Origin: Antedon mediterranea
Lineage: Eukaryota; Echinodermata; Crinoidea; Comatulida; Antedonidae
Direction: 5' to 3'
NCBI RefSeq assembly: GCF_964355755.1
Contig: NC_092670.1
Span: forward strand, 35,513,795 to 35,577,794
Length of the DNA stretch: 64,000 bases
Under the pieces are notes generated by a model. It made no database searches, was not told the DNA's origin, and worked only from the letters and a program-made list of their open reading frames with translations. The translations under genes were made by a program, and so were the position numbers. Positions 1 through 64,000 of the stretch are shown here, one piece after another; the first letter of the stretch is position 1; the number at the start of each line of letters is the position of its first letter.

Positions 1-1107
1 TATCAACATTATTACTGAATAATCTAAATTAAATGACGTCATTACTTTAATCATACTACGTCATCGATCCTCTGGTCAGGTCACTTTCTTCAACATCATC
101 AAGCTTCTTCTATTAATTATTATCATATCATCAACAGCATTTCAATCTTGGTAATAATTTGTTATGGAAATCGTTCTCAAAATACTTTCTGTAACTTGTG
201 TATTAAAATTGTATTGATGAAAGCGAAACCGATTTTACGAATCATGCCAATAACAAACAATGCTTTTTCAATATCAATATTATAATTATTATATATTTTT
301 TTTGCTTAACAATGTTGGTTTAAAAAAAATATTGTATTTCAAATAAACTAATTATTTTGTTTTACTTCATGCAAACAAAAAGGTCCAATGATGAAAACTA
401 TAATGTTTCTTAACTGTGTCAAGGCAATTGTGTGATGGCTGAATAGTATCTATCACATAGATTAATGGACTTACTAAGGCTTGGTAACCACGTTTTGATA
501 GCGTTAAATACAAAACAGATAATGCAGAAAAGGAACACGGGATGCCGGTTGCCGGCTGCAGAAGGATACTACGTGAAATCATGGAGTAATAATTACCATG
601 ATGAAATCGAAGTGTCACTGTTTATTCACTTTGATTATGCGCATTCAAATTATAACGGTTACTACAGTGCGCGCGCCCATGCGAACGGTATGGTGGTACC
701 TGTCCTCCCCTCTCTATCTATTCAGGTCTCATCAACGATAAAAAAACAAGAAGAACGATTATGTTGAAGAAGAATGGTATACTCTTATCATTCCCAACAA
801 AGAAAATTTATAGTTTATTTATATAGATTGCCTTCCAGGTATTAACGAAAATCTATATTTTTGTACAGCACTAAAATTGATCTTAATAATGCTAAACACG
901 TATTCAAGCTATGTTTCCCTACTGCTTCGAACATATAATAATAATTATTAATAAAAAATCATGCGTTTGATATTCGGTAATGAGGATAAATTGTTGATAA
1001 GCATACGATGTGTAGGCTTGTATTGTAAGGCCTACTAAAGAATTCCAATCCTCGAATTTCATTCGAAAATTACACGCGAGTAACTTCTTAAAATGAATCA
1101 AGCTTAC
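1..1107 (-). other. Intron of the GALNT-like gene, left edge
   Basis: This stretch lies downstream of the exon-1 donor on the minus strand. I looked for the conserved stem and catalytic-domain motifs of GalNAc-transferases and saw none, so the next exon is probably beyond the edge. The open frames on both strands around 367-767 lack recognisable domains. Confidence 0.4.
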
Positions 1108-1533
1108 CTTTTTGTTAACAACCGGTATATTATTATTATTCTGGATATCCGGATGTGCGTCTTGATGCATTGGAAGAGGATGATGTACTAAATTGTTGGA
1201 GAACTTTACATTTTTTATATCACCTACGTCGGACTCAATTTGTTTTAATCTAAGCTTTAAACTGTCTATATAACTGACTAATTTGTTCTGTTTATCTTTA
1301 AGATTACTTATTTCGTCGCTCATTCCACTATCAACAGGCACTTCCACTTGTATATCCTTTTGCCCGTCGTGAGTTTCATCTCGTACGTTTAAATTGGGCA
1401 ATTTCATTGATGCATTTGGGTTGTCCGCCCCAGAAGACATTTCGTAAAGTGATATTAACAACATATCAAGTGTAATCCATAACACAGACGTCATGATAAT
1501 AGCTCGTATAATTTTTCTTGGTATTGACATCAT
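1108..1533 (-). CDS. GALNT-like: N-terminal coding exon of a type II membrane glycosyltransferase, probably a polypeptide GalNAc-transferase (partial)
   Basis: The exon runs from ATG at 1533 to a donor (AAG|GTAAGC) whose GT is at 1107-1106, giving 142 residues. Basic residues (IPRK) are followed by one hydrophobic segment at about residues 9-27 (TSVLWITLDMLLISLY). It resembles the signal-anchor of GALNT1/GALNT13 in the pattern T-S-x-x-W-x-x-L-D-M. After it comes a hydrophilic stem with a predicted coiled coil at about residues 70-105 (EISNLKDKQNKLVSYIDSLK) and a His/Pro/Asn-rich stretch. The family transfers GalNAc to Ser/Thr in the Golgi to start mucin-type O-glycosylation. The catalytic domain is not in the window because the gene continues past the left edge. 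The assignment rests only on the anchor, so another type II Golgi enzyme is possible. A second in-frame ATG follows immediately, so the start could be one codon later. Confidence 0.5.
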
Positions 1534-2157
1534 GTTAAAAGTTTATTCTACTTGTTCACGTATTCCTGACAATTTCGACTATGTTTTTAAAGAAAAATCG
1601 CGAGATGGATGCGGCATGCTCCAAACAAAAAATCTATCGTCGCTGTAAGCCTAATTTAAAATCATCTCTCGTACATTGTCTCGTCTGTACCCACTACATA
1701 CACAACGTGATGATACTCAGATACCATAGGTGTGCTCCAGCTGACACCAACTGTAGGTATACTACGTGGATGCATCGATCGATTATAATTTGTCAATAAA
1801 TCCAAAAGTGACTATAATAATCGCGCACACAATACAAAAGCTACATCCAACACTAATAGATAATACAGTTCGATATCAAACTCCATCCGTGAGTTAATTA
1901 ATACAAGTACGGATGGTTGAATTATTCAATGGGTTTGCTTCATCACCCAAGTTGGTTTAGTACACTATGATTTGCTTGTAGACGGAATTAGCATACGATT
2001 GATTAATTTCGGATAATTATATTATAATAAAGATATAAATAATTGACATATGGTAGGCCTTGCTTTTCTCATGCATTATGCATATACACTATTCTGCATT
2101 ATGTGGCATGTGTATTGCATTGTGTTAGAGAATGTTATTTCCCTTCCGTGGTAGTTT

Positions 2158-2333
2158 TAAGCTCTGTCTATCAAACATTATGTGACAAAATGTGATGTGC
2201 TAATATATAGACATGATGTTCACATCACTACCATATTTAGGCATATCACTACCCTATTTGGGTATATCACTACCTATTTGGGCACATCAAACTGTTTTTA
2301 GTCAACTAGTTGGATAGTGTAGACGGAGCATTA
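2158..2333. mobile_element. MITE, TAAAGCTCTGTC family, copy 1
   Basis: It begins TTAAGCTCTGTCTATCAAAC and ends with GATAGTGTAGACGGAGC, an imperfect inverted repeat. The interior carries three tandem CATATTTGGGCATATCACTAC-like units. Six further copies lie in this window. Confidence 0.8.
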
Positions 2334-2762
2334 CGCTCTCTTCCCCACTATGTTTGAGTAAGTTGAGTGAGAGAGACCGTCTAAGGATTGAAATCATGTT
2401 TATTTGCAACAGAAATAATCACTTTAATTCAACATTGTCGAGAAAAACGTGAATAACAAACGGCCATGAACCTTTTAGTTTGTTTCATGTATATCATGCT
2501 TCCGGGATAGCTGATGATTTGAATCATAATCATAATCTGAGTAGGTCGGCCTACCGTTCATCAGTGTAACTATTGCTTTTGTAAGGTCTTCCCACCATTT
2601 TATTTATGTTTCTGGTCATTTCTTATGGAATCAATTAGATTCCAGTATTGTTAACTCTTTTTCTCTCTCTGAGGTTTTCGTTGAAAACTATAGATCACTA
2701 AAAATCACCTGTATAATTAGACCTTTTTAAATATTTATAATTTTCATAGACCTTAATTTCTT

Positions 2763-2905
2763 CAAATGCATTTGAGACGAGTAGGGGGTTACTCCGGTGT
2801 ATTAGTACATCACAGCCACTGATCACCAACTGGGCCCTCTGGGAGACCAGTCTTTGACTGAAGAGGTTACCCAGTATAAATATATATTTCAATCAATCAA
2901 TCAAT
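2763..2905 (+). mobile_element. 5'-truncated tRNA-derived SINE, 3' end
   Basis: The segment GACTGAAGAGGTTACCCAGT followed by ATAAATATATATTTCAATCA matches the end of the fuller SINE at 11320-11552, including the terminal (TCAA) repeats. The tRNA-like head is absent. Confidence 0.6.
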
Positions 2906-3779
2906 CATCATTTGTTCTTTTTGTGTATTGATCTATCTTCTGAAAATTAATGGTTTTAAATGTTTCTGTTGAATTTCATATAATATTTAATCGCTTTGAC
3001 CAAAAATTACAATATATAGGCCTATATATATGAAAAACTGTAGGGCCTAACTTAAAGCAAAAATATTGATATAATTTAACCATTTATTTATATTAAGTTT
3101 TTTTGTAAGTGAAAACATTATTTCTAAAGTTTTTTTTCTACGGAAGTGATTAATAACATTATTAAAACTGCGAAATGGCATAGGCTATCAAAGTATTTTT
3201 TTCATCAATCTGCATTTTTCACGTTTTTTTATTAAATCTTTATTGGTATTGTATTATAATTATACAATTGTTGTATTGTTGACCATTAAAATTAATAAAT
3301 GTTGAATGTTGAATTATAGGCCTTACGTCTACAGCATTGACATAATAATAACACTAGGCCTATACTGAAACGGGAAGCAGTAAAAACACGCGATCTTTCT
3401 AAGTAAGTGATTTTTTGTACTAATTCGGGTTACTATATTAGAAAATACGATTTGTTTTGTCCAATGATAGCAGCTAGTGACTATGATTTTATATTTTCTT
3501 TTGCGTTGTGTTTGTTTAATTTGTTGATTTGTATATTTTGTAAAATGTATCTTTTGCCTGAATAAATAATAATAATAATGATGATGATCTGTGAGAAGGC
3601 TGCTGGTGGCGCTAATCCCCGCCATGTGTACTCAGTAAAGCGAGACAAGAAATTTAAATATGTAATCCCACGTGGTTAATCAGGTGACTAATCCGGTGTC
3701 ACGCGCTTCGGTTTTTACATGGTCCAGCTGAGTTGATCATTTACTACCACCACCGCGGTGTTTTAGTTCTTGGTCATTT

Positions 3780-3817
3780 GCAAGTTATTAACGTCTAAGA
3801 ACAGACGTTGCTGAAAT
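3780..3817 (+). other. GRN: Probable end of the non-coding first exon (5' UTR) of the granulin gene
   Basis: A strong donor (GAAAT|GTAAGT) at 3818 lies upstream of the coding region. The first coding exon begins exactly at ATG after a good acceptor (TTCTTCTTCAG), so the 5' UTR must lie in an upstream exon. The left boundary given here is arbitrary because the transcription start cannot be seen. Confidence 0.4.
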
Positions 3818-5140
3818 GTAAGTTATTGCAACTTTAAATACCATTTATATTTTCTGCATTGTGTGTATTTTTGACGACTTTAGCTGCTAGTCTTTCTAGG
3901 GAGAACGATTCGCATAGAAGGCCCAGCCTATTATTATTAGATTGCATTTTTGAAGAGGGAGGTGATATGTATTTGACCGTTTATGATAACTGTATTTGTT
4001 AAGGCTACCCTGCCCTCTGTAAATACTCCTTGCAAAACCGTCTAGGCCTCTACAATTATAATGCAAATAGCAGATTAGAAGCCTAGATGGTTTATTGTCA
4101 CATTTTTTTTACTCTCTTTGTACATTTTGCAGGTGATTTTATCAAGTCTGCAACTAATTAACTGTTTAGTTACTAAGTTTTTAATCGATTTAAATACACC
4201 GGTAATATGATACAAGCCCTGTGCTGTGTGCATAAGTTTCAGGCCTATCCGGCATAAGATCACATTAAATTTAAATTACTGTACATGCATCCAGTTTCTG
4301 ATGCAGAAGAATTACAAAAAAAATGTGTTTTAACAAATTACATAAATAGGTCTAACAAATTAGGCTCGGGTTAGTCGAAAGTCAGTGACAAAACTGATTA
4401 TTGTATAATAGGCCTAGTATTGTAGTATAATTACTTTGTTCATGGCTTATCAGATATTATGATTGTTCTCGGTTATTAATAAATGACAATGGGCTGGCAA
4501 CTATAAAATTGTTTGTAATAATTTTTAACCAAATAATCCCCACTGTAGCTTTCTATTGTTTTTATTGCATTTATTGTTTTGCATAGTTGGCAATTTGCTA
4601 CGAAAATTTTAAATCAATTTGTACGGAACAAAATTTAAAAAAATGTACAGTACTTAAGTCTCAAATTACATACTGTAGATTGTAATGGAGGAAGTAGTTA
4701 TTCACCTAGTAGGGATTTCCCCTTTTGGGTGAACTCTGACCTGTGGTGTCAATTGATGATCACAAGACATTGAGTACTATAATCTGGTATACATTTTGAT
4801 AATTTTATCTTTTCTAGGTACTGTTTGGGTCATACCTCTCAGATACTGTAGTAATTAATCCAAAAGACCAATAATTATATCTACAGTATATTAAGGATAA
4901 TTAGTAATTTACGTATAATTAACAATTGCATTGTTTTGCATAACAATTGATATTGAATAAACAATCATGTGAGCTGTGGACAAGAAATTCAATTGAAAAC
5001 CTTCTGTTCATAAATTGTTTAATTGCTTTTATTTTCGTTGGCTTGTTCCTTTTTATTGTCATATGATTTTAAATGTACTTATTTAAATGATATTGTAGCA
5101 ATTGTTTAATCGATGCAGGAAGTGGTGCTTACTTTTAAAT

Positions 5141-5695
5141 TAAAGATTTAAACCCGAAAAACATGAAAAACAAAGATTGATTAAAATGGCATTTTTGCTG
5201 TTTTAATAAAGTTATTCAATTCTATAGGGAAAAAAATGAATATATTATTTCACTTGAAAAACTGTTAATTTTAACCAAAAACTCAAATTTAAAATTGTTT
5301 GCTTTTTAATTAAATTAATTAAATTTTTTCAGGTACTGTAAAGTGTAAGTAACATTTTTCGATCCCGTTTTTGGTCAAAGTGAATAACTATTATCGGACA
5401 TTAAAATGACGTTCAACAACCAATAAAAAAAAAAGGGGACAATATATCTTTAAAGATGTAGTTATCCACTTTGACCAAAAATGGGATAACAAAAAATTAA
5501 ATATAATTTACACAAAAAATAGTCAAATTGGCTGCCAGCCAATGGACTTTTGGTTGATTTTACCCAATTATTTTATCGTATTTTTATCTACGGAAGTAAT
5601 TAACTGTATTAAAACTACAAAATAAACTATTCAAAATCGGATTTAATTAATCTTCATTTTTCATGTTTTTGGGGGACAATACATCTTTAAAATTA
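5141..5695. mobile_element. Two copies of the TTAAAGATGTATTGTC repeat in opposite orientation
   Basis: The left copy begins TTAAAGATTT and continues AAAAACATGAAAAACAAAGA. The right copy ends CATGTTTTTGGGGGACAATA followed by CATCTTTAA and contains TTGGCTGCCAGCCAATGG. The same elements recur at 17015-17276, 43018-43110, 55477-55745 and 62858-63152. Confidence 0.6.
5362..5487. mobile_element. Small foldback/MITE (~126 bp)
   Basis: The left arm ATCCCGTTTTTGGTCAAAGT continues GAATAACTA. The right arm TAGTTATCCACTTTGACCAA continues AAATGGGAT. The ~29-bp inverted arms match at all but a few positions, and the element sits between two other repeats. Confidence 0.75.
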
Positions 5696-5764
5696 AATAG
5701 GATATAAACTGTTAATTATCGTCCTTTTAATCTAGTTTCTGATCAAATACCTTTTCTTCTTCAG

Positions 5765-8700
5765 ATGATATTCTTAATGGTACTGGCCCTGCTGGCCAGC
5801 GTACATGCAGACCCTATTCTGCGATTCAAGCCCAATAACCTCAACAACCAGATCACTTGCCCAGACAAATCGGTTTGCGATGATGACAACACATGTTGCG
5901 AGCTAGAATCTGGGGAATATGGATGCTGTCCATACGTCAAGGTCAGTATAAAATAATACAAAGGATATAAAAAAAATATATTCAAGGATAATTGTAAGCC
6001 TATGAAAGTACTGTACTAACATTAAGAATAAGTATCAGTTTCTGAAATCTTTTCCTTGTATAGGTTTTTGACCACAATACAGTAGTTTTCCAGGACAATA
6101 GAACTCATGATACTCTTCAACTACTTTAAATACACTTAACATTATAATATATATATACAATCCACTTTATAAAAATGATTTTGGTATCATTATTATTAAA
6201 ATTACTGGAAACAATGACAATTCTGTGTGTATCAGTGGCTGGATCTCATTGGAGATACAAAATAAAATAAGCAAAAAGCTAAATCAAAACGAAAAGTAAA
6301 ACATCCAGAAAAATTAGCATACAGTGCTGTCCTTTTGTAAGTTGTACAGTAGTGTTTATTTGTCCAAAACCATTGGAAAGTAGTGTTGGTTAAAAAATGG
6401 TGGGTAAAAGTTAACCTAGACTTTTAACAGTTTTAAAATGCTTAATATCAAATCCTTAGGCAACTTGTTGTTCGGATAAGGCACATTGCTGCCCAGAAGG
6501 AACTACATGTGACATGGCGGAATCAAAATGTCTAAAGGGAGACATTTCTTTTCCATGGATGGAGAAGACAAAGGCATCTCCTCCAGGAACTATCATGTGC
6601 CCAGATCGTCAATCCTACTGCCCAAGTTCACAATACACATGTTGCAAAGCGAGCATTGGCAAATATGAATGCTGCCCTCAACCTAAGGTTTGTTTATTTA
6701 ATAATAATCTTCAGTATTTATAAATTGCCTAATGTAATGTACACACAGACAGAGGCAAAGAAAAAGTAATGGGAATGCGCCCTCGTCGCTATTGAGTGAT
6801 CGGCCAAGTTGTGCAGCTTATTTATCCATGACTTGGGAGCTTTCCAACCCTAGTAAATAAAAATAATAAAGAAGCTCAGTGCAGTACATAAGTGAACAGA
6901 TGTGTTGATTCGATCTGGCTGCAAGAGTGGAGTTGTGGCTTGGTGGTTATGATGCTTGGCTACCAATTCAAGGGTCCTGGGTTCATGTCCTGTCATATGT
7001 CAAGTTTTCTTCTAATGACAAATTTCAACTCCTAAAAACTTGTAATAAGACTTCGTTTATGTAGAGCATCTTGTGTATGTTTGTCATGTGAACAGGATTG
7101 CCGTGAGGTGGTTTCCCGAATGATCGTAAAATCAAAACGGTACTGGGTATGACCAACTAGCGTTATTGTCACCGGCTAGTCATCCATTCATAGAAGTACT
7201 AATGTAGTAGCCTACCTGTACGGTGACCATAGAATGTGACCCGAGGCATGACTAACTACGACTTTTAGATGATAGAAAGTTGAGAAAACATGTTACGAGT
7301 AGTTGTACGACATGAAGATGTTTATGAAATTATGTCAATAATGTTTACACACTAGGCATACAAATAGTAATGTTTGTTAGTAAAAATAATTTTGAGTTAA
7401 TAAGAATAAGATATAAGGAAGAAAAGCAAAGAGACTATGGAGCGGCTATTCCTGAATATACAATACTAAGTATCGTAGATTTAAATTATAAATTTTAGGC
7501 GATCTTGTCAAAGAAGGATAGTGAATGAATTTGCTTATGGTTATCCTTGGCAATTTGCCTAAATATATAAATAATAAATAAAAGAATTCTAAAGTGATGG
7601 AGCTGTATACAGCTCCGTCTTTTGTACACAATACATTATGAAACCATAAAGGTGTAAAGCTCAATAAATGCTCGGACAAACTCCTACTGCGTCTGAAACA
7701 AATTATCTACAGTACGTCTGGCTACTTCTTCAGCTACAATTTATTATCGCAAATGATATTTTTTACCTACAGGCAACCTGCTGCAGCGATGGTCAGCACT
7801 GCTGTCCCACTGGGTATACTTGTGATGAAGCCACGTCAATGTGTACAAAAGGCAATATAGAAATGTTTTGGTATGAAAAGTTGCCAGCACAGAAACTACC
7901 GAGTCTGTTTGAGGTACAGGATGTAAACTGTCCTGATGGGGTGAGTCACAGTCTAATAATATTTTATGCAATTTGAAAATTAGACTGGACTGTATGGTGG
8001 TCTATTGTAATGTAATTTTACAGTTTCCAACAAAGTACAGTGTTAGTGAGCACAATAGATATGCCATGTAATAAATGTTTTACCTACAGTACTGCGTGCA
8101 TTCATTTACTCATTCAATTTTTATTTCGGATTCTCTGGTCCATAGAAAGCAAACATTACATAAAAATTAACAAAATTATAAATAAAAGCTGATGATATCG
8201 GCCTGGAGAGCATCTTTTACATCTATTATCATTGAGACTAAATCATTTTCACTTGAATTAAGTCTACACATGTATCTATTTTCGTAAAAAGAAGGAATTC
8301 TACATTCGGTAAACATAAAGCGGACACTACAATGTCAAGGCCTTTGAAACAACATTCTTGACTCATTATTGTAGCATGCCTAAATAATAAATTTACACAT
8401 AGGTGTTTTTGATAAGGAGGAATTGCCACTGTGACAAGCAGAAGAATGACTATCTGGTTACTGTTCCTATGTATCTATTATGTTGTGTTTATTGTTTTAT
8501 GTTTTTATGTAAAAGGGTCCTGCGAAAACAGAAGTGTAAACTTCTCTATGCAGGATCCTTGCCATCATTTATGCTATGAAACTATATTTATAAAGGATGA
8601 GTAAATAATAATTATAATTATTTAGTCCGGGACATACAGTACAGTACCCAAACTTATATCTGCCATTGTGACAGCCAGTTCATCTCTCTGCATACCAGTA

Positions 8701-11700
8701 TTCGTCTCTAGTACATCAATGTATGCGAGAGCTAGCCTTCCTTGTTTTGCAAACCCATGTTTTGGCTGCCACAGCAGAACATAATTTCCTCGTTACTGTA
8801 CTGTGAAGAGGGTCCAGAAAAGTTCATTCTTATTGTTTGTTATTTTTGGTATGACCAAAGAGCCATAGTACTTTGTTATCGATTCTCTCATGTCATTTAC
8901 TGTACTTTTCAGAAATCAACTTGCCCTTCCGGCTCATCTTGTTGTGCATTAAAAGATGGTTATTATGGATGTTGTCCTTTCGATGGTGCCGTTTGTTGCG
9001 ATGATAAAAAACACTGTTGTCCATCAGGCTACACTTGCAGTTCTTCATCCTGCATCAAAGGCATTGTTACACTATCATTTACTGAAGTAATCACAAAGGT
9101 AATAGAAATATAGAATCTTATGACCACTATACACACACAACGCAGATCGGACAGGCGCTTTCCGCTGAGGATTCCATGGTTGTCAGCTTACCGTTACCGC
9201 TCGTCTGTGTAAATTGGCGTTTAGGCGTATTCTACGGTTGATTATGAGCTCCTCAAATTATTTGCACTATTTGGATAGAAATGGCAAGCTACTGTAGATT
9301 TACTTCGTAGAAATTATTTGTCAAAATAATTGATAACTATTACTTTTACATTATTCAATTCCTATTCAGTAATTTTTAAAATTCTTTCGTTTTTATGACA
9401 ATTGACATAACACAATTTGTTTTTTTTAATAAAACATATATTATAAATAAAATTGGGTAGTTAAATTTTATACAGAAATTTTTCTGTCTATTTTGAAATC
9501 ATTTACCATGTTTATTCTCTTTTAAAAAGAAAATTGGTAATGTTAAATGTCAGGATGGACAGTCATACTGCCCTCCAATGAGCACATGCTGTAAGCAAGA
9601 TAATGGGTACGGCTGTTGTCCCCTGGAAAACGTAAGCAATTTATGCATGATCACATTAATAGTTATGCTAAATCAGCCGATTCTCGGTACTGTATCTATT
9701 TCCGAAGTATCAATAGAGAAGGAATCTTTGGTAATACACCATCTCATGTGTTTCACATGTACAGTACAGTATCTAGTAGTCGGCAGTATAATTAACTTAC
9801 AGGATTCAGGCAACGCAAGTGAATGACATGCTGTATTTAATACCAAATATATATATACAGTATAAAGATTCAGCACTGGGAATCTGGTGGCAAAATAGTA
9901 ATTTGTATAATTAAAATAGGAGGAAAGAGAAAGGTAGAGGGTTTGCATTTATTTTGATATAAGTTTCACAGATTTTCTGTTCTGTTTTAGATGTTTATTT
10001 TTTATTCCATTTTAACTAGCATTTATATGTTGGTATTTTAATAGATTGAAATTTCATGACAGTGAATGAGTGATTATGAATCTAATATCTATCTAATATG
10101 TATAGTGCATTAAGGTGTAATACAATATTTCAAGTGAAAATTATTTTCAATGTAGGCTGAATGTTGCAGCGATGGCTTGCATTGCTGTCCAGAGGGCTAC
10201 AAATGCGATATTGCTGGTGGTACTTGTGAAAACTACTCATCAACTGTTGAACTAATAAAGCACAGCCCTGCTCAACTGACCTTTGAAGCAAATCCTGTTA
10301 CGCTTGAGGCGGTGATGTGTCCTGATGGTCAGTCTCAATGTCCAGATGGCAATACTTGTTGTAAACTAAGCAGTGGTCAATACGGATGCTGTCCACTACC
10401 TAGCGTAAGTGTCATCAAATATTCGTTAATACAGGAGTTATTTTCTAAGATACTATATAAAACGATAAGGTAACATGCATATTTGAATTACATCTTTTTG
10501 CTTATGTGTTTTTGCTTATGTTAATTTGTATTTTAGGCCGTATGTTGTAGTGATGGTCTCCATTGTTGTCCAACTGGCTACACATGTGATGTCTCGGCAG
10601 GCACCTGTGCAAAGAGTGCCCTCACTGTCCCATGGACGATCAAAACTGAAGCTAAACAAGTTGTAACCACCAAGAACCCAGTTTGCCCTGATGGTCACTC
10701 ACAATGTCCAGATAGCTACACTTGCTGTAAGATGTCCACAGGATTATGGGGATGTTGCCCACTACCAAATGTAATTTTCATATATATTTTTTTCTTTCTA
10801 CAAGAAGCCAAATATAATAAACAGTAAAATAAAGACTTGTAAAGCATTCTTTTTACAATGAATTTCATCTTGTGCCTTTTTAATCCGAATGTAGGCAGTA
10901 TGTTGTGAGGATGGAATACACTGTTGCCCAAAAGACAACATTTGTGATGATGCCACGCCAGGTTGTATACATGGTGATATCCACACACCTTGGTACGAGA
11001 AAGTTCCAGCACTTTCTGTAGAATCTGTTGTATGTCCTGATGGTCAGTCTCAATGTCCAGATGGTAATACTTGTTGTAAACTAAGCAGTGGTCAATATGG
11101 ATGCTGTCCACTTCCCAAAGTAAGATACGGTCTTGTCACAATATTATTGCCCGACACAAACACAAACTAGTAATAATATGTTTAAATGATTTAATAGTCC
11201 AACAAATACAGTTCGTTTCAAATGGATATATTCAATGCACAATAACAGTCCACGCGACTCTGATCGTGTACTTCGGCGCTCACAATGAATTGTTCCATAG
11301 TGTTCCAGTTCCAAGGATCTGTGAGTGAGTGGCCGAGCGGTTAAGACAGTGGAACCGTAATTACGTAGCCATAACATCGGCAGGGGTTCGAGGCTCACTC
11401 ACTCCATGGTTCTGGTGGTAGAACGAGTCTCCTCGGATAAGGACTATAAACCGTAGGTCCAGTGTAAACATCTAGCTCGTGTGCACTTTAAAGAACCTAG
11501 TACATCTTTCGTGACTGAAGAGGTCACCCAGTATAAATATATTTCAATCAATCAGTGCCTCTACACTACTTATTACAAATAGATCAGCTTCTCCTCCGAC
11601 CATCTATAGTAACATAAAACATGCATTTTCTAATATTTAGGATTCCATAAGTAGAACACACTAATATATAAATAGTTTACAACTACTCTTATAACGATAG

Positions 11701-14700
11701 TAGTGCTCATGGTCGTTAGTTCCCCACTTTGGCTTATTTGAGTGCACAAGTTTAATACCTGCTGTCGCATAAGCTACCTTTTATTTACGTACTCTGAATA
11801 ATGTGCCTTAGCTGAAGTGTACATCAACACTCGCTTAGCCCACATCTATTCTATACCAGTACTGTGCAACTACTAATCTAAACCTGTGGTATAACATTCT
11901 ATCCTGCTAATTTGCATAACAAGTGGTACCGTGTGCGCAGGTGAGCATCCAATCAGAGACTGCCATTTGTTACATACATACAGAAAAGTGTTCTACACTA
12001 ATTAACTTGTATTGTAACAAGGGTGTAATGTAACTGAAAAACATAAATCTATTTTGTAGAACTTATTTTCTACCCATTACATTTTCTTACGGTTATTATA
12101 CAAAAATCTGTTTACAGGCCGTATGTTGTAGTGATGGTCTCCATTGCTGTCCAAGTGGCTACACATGTGATGTCTCGGCAGGCACCTGTGCAAAGGGTGC
12201 ACTCACTGTACCATGGCTAGAAAAAACTGAAGCCAAGTCTGTTATGCTTGAGAATGTCCAGTGCGATTCAACCCATTACTGTCCAGATGGCTCAACTTGT
12301 TGTAAACTAAGCAGTGGTCAGTATGGTTGCTGTCCAATTCCAAATGTAAGTTTATATTTTCATCTTCTCGCATCAAACATTTATTTCTTCAAATTATAAT
12401 ATAAAATCGTGAGTAAGAGTACATCAAATTGAGATAAATCCTTTATCAATAGTTTTTGTGAAATGTAATATTCATTTACTGTCTTTGTTTCAGGCTGTCT
12501 GTTGCAGTGATGGTCAGCATTGCTGTCCAAGTGGCTACACATGTGATGTCTCAGGAGGCACTTGTACAAGAGGTGCCCTCACTGTACCGTGGTTAGAAAA
12601 GACTGAAGCAAGATCTACTACTTTGGAATCTGTAGTATGTCCAGATGGTCAGTCTCAATGTCCAGATGGCAATACTTGTTGTAAACTAAGCAGTGGTCAA
12701 TATGGATGCTGTCCACTTCAAAGCGTAAGATAACTTAGCATTTTTAAATTAAAACTTATTCAATACAATTTTCAATTGTTGCAAGACTGTTAGTATACGT
12801 TAATTTGTATTTTTAGGCCATATGTTGTAGTGATGGTCTCCATTGCTGTCCAAGTGGCTACACATGTGATGTCTCGGCAGGCACCTGTACAAAGGGTGCA
12901 CTGACGGTCCCATGGCTAGAAAAAACTGAAGCCAAATCTATTAAACTTGAAGCCGTTATGTGTCCTGATGGTCAGTCTCAGTGTCCAGATGGCAATACCT
13001 GTTGTAAACTAAGCAGTGGTCAATATGGATGCTGTCCACTTCAAAGCGTAAGATAACTTAGCATTTTTAAATTAAAACTTATTCAATACAATTTTCAATT
13101 GTTGCAAGACTGTTAGTATACGTTAATTTGTATTTTTAGGCCGTATGTTGTAGTGATGGTCTCCATTGCTGTCCAAGTGGCTACACATGTGATGTCTCGG
13201 CAGGCACCTGTGCAAAGGGTGCACTCACTGTACCTTGGGTAGAAAAAACTGAAGCCAAATCTATTAAACTTGAAGCCGTTATGTGTCCTGATGGTCAGTC
13301 GCAATGTCCAGATGGCAATACCTGTTGTAAACTAAGCAGTGGTCAATATGGATGCTGTCCACTTCAAAGCGTAAGATAACTTAGCATTTTTAAATTAAAA
13401 CTTATTCAATACAATTTTCAATTGTTGTAAGACTGTTAGTTATGTTAATTTGTATTTTTAGGCCGTATGTTGTAGTGATGGTCTCCATTGCTGTCCAAGT
13501 GGCTACACATGTGATGTCTCAGCAGGCACCTGTGCAAAGGGTGCACTCACTGTACCTTGGGTAGAAAAAACTGAAGCCAAATCTATTAAACTTGAAGCCG
13601 TTATGTGTCCTGATGGTCAGTCGCAATGTCCAGATGGCAATACTTGTTGTAAACTAAGCAGTGGTCAATATGGATGCTGTCCACTTCAAAGCGTAAGATA
13701 ACTTAGCATTTTTAAATTAAAACTTATTCAATACAATTTTCAATAGACACGTTTCGCGCTCGCGACCAATCAGAAATAGTGGGTATAGATTTGTAAACAA
13801 ACCGAACACCTCTCGCCTAGTGCGTGTTGAAGAATAGCGAAATGGCGACTGCCGAGTGCTTTTGTTGCAAGGTACATCATAAATGTTGCATATGTTGGAT
13901 AAATCGTGAATTTAACTACACAAAATCACTGAATAATATTCCTGTTTTTAATTTTCAAACACTTGCTGAGTGGTTTGCGTCGGCTCCGAAGGATAGTGGC
14001 GCAAAATCTTGGAAATTTTTTAAGGACAGTACGTCCACGATGTGCTCGTGGCTCTCCGCCCGCCCGGTGGCGTTGCCTGATGCGGTACTTCGTCTACTAA
14101 GCCTAGGAGGCTTGGGTGTCTGTTTAAGCGCCGAAGAACATCACATAATACATGGAAGATGCAATAGGAGCATGAAGAAGAATGAAAGATAATAATTAAT
14201 ATATTTACGCAACATTTGTAAATAAAATCAACAGTTAACATGTATTAAATGCACTGATGTAGTGTAATACTAATAATATATATATGTGTCAAACCAAAAA
14301 TGACAATACATAAATAAAGTCGATGATTCCGAACCAAATGCCCAAATAATTCTACAGTGAATATAAAACATAAGTTTAGAAAATAAATAACATCCTTACC
14401 ATGCCATTCCATCAAAAGGCTAGTTTTGACGATTGCTTTTTAAGATGATCATCTCTCAGTTCTCCCATGCTTTAACATACCTCTCGCTGTGTTTGTTTAC
14501 CATTGTATACCCACTAAAAGGTCAAACTGACGGTGACCTCGCGACCGCGAAACGTGTCTATTGTTGCAAGACTGTTAGTATACGTTAATTTGTATTTTTA
14601 GGCCGTATGTTGTAGTGATGGTCTCCATTGTTGTCCAAGTGGCTACACATGTGATGTCTCAGCAGGCACCTGTGCAAAGGGTGCACTCACTGTACCTTGG

Positions 14701-17423
14701 GTAGAAAAAACTGAAGCCAAATCTATTAAACTTGAAGCCGTTATGTGTCCTGATGGTCAGTCGCAATGTCCAGATGGCAATACCTGTTGTAAACTAAGCA
14801 GTGGTCAATATGGATGCTGTCCACTTCAAAGCGTAAGATAACTTAGCATTTTTAAATTAAAACTTATTCAATACAATTTTCAATTGTTGTAAGACTGTTA
14901 GTATACGTTAATTTGTATTTTTAGGCCGTATGTTGTAGTGATGGTCTCCATTGCTGTCCAAGTGGCTACACATGTGATGTCTCGGCAGGCACCTGTGCAA
15001 AAGGTGCCCTCACTGTACCATGGCTAGAAAAAACTGAAGCAATATCTATTAAACTTGAAGCCGTTATGTGTCCTGATGGTCAGTCGCAATGTCCAGATGG
15101 GAATACTTGTTGTAAACTAAGCAGTGGTCAATATGGATGCTGTCCACTTCCAAAAGTAAGATACTGTCTTTAGATTTTAACTTATTTTCTACCCCATTAC
15201 ATTTCGTTAAGGTTATTATACAAAATTCTTTTTACAGGCCGTATGTTGTAGTGATGGTCTCCATTGCTGTCCAAGTGGCTACACATGTGATGTCTCAGGA
15301 GGCACCTGTACAAAGGGTACACTCACTGTACCTTGGGTAGAAAAAACTGAAGCCAAGTCACTAAATCTGAAATCCGTAACATGTCCTGATGGCCAGTCTC
15401 AATGTCCTGATAATCATACATGCTGTGAACTTACTACTGGTCAATATGGATGTTGTCCACTACCAAATGTAAGAAACGATATATTTATAATCCTCTATCA
15501 TGCCTCTTATCTTAAAACATGATTCTTTTCTCTATTTTGTACCATTCTGGAACAGTAGGTTGGGTTTAAGGGTATGTTCAGATCCATGGAATTATGCTTT
15601 CGTATCGCAAGCAATGTTATATTATAATTAGCGTCGTAACAGCCAAGTGTTCAGATTTGAGCAAACATCTGGTATTCGGGAGTAAATTGATTGGTTAAAG
15701 GTAAAAATCATGCATGACTTTCGTATTTTAAGCGTTGAGCTGTTTTAACGAACGAAAGATCAGTGTCGTAAGAGGTGGCTTCCACGAATCTTTTCCTGAT
15801 TCAGACCCGTACACTTCGTACAATACAAAAGCATAAATCAGTAGGTCTGAACAGGCCCTTAGAGGCATATCGATATGGAAATGGATTGGTATAAGGTCAA
15901 ACTAGGCTGGTGTGTGTGACGGCGCTGCACTGTGGCAATCAGGTTGATTTATACAGTATTTGTCTGAAACCCAATAAATACTATCGTATCGTTAGCTGAC
16001 AACTTTCATGTTACAAAAGTTACTTATCCATTATGAATTTGTAAAACAATTGTTATTCATTTTAATCTTAGGCCCAATGCTGCAGCGATGGCCAGCATTG
16101 TTGTCCAAAGGGATACAGCTGCGACAGCATTACAGCGACATGTCTCAAAGGCCTTCACACTGTACCATGGGTGTCTAAACAGCCTGCAAGTTTAAGAAAC
16201 GTGATTTGTCCTGGTGGAAGAGCAGAGTGTGATACTGGGAATACATGTTGTAAACTCTCTAGTGGTGAATATGGGTGCTGCCCATTACCAAAGGTAATAA
16301 TAATTATATCGAAATACTATTGAGCCAGTATGAGGCAGCCAGTATAGTTGCCTTCTATGAAAAATTCAATTTATATTAATAAGTAATAAATAATTATTAA
16401 CTTCTCGCCCATAAAATAGTAGGCCTGACTATTTTGAAGGCACGGGTGCTGTTTACCATACCTTAAGAGCCAAAAATATTGTCATGGGGTAGAGTCCGAC
16501 TCGCTTCTAGTTTTGGTAGTGGAACAAGTCTTCTCGGATAAGGACTATAAACCATAGGTCAACAAGTGTACACAGTTATAAAATGTGTGCACATTAAAGA
16601 ACCAAGTTCATCATTCAAGATGAGTAGGTGGTTACCTCGGTAAACTGCTATTACTATTGGTAATCCTTGACCATGTGCCTTAAAAAATGAATTATTAAAT
16701 TAAATTGTTTCTGAAGGCTGTATGCTGTAGTGATAAGCTCCACTGTTGCCCAGAAGGACAGACTTGTGACACTAGTGAAGGAAAGTGCTTAAATGGTGAC
16801 CAGAGTACACCATGGCTTACAAAGACAGCTGCTAGACCTGTCACTGATATACAAGCTATTGTCTGCCCTGATGGACGTTCACAGTGCCCAAATGGAAATA
16901 CCTGCTGTGCGTCTAGGATTGGAACATGGTTATGCTGCCCTCTACGCAATGTAAGTATTTTTTTAGCTGCCATAAATCAAATTAATACTGACTAAAAAAG
17001 TTGCCATTTCTTTAAAGAGGTATTGTCTCCCAAAAACATGAAAAATGAAGATTAAATCAGAATTTGAATAGGTTATTTTGTAGTTTTAAATAATCACTTT
17101 CGTAGGAAAAAAAACCAAAAACACTAATAAAGTAACATAATACAGTATATGGTAAATTCAACCAAAAATCCATTGGCTGGCAGCAAATTTTTGCTTTAAA
17201 TAATTTTTTTCAGGTAAATAAATTTTGTTTAGATCCAATTTTAAATAATTATTATATATGACAATACATCTTTATTAATCATTTTTATTAATCATTTTTA
17301 TAGGCCGTTTGCTGTTCCGACGGCGTAAACTGTTGCCCATCTGGCTACACATGTAATGTGGTGCAAGGAACGTGTGTACGACAATCGGATATTGCAGAAC
17401 TAATTTCTTTAATAAGTAATTAA
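5765..17423 (+). CDS. GRN: Progranulin with 17 granulin domains (complete, 19 coding exons)
   Basis: Secreted growth-factor and lysosomal glycoprotein precursor. Coding exons: 5765-5941, 6460-6687, 7773-7940, 8913-9098, 9530-9631, 10156-10404, 10537-10770, 10895-11119, 12118-12345, 12494-12724, 12817-13047, 13140-13370, 13462-13692, 14602-14832, 14925-15155, 15238-15468, 16072-16293, 16717-16950, 17304-17423. All junctions are phase 0 and total 1,329 residues. A signal peptide (MIFLMVLALLASVHA) is followed by 17 twelve-cysteine granulin modules, each C..C..CC..CC..CC..CC..C..C. Nearly all exons hold the second half of one module (AVCCSDGLHCCPSGYTCD), a linker with the PW-[LV]-E-K motif seen in vertebrate linkers, and the first half of the next module. 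The intron pattern differs only in coding exons 3-5. Human progranulin has 7.5 modules, so this one is more than doubled. Coding exons 11-15 are nearly identical, so short-read assembly could have miscounted them. Confidence 0.95.
6225..6330 (+). repeat. Dispersed repeat shared with 48448-48525
   Basis: Both places contain TATCAGTGGCTGGATCTCA, then AAGCTAAATCAAAACGA and AAGTAAAACA, with CCAGAAAAA a few bases on. It lies in granulin coding intron 1. The family is not recognised. Confidence 0.6.
6905..7575 (+). mobile_element. tRNA-derived SINE, interrupted by ~400 bp
   Basis: A tRNA-like head carries an A-box-like TGGCTTGGTGGTTATGATG and a B-box-like GGGTTCATGTCC at about 6930-6988. The body (GTAGAGCATCTTGTGTATGT, then GAACAGGATTGCC) matches the reverse complement of 34040-34200. 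The 3' end (GGTTATCCTTGGCAATTTGC, ending CTAAATATATA) resumes near 7508. The stretch 7108-7500 is absent from the other copy, so it is probably a nested insertion. Confidence 0.65.
8100..8600. other. Granulin intron with degenerate interspersed-repeat character
   Basis: This intron contains GGGTCCTGCGAAAACAGAAG and, after a short gap, ATGCAGGATCC, an imperfect hairpin reminiscent of retroelement 3' ends. No open frame with a recognisable domain was seen. Confidence 0.25.
9139..9230. mobile_element. Fragment of the AGCGGTAACGG MITE family
   Basis: The end GCTTACCGTTACCGCTCGTC followed by TGTGTAAATTGG matches the ends of the fuller elements at 40555-40733 and 46471-46637. The other end is degraded. 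Confidence 0.55.
9690..9765. repeat. Fragment related to the palindromic element at 42341-42470
   Basis: The segment CTATTTCCGAAGTATC, with TTTGGTAATACACCATCTCA after a short gap, resembles the left arm of the element at 42341. It lies in a granulin intron. Confidence 0.4.
11320..11552 (+). mobile_element. tRNA-derived SINE, full head and tail
   Basis: The A box GTGGCCGAGCGGTTAAGAC and B box GGGGTTCGAGGCTC are well formed. The flanking GTGAGT and ACTCAC segments can pair like an acceptor stem, as in a Leu/Ser-type tRNA. The body contains CGGATAAGGACTATAAACCG and the tail ends in ATATATTTCAATCAATCA. It inserted into the granulin intron between coding exons 8 and 9. A tailless relative lies at 16499-16650. 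Confidence 0.8.
13745..14559 (+). mobile_element. Inverted-repeat DNA transposon inside a granulin intron
   Basis: The left end AGACACGTTTCGCGCTCGCG and the right end CGCGACCGCGAAACGTGTCT form ~20-bp inverted repeats. The empty site in sister introns reads CAATTG and here reads CAAT...ATTG, so the duplication is AT (13743-13744 and 14560-14561), or the insertion is blunt if the repeats include the outer T/A. It carries a CCAAT motif near 13765, an open frame from 13841 and AATAAA near 14219. I do not recognise the family. Confidence 0.85.
13841..14192 (+). CDS. Unrecognised 116-residue open frame carried by the intronic transposon
   Basis: The frame starts at an ATG in good initiation context (GCGAAATGG), the third in-frame Met of a slightly longer frame, and ends in TAA. 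The N-terminus is Cys/His-rich (ECFCCKVHHKCCICW) and the rest has no motif I recognise. A possible donor (CAAG|GTACAT) follows codon 10, so this could instead be a first exon plus noncoding sequence. An AATAAA lies about 30 nt after the stop. It could be a transposon accessory gene, a captured host exon, or a chance open frame. No transposase motif is visible. Confidence 0.3.
15566..15862. mobile_element. MITE with TTAA-type ends (~297 bp)
   Basis: The left end TTAAGGGTATGTTCAGATCC is followed by ATGGAATTATGCTTTCGTAT. The right end, read in reverse complement, is CTAAGGGCCTGTTCAGACCT followed by ACTGATTTATGCTTTTGTAT. A TTAA target and terminal GGG suggest a piggyBac-like nonautonomous element. 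It sits in a granulin intron. Confidence 0.65.
16499..16650 (+). mobile_element. SINE body fragment
   Basis: It shares CTCGGATAAGGACTATAAAC, TTAAAGAACC and the AGTAGGTGGTTACC region with the SINE at 11320-11552. The head is degraded. Confidence 0.6.
17015..17276. mobile_element. TTAAAGATGTATTGTC-family MITE
   Basis: It begins TTTAAAGAGGTATTGTCTCC, contains ATCCATTGGCTGGCAGC and TTTTTTTCAGGTAAATA, and ends GACAATACATCTTTA. The ends form an inverted repeat. It occupies the last granulin intron. Confidence 0.75.
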
Positions 17424-17465
17424 TACAACTCTCTACATTCCTAACATTTTGGAGCTAATATTTAA

Positions 17466-17529
17466 AATAAATTGTTAAAGCAATAGATATGTCGTAATCC
17501 TGATGTGCTACGTGTAAATGCAAAATAAA
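17466..17529 (+). terminator. Granulin poly(A) signals
   Basis: AATAAA occurs at 17466-17471 and again at 17524-17529, 43 and 101 nt after the stop codon. Either could direct 3' end formation. Confidence 0.6.
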
Positions 17530-20467
17530 TTTGGTGATTTACTAAAAATTAGTTTTGTCTTGAAATGACTTGACATATATAGGTGTACATTAGGCTTGAA
17601 GTATCATTGTTGCAATAGGCCTTATACATATTGACAGCTGACTAGACAAAAAAAAATTATATTTAGCAATTTTTATGCCCAAGATTTATATTTCCTAGTT
17701 TTTGATAAGTGTGTTAGTTTGTATGGGTCCAACCGACCAGGGTTTTTCTATTTAAAAACTTAAACCAGAGCTCTGTAATAGAATTTTTACATATCTGTTC
17801 AGACAGTTAAAATATCAATGTTTTGTACAAATTAGGTTTATAAAATCATGTTCAAATTATTTTGTTGTCGGAATTGTTAATTGGAATAAACGGGCAGAGC
17901 AATAATTTTGTAAAAGCCCATAGATCACACACGTTTCTGGTTATGTCATTTATTTATTTTTTTATTTCAACAATATTTTATGCGGGTGGTCCATCCAGCC
18001 GAAGCTGATCATTAGGGACCCTCACAAAATACGACGAGACATAAACATGTAACAATAAAAATTAAAATAAAAATAATTTATAAAGATAAAATAAAAATAA
18101 ATAAAATAATAGGAAAAGGAAGCAACTAAACAAGAAGATGGTTTGATAGTATGGAACGCCAAGGACCAAATTGTTTCAAAATAGAAATATTGAGCCACTA
18201 AACTTAGTTACTTATCCACTGCATAATTTAATGTCGAATATTTCATCAAATTTGAATCCAGCAAAATCCGCGAATAGAAAGTGCATTTTAATAGACTAAA
18301 TACATACATTACCGGAATGCAGATAATTTTCTCCGGACATGATCGTAAATTACGGTGCCATCGTAACTTACACAATTGCATCGTAAACTTGAAACCGTAA
18401 ATTAAAGAATAATAAACATGTTTACAGAGCGTTTTACTTGACATGAGTATTGGGTCTGTTACAGTTAGAAAGAAACCGTTTTGGGTGATATCGTCTGGGA
18501 AGTGCAGTATTAGCGGGGGCGGATTTCAAGGCGTGGAAACCGGCCCGGGCCCCCTCTAAATTTCACAAATTTTAATGCAAAAGATAGGACGTCAAAATTC
18601 ACTACGTTTAGTACTGTTCTGGCCCCTCTTCCCCCTCCAAATCTCCGACATCTATAAAAATGATACTTTTTGGAAACTAAGATCAACTTCGAGAATATTT
18701 ATTACGGGTTTTTAGTTTGGAAACCAAAATCTTCATCTGTCGCAAAAACCACACAAAGCGTACATAATATTTACTTTAAATATACGTTTTCAATCCATTA
18801 TTTTAATTCATAGAAACTGAATTAACGTGGAATCCGGAAGTTATGTTTAATTATAACAACTCGACACGACACATATATTAAACTGTTTGTTTGGTGTCAG
18901 CCATAGAACAAACATATGTACCAAAATGAAAAATGCAAGTTGAAAATCTTGCTGAGACGAAATGATTGACATGACGCATTTACGGATTCAACCTAAAGTT
19001 ATGACATCCAAGTGCTAACAAAACGAGAAGTGATTGCATCCGTTCTAAGGAAAACAAGAACCGGAGCCTGATCCAAGTGTTTAACGTCGACTCCCCGTCG
19101 CGGACCACTCCCGTTTCAGCCAACCACGTACGTCCCCGACTTGACACGTCACTGGTTATGCGGTCTGCACATCACCAGGACCAGTCAGTTAGGTCGCTTA
19201 GCTATGCAAACATTATTCTTGTGTGTTAAGCCTATTGGGAGGCAATCAGTGCTACTCGGTGGTCTTGAGCAGGAATACTGATGGGCAGATGTAGACAAAC
19301 CTACATTACAGGTCCGTCTTTATCGCAGCGGTATTGTTGCTATACCCGTCACGTGTCGAATTAGTCACACTGAGATACAATGTACTGACAATTTATTCCT
19401 AGCTATACCGTTAACATGAGAGAAATTTCGAAAAATCGAAAAAATATATATATTATTTTCATGTTTAAAAAAACATGAACATACTACTTTTTTGTGTCCA
19501 TTTTTCGTCAAAAAACCCCGATGACTTGGCTCATGACGTACGTCTATGCCCTATATAAATCTTAAATAAAGGTCGTTATTTTTTTTGTTTTGCCTTTTAA
19601 CTAAGCTATTGGTTATCAATAAGGGACTTTTTGAAACACCTCAAAATAGGGCTACCATATTCACGTGTAAGTCCTAGCATTTCGTACGGCAGTATCGAAA
19701 GTTTTATCAATATGAATTTGTGGTTTAAATATTATGTACAGTATTCAAGGGAACAATTAGAAAACGACCCCATGAACCAGCAAAGTCTCCACTGAATAGG
19801 GATTGGTCGTATTAGTGTTAAAACATATTTCCCTTCGTTCACTTCACGGTAAAATGTCCTCTTTTTAGGTGGTGTGTGTCCCTTTCCCCCTCACAACAGA
19901 GGGTTTTACTGAAGATGCGCTAATTTTTCTATTTATAAGCGCGTCGTATATTTCACCCCTCCCTGAAATATTCTACGTGAACTGGCATACTTTGGAGTTC
20001 ATTGGTGACACCATGTCATCAGTGATGAATTTATGGATCCGGTTAATAGACGTTGACAAATTGACATGACTGACAGTTAACGACTGCTGAGAGTCTAGAT
20101 ATCCCGTTGCTATGAACTTAAGCTATTCGAACGTACGTCGTTTTTATAGCCTTAAGAACAGACTACCACAAGAGAACTTTATTACACATGTTATGTTATG
20201 GCATGGTAGACCTGAACTCATAAGCTGCACGTAATATGAAACAGCTTGTCACTATTAAAAACACAATGATTTTATGTCAACCCGTTCATCACCAACATCA
20301 GCACATAGGCCTAATGTCATTTAGGCCCGCAGTATGGTTAGATGCAATATTTTACACATTAGCACGTTTTATAGCGCAACATAACCCTTTCCACCCCATT
20401 CCATTCTTTTTAACTTTTCCTCTATTTTTTACGTTCGTAAAAATGAAAGTAAAAACAAACATGAAAG

Positions 20468-20535
20468 TCCCAGTGGTCTAATATAATGGTTAGGACATCT
20501 GCATATCAAACAGAAAGTTTGGGTTCGGTTGTGTC
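20468..20535 (+). other. Degenerate tRNA-like sequence (tRNA-Glu/Asp-like or SINE head)
   Basis: AGTGGTCTAATATAATGGTT followed by AGGACATCTGCAT resembles the 5' half and A box of tRNA-Glu. GTTTGGGTTCGGTTGTGTC gives a B-box-like element. The acceptor stem does not pair cleanly, so I treat it as a relic and not a working tRNA. Confidence 0.4.
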
Positions 20536-20969
20536 GAATTTTTTATCATTCTCACAGATTTTCTCATCTTATCGTTTTAATTTAATTATTTAAATTTCAG
20601 TATGTCAGTGGTGTTTATATTATTGTTATATTTTTGGGGGGTTATGGGTTTTATGTGACAAGCATTTTCTTCTTGTAAAATCCACTGTTAGGCTTAATGG
20701 TATTTTCTTGATTTAGTTGTTGTTATTATATGCACCAATTATAAAAATAAATGTTAATAATAAATGAAATTATATTTTCTGCAGCTGTCACTAAGGAGAT
20801 GTTAACTGACTATTGACAGTCATCTACATACGAGTCTGTAGCGTTATTCACCAATCACTCTAATACCCCTTCCCCACCAAACCTCGCAGTGATCTCCAGC
20901 GACACCCTGACCATTCAAATGCCGAGAAACTCCGGAGATACCCCATTCGCATCAACCTAGCAACACCGA

Positions 20970-21108
20970 AGAACATTCAGCTGTTCAACCCCGGTGTTTT
21001 GAACTCCGGAGTTCATAAATAATTAAGCATTTCCTTTAAATTGTATTCTCAGATAAATATTTGTGTGTTTCCCCTGGCCGGAGTGTAAATGGTGAATACG
21101 GCCATACA
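20970..21108. repeat. Repeat fragments shared with 44692-44732 and 45784-45956
   Basis: CTGTTCAACCCCGGTGTTTT followed by GAACTCCGGAGTT recurs at 44692-44732. Next to it, CCTTTAAATTGTATTCTC, and further on GGTGAATACGGCCA, match the right half of the MITE at 45784-45956. Confidence 0.6.
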
Positions 21109-21336
21109 CTGGTGAAGTACCGTACCCAATGGAGAGGTACTTATGCACGTTAAAATGTGAATGGGTGCCGAGGGGGAGGCCACTATAGCACGTAGAGAGT
21201 GTTGGCGCTATACCAAACATTAGACCCATGCTAATAGCACGGGTATAGGGTTGGCGCTATAGTATATGAACTGATGGTTTATGCATTTAATCATGGAAGA
21301 ACTTTCCCTGGTTAAATATTCCAAACGGATGTGTTT

Positions 21337-21476
21337 TAAACAACAAAAAAAGTGTGATGTGCATGCTCAAATATGGTAGTGGTATACCCAAATATGGTAG
21401 TGATATGACATCATCATGTCCATGTATGGTGTCACATCACTTGTTTTGTCACATTTGATAGTGTAGACAGAGCTTA
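21337..21476. mobile_element. MITE, TAAAGCTCTGTC family, copy 2 (left end degraded)
   Basis: The interior has two tandem CAAATATGGTAGTGATAT-like units and GACATCATCATGTCCATG. The right end TTTGATAGTGTAGACAGAGC is intact, while the left inverted repeat is not recognisable. Confidence 0.75.
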
Positions 21477-21715
21477 CTGTTTACTGTTTAGTCATCTCCT
21501 AAACGGTATAAACATGTTCGATGTAAACCAGCAAATTAAAAAAGCACAAATATCACATTTTTCTTTCAATAATATTCTCTATTATTTCTCATTAAAATAA
21601 GTATATACAGTACAAGAGAAACAATTGATTGGATCACATATTACATTTCTACAGTAATTATATAGATTTCTTTCAATTATTTTTGTTCGAATTACTGATA
21701 CCCCTTTCACGTTGT

Positions 21716-22400
21716 TTCACACACGGCCAACGTAGTGTACGCCTATTGTGCGTTCAAACTTCGGAGTTTCACACACGGTCAACGTAGTGTACGCCTATTG
21801 TGTGTTCAAACTTCAGAGTTTCACACATGGTCAACGTAGTGTACGCCTATTGTGTGTTCAAACTTCGGAGTTTCACACACGGTCAACGAAGTGTACGCCT
21901 CCTAGCGCCTATTGTGCGTTCAAACATGGGAGTTTCACACACGGTCAACATAGTGTAGGCCTATTGTGTGCTCAAACTTCGGAGTTTCACACACGGTCAA
22001 CGTAGTGTACGCCTATTGTGCGTTCAAACTTGGGAGTTTCACACACGCTCAACATAGTGTAGGCCTATTGTGTGTTCAAACTTGGGAGTTTCACATACGG
22101 TCAACGTAGTGTACGCCTATTGTGTGTTCAAACTTCGGAGTTTCACACACGCTCAACATAGTGTAGGCCTATTGTGTGTTCAAACTTCGGAGTTTCACAC
22201 ACGGTCAACGTAGTGTACGCCTATTGTGCGTTCAAACTTGGGAGTTTCACACACGCTCAACATAGTGTAGGCATATTGTGTGTTCAAACTTGGGAGTTTC
22301 ACACACGGTCAACGTAGTGTACGCCTATTGTGTGTTCAAACTTCGGAATTTCACACACGCTCAACATAGTTTAGGTCTATTTTGTGTTCAAACGTCAAAT
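21716..22400 (+). repeat. 52-bp minisatellite, about 13 copies
   Basis: The unit reads TTTCACACACGGTCAACGTA, GTGTACGCCTATTGTGTGTT, CAAACTTCGGAG. The fourth copy carries a ~10-bp insertion. From the fifth copy on, two variants alternate: CGGTCAACGTAGTGTACGCC and CGCTCAACATAGTGTAGGCC. Open frames through it are by-products of the repeat. Confidence 0.95.
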
Positions 22401-22745
22401 GTTTTGTGGGCATCAGTGCAAGTAGCCCAATCATGTGGGCCTTCTTTATCATGTTTAATGTTCTATAAACTCGTGCTCAATTCAGTCAACGATTAATTTG
22501 TACCTTTTCTATAATTTACATAATAGTCTGATATATACAACTATACATACAATTGCTTAAAGCGTGTATATTTATAATAAAGTACGAAATATAATAATAA
22601 TAATAATAATATACTTTTTATAATTGATAAAAATATCAACAATTTATATTTTAGCCTTGCTTAGCAAGATTTGTGAAAGATATATAATACAACTGATGAC
22701 GACTCTTGGGATTTCCAGCTGTTTTCTTCTCCAACAACGAAAGAC

Positions 22746-22751
22746 TTTATT
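22746..22751 (-). terminator. Candidate poly(A) signal of the dickkopf gene
   Basis: AATAAA on the minus strand lies about 210 nt beyond the dickkopf stop codon. Confidence 0.45.
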
Positions 22752-22960
22752 TCATCACAGATTTCATCGTCTTCGCTGTTCGTATATTAATATTCCTCTT
22801 ATTAAAATAGTCCAATACACAAATAGCCGATTTGCCTTTAAGACCACATCGGTGTAGTTCGAGTTCACACGTCGTCGTCGCCGAGCAACGTTTTTATCGT
22901 TCGAGTTGTTTCGGACACACACTTCGTCAACTTTGTGGAATCAAATACAAGGCTAACGTG

Positions 22961-25900
22961 TCATATTCGTTGGCATCGCATGTGATCGTAGTCAGTCCAA
23001 AATCGCCATGCAAATTCTTCCCTATAAAAAAGATAATAAGAGTGAAATAATATGTAGGAAAGCAGAAAAAAATATCATAAAAAACGATGCATTAAGTTTG
23101 TTAGGGAGCATATAGAAGGCATATGAAATAACCCAACTCTTAAACTTGGTTCCCACTAGCATCCAACGCCAGGACGCAAGCGAATTGACCAATCAAAGCG
23201 ATGGATCATTCGGACCGTTCCTTGTGATTGGTCAATTCGCTTGCGTTGCGGCTTACGTCCTTGTGTTGCGTTATAGTGGGAACCAAGCTTTAGTATGTAC
23301 TGTAGGCGTATGCACTTGAATACGTAAACGCGGACTACTGGATACTCCCCATACAGGGGGTGAAGGTGAGGGTTTTATTGCAATCTAGTAGGCCTAATAC
23401 TAATAGAGATTTCAGTCAACTCACTCTCTTAGTGGACGTGTTATCCTGCAGACATGACCGTCCTCACAGGGACAGATACTATCTATCGTATAATCTACAC
23501 CTCCTTGTGGTACAAAACACTTTGTGTTCACTTTCAACTTCATTTTGCAGATTGATTCGCCGTGCTGTTTGGCACAGCACATATTGCTTCCACAGTCTTT
23601 ATCATTCTTGCACCTTGCCCCTGAAACACACGAAAACAATTAGGAATAAGTTTCAATCTAAAAAATAAAAACATTGCGGATCGGAAAATACGTCTACATC
23701 TTCTTGCACCTATTTATGTTTGCAAAAATAACTATGAAAAAACAGGTCACGAATATTAAACGTCATAAAAATATGAATAACTATATACAATTATTATGTC
23801 TTTCTATAACATTAAATGAATTTAAAGTTGGCCTTGTTAGCTGTACATGCTTACATCTTCTGTTATAGACATAGACATAGACAATTTTAAAATACGATAG
23901 TGTGTCTTTTAATGTTCTGTTCTGTATGAGTGAATGTATATGGTTAGTATCCAAACAGAACCAACAGATTAGTATTTGTGCTTTTTGTAAATGTGTGTAA
24001 AGATCTGTCTACACTATCAAACTAGTTTGACAAAAAAAAGTGTGATGTGGCCAAGTATGGTAGTGATATACCCAAATATGGTAGTGATATGACATCATCA
24101 TGTCCATGGGCACATCACATATTTTTGTCAAGTTTGATAGTGTAGACAGAGCTTTAGATGTTATACGGCCGGCTTTTTTGTGCGCATACTCATCATTTAC
24201 ATTAAATAAAATCATAGGCCGTGAGCCTTGGGAATAATGTCGACTCCAACATAGGCCGTGAGCCTTGGGAATAATGTCGACTCCAACATAGGCCGTGAGC
24301 CTTGGGAATAATGTCGACTCCAACATAGGCCGTGAGCCTTGGGAATAATGTCGACTCCAACATAGGCCGTGAGCCTTGGGAATAATGTCGACTCCAACAT
24401 AGGCCGTGAGCCTTGGGAATAATGTCGACTCCAACATAGGCCGTGAGCCTTGGGAATAATGTCGACATCATCGCAGCTTGATTGTAAAAAGAATAGCAGC
24501 TTGCATCTGCTAAAGGCACCTTTGGAATGTTCGATCAAATCAGATGTCGTATTAAATAATAAAACAATGGCACATAATGTGGACAATGAGGATTTTACCA
24601 AGATTCGAGGAATCTTACTCTTCCTAGATTTATCATTGAAATTAAAGAAATTAACTTAACAATTAACAATAATTAAAGCAATCTTAATATAGGCCTACTT
24701 TATACAATTTGAATTTATTTTAATATCTTGCAATATCACAGCAATATTTCGTTGTTTTCTCATCTCACCCGACATGATTATAAACTAGATATAGGCCTAC
24801 TATGGACATGTACATTTGTTGTGTAGCGGTATTATTAAACTACTGTAAGTTCGAAATGACATATAGGCCTAGAAGAGTGGTGTTTTCACCTATCAATTGC
24901 AAAAACAACGTATTATTTTTGTGAAAGAATCGGACAGTCTTGCAAACAACAATTACCTAAATATGACACGACACATTTAAAAAGCCATTCCTTTCTGAAG
25001 AGTTGTAATGAAATTCGTTCTGTATGATTAACGATTGTAGATAAATACTCAAAGATAGAAAGACATGGTTTTAATGGTGATTTATTGTACCAGGCTGACT
25101 GGTCTCATAACTCACAATACAATTTCGATGGTTTAACCTTGCTTTTATTATACTAGCCTTTTAAAGTCGAGGAGTAAATCTGACAGAAATGTATGAGATC
25201 GGCTTTAAATTAGACGTCAATCAAAGTGATTGGCGGGGAGGAATGCCTGAGCCAGTTTGAGGTCTTGTCAGAGTTGTGTGTGATCCAACGAATAGATTAA
25301 ATAGCAAAATACATTTCTTTTTTTTTAAATCTTTAATTTAAATATAGATATTTTAGCTCTAAAGGAATATCTTTGCTTTTGAGTAAATATTAAGTGTTTG
25401 TTCCGTAGTGTAATAGGTTTTGGCAACATTTTCTAACTTGATCTGTGGTAATATAGGCAGACAATAATATCATTTTAATACCGGTATTACCCCTGGCAAG
25501 CTATCCAATTTCTTTACAAAATAATCTATCTGCATAATGCTCAATCATAATAGAGCGATACAGTAACATTTATAAAGGTTACTATCTTCTTTTTCCTCTA
25601 TATTATTTAGTTTATCCTTTGCTATTATTTTAATATATTTTGGTAACGTTTTACTTGAATCTAGCCCTATATTTACAATTCAGTCTGAATGGAGTGTTCT
25701 AAATTAGTAATACATAGAGTAGTTTCTTGTTCTTAATGCACAATGGAACAGTCTTAATAGGCCTACAACATAATATCGATCGAATGCTACCGGTTTGAAT
25801 CCGTTTTAATTACAATTGTCCTAAACTTCCTAACTAATTCTCCATCTAAAATTAAAGGATTGAAATCATGTCACGTGATCTCAGACTCATTCAATTACCA

Positions 25901-28900
25901 AAACTTATTTTATGCCAATCGTGGTAGAAAATATAGACGTATTTATAAACTCGTTAACTTATTTTGATTCCATTAATGGTTTGGGGTAATTAGTGTTGAC
26001 AGTTTTGTCTGATGAGACAAAAGGTCTTTACACGCGACACGCGCAATCCAAATCAACGTACCAACACCTAAACGGGTGACTGGCTTGACTACCACCTATA
26101 TTAAGGGTAGACCTGGATGAAAAACTGTCTTTTGTCTGACCGGAAATAAGAAGAAAAGCATGGTATTTTTTAAAGTATTGGTGGTCTAATGGTACCAAAC
26201 CGTAAGGCGCCTATTTTAAAACACCTGAATTTCACGTGTCTTCTGCTGCGCCATCTTAAAAACCCGTTAAAACACATTATAACTTTACTATAATTAATCA
26301 CGGTATATATAACATAATCATCATCGTATAATATTTATACCGTACTAATTCTTTCTTGTTTAGATTTATATAGTTCAGAATAATTAGGTAAAACCGGTTA
26401 GAATGTAGGCCCTATTGAAATGCTTGGCAAGCAAGTCCCATTACATACAATAGAAACTGGGTATCATGGACAATATTGATAATAGCGCATTCTCTAGGAA
26501 TTACGTTTGAGGTTAAAAGCTTTAGCTGTGTCTAGGCCTAGATGCAAACAACAACAACAACATAAGAAATAATGGTGATGCTACAGTAATCTGGTATTGC
26601 CACCTGTGATTTGTGTGCTGTTGGGGTGCTGTTTTCAAAGTTTTCTTTGGTAAATCTATAGAAACTTTACATGGCTATTTAGTTCTGTAGAGGAGGCTTG
26701 AAGTTTGAATAGACGAGACTTAGAATAGTGTCTCGCTTAGCACACGATGCTTTTCAGCTACCCTACTGTGTAATTAGGCTTGTCGTATTGTAGGTTTAAT
26801 GGTCAAAACAGACAGTTGTACTCGTGATTGATTGCGACCACACAGTTATATAGCAAGATGACGAGTGACAGCTAGCCATTCTTTACTACGCGGGGCCATC
26901 GGGTTGGAATTCGTCAGAAATATAACTCATCTTTTCACGTGTCATTTGCAGTTATAATAACTATTCATATTATTAATATAAGATGGTTCTTAATTAACCA
27001 CAAATTATTATTACAGATAATATAAATCGAAATATAGATGTTTAGTTTGATTAGCAATTATTGCTAAACAAAATTGTGAAATGAATTTTTTTCAATTAGC
27101 CATACTGTACTAAAATCATATAATGGTGGTCTCTCACTCAGTAATTTTGCGAATAACATTTTCTAAAATTATTACTAACGTTAATCGTTTACGAATAATG
27201 ATGATTATTTTTGTTGGAATCTTGTACGATAATTTAGAGTATTTTCAACAGTCAAAATACATGCATCATGCAAACTTTTGTAAACAATTCCACGCATGCG
27301 CAGTCTCTCTTCTCTTGATTTTTTTCGTTGCCAATGTTCGCGATATAATCATGTGAAATTAAGAAACATAACGGCTTTTTTTCCAAAATGTTTCTGTTTA
27401 AAAAGTGTATGGTTTAAAACATTGCGCCGACCGGCCTAAGCGCTTATACGTGTTATCGTTAAAAACAATTATGGTAGGGCCCAAGCCTGTCAGTCCTAAT
27501 GCGATGAACAATTGTGAACGTTTTAAATTATTGCTCTTAAACATCACTCAACACAAACACTATTATTTGTTGATGTGTCTGGTAATGGATAGTTTGTCAC
27601 GTGTATCTTTATCCAGTCTTATGATTTACAATCCGGGACATTAAAGACCCTAGATATTGCGACGTTATGCCACATAGATTTATGTTCCATCGATGACCAA
27701 AGAACACTGAAACATACAAATCATTATCTTTAATTTCTAGAATGATTGATGAGAACATTGGTTGTGATGATAGAAAGATAATAAGCTTATGTGTATTGCA
27801 TATCCCGTATGCAGTAGCTGTTCAAAATCAATAGTCTTCAGAAAATTGATTTACAATTTTGAATTGGAAAAATAATGCTTACCAACTGTTCCAGGTTTGA
27901 TTGTTTTCTGACATTTTCCAAAACGACAGTCCAGACCTTTTCGACAGTGACTATCTCGTCGGCAGAGGGCGTTTTCTAGCTTGTGATCGAGACAGTTACC
28001 ATAATGTTGATCACAGAATTTTCCGCGTCCGCACGCTTTATCGCTTCTGCAAGGAGCCTGGGAAAAATAAAACAAATTGGTTAATATTACCTCCATGATT
28101 AAGTTAAATAAATTAATTGTTTTTAATAAATCAATATTTATAATTGGTAGCAGATTGGTTCTAAAGTTACACATTGATATAATGTAAGGCCTATGATGAA
28201 ATTCCGATGCAAGAAAAACAATGCGTCTATCCTCATAACATAAATTGTTCATCAAGTTTCATTATTTTGTATAGTGACGAGTGTTCTTCCGTTTAAGAGG
28301 ACAAGCATTGTAAATTTAGAAGACGTCAGCTGTTTCTACAGTTGGGCTACGTGGGTGTTGATTCCAAATCAAATTAAAACAAAGAAATATCTAGGCCTAA
28401 TTGAATATATTTGGCACATTATGAATCATTTATCATTTTTGAAAAAGGCAGGTTCAACCAATATCGAACGTACTCGTATTATTAGCAATCTATACTCAAC
28501 AACAGTGGGCCTATGTACACTTTTATAACTTTGAATGCTGTTAGTGTTGCTTCAATAAACAAAATAGGCATAAATAAAAATATAGGCTATTATACTGTTT
28601 ATTATGTATGTATGTATTTTTTATTATCTTTTAATAAATCGAGGTTGGTTGTTTTATTCAAATCCATCATTCATTAGGCCAATTATTAACATACACAAAT
28701 GTAGTAGGCCTAATTGTTGTTTAATTAATCAAAATGAAGCATTAGAAAACGATATGGTAACATCACTAGTACTAGCTAGTATGCCTCCCTCCTATGCAAG
28801 GTTAATAAAACATTTTGCAATGATAAAAAATCACATAACATAACCTAGATGATTTATATACAAGGGTGTTATAAGCTGCTCTATGTAGAGATTTATCCGT

Positions 28901-29770
28901 ATGACGAGTGATATCTACTTTGAACATTATGCTGCACGAGTTTTCTCATTGCACTCGGAACAAGCGTTCAGTTTTCAATTCATTTATTTACTGTAAAGCC
29001 CAACATTATTTTTCGTGGCCCTAAATTTTCGCGATTTTACATTTCCAACTATTTCGCGGCCTTTTATTTTCGAGATTTGAGTTTCTTGTCGTCTTAATTT
29101 GGCGAACCAAAAGTCTGGAGCCTAAAGATTCAATGAAGCCCTACTTACAAGCCACAAGTTAAATTTCATTAGTATGACTTTTTTTCTTATTATTTCTAAA
29201 GAGTTTACTTTTATTCTTTAACAAGTATTATTAGCCTCAGTATAGGGCCTAATCAATTTCTTATCATTCATTAAAATCGAGTAAAATATTACGTCATCGT
29301 AGTAGGCCTACCTAACGAGAAGTGTTACGGTACTTACACCTACAGATATCGAAATTAAAATGAGAAAATTATCTGCAACCTTTTTAGATAATTCATAATA
29401 TTTTGTAATAATTATATTGTCTAGAATAGATAACGCTACAGTTAATTTTTTTGTTATGTTCTCGTTTGACACAATGTGAATAGTGTTCAATGGTGGGAAA
29501 ATATTGGAATTAAACAATTAATTAGGATTGCTACACGTATGTACAACAAACAAAATTCTGCCTTACCTGAGCATGCAAAGTCGAGTTGACGTCAGTGGAT
29601 ACATTTCGTTTCTTTATGTTCAGATTCCTCGGATGGCTAATAGCCTCGTCCGATTGTTGATCCTGATTCGGGTAAGGTAAACTCCACATCCATGGAAAAA
29701 TGACAGCAGCAGACTCTTGCACTAAAACCGTGAATGAAATGACGACGAAAAAGCCTTGCAACGCATACAT
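22961..29770 (-). CDS. DKK3-like: Dickkopf-family secreted protein, DKK3-like (complete, 4 exons)
   Basis: Exons: 29770-29567, 28057-27883, 23620-23425, 23021-22961. Junction phases 0, 1 and 2 join cleanly to give 211 residues. Exon 1 encodes a signal peptide (MYALQGFFVVISFTVLVQES) and an N-terminal region with NVST and NST glycosylation sites. Exon 2 encodes the first cysteine-rich domain (CRSDKACGRGKFCDQ...LCRRDSHC...CRFGKC). Exon 3 starts the colipase-like second domain (CKNDKDCGSNMCCA...CPCEDGHVC). The short exon 4 supplies its tenth cysteine (HMRCQRI). Dickkopfs are secreted regulators; DKK1/2/4 bind the Wnt co-receptor LRP5/6, whereas DKK3 function is less clear. The CPC motif and the LCRRDSHC spacing look more like DKK3 (CPC; LCTRDSECC) than DKK1 (CYC). 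The first domain has only eight cysteines, against the usual ten. Intron 2 (4.3 kb) is full of repeats. Confidence 0.88.
23141..23292. mobile_element. MITE, TTGGTTCCCACTA family (~152 bp)
   Basis: The left end TAAACTTGGTTCCCACTAGC and right end TATAGTGGGAACCAAGCTTT form inverted repeats. The interior contains GCGAATTGACCAATCA and its inverted partner TGATTGGTCAATTCGC. It lies in dickkopf intron 3. Related copies lie at 39487-39833, with a degraded one near 38012-38053. Confidence 0.85.
24000..24154. mobile_element. MITE, TAAAGCTCTGTC family, copy 3
   Basis: The left end AAGATCTGTCTACACTATCA and right end TGATAGTGTAGACAGAGCTT are inverted repeats flanked by TA on both sides (23998-23999 and 24155-24156). 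It lies in dickkopf intron 2. Confidence 0.9.
24214..24466 (+). repeat. 37-bp minisatellite, 7 identical copies
   Basis: The unit is ATAGGCCGTGAGCCTTGGGA followed by ATAATGTCGACTCCAAC. Starts are at 24214, 24251 and so on to 24436, and the seventh copy is cut short. All copies look identical. Long minus-strand open frames here are by-products of the array. Confidence 0.97.
24660..27880 (-). other. Dickkopf intron 2, remaining part
   Basis: No exon, tandem repeat or recognisable transposon end was seen apart from the short TAGGCCTA motifs common throughout the window. Open frames at 27123-27356 and 27405-27644 lack recognisable domains. Confidence 0.4.
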
Positions 29771-30470
29771 TGTGATTGGAAATTTCCAGGTCAGATCCGA
29801 TAAAACGGTTCCTTCGTGTTAATTAAAGAATCGGTTGGTATCAGATATACTGTACTCAGTTAATGAGATAACGAAAGCTCCGTTTCCAAGTGTCTCGTGT
29901 CTGTGAAGATTATGTTTCGAATGACTCTCCAACAATCATGAGATTTCTCCCAGGTCATCAGTGTTGCCAAAAACTGGTGGTAAATGATCAAATCCTTGTA
30001 ATGGGACGTTATTTGACATACGTCCATGGATGGAGATGTCCCACTTCTGATGATTGGCAAGTGTCACTCTTCATCTAGCCTCATGAGCTTTACGTTTCAG
30101 CCAATCAGAGGAGAGTATTAGCTGTCAATCAATAGGATAATCCTCATTTACGCCCAATTGTTGACAGGAGCCATTGACTGGGTGTGGATTCCTGCTGTGT
30201 ATGGTTGTTTTCATTGCTATAACCCTACTGTGATCTTTACACGATTGGGTAAACATTACGAGATCCTTCAGTCTGCCTGACATCTGGATGGTGACAGGAC
30301 GATTCAACTATGTAGTAGGCCTACCACTTGATTATTATAGCTTAACCGAACATCGCCGAACTTAGCCGAACATCGACAGTATAATAAGTAAAAAGTTGAA
30401 GTGTTAATTAAAATAGGAGATCCTATGTATAATTGGGTTTCTTTTCTACATTTTTCTATTAGTAAACTTT
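29771..30470. other. Upstream region of the dickkopf gene
   Basis: This would hold the dickkopf promoter and 5' UTR. I see no clear TATA box. Short overlapping frames at 29860-30307 on both strands have no known domain. Confidence 0.3.
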
Positions 30471-30474
30471 GAAA

Positions 30475-31560
30475 ATACCCTCTAGTAGTAGGCCTATTAA
30501 TAAGTATAGGCCTACTAAATTGATTAGATCAATTATAACTTTGGTTTAATTAACATCTGCAGGTAGATCTATATAGGCATTTTCTCATTAAAATATGAGT
30601 AACATTGTTTATGTGTTTCTTTAAAAAATGAGCCTGATGTTAAGTATGGACCCTCTAGTAGTAGGCCTATTAATAAGTATAGGCCTAAATTGATCCGATC
30701 AGTGATAACCTATCATATATATCTAATAACTTTGGTTTAATTAGCATATACATGTAGGTCTATATAGGTCTATTCTCATTAAAAAATGGGTAGCATTTGT
30801 TAATGTTTTGCTTTAAAAATGAGCCTGATGTTTACTATGGATCCTCTAGTAGTAGCCCTATTAATAAGTATAGGCCTAAATTGATCCGATCAGTGATAAC
30901 CTATTCTCATTAAAAAATGGGTAACATTGTTAATGTTTTGCTTTAAAAATGAGCCTGATGTTTACTATTATGGATCCTCTAGTAGTAGCCCTATTAATAA
31001 GTATAGGCCTAAATTGATCCGATCAGTGATAACCTATCATATATATCTAATAACTTTGGTTTAACTAACATCTGCAGGTAGCTCTATATAGGCATATTCT
31101 CATTAAAATATGAGTAACATTGTTTATGTGTTTCTTTAAAAATGAGCCTGATGTTACTATGGATCCTCTAGTAGTAGGCCTATTAATAAATATAGGCCTA
31201 AATTGACCCGATCAGTGATAACCTATCATATATATCTAATAACTTTGGTTTAATTAGCATATACATGTAGGTCTATATAGGTCTATTCTCATTAAAAAAT
31301 GGGTAACATTTGTTAATGTTTTGCTTTAAAAATGAGCCTGATGTTTACTATATGGATCCTAAGTAGTAGCCCTATTAATGAGTATACGGTAGGCCTAAAT
31401 TGATCCGATCAGTGATAACCTATCATATATATCTAATAACTTTGGTTTAATTAACATCTGGTAGGTCTCTATATATGCCTTTCTCATTAAAACATGGTAA
31501 CATTTGTTAATGTTTTGCTTTAAAAACAAGCCTGATGTTACCATGGACCTAGGATAATCT
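30475..31560 (+). repeat. ~190-bp tandem repeat, about 6 copies
   Basis: Units begin near 30478, 30651, 30842, 30973, 31164 and 31355 with CCTCTAGTAGTAGGCCTATT and continue AATAAGTATAGGCCTAAATT. They contain GATCAGTGATAACCTATCAT and end TTTAAAAATGAGCCTGATGT. The unit at 30842 lacks about 60 bp. Copies differ by small substitutions and indels. Confidence 0.9.
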
Positions 31561-31929
31561 ATTTTATATAGGTCCAAGTTACCTTTTTGGTCTAAAATGG
31601 TCTTTACTTGGAGACGTGAGCCGTTGATACATTCCGATAATATCCATTAAAAAATAATACCCACATTCACATTGGCATGTTGAGACATCTTAATGATGTC
31701 TATACGTTAATTAAGATAGAAGTGTGAACAACTAACATGTCAGGCCTCAACACTAAAACAACTCTGTTCGCCGATTTCGATTGAAATAAGTCATAATTAA
31801 AATAGACTGAATTTTGTTTTTATTATGTCAACATATTTTTTTTTCATACTCATCCAACAGCGAGAGAAAACTCGCTAATAGGACGGATAACTATTTTATA
31901 GTTTATCGTACTTTGAAACTAAGTCTCAT

Positions 31930-32040
31930 TTGAGGTTTATGGAGTGGAGTTGAAATAGTTGTTACTTACAACCCTGGCACTAGGTTAGAATTGGGACTGG
32001 AAGGCAAGCACGTTAACCACCAAGCTACAGCTCTCAAATT
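31930..32040 (-). mobile_element. tRNA-derived SINE head, minus strand
   Basis: The reverse complement reads GAGCTGTAGCTTGGTGGTTA, then ACGTGCTTGCCTTCCAGTC, and further on AGGGTTGTAAGTAAC. It matches 35138-35250 and the head of the SINE at 6905. Confidence 0.6.
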
Positions 32041-32396
32041 TGTCAATAAATTTGATTATTTGTGCCAATCCAAATAACGAATAAAATGAAAATCATTCGC
32101 TCATATTAAAATAGACTGAATTTTTGTTGTTCAACATATTTATCACGTCATTAAATTGGATTATTTTGGGTCAAGACCAAACGACGATATCAAATCTTGT
32201 TTGTTTTTTAATTTATTCATTTTTGTTTGGTTTTCGTTATTCACTATAAACCAAACTTGTTAAGTACTGTATGTTCGGATTGAAGAGAAAATTGCATTAT
32301 ACAACAATCACACGGACATACCTTATTATAGAGGGCGCAAAGCATTATTTAAGTAAAAGTTTATATTCGGTTTTTTAGGTTTTCGCGTATACAGTA

Positions 32397-32531
32397 TTAA
32401 CTTCTGTCTAAACCATTAAACTAGTTTGACAAAAAAAGGTGTGATGTGTATAAATATGGTAGTGATATGACATCATCATGTCCATATATGGGCACATCAC
32501 ATAAGTTTGATAGTCTAGATAGTATGCTTTA
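32397..32531. mobile_element. MITE, TAAAGCTCTGTC family, copy 4
   Basis: It starts TAACTTCTGTCTAAACCATT, contains AAGGTGTGATGTGTATAAAT and GACATCATCATGTCCATA, and ends GATAGTATGCTTTA. It lies 38 bp before copy 5. Confidence 0.75.
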
Positions 32532-32569
32532 CAATATTATTAGTCTTCGGTTTCCATCAGTCTAGCATA

Positions 32570-32798
32570 AAGCCCTGTCTACACTATCATCAAACTTTAT
32601 GTGGCAACAAAACGTGATGTGCCCATGGACATGATGTCATATCACTATCATATCTGGGCATATCACTACCATATTTGGGCATATCACTACCATATTTGGG
32701 CATATCACTACCATATTTTGGCATATCACCACCATATTTGGGCATATCACTACCATATTTGGGCATATCACACTAGTTTGATAGTGTAGACAGAGCTC
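32570..32798. mobile_element. MITE, TAAAGCTCTGTC family, copy 5, with expanded internal minisatellite
   Basis: The ends AAGCCCTGTCTACACTATCA and TTTGATAGTGTAGACAGAGC are flanked by TA (32568-32569 and 32799-32800). The interior holds about six tandem 21-bp units (GGGCATATCACTACCATATT plus T), more than the other copies have. Confidence 0.9.
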
Positions 32799-32800
32799 TA

Positions 32801-34033
32801 GAATGGGGGATTATGGTTTTATTTCCCAAAGAAGATGATTGTTATCTGCAGTTCATTAATATGTAGAGGAATAGGCAGTCATTAGAAGAACTCCTCACAC
32901 AATATAAAGCACTGTTTTTTAAAGCTGTAATATTGAATGAACTGAAATGAAGTAAAATATAATTGAATTTATTTTGTTTTTAATTAAATGTATAATTTGA
33001 TATAACATGATATTACTATTACATAGTACATACTAGGCTTAATTTATAGCTCTAAACGGCATAAAAAACACTGTAAAATAAATAGATTTAACAAGAAAGA
33101 TAGTGATAGTGAGAAATTCGCTAACTAAACTCTTTTTTTTGGTCTTGTTTATCAATTATTGAAAAAGTGTGCATATCATGCAGACAGTGTACAGTACTTA
33201 GTTTAGACGACACAGTGTTTAATTAGGATTTCATAATTATGAATAATTCAATGTTCATTGGATAATAAATGATCACAATTGCATAAAATTTACATAACAA
33301 TACTAATTAATTCATGATTGTTAAAAAATTAAGTGAAAAAACAATATAATACTGTTTGTAAATATACAACCTCCATCATTGGGGAAAAGCAACGCATTAT
33401 TCTTAGACGTATCCACTTATTGTGTCATTGTGTATGACTGGCCAATATTGTACTAAACACAGAACGACCATAATAACGATATTGTAATCATAGTTATAGC
33501 AATAATATACTATAGAATAATAGTATATTTGAATCATTTTTAACCCAGGTTAACTTTAAATTTACAACCAATGCAAACCTCTCTTTACATCTCCTACAAT
33601 TGTTTCTAAGCATCATGCACCCTTTGTACAATAGCACCCACCCAAAGCCTTACATAAAATACTCTTTTAACACTGCTACTAAAAATGGGGCGTTGCATAA
33701 TCCAATACTGTGTAACCCTGGCCATACCCGGAATGTTGAAATGCGGAATTGTAGGCCAGCGTTACAACGTAAACATTTACTGAACCACTCGGGTAAGTGA
33801 TGTGGAATGCATTCAACATCAAGCCAACCTAGGTGTACTTGTGTTCGCAATGTAAACAGTCTTGTGTTAGCTTTACCAATTGGTTATTATCTTCCGTTAC
33901 TATACTTTTTAATTTACATACAATGATTATTGGTTTCGTTTGCTTATATAAAATAAGGTTTTATTTTATTCATTTCAACAAATTAGATTCTTCAAGAGTA
34001 GATTTAGTTTTTATAGGTATATGAGTTTTTGTT
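32801..34033. other. Intergenic, no gene recognised
   Basis: An open frame on the minus strand at 33650-33850 contains LPEWFSKCLRCNAGLQFRI, which has a zinc-ribbon-like CxxC, but I cannot assign it. The rest is AT-rich without features. Confidence 0.3.
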
Positions 34034-34200
34034 TTGATTTGTTTTTATATATTTAGGCAAATTGCCAAGGATAACCATAAGCGAATTCATTCACTCTCCT
34101 TCTTAAAGGTGGCAATCCTGTTCACAAGACAAACATATACACAAGATGCTCTACATAAACAAAGTCTTATTACGGAGTTGAGTTGTAAGACTGTTGTTAC
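34034..34200 (-). mobile_element. SINE body and 3' end, minus strand
   Basis: TATATTTAGGCAAATTGCCA, then AGGATAACCATAAGCGAATT, and the CAAGATGCTCTACATAAACA region are the reverse complement of the SINE parts at 7030-7107 and 7508-7575. Confidence 0.7.
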
Positions 34201-34404
34201 TATGTATAAAAGTAGGAAATATTTTTTAAATTTGACATGGGTTTCATCCGACAATGTATTACAAATCCTGTGTCATTAGAAAGTTACTGAATCTGATGTA
34301 AAAATGAAATTTATGTGGATGTTGTCACAGGTTAGTTTTAGCTTGGCCGTGTAAAGAGAGTAAATTTCATACACTACTAGAACGTACACGTCACAGATGT
34401 GTTT

Positions 34405-34563
34405 TAAACTCTGTCATTGTCAACACTATCAAACTTTATGTAACAAAAACAAGTGATGTTCTCATATATGTCATATCACTATGATATTTAAGTATATAAC
34501 CACCATATTTGGGCACATCACATTTTTTTGGTCAAACTAGTTTGATAGTGTAGACAGAGCTTA
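34405..34563. mobile_element. MITE, TAAAGCTCTGTC family, copy 6, beside the C1GALT1-like stop codon
   Basis: The right end TTTGATAGTGTAGACAGAGC is intact, and the left end is altered (TAAACTCTGTCATTGTCAAC). Its edge is about 17 bp from the last codon of the C1GALT1-like gene, so it forms most of that gene's proximal 3' UTR. Confidence 0.85.
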
Positions 34564-34579
34564 TATAACAATACTGTAT

Positions 34580-36430
34580 CTAGTCTGCGTTAATGCCTTT
34601 AAACAAGGAATCTAATTGGATATCCTTGTTGGCAGGGCAGTTGTAGTAGCCGATCCCGTATGGTCGCATGTGATAAATCATGTATTCTAGTAAATACATA
34701 TTGTTGCGTGAAGCGTACATGTAAGAGATGGCGTAGTCGGAGCAACAATCGGGAAGCTGCAAAAACAAAAAAATACATCTTTGATCAATGTCACTAAATA
34801 TTACAAATTTTAATTCATAACAATTTAAACAAGATTTTAGGTAAATTTGTGAAGTGAAAAATAAGAAGTTAAATTAAGCACTTGGTATTTTGTTATAATT
34901 TTTTCCATAAATTATCTTTTCAGATATTCTTTCTGTTGAATGTTCAATTAGGAACTATGGACAGCTACTAGGATTACAATTCATATTAAGGAAAGGAAAT
35001 GACTCGGTAAAAATAGTAAATTTTGTTCATGATGATATAATTCTTTTTTTTCCATATACATCCAGTAGTGAGTACAAACTCAACAATTACAGGCTGGATA
35101 AATTATTTTATTTAAAAATTTATCGTGCAATTCAGTCTTAGGGAGTGGAGTTGAAAGATTTGTGAGTTACAACCATAGCACTAGGTCAGGATTGGAAGGC
35201 AAGCACATTAACCACCAAGCTACAGCTCCACTACAAATCTACAGCTCCACTACAATTTACATTATTCAAATGTTTTACTTAATTTTTTCTCAGTATGTTT
35301 TTATCGTTTGTAATACTGTACTGATAATGAAGCTTACTTAGTAAAAATTAAAATTTTCGATTACTGTTCTATTTAGTACCTGTAGGATTGTTCAATAATT
35401 AACTGGCATAACTTACCTTTTGACCCGGTTGCTTAATAAACCTCCAATACCACACGACAAACTTAGCACTAGTCACTGGCACTTCATGGTTTGGAATCAG
35501 CAATTGAAAACGGTTTTCACCGGTGTAATCACGGCCATCTTCACGTGGATAAACTTTGACCTTGTTAAAGCAGTTCTGTAACTCCTCATCATCATTTTGT
35601 CCATCTTTTTCAGCTTCACACAATTGAATAACCGGACTTAATTTAGTTAAACCTTCGCGACTTAACGCTATCGTAGAGGCTCTTCCTTGCTTACCGGCAA
35701 ACACCTGCCCTATGTAATCTTTAATACTAGTACTGTGCATGATTAGCATATATCGTAAATTCTCAAGAATTAAAAAAGTGTCGTACTCTACTTTAACAAT
35801 CCAATCATAATTATCGAGGTTTTGTTTTAAACACCACTGTAGACTTGATTTTAATCGATTCCAAGAATGTTGTGCCCCGTTCGGCAAACTAATTACTTCA
35901 ACATCATTTCCTGTTTTCCCTCCCGATGTTAAAATAACAAACTTATCGCAATGCTTTCCCCACGTTTTTAACTGGTACTGTGCCGTTGGCAGTTGATTCT
36001 GTGGCGTTATTGTGAAACACAAAATCCGCACTTTGGAATTTAAAATCGTTGAGTTTAATCGAGGATCGAAATCGTTTCTTTTTAAATAGTTTACAAAATG
36101 GCTATCCAATGCGGGATTTGATTTTGGCGCTCCTAGTTCACTGAGGAGTGTACCTTCCGGTTCATTCTGCTCACTAGCTTGAAAGAAGTAACTTTTCCCA
36201 TCAATTGAATATTCAACTGGAAGACTTTCATGACTTCCGGAAGGATAACCTATATTATCAACCGTATCAGCCGTAACCTTTGAACTTAGGTGGGATGATG
36301 ATGAGCCTATTGTCATAACTGGCATGTGATTCATCATGTTAACAATATCAACATACCTATTGTAAACAACGACGGAACAACAACCAACAAACAGACCAAT
36401 GAACAACGAGAACAAACCCCGTTTCTGCAT
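34580..36430 (-). CDS. C1GALT1-like: C1GALT1/Cosmc-family beta-1,3-galactosyltransferase-like protein (2 exons)
   Basis: Exons 36430-35417 and 34756-34580 join in phase 0 to give 396 residues; human C1GALT1 has 363. The product is a type II Golgi protein with a signal-anchor at residues 5-23 (GLFSLFIGLFVGCCSVVVY), a ~100-residue stem, and a GT31-type domain from about residue 130. Family landmarks are TWGKHCDKFVILTS (153-169), LENLRYML (222-229), the ALSREGL region (255-261), DEELQNC, VVWYWRF, and the C-terminal CCSDYAISY followed by LEYMIYHMRPYG. The CCSD...YH[LM]RPYG block is characteristic of C1GALT1. Core-1 synthase adds galactose to GalNAc-Ser/Thr to make the T antigen. Its DDD metal motif is replaced here by EYD (residues 215-217), so it may be an altered enzyme or a Cosmc-like chaperone. 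It diverges from the transporter gene at 38362. Confidence 0.88.
34757..35416 (-). other. Single intron of the C1GALT1-like gene, containing a SINE head
   Basis: The segment 35138-35250 is a minus-strand tRNA-derived SINE head (GAGCTGTAGCTTGGTGGTTA in reverse complement), matching 31930-32040. The rest shows no features. Confidence 0.6.
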
Positions 36431-38361
36431 TTTTGCTGGATAAGATGATTGAATGGTGAATTACCTTAAATAATGCTTGCCCGAAAAGTATCGTCACATT
36501 ATTATAGATTGATGAGCGCCACCAACTGTACACATACAGTAACCTGTAATATAATTTAAATCTTTTTATTATTCTTAATTGTTAATTGAAATAAATATTC
36601 CCCTACTCCAACTCTAGTATTAGCCCTATACATAGTTAAAACACCGATACTGGTTGGAGTGAGTGTAATTAATGGATAGGCCTACTGTATGATTCCTGGG
36701 CAACCATTTTCAAGGCCTACTATGGCTAGAGCCATGGGTAAGATTAGCATACAGTTGGGTAAGATTAGCATACAGTTGGATAAGAATTCTATAAAAAGTG
36801 CAACTAAATTTTAATTAGGCCTAGACCCATAACTAAATATAAAACATTTTGTTTTGTTGAAAAAAAAAAAATAATAGCCTAGGCCTAATTAAAAATAAGT
36901 TCAATAACTTAAATAATTAAGCATAAACAGCCGCCTACTATATAGTAGGTCAAATCTAGCAGTAGGTAAGCACTAGCTAGTGGTAAATTATATTAGTTAG
37001 AAAATCCTATCTCCTGCTTACGAGGTGCGCCTGCATATTCTCCTCCTCCCAGTCCTACAACTCATCATAAAAGTAGCTAGCCTAGGCCTAGAGGGCCTAG
37101 GCCTAGCCTAGCCTAGAAGTAGCAAGAGGGCTAAGAGTTTTGTCCCTTCTTTTTTATCATTCTTCTTAATATACTATATTTGGCGGCCATAATTGGCATT
37201 GACCAGGCCTTTTTTTTCTGTCATAAAACATTGTATTTAATAAAATACTCACAAATATTAAGACACCAACTTTTTTTCCTTCTTCTCTTCGTTTTATAAG
37301 AAACCAAATCAATATTGCGCCCTCTATATCCAACACAGTTTTTTCTACTTGTTTTAGGGCCGGCGTCTGTTTTGTTTTTATATTCAATATAATATTGTAA
37401 GGGATTTCACGTTCAATAATATATTGATTACTAACGGATTACTATTGCCTTATATGGGATGTTCAACCAATACGAATAACCTGAATGTTATTAATTATTA
37501 TAAATATTAGGATCATTTAGTAGTGGCGGTATGCCTACATGGTGGCTGTAGGCCTAATGATAATTGTTTATATTTGAAAAATATCAAATAACAACGTTTA
37601 AAACGACGACTGTATTTTCAATTATATTATGCTGCTGTTCCACTAGATTGTTATTAAACGACCCCATCACAAGAAAAAGGTCCACAGTTTATTGCTTTTC
37701 TTGACACCATCCCAGGCCCTTTAAACGCAATATTTATCTTAAGTTCGAGAGAGATCTTTAGAGCACTCGACCACATGGAGAAATAAGTTGATGGCAATAA
37801 TCGTGACTCAAAAGCTTGGTAGGATGTATAATGATCTTACGTTATTATATTAATTTTTAGAAAGGTAGCCTTAATTTATTAATATAATTATTAAATGTTA
37901 ATGCTTAGAGGGACTGAACTTGATTAGTTTTAACTGTTTAGCCCTTCCCTTGATTTTTATGTTACAATGTTAATTTCCTTAATATTTATGGGTAAATAAA
38001 AGAAAGAAAGTAACGTTGCGCTTACGTCCTTTGATCCTATTGGAAACCAACATTGCATGGTAAAAAAAAAGCTGCACATTGTATTGTATTTGTATTGGAC
38101 CTACAGTAGGCCTTTTAAGTATTTTGACGATCTATTGTATTTTAGGCTACAGACAGACTCAGCGGATTTGTGGCAAAATCAGTCGCTTTTGAAAATTATC
38201 GATTCAATAGATCCAAACAAAAGAATCTATCACAGATGGTACGTTCTCATGTCACTTTAAACGGAAATATCATAACGATTTAGTGAATCACTATAAAACA
38301 ACAATACACGCTATGAGAAGGGTGTAGAAGTGCCCAAAACTTGCTTCTTAGATTTTCTGAG
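36431..38361. other. Divergent intergenic region between C1GALT1-like and the transporter
   Basis: This 1.9-kb stretch must hold both promoters. It includes a low-complexity CCTAGGCCTAG cluster at 37080-37125 and, at 38012-38053, a degraded end of the TTGGTTCCCACTA MITE (GTTGCGCTTACGTCC). I saw no clear core-promoter motif. Confidence 0.35.
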
Positions 38362-41300
38362 ATGATGACGTCACGTTTTGCGAGCGTCCGATGGAAGGCA
38401 TGGTTAGTTATTTTAGGCGGAGTATTGATACATATAACGTTAGGCAGTCGTTACACATTTGGTAAGTCTAAAATAAATCAATATTTTGTCGTCCATTACT
38501 AATTAGACAATTATAGATGAATAGGATAATAAACAATGTATAGTCATAAAATTAAAGAGCTAAACGCTTAAATACATTTGTAAAATTCATTAATAAACAC
38601 CATAATGTAATTCAGATGAAATAAACAAAAAATGTTTTAAAAAAGGATAGTATAGAATAATGCTTATTCTACCCAATTCCACCACAACTATCAACCAGGA
38701 ATTAAGCTGTGTTGACGTGAATTGACCATATTGCTGTTGATCTACCATTAGGCACTTGATCTATAATTACATTTACCCCATAAAAACTTTTTTTCTCGAT
38801 ATTTTTCAAAAACAGAGACCTCCTTTATTATTAGCGAAATATTATGTAAGGGGTTTTTTTTGGGGGGGGGGGAGGAGGGGGCTCTGTTTTTTAGATTTCA
38901 AGAAAATAGAGACCCCTATATAAGGTAATTATTCGTTTTTGTTGGGGTCTCTGTTTTCGATATTCCAAAAAATAGACACCTCCTATGATATAACGTAATG
39001 TTGAGGATAGTTTTAGAGGAGGTCAGAGACCAGAAAGAGGAAGCCAGTGACAAAACAGAGATCGTGGGTACCTGTTCTCTGGCCTCTGTTTTCAATCGAG
39101 GTCTGCAAGTATAACTTTTAGGCCTAAATGGCTTCTATTGGATTGTTTAACTAGTACAATAAGTATAGAATCACTATCATCTATAGCTATATGCTCTATT
39201 TGTTAACATAAGAATTTCTATGCAATTATAACCCCGTGACCATAGTATAAATGGGGATGATGAAAATCAAAAAGCCAACTGAATTGCATATAATTGGTTA
39301 TAAAGCAAGTAAATGTCATAAGTTTATCAGGCAATTATCTGACATCGCATATAGGCTATGTTGAAAATCAGAATGCAGTCAGGGACCATGGTTAGGACCA
39401 TGGAGTAAAGAATGAGAGGAACATGACTAGATTAGTAAATTTATATGTTTACCGCTTCTTTAAGGCTATGTCGTTACGTACAGCAATAAAGCTTGGTTCC
39501 CACTAGAACGCAACGCAGGGACGTAAACGCAACGCAAGCGTTTTGACCAATGACATGCGACAGTTCGAATAATCCATCGCTTGTGATTGGTCAACTCACT
39601 TAAGCGTAGTTCCCACTAGCGACGCAACTCAAGGACGTAACGCAACGCAAGTGAATTGACCAATCACAAGCGAATAAGCCATCGCTTGTGATTGCTAACT
39701 GTCTATAACTTCACTTGTCATTGGTTAAAAAGCTTGCGTTGCGTTTACGTCCTTGCGTTACGTTATAGTGGGAACCAAGCTTCACGTTGCGTCTACGTCA
39801 TTGCGTTGCGTCTCTAGTGGGAACCAAGTTTTAGCAAATTACAATGTTTACTCCATGGTTATATTTATAGGACAGAGGAATAATCCTGAGAACAAAATGC
39901 ATTACTGAGGCCTAGAACGAACATTAAAAACAAATTCAACGTGTAGTTACTGTAATAAATATCGAATATACAATAATTTGATATACTTTGTGTCTGAGTA
40001 TTATACTTATAAATACCATTTTGGGCGACGTATTGACTATGGATCTTATATCTCCCGCTTTATAAGATAAATATTAATCTTATTTCTGTCATCCCGGATG
40101 ATTTTAAAATTGTTTATATTGTATTTTTTCAATTATGCCTTCATATTATATTGTCTGTTATGCGGATATTTGCCCTTGATAGCATCGTTAGCTAATACAA
40201 TTGAATTTAATTGAAACATTTGAATTGAATTTAATAATAAAATGTATCTAATCAATCATTCAATTTATTGTTATATACCACCAATAGCCTAGGTGGAGTA
40301 TTACAATTGCATATGTATATAGACCTTTCAGGAGTCTCACATCCGAAATTGTTTTATCTTTGTTATGCTTCTAAATTAAGATTTCCTCTTTTCAGGTAAC
40401 CTTACGTCATACATCACTTCCTATCTTCGAGAACGAACACCATCAGAGGGAATAAGATACAAGGTAGGCCTACGTTGTTTTGTTTAAAGGAGAACGGTCT
40501 ATAAAATTTAGGCCTACGCGGACAATATGCCTTTAATTTAACCTACTATTAGCCCAATTTACACAGAGAGTGGTAACGGCAAGCGGAAAACCGCGTAGCT
40601 TGTCCCACGTAGAATCCGTACCTTTTCTGAGCGGAACTTTGAGCGTTGTGTGTAAATGGTCATAAGTAATAATATAGATTCTATATTTATAGCACTGTTA
40701 CTGCTCGTCTGTGTAAATTGGCTTCTATGCCTGCATAACAGTCATCGTTATGATCATTATGTGATGAACATGAATTTCTATCTTGTAGGATACCACTTCT
40801 ATCTTTTTGTTGTTAATAACATGTTATGGAGCAACTGTTCCGTTAGGGGGAGTCCTAGACGAGCGTGTAGGTCCACGACTGGTGTCTATCACAGGATGTT
40901 GGTTGGCCAGGTACCGTCTTTTTTTAAATGTAATGTTTGCATGTTATTAGTTTCATGCTTTAAAAATACTCTATGCTTTAACAATACCCGTATATGTATT
41001 TGAATTCAGAGATTTAAAAGAAAAAGTAATACCGTTTTGATTACATTTTTCATTGTAATTACAAAATATCTACCTAACCTGCCTACCCATATTTAGTATT
41101 TGGGGGAGGGGATCGGGGATGGCGGGTGACTGTTTATTCTTTATTCTTTAAACTAATGTTCTCCCACAGTGCCCGTATAACATATAACAAAAGCAGTAAC
41201 AAGAAAAAGTCGAACAAGTACAATATAAAAGTAAAACTACTAAAGGTAGTAACGCTTCATAGTAATACACTGTTAAACTATAGTATACACTCTTAAGCCT

Positions 41301-44300
41301 ATGATTCACTGTTAAGCCTAGTAGTCCTATACACTGGTAAACGTTGCACTCCAGCAAACTCCAAGTTTTTCAAGAATACGCGGTTGCGGCTCTACATCAA
41401 TGTTTTTGTTAAACTTTTAGACTGAATCTTTCTCCACAGCTTGGGTGTATTTTTGACTTACTTTAGTATACAGGACTCATTTTATTCAGTACTTCTAACG
41501 TATGGATTAATCTTTGGTATTGGTTCTGGTATAGCATACATACCGGCGTTGGTGTGTGCTATGAAGGTAAGCAATACGTTTGTGTAGGTAATCAAGTGAT
41601 GACTTTTTATGAAAACTATCCATAAACAATAAAAAAAAAAGGTGGGGAGGTGGGGGGATGAATAGGTGAATTAATGTAAATACCCAGAAAGATGACAAAA
41701 TCATTGTGTTGGATATTTCTTAGATTGAAAATAAATTAAAGGAAAGAAAAAACACATTTTATTAGGCGCTAAGAAACTTTCCGTAATCGCAAAATCAAAG
41801 AATTTTTTCTAATCTTTCGCAAAATGCAAAGAGCGACAGATAATAATATTCGGCCCATTTGGATAATACAGATGACGCAAGATTTTAATAAGCTTTTGTG
41901 ATGTCACCAAATAGTATAGATCTTCATGAAAATCAATAAGTACGGTTGCATATGGTACATACAGTGTCAGTATATAAATTCAAGAGAAATACACATTCAG
42001 GACGATAACTTTAATTGTGAAAGTTACTGTAAAGCAAGTAATTTCGTTGGTAAATTATTACGCCAATTAATCAAGAAAAAACAAGAAAATCGGTCTATAG
42101 CTTCATTTAAAAAAAAGTAAGCTTAAACCCACTAGTTCGTTCTGTTAACAATTTAACTTTTTTTAAAAGGGGATGAGCTTTTGTTTTTTTAGTGCTAAGT
42201 CTATATCTGTAATGTAAACTTTTGTCAGATTGTTAAGTAACTTTTGTTTATTATGTATGTTTATGTATATGTTCTATGGATATGAAGACCAAAATATAGA
42301 AGAAAAATTCACCCGACTGTTGTATCTTCACATAACTATCTATTTCCGAGGTATCGTATTTGGTAATACAGCATCTCATTCATATCACGTGTGGTGCCTT
42401 TATCATGAAAGGTTATGTATACATGTGATGTTGTATTATCAAATATTCCCATGATAGGTACCTCGAAAATATATGCAGTACCCAGAATCGGCTGAAAAAT
42501 AAAAGAATGGCATTATGTCAATAGAATGAGTACCGTATAATTATAGGCTTCGCAATTTAAACGAATAACGGTATTACAGCGTTTCTAACCACGATTTTAC
42601 TCAATTGTATTCAGTGGATGCCGGAGAAAAAAGGACTTGTAAACGGGTTGATAACTGGAGGTCATGGGATTGCAGCAGTTATCTGGAACCCAATAGAAAC
42701 AGAGTACATCAACCCAGATAATCTATCTCCTAATTCATCACTGAAAGAAGAACCTACAGAGAAGTACGTAATATTCTTCTTTTTTTAATTTAACGATGTA
42801 TTGTCCAACTGAATTTGTTTAAATGTTTTGTTGAATATGCCATTTTTATGTCACATAGTAGATTTAAAAAAATTATTAACCTGAAAAAACTGTAATTATA
42901 TCGACAAATTGACTGGAAGGTTTAATTTAACTGTATATTTTGTCTTTTTACAAGAAACTTCTTTTTCTACGGAATTAGTGATTATTAAAACTGCGAAATG
43001 GCCTATTCAAAGTCTTTCCTAAAGATATATTGTCCCCCTAAACGGATATTTTTTTAAACATTTTTTGTTGAATTTTAATAATATAATAGTAAAAATACCT
43101 AAATAGTCAGACAATGTTTGGTTAAAATTAACCGAAGTGAAATCATTATATGTGTTGGTTTTTTTAGTCGCGTGGAAGCGACTCTATAGTTCACTATGTC
43201 GGTCGGTTGGTCGGTCTGTCTGTCTGTCTGTCTGTCGGTCCGGTATCACTATGCGTTTTCAGTTTAATCTAGCTAGGTCAATTTTTCACAGTATATTCCT
43301 TATGGCCAGGAATCAATGTGGTTATGTTTTCACGGTGCGCAATAAAAAATTACGCGGTCTACGCACGATTTAACGAAATCACGTTTGTAATCATATCTTC
43401 ACAACCATGAATCACAATTAAATAAAATTTGGTACTCATAAATTTCAGGGCATAAATCATCATATGGCAATACAATTACGTGCGTAGCGCATGTAACGCA
43501 TGCGTACGCGCGCTTAAAATTTTCAAAATTTATTTTCGATGAAATAAGAGTACATTTCAGGCAATTTTAAGCGTTTACAAAATTGCCATGAGTGCGCATA
43601 TTTTTGCGTTAAATGTTATTGCGCACTCTTTTTGCCCGATTTCTGTTTTCTTGACTTACTTTTCAACTCGAAATTACGTTATACGAGCACGTCGAAAGTG
43701 ACAGGCTACGCACGTGTAAATTAAAAAAATATAAATGTTTTTAAACATTCAACATTTTTAAACATGTTCAGTAATTTCGGTCAGTATAGTTCACTATGTC
43801 GGTCGGTCAGTCTGTCTGTCGGTCTGTCGGTCTGTCTGCCGGTCTGTCTGTCGGTCTGTCTGTCGGTCCGGTATCACTATGCATTGTAGCACGCGACTTA
43901 ATGGCTGTTGGCCTTGTTTATCAAGTAATTAACTTTTAAAACTACAAAATAACCTGTCTAAAGTCTGATTTGATTAATCTTCATTTTCATATTTTGATTC
44001 TTCATTTTCGACACATCTGTAAATCCACGTGTTGCTGGTCATTGTTTTGTTTAGTTAGTTTTAACGAAATTGGAAATAAAACGAGTATTAATTTCTATCT
44101 TCAGATATTTTGCGGAAGCTGCCGTTTTGGACAGAGTGCCGTCTTGCTTTCTTATCCTAGGAATTACATTCGCATGCATTCAGTTTTTCGGTGTGCTGTT
44201 ATTATTTGATCCGGTTAGTACCTACTATAATGGTGTGATCAACTTAAATGATGATCTTATTGCAATAAACTTGAATGATCAGGTGTAGCTAACTATGTAG

Positions 44301-47300
44301 CACCACACTAAACAATGTAGGCCTAAGAAGAAATTATAGCTTTAGACTCAACTTATTGCAATGCCTTCCATACGATTTGATCCGGTTAATACGTATTATT
44401 GATCAACAGGTCTTATTCTAAAATTGAAAAAAAAATACAGCACAATAAACTATGTAAAGATAAATGTTAGCTTTAGACTCAATTATTGCAATGCCTTCGA
44501 TGATAGTGCTTGTAATGTCTATTTGACCACTATACTGGCTTTAAGGACAAATATCCATTTTTGGGTTCTAGAAAGCCTGACTTAATGGACTGTCCTTCTT
44601 ACCAAGACAATTAATCTATTATAGGCATATCCACCAACCAAATAATAATCCTTTCACACCAAAACGCAGTTCGCCCCCCCCCCCCCGAAGAACGTTCAAC
44701 TGTTCAACCCCGGTGTTTTGAACTCCGGAGTTGTTTGATTCTATACCTTTCACACCAAAACACACGAAGCGTCAACTCCGGACTCTCTGTAAAAGGGGTA
44801 AGTTACAATCGGTTTTGAGCGTGACTCCATTTCTCCTTTTTAGCCCATAGATGAGCCAAAATCTAAGGAACCTAGCCAGGAAGACGAGAAACACCTGACC
44901 GATGCCGATGGTGGAGAACCTCTGCAAATTGGTGGAGAGTATAACACGTTTGCAGTCCAAGAAGGAGATTCAGACAAAGAGATGGACACCGAAGAAGAAC
45001 GTGACTTAGTGGATGAGAAATGGACGGGTCTTGATATACCGCCATTTGAAGTTTATACAGAAACATCATTTTGGATTCTTTGGTCGACGCATCTGATAAC
45101 TGTGTTAGGAATAGTTTTTATAATGGCTTTATATAAGGTTTGTTATAGAATACATACACAATAAACATTGACCTAAAACTTTTTCCAACATAATTGAAGC
45201 TTAAATTGATAGATTGATAGAAACGGACTAAGGGCCCATTTACACTAGACGATAAAAATAAATAAATAAAAATTCATTTTTCATACATAAAACAAAAGAA
45301 ATCTAACAAGTTTTCATCCTATAACTATAGGATAACCACCTACTCTATGCTTTCCATTGATGAAAATGATATTTTCACACACGTCCAATAAAATTACATC
45401 TTGATTGATAAGAGCAATATTATCGTGACAATAAAACGATTTTATTGTTTATTTTAATAATGACGTCATTTGATTGGGTTTTAAGAAATAATTGACCAAA
45501 TGAGTGGCAAAACTATCCAGGTTCACTTACAAACTGCCCAAACCGACACAGTTGTTAATTACCCACCTATAATTTTATTTACTGTTTAATTACATGTTTG
45601 TTTTCTATTTTAGGCATATGGACAGACGATGATTAATGATGATTATTTTCTATCACTAACTGGGTCCATAAGCGCTGTCTTTAATGGCGGTGGACGAATA
45701 TTTTGGGGCTGTATGGCTGACAAATTCTCATATAAGGTATGTTTACTCTAAAAATATATTGGACTAATCGACTAAAAATACAGTGGCCGTATTCACCCAT
45801 CAATTTTTCCTTTAAATATTAAGTATTTCACTTAACTCAATAAAATTAGTATTTTTAAGTATTTCCCTTAAATTGTATTCAATTGGATAGGCGATTTTTC
45901 TTTTATTTTAAGGGTAAGTATTTCCCTTAGCCTGAGTGATTTGGTGAATACGGCCACAGGTCTTTAGGTTGGTGGACCTTCTTGGTTCCTACTAGTACTA
46001 GTTCAACGCCTGGCAGGCAAACATTGCAGACATGATTTTCAGATTTAGATCACAGAAAGGGCCGGCCTACTTTACTTAATTAAGAGACCATTTGTATGAC
46101 TGCATAGACCTCTTTATCTAAACAAACAAACAACAAAGTCTCTGTTGAGTTTGTAACAATGTATAAATGTTGCATGCAGGGCCTCAATGAAAACCAGTTT
46201 AAACTGTTTGGGCTACTCTGGTTAAAGAAATGTAATAAATAATAACAACATAATCATAATTGATTAATTACTTCTTTCAATTTCCACAGGGTTCCACGTT
46301 AGCCATGTGTGGCTCTATGATTGTGTTTCTTCTGACACTCGACGTAGTGTCGAGAAGTGGGGGTCAGTATGCCTATCTTGTGTGGATATGTTTGATAAAC
46401 ATCAGCATGTCCGGGACCTTTTCATTAATACCTACAGCCACTGCAAGGTAAGTAGGAATAAATTAAAATTACGAGCGGTAACGGTAAGCGAAAACCGCGT
46501 TGTCCCACGTAGAATATGTATCTATATATCCTCAGCGGATTTTCGCTCAACCGCCCATCCTCTCCGCGTTGTGTAAATGGTCATAAGAATAACATAGAAT
46601 TTTCGCTTACCGCTACCGCTCGTCTGTGTAAATGGACATTTATGATAAAATGGAAAAAATGATGGTTAGGTATCCAGCGGCATCATTGGTTTGAGCTGCT
46701 GGTCAATCAGAACAACAGCCACGTCGTGTGATAAGGGGAAAATTACATTGACAAAAGACAGATATTTTAAAGGACATTTTAAAAAAGAAGCTCTTTGTAC
46801 AATTTTCGTATTTTGGAATTTATAGCGCCCTCAAAACAAAAATCGCGTATTTGGATTAGTTTACCGCCCACAAGTTGACATATTGTGGAAACAATTATGC
46901 GTATTTTTTACTGATGTTCATCAACCCAAATAAAATATATAGTTATGTTATGCTATTTTTTGTTCTATGTGTTTCTACAGAGCATTTGGGGCAAAACATG
47001 TTGGTGCAAACTACGGGCTTGTATACTCATCTCAAATTATCACGGGACCATTGGGGGCGCTTTTAGCAACAACGCTTACAGACCGAATTGGTTGGTTCGG
47101 CATGTTTATTCTATTAGCTACTTTTTATTTGGGTGGTAAGTATTTTATTATATTTACTTTTTAAAATAGCTTTGGTAGTGTTAGGCAAAAAAAACATATT
47201 TAAACAAAAGCAAAAATTACAATTAAAATTAGAAAATAATAAAGCACCCATAACCCACTACCCCCGCCAGCAAACAATTTTCTTAAATCTGTTTAATATG

Positions 47301-47600
47301 AACTTAAGGCTTTTAAAATAAGGTAGGCCTACATTATTTTTTATTCTGTATAATTATAATATTTTGTTTAAAAGATAAAAGAATTTTCAATATTTTCGAT
47401 CTTTGTCCCCCAAACTAACAATTTTATTGTTTGGATTAATTAAATTTCCTGTCATTTCAAATTTAAGGTTTTTAACAAAAATCCATAAAGGATGGCACAT
47501 GTTACAATACACAAACATATTAAGTAAATGCCTCTTTTTTTCAGCTTTTATTATAACATTATTGTTTAATGTGAAGACGAGGAAAGGTGAAAACATCTAA
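38362..47600 (+). CDS. Major-facilitator transporter, oxalate/formate-antiporter-like (complete, 11 exons)
   Basis: Exons: 38362-38461, 40396-40463, 40789-40910, 41440-41566, 42615-42763, 44105-44213, 44844-45137, 45614-45736, 46290-46447, 46981-47135, 47545-47600. All phases match and give 486 residues with about 12 membrane helices. Helix 1 and the following loop read GGVLIHITLGSRYTFGNLTS, close to the LTLGTLYTFGN signature of this MFS group. The loop between helices 2 and 3 has the family motif GGVLDERVGPR. Exon 5 has GGHGIAAVIWNPIETEYINP, exon 8 NGGGRIFWGCMADKF, and exon 10 AKHVGANYGLVYSSQ. Exon 7 encodes a long acidic cytoplasmic loop between helices 6 and 7. The group moves small organic anions in microbes; the animal substrate is not evident. 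The start is the first of two adjacent ATGs. The stop codon is formed by the edge of a MITE. Confidence 0.9.
38810..39125 (+). repeat. Degenerate repeated AAAACAGAGACC segments in transporter intron 1
   Basis: Several versions of CAAAAACAGAGACCTCC and its reverse complement GGGGTCTCTGTTTTCGATAT occur within 300 bp around a G-rich run at 38852-38880. The element type is not clear. Confidence 0.45.
39487..39833. mobile_element. Compound MITE, TTGGTTCCCACTA family
   Basis: Several copies of the end sequence are present: AAGCTTGGTTCCCACTAG at the left, GTTCCCACTAGCGACGCAAC internally, and TATAGTGGGAACCAAGCTT and CTAGTGGGAACCAAGTTTTA at the right. This indicates one copy inserted into another. 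It lies in transporter intron 1. Confidence 0.85.
40555..40733. mobile_element. MITE, AGCGGTAACGG family
   Basis: The left end ATTTACACAGAGAGTGGTAA, then CGGCAAGCGGAAAACCGCG, and the right end GCTCGTCTGTGTAAAT form degraded inverted repeats. The interior TTGTCCCACGTAGAAT is shared with 46471-46637. It lies in transporter intron 2. Confidence 0.7.
42341..42470. mobile_element. Palindromic foldback element
   Basis: The left arm CCGAGGTATCGTATTTGGTA, then ATACAGCATC, is inverted at the right as GATGTTGTATTATCAAATAT and GGTACCTCGAAAA. It sits in transporter intron 4. Confidence 0.55.
43155..43905 (+). mobile_element. Nonautonomous element with GTCG/GTCT microsatellites, copy 1
   Basis: It begins TTTAGTCGCGTGGAAGCGAC and continues TCTATAGTTCACTATGTCGG. 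It carries (GTCG/GTCT)n runs at 43195-43240 and 43795-43870 and ends CACGCGACTTA, the inverted form of the start. The interior is very similar to 57937-58513. It occupies transporter intron 5. Confidence 0.8.
45784..45956. mobile_element. MITE with 3-bp target duplication (173 bp)
   Basis: The ends TGGCCGTATTCACC and GGTGAATACGGCCA are perfect inverted repeats, flanked by CAG on both sides (45781-45783 and 45957-45959). The interior is palindromic and built of TAAGTATTTCCCTTA-like segments. A 3-bp duplication fits PIF/Harbinger-type elements. It lies in transporter intron 8. Confidence 0.85.
46471..46637. mobile_element. MITE, AGCGGTAACGG family, better preserved
   Basis: The left part ACGAGCGGTAACGGTAAGCG, then AAAACCGCG, is inverted at the right as CGCTTACCGCTACCGCTCGT. 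The interior TTGTCCCACGTAGAATATG matches 40555-40733. It lies in transporter intron 9. Confidence 0.8.
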
Positions 47601-47717
47601 AGCTCTGAATACACTCAAACTTTATGTGATGTGCCCATATATGGACACGATGACGTCAGATCACTACCATATTTGGGCACATCACACTTTTTTTGTCAAA
47701 CTAGTTTGACAGAGCTT
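47600..47717. mobile_element. MITE, TAAAGCTCTGTC family, copy 7, at the transporter stop codon
   Basis: The left end AAGCTCTGAATACACTCAAA and right end TTTGACAGAGCTT are flanked by TA on both sides (47598-47599 and 47718-47719). The transporter stop TAA (47598-47600) consists of the TA duplication plus the first base of the element. Confidence 0.9.
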
Positions 47718-48056
47718 TACAATGGTTGATATTATAACCTAAAGAGGGGAAGAACGTAAGCCTACTGTCTTTTCAAAATGAAAATTGCCCTACAGCTATT
47801 GCAGCCGACAGCCGACTCTCGCACAACTCTACGTCTGGAAGGTTATAGTCAGGAGACAAGAACATAGTACGGTACCGTACGAGTGTCGGGTTCAGCTATT
47901 ATTCCGTCGATATCAATCAATACAACTGTATGTGCTATCACAGAAGATGAAGCTACACAGGCGTCACCTATAGCCACAGAATCAAAGTCAAATCGAATGT
48001 TGTTAGACCCTATGGGTTCAAAAGACTGTGTCGAGAAGGGACGTTTTTAATGTTTA

Positions 48057-48062
48057 AATAAA
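48057..48062 (+). terminator. Candidate poly(A) signal of the transporter gene
   Basis: AATAAA lies about 460 nt after the stop codon and is the first good plus-strand match beyond the MITE. Confidence 0.4.
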
Positions 48063-48447
48063 GAAAAAGTAACTTTCAAAGTTATTTCAAAATTAGCAAT
48101 AATGTGTCGTATCACAATTTCATTAATTATTAAGGTATTCTTGGGACGTGAGTACTTCTTGTTTAATTGTCTTAATGTATGAAATAAAACATCTTCAGTG
48201 ATAATGCGTTGTGCTGAGTATGATTCTATGAGTTTATTATACAACCAAAACAGTCTTCTGAAGATCTGAAAAGTTATATTGCCTTCCTATTTTTTTTTTA
48301 AACCTAAATTTGATTGTCCAAACAATTATTTTTTTATTTTTTTTTGTGGATAAAATAGTATGTTGCTCATAAGTCTACGTTATAGAATCGCTTCTTTGTA
48401 TTCATATAAATCCAAAGGCAAATTACTGAAAAATAATGGCAATGCTC

Positions 48448-48525
48448 TGGGTATCAGTGGCTGGATCTCAATGAAGCTAAATCAAAACGATAAAGTAAAA
48501 CAGCCAGAAAAAAGTAGCAGAGCCT
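48448..48525 (+). repeat. Dispersed repeat shared with 6225-6330
   Basis: It has TATCAGTGGCTGGATCTCA, then AAGCTAAATCAAAACGA and AAGTAAAACA, with CCAGAAAAA a few bases on, in the same order as the copy in granulin coding intron 1. Confidence 0.6.
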
Positions 48526-48890
48526 TCGGGCAACACTAGCCTTTATATACATGTTGCACAGCAAACGATATATACCGCTGTGGCTGAATACAATACATTG
48601 TATAATGCATGCTAACGACTGTTAGTATAAACATACATGCAAAATTAAAACAATACGCATGAAATACGGTGATTCAAAACTTGGCTTATTTTGAACGTAG
48701 TATGTCGCGCGACACAATTTACTCCGCTAAACTCAATGATTTTCAATGATTTTCGAACGGATTATGTATAAAATGTCTACGGCAATTTATCCCGCCGCCG
48801 TATAAATTCGGTTTGCGATGGCTTGTTTTGAAACCGTCGGGTTTACTGTATATCGCGCAAAATATGACAATTCTCTCCGTGTAAATAGGC

Positions 48891-50488
48891 TTACAATGGT
48901 TGGTTTTGGAACTGATTGTAACCAATTGTACTTGGATTGCTTGGCTGTACTACAATCACCCTTTCGTTGTTGTCCATCATCCGCGGTATCATCCGACAAC
49001 AAAGGCGGACACAAACTCCTACGATCGATGTGGAAAAGATGATCACGAAAAGAAAAACCCTGCGAAGGAACAAAAATGACATAGAAATGCATTAGAAAAA
49101 TGGCAGTTGTTTCAAATGTAGTTCACAGTATGCGTACAATTCCAGTTATGTTCGGGTACCGCATTTTTATAATAGATGCTTAAATATTTCTATATACCGA
49201 GAGGTGCCGCATTTACGCGATATATTTTCGTAGGCCTCATAGGTACTGTTAGTGCATAAAGTCTAGAAGTGGCTGCAGCTGCACCCCCTCGCTGTTTGGT
49301 TTCTATGCTTCTGATCCAGAGAATATGACACAGAGTAATTGTATACATACCACATAATCCCATTCTGGGAGGATGAATTTTCAGCCTTACAACACGTTTC
49401 CCAATGACAGCAATATTCGTCATCAACGCATCTAGAATAAAAAATAAAACAGGCCTAGTATTAGTACGCCGCGCCTTTAGGCAGTTATATTCAAGTGGAA
49501 GGAATAATTAGGAAACTGTATTACATTTCATTTCAAAAGACATTTATTTTCCTCCATAGCAAAACAATACAAAATAATAAACAGAAATGGTAAGGTATAT
49601 TAAAAATGAAATAGATGATTGTTGGATATACAAAAGAAAAGTGAATTTAAGAAAATTGGCTATGGAGGAAGGCATAATCCCAAGAAGATGAGGAAATCTT
49701 GTGCTGGGTATGCCTATGCAAATAAAATGGATAATTGAATAAGAGTGGAAATTAAGAGAAACAAACAAGACAAAAAAACGCACACAAAAGGAAAAAAAAA
49801 TAAAAAATAAATAAATAAAAATAAATTAAAAAAATTAATAAATAAATTGAAAAAAATAGATCAATCAAATTGTAGAATCAGAAAATAAAACTCAAAAACA
49901 GCAGCATAAATCAAATTGCGATATTCGATTGTTGTCTTTTTAATAGTTTAACATGCATTAGGTGTTGTTTTAATTTTTTGGAAAATAAAGAAATTGAAAC
50001 AGCAAAGAACATAGAAGCTAATAGTTTACTATGGCTGAAAAAAAATGGGCATGCGCAAATGGGCATGCGCAAATGGGCATGCGCAAATGGGCATGCGCAA
50101 ATACCAAAGCATGTCTGTGAGAAGAGTGTCTATGATGTATGCAGGCTGTCGTCTGTAAAACCTGTTCAATAAACAATGTTTTCGTTTGGCTGTAAAGTAT
50201 TATCGAATAATGGTCTAACAATCGTTCCTCTACGGCGAATTATTTGTAGGCCTATATAGTAGATGAAGAATATTATTTGATTATGCTGTACGACGAAGGT
50301 TCGTGGTAAATTAGACATTTTTTTTACTGGAATGTTGAGGGTGGGTAACTACGACCCTAACTTTAGAGTAATTCCTCTACCCTACGAATATGCCTATGCA
50401 AAATACAGTAGGCCTACTGTGTGTATAGTTTAGTTTATAATTATTTTTGTTCTGTACAGAGTAGAATTTGAAATAAAAACGTTGCTTG

Positions 50489-50542
<54 letters not shown>

Positions 50543-51582
50543 GATAGCTTAATCAAATCCGGTACAGAAAGAAACCAATATTTATGTATTGAATACCCGA
50601 TAGACTTTATAGACTTATAGGCCTAGACTTTATAATTTTTAGACTATATTTATCGTAACAAAAAATGTTTACTACCGACTTCACTACCAACAAAAAAAAT
50701 ATTATTTCTTATATAGGCCTATATAGAAAGAACAATAATAATAATAATGTTTTTAATTAATAATAATAATTAAAATGTTTTTTTATGAAAATGAAGAAAA
50801 CAGTACTCACGGTTTAGAAACACAGGACTGAAAAATACAAAGTAAAGTGAAAGAAAAGTAAATATACGTTTCTAACATATTCTGCATTGTAATGAAAATA
50901 ATTTTAAGCAGAAATATTTAAACGAACTATCGGCCTAATAAATTTAATGTATAACTTAATAAGTTTAATTATCTACTATTCTTACGAGTTGCAAAACACA
51001 AAATTGTTTGATTGTAGTTGGAGATTAGGGGTGTCTAGAAAACTTAAATCTAGAAAACTCAGATCTCAGAAATATCTGTTTTGAGTTTTCTAGTAAACTC
51101 TAATCTCCCTTTACAATCTTGCATAGGTACCCTTAACCTATACATGATTTTGCCGAATGAAAAAAGACCTATTAGATTCAAACGTATCGGTTATACGTGT
51201 TGTAACGCGGATACGTGTGCGTATACGTAAGTTTGCCCAAACTTCCAAGTCAAAAGTCTATGTGGCTTATTATATCATGGATGTATTCATTATTATGTTG
51301 AACCATGGAGGAAAAAATAAAGGAATAATATACGATCTGCTTGTTTATTCCAGAATTTTAAAAAAAGAAAGAAAGATAAGATAGTTTATGTTTCTAGTGC
51401 GGCATTTAACATTAAGCTTTTGATCACAGGTTTGAGAGATCTCATTTTATTTTTTCCTCCATTGTTGAAGTAAACCACGGTTCACTGGTTCCCCCCCCCC
51501 CCCCACCCCAATAAATACTTACAGGATCATCTGCAAGAACGGCTGGTAAGACAATTAACAATGTGAAACAAAGTCCAAACAT
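48891..51582 (-). CDS. Six-cysteine single-pass membrane protein, paralogue A (Shisa/CYYR1-like, 4 coding exons)
   Basis: Coding exons 51582-51523, 50827-50811 (17 nt), 49431-49351 and 49059-48891 join with matching phases (0, 2, 2) to give 108 residues. The order is signal peptide (MFGLCFTLLIVLPAVLA), six cysteines in SCVSKPCVDDEYCCHWETCC, a short linker, one transmembrane helix at about residues 53-70 (VFLFVIIFSTSIVGVCV), a juxtamembrane CC/basic stretch, and a tail ending IGYNQFQNQPL. The layout matches the single-transmembrane six-cysteine adaptor superfamily (Shisa, CYYR1, WBP1/VOPP1), whose members act as membrane adaptors. Sequence similarity to any named member is too weak for an assignment. 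A non-coding 5' exon probably ends near 52971 (TTTTAC|GTAAGT). It has the same exon structure as the gene at 56051-61810. Confidence 0.8.
49803..50545. repeat. Simple repeats in intron 2 of paralogue A
   Basis: There is an A-rich AAATAAATAAAAATAAATTA tract near 49803-49860, four copies of the 14-bp unit GGGCATGCGCAAAT at 50047-50102, and a (TGAT)n run of about 14 units at 50487-50543. Confidence 0.9.
51025..51115. mobile_element. Small copy of the GGGGTGTCTAGAAAACT palindrome
   Basis: It begins AGGGGTGTCTAGAAAACTTA, contains AAATCTAGAAAACTCAGATC, and returns as TTTTGAGTTTTCTAG. A much larger version spans 61853-62533. It lies in intron 1 of paralogue A. Confidence 0.65.
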
Positions 51583-52256
51583 AGTTAATGGTGTGAAGAT
51601 CTGAAATTATATATTTAAGACAGATTTAATTATAGGCCAACCAAATAAAGAAAAATTATACCAAGATTAGCAAGGCAATTTAAATGCTACGAACGTGTGT
51701 ATTACGTTACGTAAGTTTTCCAGAAAAGGTGCGCGCTAAGTTCGATTTGCGACTTAAATTTTATTAAAAATTCACAGATATGTTTATCATCAATCAAGTT
51801 GTAATTACGGCGTCATCGTTATATTATGATCACACTCTGAGGACCTCACATTCAGGCAGATTTGCCAGGATAAAAGTAACGTTATTTAGGTAATATCATA
51901 TTATTGTGTTCGTGTCTATATCCCACTTCATCTTTAGAGGCCTATAGAAAACATTAACCTGTCATTTAAGCTCTAATTGTTTCTTCCTGAACTTAGGCCT
52001 ACATGCTCAAATGCTTGTGTCGGAGTCCATCCTCTATAGTAGGTCTACACGCTTTATCCATTTTTACAATAAATCATAGGCCTACATTAATTAATAAAAC
52101 GTTTCTTATGATTTCTCGAATTTTAACTCAATTTATTCTCAATTGTTTTGCAATTATTAGAAAAGTGTAGGCCTAAAAACTACAGATGTTACATTCTAAT
52201 CTATGAACTTAAGTAAGATACCGTATTGTTTACAAATCATTTGTTGCATATATCTA

Positions 52257-52804
52257 GGGAGGTTTCGCAACCTTACGAATACGATAACGAAAACGGATAC
52301 GTCACACATTTGTGAAACCATGGAGGAAAAAATTAATTTATTTTTTCCTCCATGGTGAAACTTTTGAGCTATTTCATATTCGTAAAGCGTATTCATGTTG
52401 ACGAATATCACCAGTCATATTCGTAACTACAAAACGAGTATAGTTTTTGATCTATTTTGCACATTTTGTATTTCAATCAGGAATGATTCATGATTATAAT
52501 ATAATGATACTTTTATTTGAAAGTAATTTACTAAAGTAATTTACTAAAATGCCAGGTCAATTATGATAAATAGCAGTTTTTAAAGTCCTCACTCGCTTTG
52601 ATGTTACGCTAGGCCTAGGCAGCCAAGCACCAAGCAACACGTACCCGCGCTTCGCTCAAATTTACCGCAGTCATATTTTGAACGGGGCCCTCAATAATAT
52701 TTCGTTGCCATGCGAAACAGATTTTTACTGGCTTACGAAAAACGAATACGTGTGCGTGACGTATTCGTTTTCGTTATCGTATTCGTAAGGTTGCGAAAAC
52801 TCCC
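52257..52804. mobile_element. DNA transposon with ~50-bp terminal inverted repeats, TA duplication
   Basis: The left end GGGAGGTTTCGCAACCTTAC continues GAATACGATAACGAAAACG. The right end CGTTTTCGTTATCGTATTCG continues TAAGGTTGCGAAAACTCCC. TA flanks both sides (52255-52256 and 52805-52806). Inside is a perfect-looking hairpin ACCATGGAGGAAAAAATTAA with its inverted arm to 52361. No transposase is visible. Confidence 0.85.
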
Positions 52805-52970
52805 TATCGTATACTACACTATACTGTAAACACTACTGTATGCAATTTTTACTATTTTTTTTAGCAGCCCTATCTAAAATTCAAGAATACAATGAACAAA
52901 GAGAGTGTTAACGAAACATCTAGTCGAATAAATTGGGAGTTTACACCAAAAGATAGAAAAAAAACTTACG

Positions 52971-53060
52971 TAAAAGTTTTGTACAAAGTCAAGTTTGCTG
53001 AAATCACATTCGCTTGCAGTCAGCAAACATAAACAACAAATACGGTTTTGCGAAATAAAA
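52971..53060 (-). other. Probable non-coding first exon (5' UTR) of paralogue A
   Basis: On the minus strand a strong donor (TTTTAC|GTAAGT) lies 1.35 kb upstream of the first coding exon, which opens with an acceptor (AATTTCAG at 51603-51601) and 18 nt before its ATG. The upstream limit is arbitrary. Confidence 0.4.
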
Positions 53061-53453
53061 TGGACGACAGACGGTATAAGTTACAGAACGAAGTAACCGG
53101 AAATGTTTGGTTGATTCACTGGTTCAAAACGTTGGCATACAGTCAATTCAGTGAGTTTATAGTCTCCCTAAAGGGGAGAGGGTGAGGGGTTCAGCTACCG
53201 ATTATAATTTGACCTAACTTAAGACTAAGAGGGTGCACCATTTATCATCTTCTCTCAATACCGTCATCTAGTTACGTCACTGATATCTTTAAACATATTT
53301 CTGTAAAAGTATACATACCATACCCTGCTGCTGTTTTCTTCTAAATTATAAGTTAGGCTGTCGGTACTTCAATTTAATTTAATGGCAATTTTTTTAAAAA
53401 CTTGACGCTCCAAGTTTACGCACAATATTTTTATTTTATCATTTCTTTAATTA

Positions 53454-55113
53454 GGTGATCATTTAGAATAAAATGATCACCTATTGTTATTGTATCAAAT
53501 CTTTGTTATTATTGTTTCTGGGCACTATTTTGTGTAACAAATATCTAAAAAAGTTTAATGTCAATGATTACCAAAATTTCACAATGTCTTTCAAATACTG
53601 TAACTTAGTCCTAATAAGCTTTTCAACGTGATCACTCATCCGTGACGTCACGTATACGCCATTTTGTGAAATAACATTATCAATCATATCTCCATAATTC
53701 ATTATCACATATTAATGAAATTCACTATACATAAACTTCAGGTCAAGGGTAAAAATATTAGCAAATAAAAACGCGCGTGCACGTAGGGTCATGCGCGTGA
53801 AATTGCGCGTTAAAAATTTAAAAATCTCAAAATTAAGTTTTGATCAATTTAGAGCATCAATTAGGCCATTTGCGTGTTTCAAAAAATTACTGCGCAAAAA
53901 TGCGTTTTTGCGCGCGCGATTCTTAAAAAGCGTAAAAATACGATTTTTTTTGTAGAAATCGCATTCTACTCACCATCCTTAGTACATTCACCAAATTTGA
54001 GTCTGTTCCGACTTAAAATAACGCTATACGAGCATGTTATTTTTAAAAATGACAAAATGCGCACATTAATTGCATAAAAGTGCTGAAAATGATGAAAAAT
54101 AAGGCATGTTTACAATGAACGTTATTTGAGCCCGATTTTCGCACACATTTTAGTATGTGCTTGCTCAATTAATTATCTTTCTCATGAGTTGTCAACAATT
54201 TCATTTTGATGACGTCATCACGTGTAAAAACTTGAATAACGTAGGCCGTGTAATTTCACCTTCACTATATATTTGAATATTTGACAGCTCTTCAGAATTA
54301 AAGGTGACCTTGAAGATTATTACTTATTATGAAAGCTGATGAAATGTAGATATGAATTCATATAAAAATTAAGCCTATCGGATGTTGTGATGTTATCACA
54401 TGGCCAGTTGAAGTTAAAAAGTAGTTTTTAAATTTCTTTAGTCAAAGTTATACAAATTTCAAAGAGCGCGCATTGCGCTTCTACGTGTCAAATTCTCTTC
54501 CAATCCTTATATTTATTTGCTCAATTCATTATCTTTTGAAATTGTCATCTTAGAGTTTATTTTGATAATTCCATCATACCAAAAATTTAGAATATGATGT
54601 GGGTCCCGTAATTTCACCTATGCTACACTGTATATAGATATAACTGTTGGTGTGGGTGTGTGTGTGTGTGTCTGTTGATCTTTATGTGTATGTGTAGTTA
54701 TATGTTTACATTTATATATATAAGTATATAATCTTCTTACATGGCTTCCCAACATACAAGTTTCAATTGGATTTTTGTTTCCAATTGATCGATACTTTCT
54801 TGGGTTTTTTTTGCCTCTTTCATTTTGTATATAACTGAATCATCTTTTTATACATTATGACTTACTGTATTATATCTCTAAAAAAAAATATTTATTTAAA
54901 AAATATCAGAAATTATAATGTTTTTTACTCAAATATGAATGAAAGAAATAAATGTTTATTTGAATTTGAATATACAGTATATACTGTACATATTGTATAT
55001 GGCACATAATAGGTACAACTCAGCACTATAAGTGTATATGCATCATGTCATAGCATGGCGTACATCAACTTTTTACGATCGTTAATTTCATTAAAATGAT
55101 AAAAATGATCACC
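53454..55113. mobile_element. Possible long nonautonomous element with TAGGTGATCATTT ends
   Basis: The left end TTAGGTGATCATTTAGAATA is followed at once by its own inverse AAAATGATCACCTATTG. The right end AAAAATGATCACCTATAATT is the inverted form. The interior is rich in GCGCGC-type segments resembling those in the GTCG/GTCT elements, and a short (TG)n run lies at 54650-54672. No coding domain was seen. Confidence 0.45.
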
Positions 55114-55476
55114 TATAATTCTTCAAAGTGACGAATTAAATTCTAGTTCATTTTAAATCGTTTATTTTTATAGACATATATGTATATTGTATTGTTGTAA
55201 ACGTGCTAATATATCTTATTATTATTTCGTGTTTGTCGCTTATAGATAACGATATGCGATGCGTCTATTTTACTGCATTCTATGCCTATATAATATAATA
55301 TATACAGTACAAACAATCGACCAGGTGTTCGAACTTGAAAGTAAGTCTCTAGAACACCGCCACGAACTAAAGTTACACTCGGCTATCCGCAATTGTAAAT
55401 TCACACTTTCGAATAAATAATGATATGTTTTTTTCTATTGTTTATTACGTTTATTACGGTGAATTGTTAGTTACTC

Positions 55477-55745
55477 TTAAAGATGTATTGTCCTCCTGAA
55501 AAGATAATTTTACATTTTTTGTTGTTGAATATTCCATTTTAATGTCACAAACTGTAATTTAAAGCAAAAAATAGTAAAACTGGCTGCCACCCAATAGGAT
55601 TTTGGTTGAATTTAAGTGAAAACAATTTGTTTTCGCTTTTTTGTACAGAACTGATTAACTTGATTAAAACTACAAAATAACCTATTCAGAGTCTGATTTA
55701 ATTAATCTTAATTTTTCATGTTTTTGGGGGAACGTATATCTTTAA
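55477..55745. mobile_element. TTAAAGATGTATTGTC-family MITE
   Basis: It begins CTTAAAGATGTATTGTCCTC, contains CTGGCTGCCACCCAATAGGA, and ends TTTTTCATGTTTTTGGGGGA then ACGTATATCTTTAAG. The ends are inverted repeats. Confidence 0.8.
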
Positions 55746-56050
55746 GCAATAACAGCGTTATACTTCAATTTAAACAAGTCTTAATTACCAATTTTACAAC
55801 AGCTACGCATAAGTATTTGTTTCAAAAGCCCCTATACTAGACACACTGCAAGTCTACACAAAGTTGCAAAATAGAGGTAGGCCTACTATGGCCCTGAACT
55901 TAAAATGTATTAATTTAATAAGGAAATAATTAATATTAGAGGAATCGATGACCATGACAGAAACTAGGGTTGGCAGAATGTATTCATTTCTTCTGAGTTT
56001 ACAAAACATATTTTCTCAAAAGCAAAGTGCAAAAGAAATTTCTTTTCACT

Positions 56051-59000
56051 TTACACAGTTTTGTTTTCGAATTGGTTGTAACCAGGAGGTACAGTCTGAT
56101 TGGGTGACTGATGAATCACAACAACACTATCTGGTCTTCGTCTGCAACAGCAATAACAGCAAGCGATGCATCCACCGATGCTAGCCAATATTCCAAAGGT
56201 GAATAAAACCCTGGTAAGAGAAAAAAGAGTTTAAATAATGTAAGATACTCTCAGGAAACATATTTTTCCGCTGCACAAAACAATTCGGTAATTCGGCTCA
56301 GAGATCGGTAATCATCTGTTACATTATTCGGTAATTCGGCTCTGAGCTCGGTAATCAACTTTTACATTTCGGTAATTCGGTTCAAAACTCGGTAATCAAC
56401 TTGTATTCGGTAATTCGACTCAGAGCTCGGTAATAAGATTGTACACTATTCGGTAATTCGGCTTAGAGTTCGGTAATCAACTTGTAAATTTCGGTAATTC
56501 GGCTCAGAGCTCTGTAATCAACTTGAAAATTTTGGTAATTCGGCTCAGAGCTCGGTAATATGACTGTAACTTGGCTCAGAGAGCTCGGTAATTAACTTGT
56601 AAATTTCGGTAATTCGACTCAGAGCTCCGGTAATAAGATTGTACATTATTCTGTAATTCGGCTTAGAGCTCGGTAATCAACTTGTACATTTCGGTAATTC
56701 GGCTCAAAGCTCGGTAATCAACTTATGCATTAGTCGGTATTTCGGAACAGAGCTCGGTAATCAACTTGTACATTAGTTGGTATTTCGGCTCAGAGCTCGG
56801 TAATCAACTTGTACATTTTGGTAATTCGACTCAGAGCTCGGTAATCAACTTGTACATTAGTTGGTATTTCGGCTCAGAGCTCGGTAATTAACTTGTATAT
56901 TTCGGTAATTCGACTCAGAGCTCGGTAATCAACTTGTACATTAGTCGGTATTTCGGCTCAGAGCTCGGTAATCAACTTGTACCGTACATTAGTTGGTATT
57001 TCGGCTCAGAGATTGTAATCAACTTGTACATTTCGGTAATTCGCCTAAGAGCTCGGTAATCAACTTGTACATTAGTCGTTATTTCGGCTCAGAGCTCGGT
57101 AATCAACTTGTACATTTCGGTAATTCGGCTAAGAGCTCGGTAATCAACTTGTACATTAGTCGTTATTTCGGCTCAGAGCTCGGTAATCAACTTGTACATT
57201 TCGGTAATTCGGCTAAGAGCTCGGTAATCAACTTGTACATTTCGGTAATTCGGCTCAGAGCTCGGTAATCAACTTGTACATTTCGGTAATTCGACTCAGA
57301 GCTCGGTAATCAACTTGTACATTAGTTGGTATTTCGGCTCAGAGCTCGGTAATCAACTTGTACATTTCGGTCATTCGACTCAGAGCTCGGTAATCAACTT
57401 GTACATTAGTCGTTATTTCGGCTCAGAGCTCGGTAATCAACTTGTACATTTCGGTAATTCGGCTAAGAGCTCGGTAATCAACTTGTACATTTCGGTAATT
57501 CGGCTCAGAGCTCGGTAATCAACTTGTACATTAGTCGTTATTTCGGCTCAGTGCACGGTAATCAGTCAATGTAAATCATTGAATAATTTGGCCCACAGAT
57601 TATTTTTAACTTCCACATTAGTTTATTCTACATTGTTGCTTATTTCTAATTTGTTTCCCTACTGCAGCAAACGGATAAAAACAACTTTTAGTTATATTAA
57701 TATTTATTATTCTACCAGGGAAGAGTGAAATTCAATATTTCCTGATTCTACCAATAGCGTGACACCTTACGTTAAAGTTAAAAGATTATGTGATTTTGTA
57801 TCATTTAAAAATAATAAATAACATATTGAGAGAAAGATAACTGTTTTTATGAAATAATATTACAGTAGGCCTATTAGTTGAAATTATTGTGACATTTTGT
57901 TTCCTTCAATTTTGATGAACCGCTGTTTTCTTCAGTTTTTAGTCGCGTGAAAGCGACTCTATAGTTCACTATGTCGGTCGGTCGGTCGGTCTGTCTGTCG
58001 GTCCGGTATCACTATGCGTTTTATCGCTTTCTAACCTTATCTTGATATCAGTTTAATCTAGCTAAGTCAATTTTTCACAGTATATTCCTTATGGCCAGGA
58101 ATCGATGTGGTTATGTTTTCACGGTGCGCAATAAAAAATTACGCGGTCTACGCACGATTTAACGAAATCACGTTTGTAATCATATCTTCACAACCATGAA
58201 TCACAATTAAATAAAATTTGGTACTCATAAATTTCAGGGCATAAATCATCATATGGCAATACAATTACGTGCGTAGCGCATATAACGCATGCGTACGCGC
58301 GCTTAAAATTTTCAAAATTTATTTTCGATGAAATAAGAGTACGTTTTAGGCAATTGTAAGCGTTTACAAAATATTGCCATGAGTGCCAGGCTACGCACGT
58401 GTAAATTAAAAAAAATATAACTGTTTTAAAACATTTCAACATTTTTAAACATGTTCAGTAATTTCGGTCAGTTGGTAGGTTGGTCGATCGGTCGGTAAAC
58501 ACTAAGCACGCGACTGCAGCCATCTATATGGCCTTGTTAATTTGCATATACGTTTTTGCACATTTTGGCTCTGATGATTCACCTCTCCCAATCTCAGTAT
58601 AGCTTTGTTTGAGCACCAAGTACAAAGGTATATGCGAGTCAAGATTCTTATTAGTAGGAAATGAACTTGTCACTTTACCGATAATGAAAATTTATAAAAT
58701 TAATGTAAAAATTATACATACCACACCCACCACAATACTCCGTCGCCGGTGGAACAACACGTTTCATATTCGCAGCAATATTCGTTACTGAAACACCTAC
58801 AAATAATGAAACAAAAAATTATTTAAGGAGTGAACTAAATTCATTTTAATTTGGTCTTAGCTAAAAACAAAGTTATAAAAAAATGATTTACTCACTGGTT
58901 TATAAGGCATACCTGAAAAATAAAACAGTGTATTCAGCATATTATTATTCATTAATTTTTCAGAAAGACATATACAAGATATACATGAATAAATTAAAAG

Positions 59001-61810
59001 ATATTATTGTAATGTTTTGCATTGTTATATGTCACCCTTCAACTTAAGGCTAGTAGGTTATATTCAATGGAAATACCCTCTAACATTAAGGGCCTTTCAC
59101 ACCTGTTCCGGCACGGTTCCGGTCCGGCGAATCGAACACAAAATGTTTCGTTGTTACGACGCTCCACGCGGCCAAGCACCAATCGATATGCGCGTAGCCG
59201 CGTGAAAACGAAACATTGACGTTCGATTGGATTTGCCGTCGCCGGACCGGAACCGTGCCGGAGCAGGTGTGAAAGGCCCTTAACTGGCACCGACGTTAAT
59301 GGTTTTTAATTTGCACAGCGCATAATACAAATAGTCTCTATGCGCTGTGGACTCGTGTTACACTTTTCAACATGCTTCTCCCCAAGTCGCGATTTTGTTT
59401 TCGTACATAAATTGTGGAACCCCTTATGTGAAAGATAGCCGAACTATACTTCCTAAATATAACTAAACCAAACTGTGGGATTTATAGAAAATCAGTTTGT
59501 AGCGCGTACCCAATAACTACGTCAGTTGCTAACCCGGATGTTGAACGAGTGTGAATAATGTCGTAGATTGAAAAGGACTGTATAGGCCCTAAAGAAACTT
59601 AATGAATGCTAATCAGTACCAGTATGATATTTTACAACTCCCTGGTATGATGTATGTTTAGTTAGTAATGATTGTATTTTGACTGGTCGAATGTATGACA
59701 GTAGGCGTATGCTAGGGATTTGCCTGACAAACAGTGAGTTATTGAACAAATGTTAAACAATAATGTTATAATAGCCGTTCAGTCATAACGTGTAAGTTAT
59801 GACTTATATTTAATGCTTTCAGATTTGAATGAAATCTTTTTTCTGAATAAATCATCTCAAACACAGGCGAATCTCAGTGCTTATTGTTCGTTATAAAAGA
59901 TACTTTAATCCTTACACTAACCCTCTAAATAATCTCTATCTCACTATAAAATAAAAGAAGTTGTTCATGAGATTCAAACCCAATACGTCGACATTCAAAT
60001 TGTCTGGACTACACAGACGGCTCGAATTGTAGTTAGCTCAATTCTTACGCACACCTTATGGATTATGACTAAAGAATATTCATTCATATTTTGTGACTTT
60101 TCATGAGGGATCCCCAACTTATGTACGAAAAGAAATATCTCCCCCTGTGCGAGGAGGCCTATTCTCCTTGAAAACAATGTTGTTAAACATTAATTTAACA
60201 GCAAATGACATTAAATAAGCCATGGAAAGGTCACGTGCACAAGAGGCCTACCCAGGAAAGGAAACAAGTGGAAAAAGTTTACAAGAAACTGGATGTGCCA
60301 CAATGTATGCAAATCTACAGACACATTATTAATAATGACGTATACTTTCCACGAGCTTATCAGATAATCTAATAAATTCTTCGGAGCCAACAGTACCAAG
60401 GAAGAAACGTTTAACCTCTTTAATTCTCTGAGGTGTGGGGTTATTTAATTCTACGAGAAACTTGAATGTATACAACAATGCAAATCTACAGACACATTAA
60501 TGACGTGTCATGACATGACATGACATGACGAGTTTTATCAGATACCGTAATCTATATTGTTTTGACAATACTTGTAACATGACCACACAGTGTTGATTTT
60601 GACATTTTGACCCTAAACCAAAGAATATATCACCTATACAGGTACTAACTGTTGAAGCATTGAACAGAAGGAGTTTGAGGAAAGAAAGTCGGGAATATCG
60701 AGATATTTAATGAACGGAGGGAATACATAATAATAATATTAATAAAATCTTTATTTTAAAACGGAGACTCGTTCACAACAAAATGTCCTTCCACGAGGCC
60801 GTATGAAAGAAATAAAACTACAATATCACAATTATCAAACTGATAAACTAACAAGAAAATTATACATTTTTATATTAATGAATTAATATATTTTCTAGTT
60901 AGTAGATAAAATTAAAACAGAAAAGCTAAACAATTATAAAACTCACCACAACAAAACAGGCTTAAATTAAGGAGAAATTAATCTTTTGAAATTGTTTAGG
61001 GAAAGAGCATTTTTTTGTATTACATGTATATCAATTTCGTTCCAAATTTTTGCTCCACGGTAGGAAAAACTTTTTTTTATATTCTGTGTCTGGCTTTACT
61101 AGACATAGGTCATTTTTAGATCTTGTATCAGTTTGAACACACTAGCCTGGGAAACATGATCTGGAGAAACTTCTTTGGATAAGATTCAATTTCTTGTAGA
61201 TACATTATTATTGATATTATATTGTTTAAGGTTTTACAGTATTTTCATGGGGAAAATAAATACGTTAATATAAGTGTTTTCGATCATACTCATGAGTGCT
61301 GAGGATCGGAGAGGACGATCAAAGCATATTGATCCGAACGTCAAGAAACAATTCTTTTCAGCATATAAAATTGGTTGTAACCAAACGAATCTTACTATAG
61401 CAACAATCAGATGGTTCCAGATGAGTGATTTGTAGATGACACCAAATGCATAGTCAATTTAAAATTATATTGTATAATTATGCACTTTTTTTAAAATTTC
61501 ACATGGAAGTAATTTAAAGCCAGAAAAAGAATATTAGCTGGTTTAGTCAGAAAAAAAATGCAAACTTCGTTGGTAGAGGGTTTGTTTTCGTTCGAGGTTT
61601 CTGAATTTTATGTTATAGTGAGGAAATCGAATATACTATACTACTTTACTAGAACTTAATCATAATCATACTAATTAATTTTATATTCTATATATAATGT
61701 TAAATTAAAAGATCTCGATGTGATTTTAAATAAAATAAAATTAGTCTTACGTAGTCTCCAAGAACATTTGGAATACAAACAACCATAAACAATGTCAACA
61801 GTCTGAACAT
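56051..61810 (-). CDS. Six-cysteine single-pass membrane protein, paralogue B, with PPxY motif (4 coding exons)
   Basis: Coding exons 61810-61751, 58912-58896 (17 nt), 58796-58722 and 56210-56051 have phases identical to paralogue A and give 103 residues. The order is signal peptide (MFRLLTLFMVVCIPNVLG), six cysteines in VCLINQCFSNEYCCEYETCC, a Trp-rich stretch (LWWVW), a transmembrane helix (VLFTFGILASIGGCIA), a cysteine and arginine cluster (CCYCCCRRR), and a tail with VPPGYNQF. PPGY is a PPxY motif, the ligand of WW domains such as those of NEDD4-type ubiquitin ligases, as seen in WBP1 and several six-cysteine adaptors. Intron 3 holds a large minisatellite and a transposon, and intron 1 a TTAA-flanked MITE. 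An acceptor (TTTTTAG) precedes the first coding exon, so a 5' UTR exon lies upstream. Confidence 0.82.
56283..57560 (+). repeat. 41/43-bp minisatellite, about 30 copies, within intron 3 of paralogue B
   Basis: The basic unit is TTCGGTAATTCGGCTCAGAG followed by CTCGGTAATCAACTTGTACA and T. A variant starts TAGTCGGTATTTCGGCTCAG. In the right half the two variants often alternate, giving an ~84-bp super-unit. Open frames through the array are by-products. Confidence 0.95.
57937..58513 (+). mobile_element. Nonautonomous element with GTCG/GTCT microsatellite, copy 2
   Basis: It begins TTTTTAGTCGCGTGAAAGCG and continues ACTCTATAGTTCACTATGTC. The interior (TATTCCTTATGGCCAGGAAT, then TTTTCACGGTGCGCAATAAA and CATATGGCAATACAATTACG) is nearly identical to copy 1 at 43155. 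It ends AAGCACGCGACT. It lacks about 170 bp of copy 1. Confidence 0.8.
59090..59279. mobile_element. TTAA-flanked MITE with ~45-bp inverted repeats (190 bp)
   Basis: The left end GGGCCTTTCACACCTGTTCC continues GGCACGGTTCCGGTCCGGCG. The right end is its inverse with one visible mismatch. TTAA occurs on both sides (59086-59089 and 59280-59283), as for piggyBac-type transposition. It is markedly GC-richer than its surroundings and lies in intron 1 of paralogue B. Confidence 0.92.
59284..61750 (-). other. Remaining intron 1 of paralogue B
   Basis: The stretch 60485-60530 has short TGACATGACA direct repeats, and CAAATCTACAGACACATTA occurs at both 60309 and 60481. The 60740-61450 segment (TTCGTTCCAAATTTTTGCTC, then CACGGTAGGAAAAAC) has the look of a degraded retroelement 3' region. 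No coding domain was recognised. Confidence 0.35.
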
Positions 61811-61852
61811 CTTGATCAGTCTAAAAATGAATTGACGGAAGATTAAAGGGGT

Positions 61853-62533
61853 GTCTAGAAAACTTAGATCTAGAAAACTCAGATCTCAGATATATCTGAG
61901 TTTTCTAGATCTAGAAAAATGGAACTAGAAAACTCAGATCATCATTGATTGGTTGGTAGGTCATTTGGATCGTTCCATTATTAATCAGCAGGTAGGTCAT
62001 TTGAAATACTAGAAGTATTATTAAAACTGATTACTGTGTACGTTTTCTTACTAATATTATTGTAACATGTAGAAGCCGCCTACGGCTTAAATCATAAAGA
62101 AAATACAGTGCATGTTACCGTTAAAATGTAGGCATGTACGAGTTGGTGTGGGTGGGTACGAGTTGGTTGAGGTATGAGTTAGCCAAGTTGGAAATAGGTA
62201 CGAGTTATTTTGGGTACGAGTCGACCACTTCTAGTCTAGTACTGTAGGACCAGGCCTACTCTTCGCGATACATCGCGATAGCGCCCACACGTTGAGCCTT
62301 GAATTGAGTTTGCTTAGCTAGGCCTAAATGCTAAGCCTACATTTTAAAAGGTGTATAGTATTATTATTAGTAAGAAAACGTATAATACTGTGTAGTATTT
62401 AATATATGCTACCCCTCTAATAACAATGGAACGATCCATTTGATGATCTGGGTTTTCTAGTTCCATTTTGGAACTAGAAAACTCAGATATTGAGATCTGA
62501 GTTTTCTAGATCTGAGTTTTCTAGACACCCAGA
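61853..62533. mobile_element. Foldback element with ~130-bp arms, GGGGTGTCTAGAAAACT type
   Basis: The left arm runs GGGGTGTCTAGAAAACTTAG, then GGAACTAGAAAACTCAGATC, and GGATCGTTCCATTATTA. The right arm is the inverse, ending GATCTGAGTTTTCTAGACAC. TCTAGAAAACTCAGATCT is itself repeated several times within each arm. Confidence 0.8.
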
Positions 62534-62539
62534 TTAAAG

Positions 62540-62790
62540 GGGTGTCACGAAACCTAAGACCACGGAAGCTAAGACCCCCTAAGACACAAGATTTACTCAA
62601 CGAGCGAAAATAATGTGAGTTTATCTATGTTTTGCGGTAGTATTTAATTATATTTATGGTAATAAATACTGTGTTTAAAATTATGTATGGATAAACAAGT
62701 ATTGTTTTTAAGCTGTAGTATATCTTAGAATTTGTTATTTTAGGTCTTGGGTCTTAGCTTTCGTGATCTTAGGTCTTAGGTTCAGAGACA
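62540..62790. mobile_element. Second foldback element, GGGGTGTCACGAAACC type
   Basis: The left arm GGGGTGTCACGAAACCTAAG, then ACCACGGAAGCTAAGACCCC, is inverted at the right as GGTCTTGGGTCTTAGCTTTC and GTGATCTTAGGTCTTAGGTT. It directly follows the previous element and shares its first eight bases (GGGGTGTC). Confidence 0.7.
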
Positions 62791-62857
62791 GAGAGGAAAC
62801 CACAAACCAAACGAAAGTTGCCTAAGCTTCTGGTAAATGCTTTGTAGCATTCACAAA

Positions 62858-63152
62858 TTAAAGATTAATTAAATCCGACTTTGAATATGTTGTTGTAGTT
62901 TTAATAAAGTTAATCACTTCAATAGATAAAAAACGAAAAAAAATCATGTTTTAATTTATAAAATAACAAAATAAATTTTAAAATTCAACCAAAAATTCAT
63001 TGGCTGGCAGCCAAATTTGACCATTTTTTTGCTTTAAATTAGATTTTTTCAGGTAAATACATTTGTTTGTCGTTGAAGAACTATTGTGTTACATTAAAAT
63101 AGAATATTCAACAAAAAGAATTATTTTTTCAGAAGGGCAATACATCTTTAAT
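62858..63152. mobile_element. TTAAAGATGTATTGTC-family MITE, left end lost
   Basis: It contains TTCATTGGCTGGCAGCC and TTTTTTCAGGTAAATACATT and ends GGGCAATACATCTTTAA. Confidence 0.65.
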
Positions 63153-63988
63153 AATAATAATAATGATATTTATTTGGCAAAAGTTCTTAAAAGTACGTTT
63201 TACATTTCATATTGCCAGGAGCAAGTAATAGGCATGAGCCCAAACAGAAAACTGCTCTTACTCCATCAATACAAAAAAACAAAACAAAAAACAAAACTAT
63301 CTAGCTTAGTACAAATTAATTAAAAACAAAACAAAGTTATAATGAAATACACCAATTAAGAATAAGCTGCATTGAATAAACATCATAAACAATTTAATAT
63401 TTTGAGATCAAATGTTTGGTGAGTTGGGTTTTAAAGTCTGAAATTGTAGCTCATTGTTTAACTTCATTCAGAAGTTGATCTCATAGTCTAGGAAAAATAA
63501 CAAACGATGAATATAAACATGTATTGACCTATAGTCTTACAATGTATTAAACGCCCTTCCCACCTCTGACGCTTGATCTCACAAGCTCATTAAAGGAAAT
63601 GGGAGGGTATACACTTTAAATATATCTTTTTCAATTTAGATTGAATGAACTCTACATTACATTCAACACCTTTTCTGTAACTATAGTTAAATTATGTTTT
63701 AACGTTTACTCATGGAGGTGTAAATTATTACCTCCATGGTTGATTTTTGTTATTTGATACTCAGACTTTTACATATTATAGCCTACTTAATGTTCGGAGA
63801 GAGTCATTCAGATTATTTTCAAAGAGTAGGCCTATATAACATTAAACCTAGACCGGCGTGAAGTTAGTTACTTATTCCTTATTCGATATTCAATTTTTTT
63901 TGTGAAGTTGGATCCTTATTCGACATTCACATTCACATGTATGGGGCGCAATAATGTAATATTTTAATTAAATAATTTTATACTTACG
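63153..63988. other. Right-edge intergenic or intronic sequence
   Basis: The stretch 63160-63600 (ATTTATTTGGCAAAAGTTCT, then, well downstream, CTTCATTCAGAAGTTGATCT) looks like a degraded interspersed repeat. A palindrome CATGGAGGTGTAAATTATTA with CCTCCATGG lies at 63713-63741. No gene was seen. Confidence 0.3.
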
Positions 63989-64000
63989 GCTTAGATTAAT
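63989..64000 (-). other. Possible end of a 5' UTR exon of paralogue B at the window edge
   Basis: On the minus strand ATTAATCTAAGCC is followed by a strong donor GTAAGTATAA. It lies 2.2 kb upstream of the first coding exon of paralogue B, in the position expected for its non-coding exon. Too little is visible to be sure. Confidence 0.2.

Follow-up and report, generated by a model that had tools for sequence, protein, structure and literature searches.

The small membrane proteins described here are best compared with the STMC6 superfamily, which Pei and Grishin are said to have defined in 2012. In the literature, STMC6 proteins are described as crossing the membrane with a single transmembrane helix (TM); a C*C*CC*CC cysteine pattern follows their signal sequence, aromatic residues are found where the chain meets the membrane, and the tail is proline-rich and contains PPxY (PMC5578492, PMC6125347, PMC6991692). 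Three relatives serve here as precedents. VOPP1 resides in late endosomes and lysosomes and has a YxxPhi motif, and its robust binding of WWOX depends on its last PPxY motif (PMC6169085). WBP1L, a palmitoylated protein, binds ligases of the NEDD4 family and regulates the ubiquitination of CXCR4 (PMC6991692), and CYYR1 binds WWP1 via PPxY and is found in late endosomes (PMC11399591).

The stretch of DNA analysed here, called the window, comprises 64,000 nucleotides of the crinoid Antedon mediterranea (NC_092670.1, positions 35,513,795 to 35,577,794 of the forward strand). A first-pass annotation had reported a tandem pair of six-cysteine membrane protein genes in it. The two genes, here A and B, appear to be genuine, but the pair is an undercount, as four such genes (A-D) are clustered and an unlinked relative (E) lies elsewhere in the genome.

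Gene models and the 17-nucleotide exon

Splicing of the proposed exons yields a protein of 108 aa for gene A (51582-48891, minus strand) and one of 103 aa for gene B (61810-56051, minus strand), reproducing the coordinates, the exon lengths of 60/17/81/169 and 60/17/75/160 nt and the phases given in the first-pass annotation. Both genes have three introns, all of them GT-AG, with phases 0, 2 and 2.

Gene A exon 1, 51523..51582, minus strand: 60 nt, signal peptide, ends in phase 0, donor gtaagt
Gene A exon 2, 50811..50827, minus strand: 17-nt microexon with cysteine 1, ends in phase 2, sole candidate between exons 1 and 3
Gene A exon 3, 49351..49431, minus strand: 81 nt, C-x5-CC-x4-CC, ends in phase 2 inside a Trp codon
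Gene A exon 4, 48891..49059, minus strand: 169 nt including the stop, TM, CC/basic juxtamembrane stretch, GYNQF tail
Gene B exon 1, 61751..61810, minus strand: 60 nt, signal peptide, ends in phase 0, donor gtaaga
Gene B exon 2, 58896..58912, minus strand: 17-nt microexon with cysteine 1, ends in phase 2, sole candidate between exons 1 and 3
Gene B exon 3, 58722..58796, minus strand: 75 nt, C-x5-CC-x4-CC, ends in phase 2 inside a Trp codon
Gene B exon 4, 56051..56210, minus strand: 160 nt including the stop, TM, CCYCCCRRR, PPGYNQF tail

The exons follow the domain plan of the proteins. The expected signal-peptide cut, as judged by eye, lies two or three residues before the end of exon 1 (the signal peptides of A-E were assessed by eye and hydropathy only), cysteines 2-6 lie on exon 3, and exon 4 holds the TM and the tail. 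The C-x4-C-x5-CC-x4-CC pattern, the one TM after the signal peptide and the GYNQF tails that had been described are all present, and in the PPGYNQF tail of B the PPxY and YxxPhi motifs overlap. Over 113 alignment columns, the two proteins are 35% identical. Several repeats lie in and around these genes: a long minisatellite of ~40-nt units, seen by eye, at about 56290-57541 of the window inside intron 3 of gene B; a short dispersed repeat at 49179-49237, within the third intron of gene A, that has at least 39 other matches in the genome (40 of 62 candidates scored); and a repeat of ~74 columns, 88% identical, found at 51022-51093 in intron 1 of gene A and at 61840-61908 just upstream of the start codon of gene B.

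The microexon would provide both cysteine 1 and the two-base frame shift that makes exon 3 readable. It had been stated that the frame breaks without it and that two cysteines are lost; the frame does break, but joining exon 1 directly to exon 3 allows only two further codons in A, and three in B, before a stop is reached, and the microexon itself holds cysteine 1 only. The 17-nt exon should be obligatory because translation stops at once without it. To count as a candidate, an exon had to be 5-79 nt and 3n+2 in length, with at least 12 of 17 upstream positions being pyrimidines, a YAG acceptor, a reading frame that stays open into exon 3, and a donor that matched GTRAGT at five or more of its six places. 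By these rules, genes A-D each have a single candidate between exons 1 and 3, namely the microexon. Dinucleotide shuffles of the same four genes (400 per gene) gave a mean of 0.05-0.41 candidates, and of 0-0.0125 when the cysteine spacing was also required, figures to be read with the caveat that the spacing was taken from A and B and that the rules were drawn up with the microexons already known (those of C and D were first spotted by eye).

The same immediate stop in A and B, together with an exon length that is not a multiple of three, would also suit a regulated on/off switch, in which inclusion gives the protein, skipping gives the stop, and splicing exerts the control. A TGC motif close upstream is a mark of neural microexons, and it occurs within the last 30 nt before the microexon in only one of the four genes (B). 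The donors are also strong (GTGAGT in A, B and C, GTAAGT in D) and the acceptor pyrimidine tracts good, which makes such a switch improbable. A described parallel is provided by the conserved small microexons of plants, which are likewise tiny, important for gene function and easily overlooked by annotation; those are at most 15 nt long, while the exons discussed here are 17-20 nt long and belong to a small family of animal membrane proteins (PMC8831610). A literature search found no paper linking a microexon with VOPP1. Since their frame depends on a 17-nt exon, animal genes such as A and B may be lost in annotation.

The cluster and its unlinked relative

Genes C and D lie 19-26 kb beyond gene B on the same strand as A and B and were found by searching with the B protein and by reading the flank, so that the A-D cluster spans ~39 kb. 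Gene E is not linked to the cluster.

Gene C, C1:35596706-35594947, minus strand: exons of 60/17/69/154 nt, including a 17-nt exon
Gene D, C1:35601440-35598505, minus strand: exons of 87/20/66/63/66/78/163 nt, including a 20-nt exon
Gene E, C1:13706865-13709469, plus strand: exons of 60/59/72/131/194 nt, 171 aa, PPPY and PPSY

The intron phases are 0, 2, 2 in A, B and C, while gene D has phase 0 and then phase 2 throughout. Gene D carries four cysteine modules, one per phase 2-2 exon, and cysteine 1 of a given module always comes from the end of the exon before; because these exons are in phase 2-2, they could be multiplied with the frame intact. The position of the introns is constant in two respects: a phase-2 intron falls in the codon directly before cysteine 2 at all eight junctions, and another falls in the Trp codon before the TM in all five genes (A-E). 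The module layout of D suggests, by inference, why an exon of 17-20 nt is enough at the start of the ectodomain, where it would serve as the "cysteine 1" end of a D-type module exon. A stretch of ~220 columns that is 71% identical occurs both downstream of B (55549-55745) and in an intron of D (C1:35599598-35599811), and is perhaps a dispersed repeat.

In gene E, an exon of 59 nt takes the place of the microexon, and the phases of 0, 2, 2, 1 match those of the cluster. A search for exons 11-40 nt in length came up empty, and the first two exons of E were then assigned by eye. Exon 2 is the last copy of a 94-bp tandem array and the only copy with a donor. The array has 5.1 copies (L014 3309-3787), five of which contain the acceptor and the start of exon 2.

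A pattern scan of the window and 39.5 kb on its high side revealed no minus-strand C-CC-CC outside A-D, and the plus-strand matches of the same scan belong to a granulin gene. Granulin-type repeats extend over many open reading frames (ORFs) on the plus strand of the window (7668-16995), with the tested ORF 12458-12733 matching Pfam Granulin at 3.2e-15. Other features of the window include an ORF on the minus strand (27851-28255) with a Dickkopf N-terminal cysteine-rich region (3.9e-09), a 343-aa minus-strand ORF (35399-36430) without a Pfam match at 0.01 that by eye resembles a type II membrane glycosyltransferase, and tandem-repeat ORFs at 24009-24601 (minus strand) that are open in three overlapping frames and are a DNA repeat rather than genes.

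Genome searches with the A, C, D and E proteins gave no further convincing member among the places looked at, and exon-by-exon protein searches of this kind may miss members, as the search with A listed neither B nor C. The rejected places include C6:21073146, a match to E (E 1.5e-4) in low-complexity Y and K runs, and C2:33219327, a match to C (0.03) which by eye resembles a fragment of a many-TM receptor. Weak matches were further obtained at C2:3978146 with the B protein and at four more places with the E protein (E 0.275-3.7).

Small proteins that change as fast as these, with A and B sharing little more than a third of their residues, could be suspected of being chance assemblies or decaying pseudogenes. 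Against this stand the common exon plan and intact frames of four genes, the single microexon candidate in each, and the conservation of the cysteines and the tail tyrosine. Selection points the same way: pN is lower than pS in 2000 of 2000 bootstraps for A-B, 2000 of 2000 for A-C and 1983 of 2000 for B-C, and the 95% ranges of pN/pS are all below 1 (0.44-0.80, 0.38-0.68 and 0.42-0.92, respectively), with synonymous sites near saturation (dS of 1.9 for A-B and 2.4 for A-C). Decay or chance is thus highly implausible, and we regard the cluster genes as real with little doubt.

Placement within the STMC6 superfamily

The first-pass annotation had assigned a Shisa/CYYR1/WBP1-type plan to genes A and B, which holds at the level of the STMC6 superfamily, while the branch can be narrowed to WBP1/VOPP1 through gene E. 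The cysteines, the TM and the N-terminal hydrophobic stretch typical of STMC6 proteins are found in A, B, C and E, and in D with four modules. The proline-rich PPxY tail is not a feature of the set as a whole, as PPxY occurs in two of the five proteins (B and E) and the tails of A-D are short.

Gene E scores 43.5 bits against Pfam WBP-1 (PF11669), over the cut-off of 28.1, with the match covering residues 39-137, i.e. exons 3-5. A profile of A-D (D in part) finds E with 44.5 bits, and against the ectodomain of E alone it still scores 16.4 bits; in both cases none of 2000 shuffles did as well. The cysteine spacing of E includes C-x12-C, a spacing that human VOPP1 also has. In direct comparison with the named families, A-D remain below the WBP-1 cut-off (A 9.7, B 10.4, C 17.4 and D 15.4 bits), and none of A-E has a listed match to Shisa_N (PF13908) or CYYR1 (PF10873) with an E of 10 or less (most of those above about 0.1 are removed by filtering). 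The Shisa_N model does exceed its threshold elsewhere in the genome, in two places, and the CYYR1 model has genome matches below its cut-off only. Two of these weak CYYR1-model matches (C4:34283859 and C4:34302669) lie 19 kb apart, and the first lacks the C-CC-CC pattern and is probably due to chance or a repeat. Sub-cut-off Pfam matches that reflect cysteine, TM or low-complexity composition were set aside for A (Enas, weak, E 0.0015), D (TMEM52, 0.0024), C (Tmemb_185A and Antimicrobial12) and E (DUF1179, 2.9e-4; TMEM51, 7.5e-4; DUF4636).

Some results count against this placement. When the genome was searched exon by exon with the WBP-1 model, four places were listed (C4:2141314, C8:3248440, C8:24735463 and C3:10438150), none of which is any of A-E, and the genome search with A returned only A's own exons. 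The WBP1-like sequence at C4:2141314 has all six cysteines on a single exon, which ends after the TG of a would-be Trp codon; the A-D profile does not recognise this exon past its cysteines and scores 4.0 bits, a value matched by 451 of 1000 shuffles with the cysteines fixed and by 19 of 1000 full shuffles. Of the remaining places, C8:3248440 reads as simple D/Y/C repeats and was discarded, and C8:24735463 is the PY-rich tail of another protein.

In their C*C*CC*CC pattern, the tryptophan just before the single TM and the tail tyrosine motif, A-D are like WBP1, VOPP1 and WBP1L (PF11669); they are unlike them in their sub-cut-off scores, their short tails, the absence of PPxY from three of the four, the 17-20-nt exon for cysteine 1 and the four modules of D. 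Shisa and CYYR1 share the superfamily plan with A-E (PMC5578492, PMC6125347) and differ in the lack of listed profile matches. Because A-D are homologous to E, an accepted WBP-1 member, and have intron positions in common with it, they fall to the WBP1/VOPP1 branch; because their scores are below the cut-off and their tails unlike those of STMC6 proteins, they are filed as divergent relatives and not as members of Pfam WBP-1. Judged by sequence, A-D thus quite probably belong with the WBP1/VOPP1 branch as divergent STMC6 proteins, and are neither Shisa nor CYYR1.

Tail motifs and possible functions

All five tails contain a YxxPhi motif (YNQF in A and B, YDQF in C, YHRF in D and YQEV in E), a motif short enough to occur by chance. 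In A-E the distance between its tyrosine and the membrane is greater than in classic lysosomal proteins. PPxY is restricted to B (PPGY) and E (PPPY and PPSY) and is absent from A, C and D. The alignment of the tail tyrosine of the cluster with the PPSY of E, which runs across a junction between two exons of E, is an inference.

From this plan a possible mechanism can be drawn. Each gene would encode a protein whose six-cysteine mini-domain (in D, four modules) lies outside the membrane and is followed by one TM, a cysteine-rich and basic juxtamembrane stretch and a short YxxPhi tail. The protein would enter the ER, where its cysteines would form disulfides to give a disulfide-capped type I membrane protein, and the juxtamembrane cysteines are perhaps palmitoylated. 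The YxxPhi tail would direct the protein to endosomes or lysosomes, along with whatever the mini-domain binds. In B and E, the PPxY motifs may allow docking of WW-domain proteins, e.g. NEDD4-family ligases, while A, C and D, being without PPxY, could be sorting-only or competing versions.

The term adaptor, used for the pair in the first-pass annotation, is therefore doubtful in the ligase-recruiting sense for A, C and D, whereas B keeps its PPxY. All cluster members might still be ordinary ligase-recruiting adaptors that use degenerate or non-canonical motifs instead of PPxY: B retains PPGY, C retains PPP upstream of the tyrosine, and the characterised relatives WBP1L and CYYR1 work in this way (PMC6991692, PMC11399591). 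With the short tails of A, C and D and the absence of PPxY from them, we consider this unlikely. The reading we favour, with somewhat more for it than against it, is that A-D and the unlinked E descend from a WBP1/VOPP1-type STMC6 gene and are YxxPhi-sorted membrane proteins with PPxY docking only in B and E. For the functional part by itself, namely that sorting was kept and ligase docking lost, the chances by analogy appear evenly balanced.

More tentatively, a local expansion may have produced, from a ligase-recruiting adaptor of the WBP1/VOPP1 type, a small "sorting-only" set of carriers or decoys, with PPxY lost in three of four genes, YxxPhi kept, an obligatory 17-20-nt exon for cysteine 1, and multiplication of the phase 2-2 exon in D. 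If so, the "sorting-only" proteins would be endosomal ligand carriers, or decoys in competition with the full adaptor. This would mean that a family of ubiquitin-ligase adaptors can diversify by retaining its sorting signal and dropping its ligase-docking site, and that a symmetric phase-2 exon permits the multiplication of its six-cysteine mini-domain.
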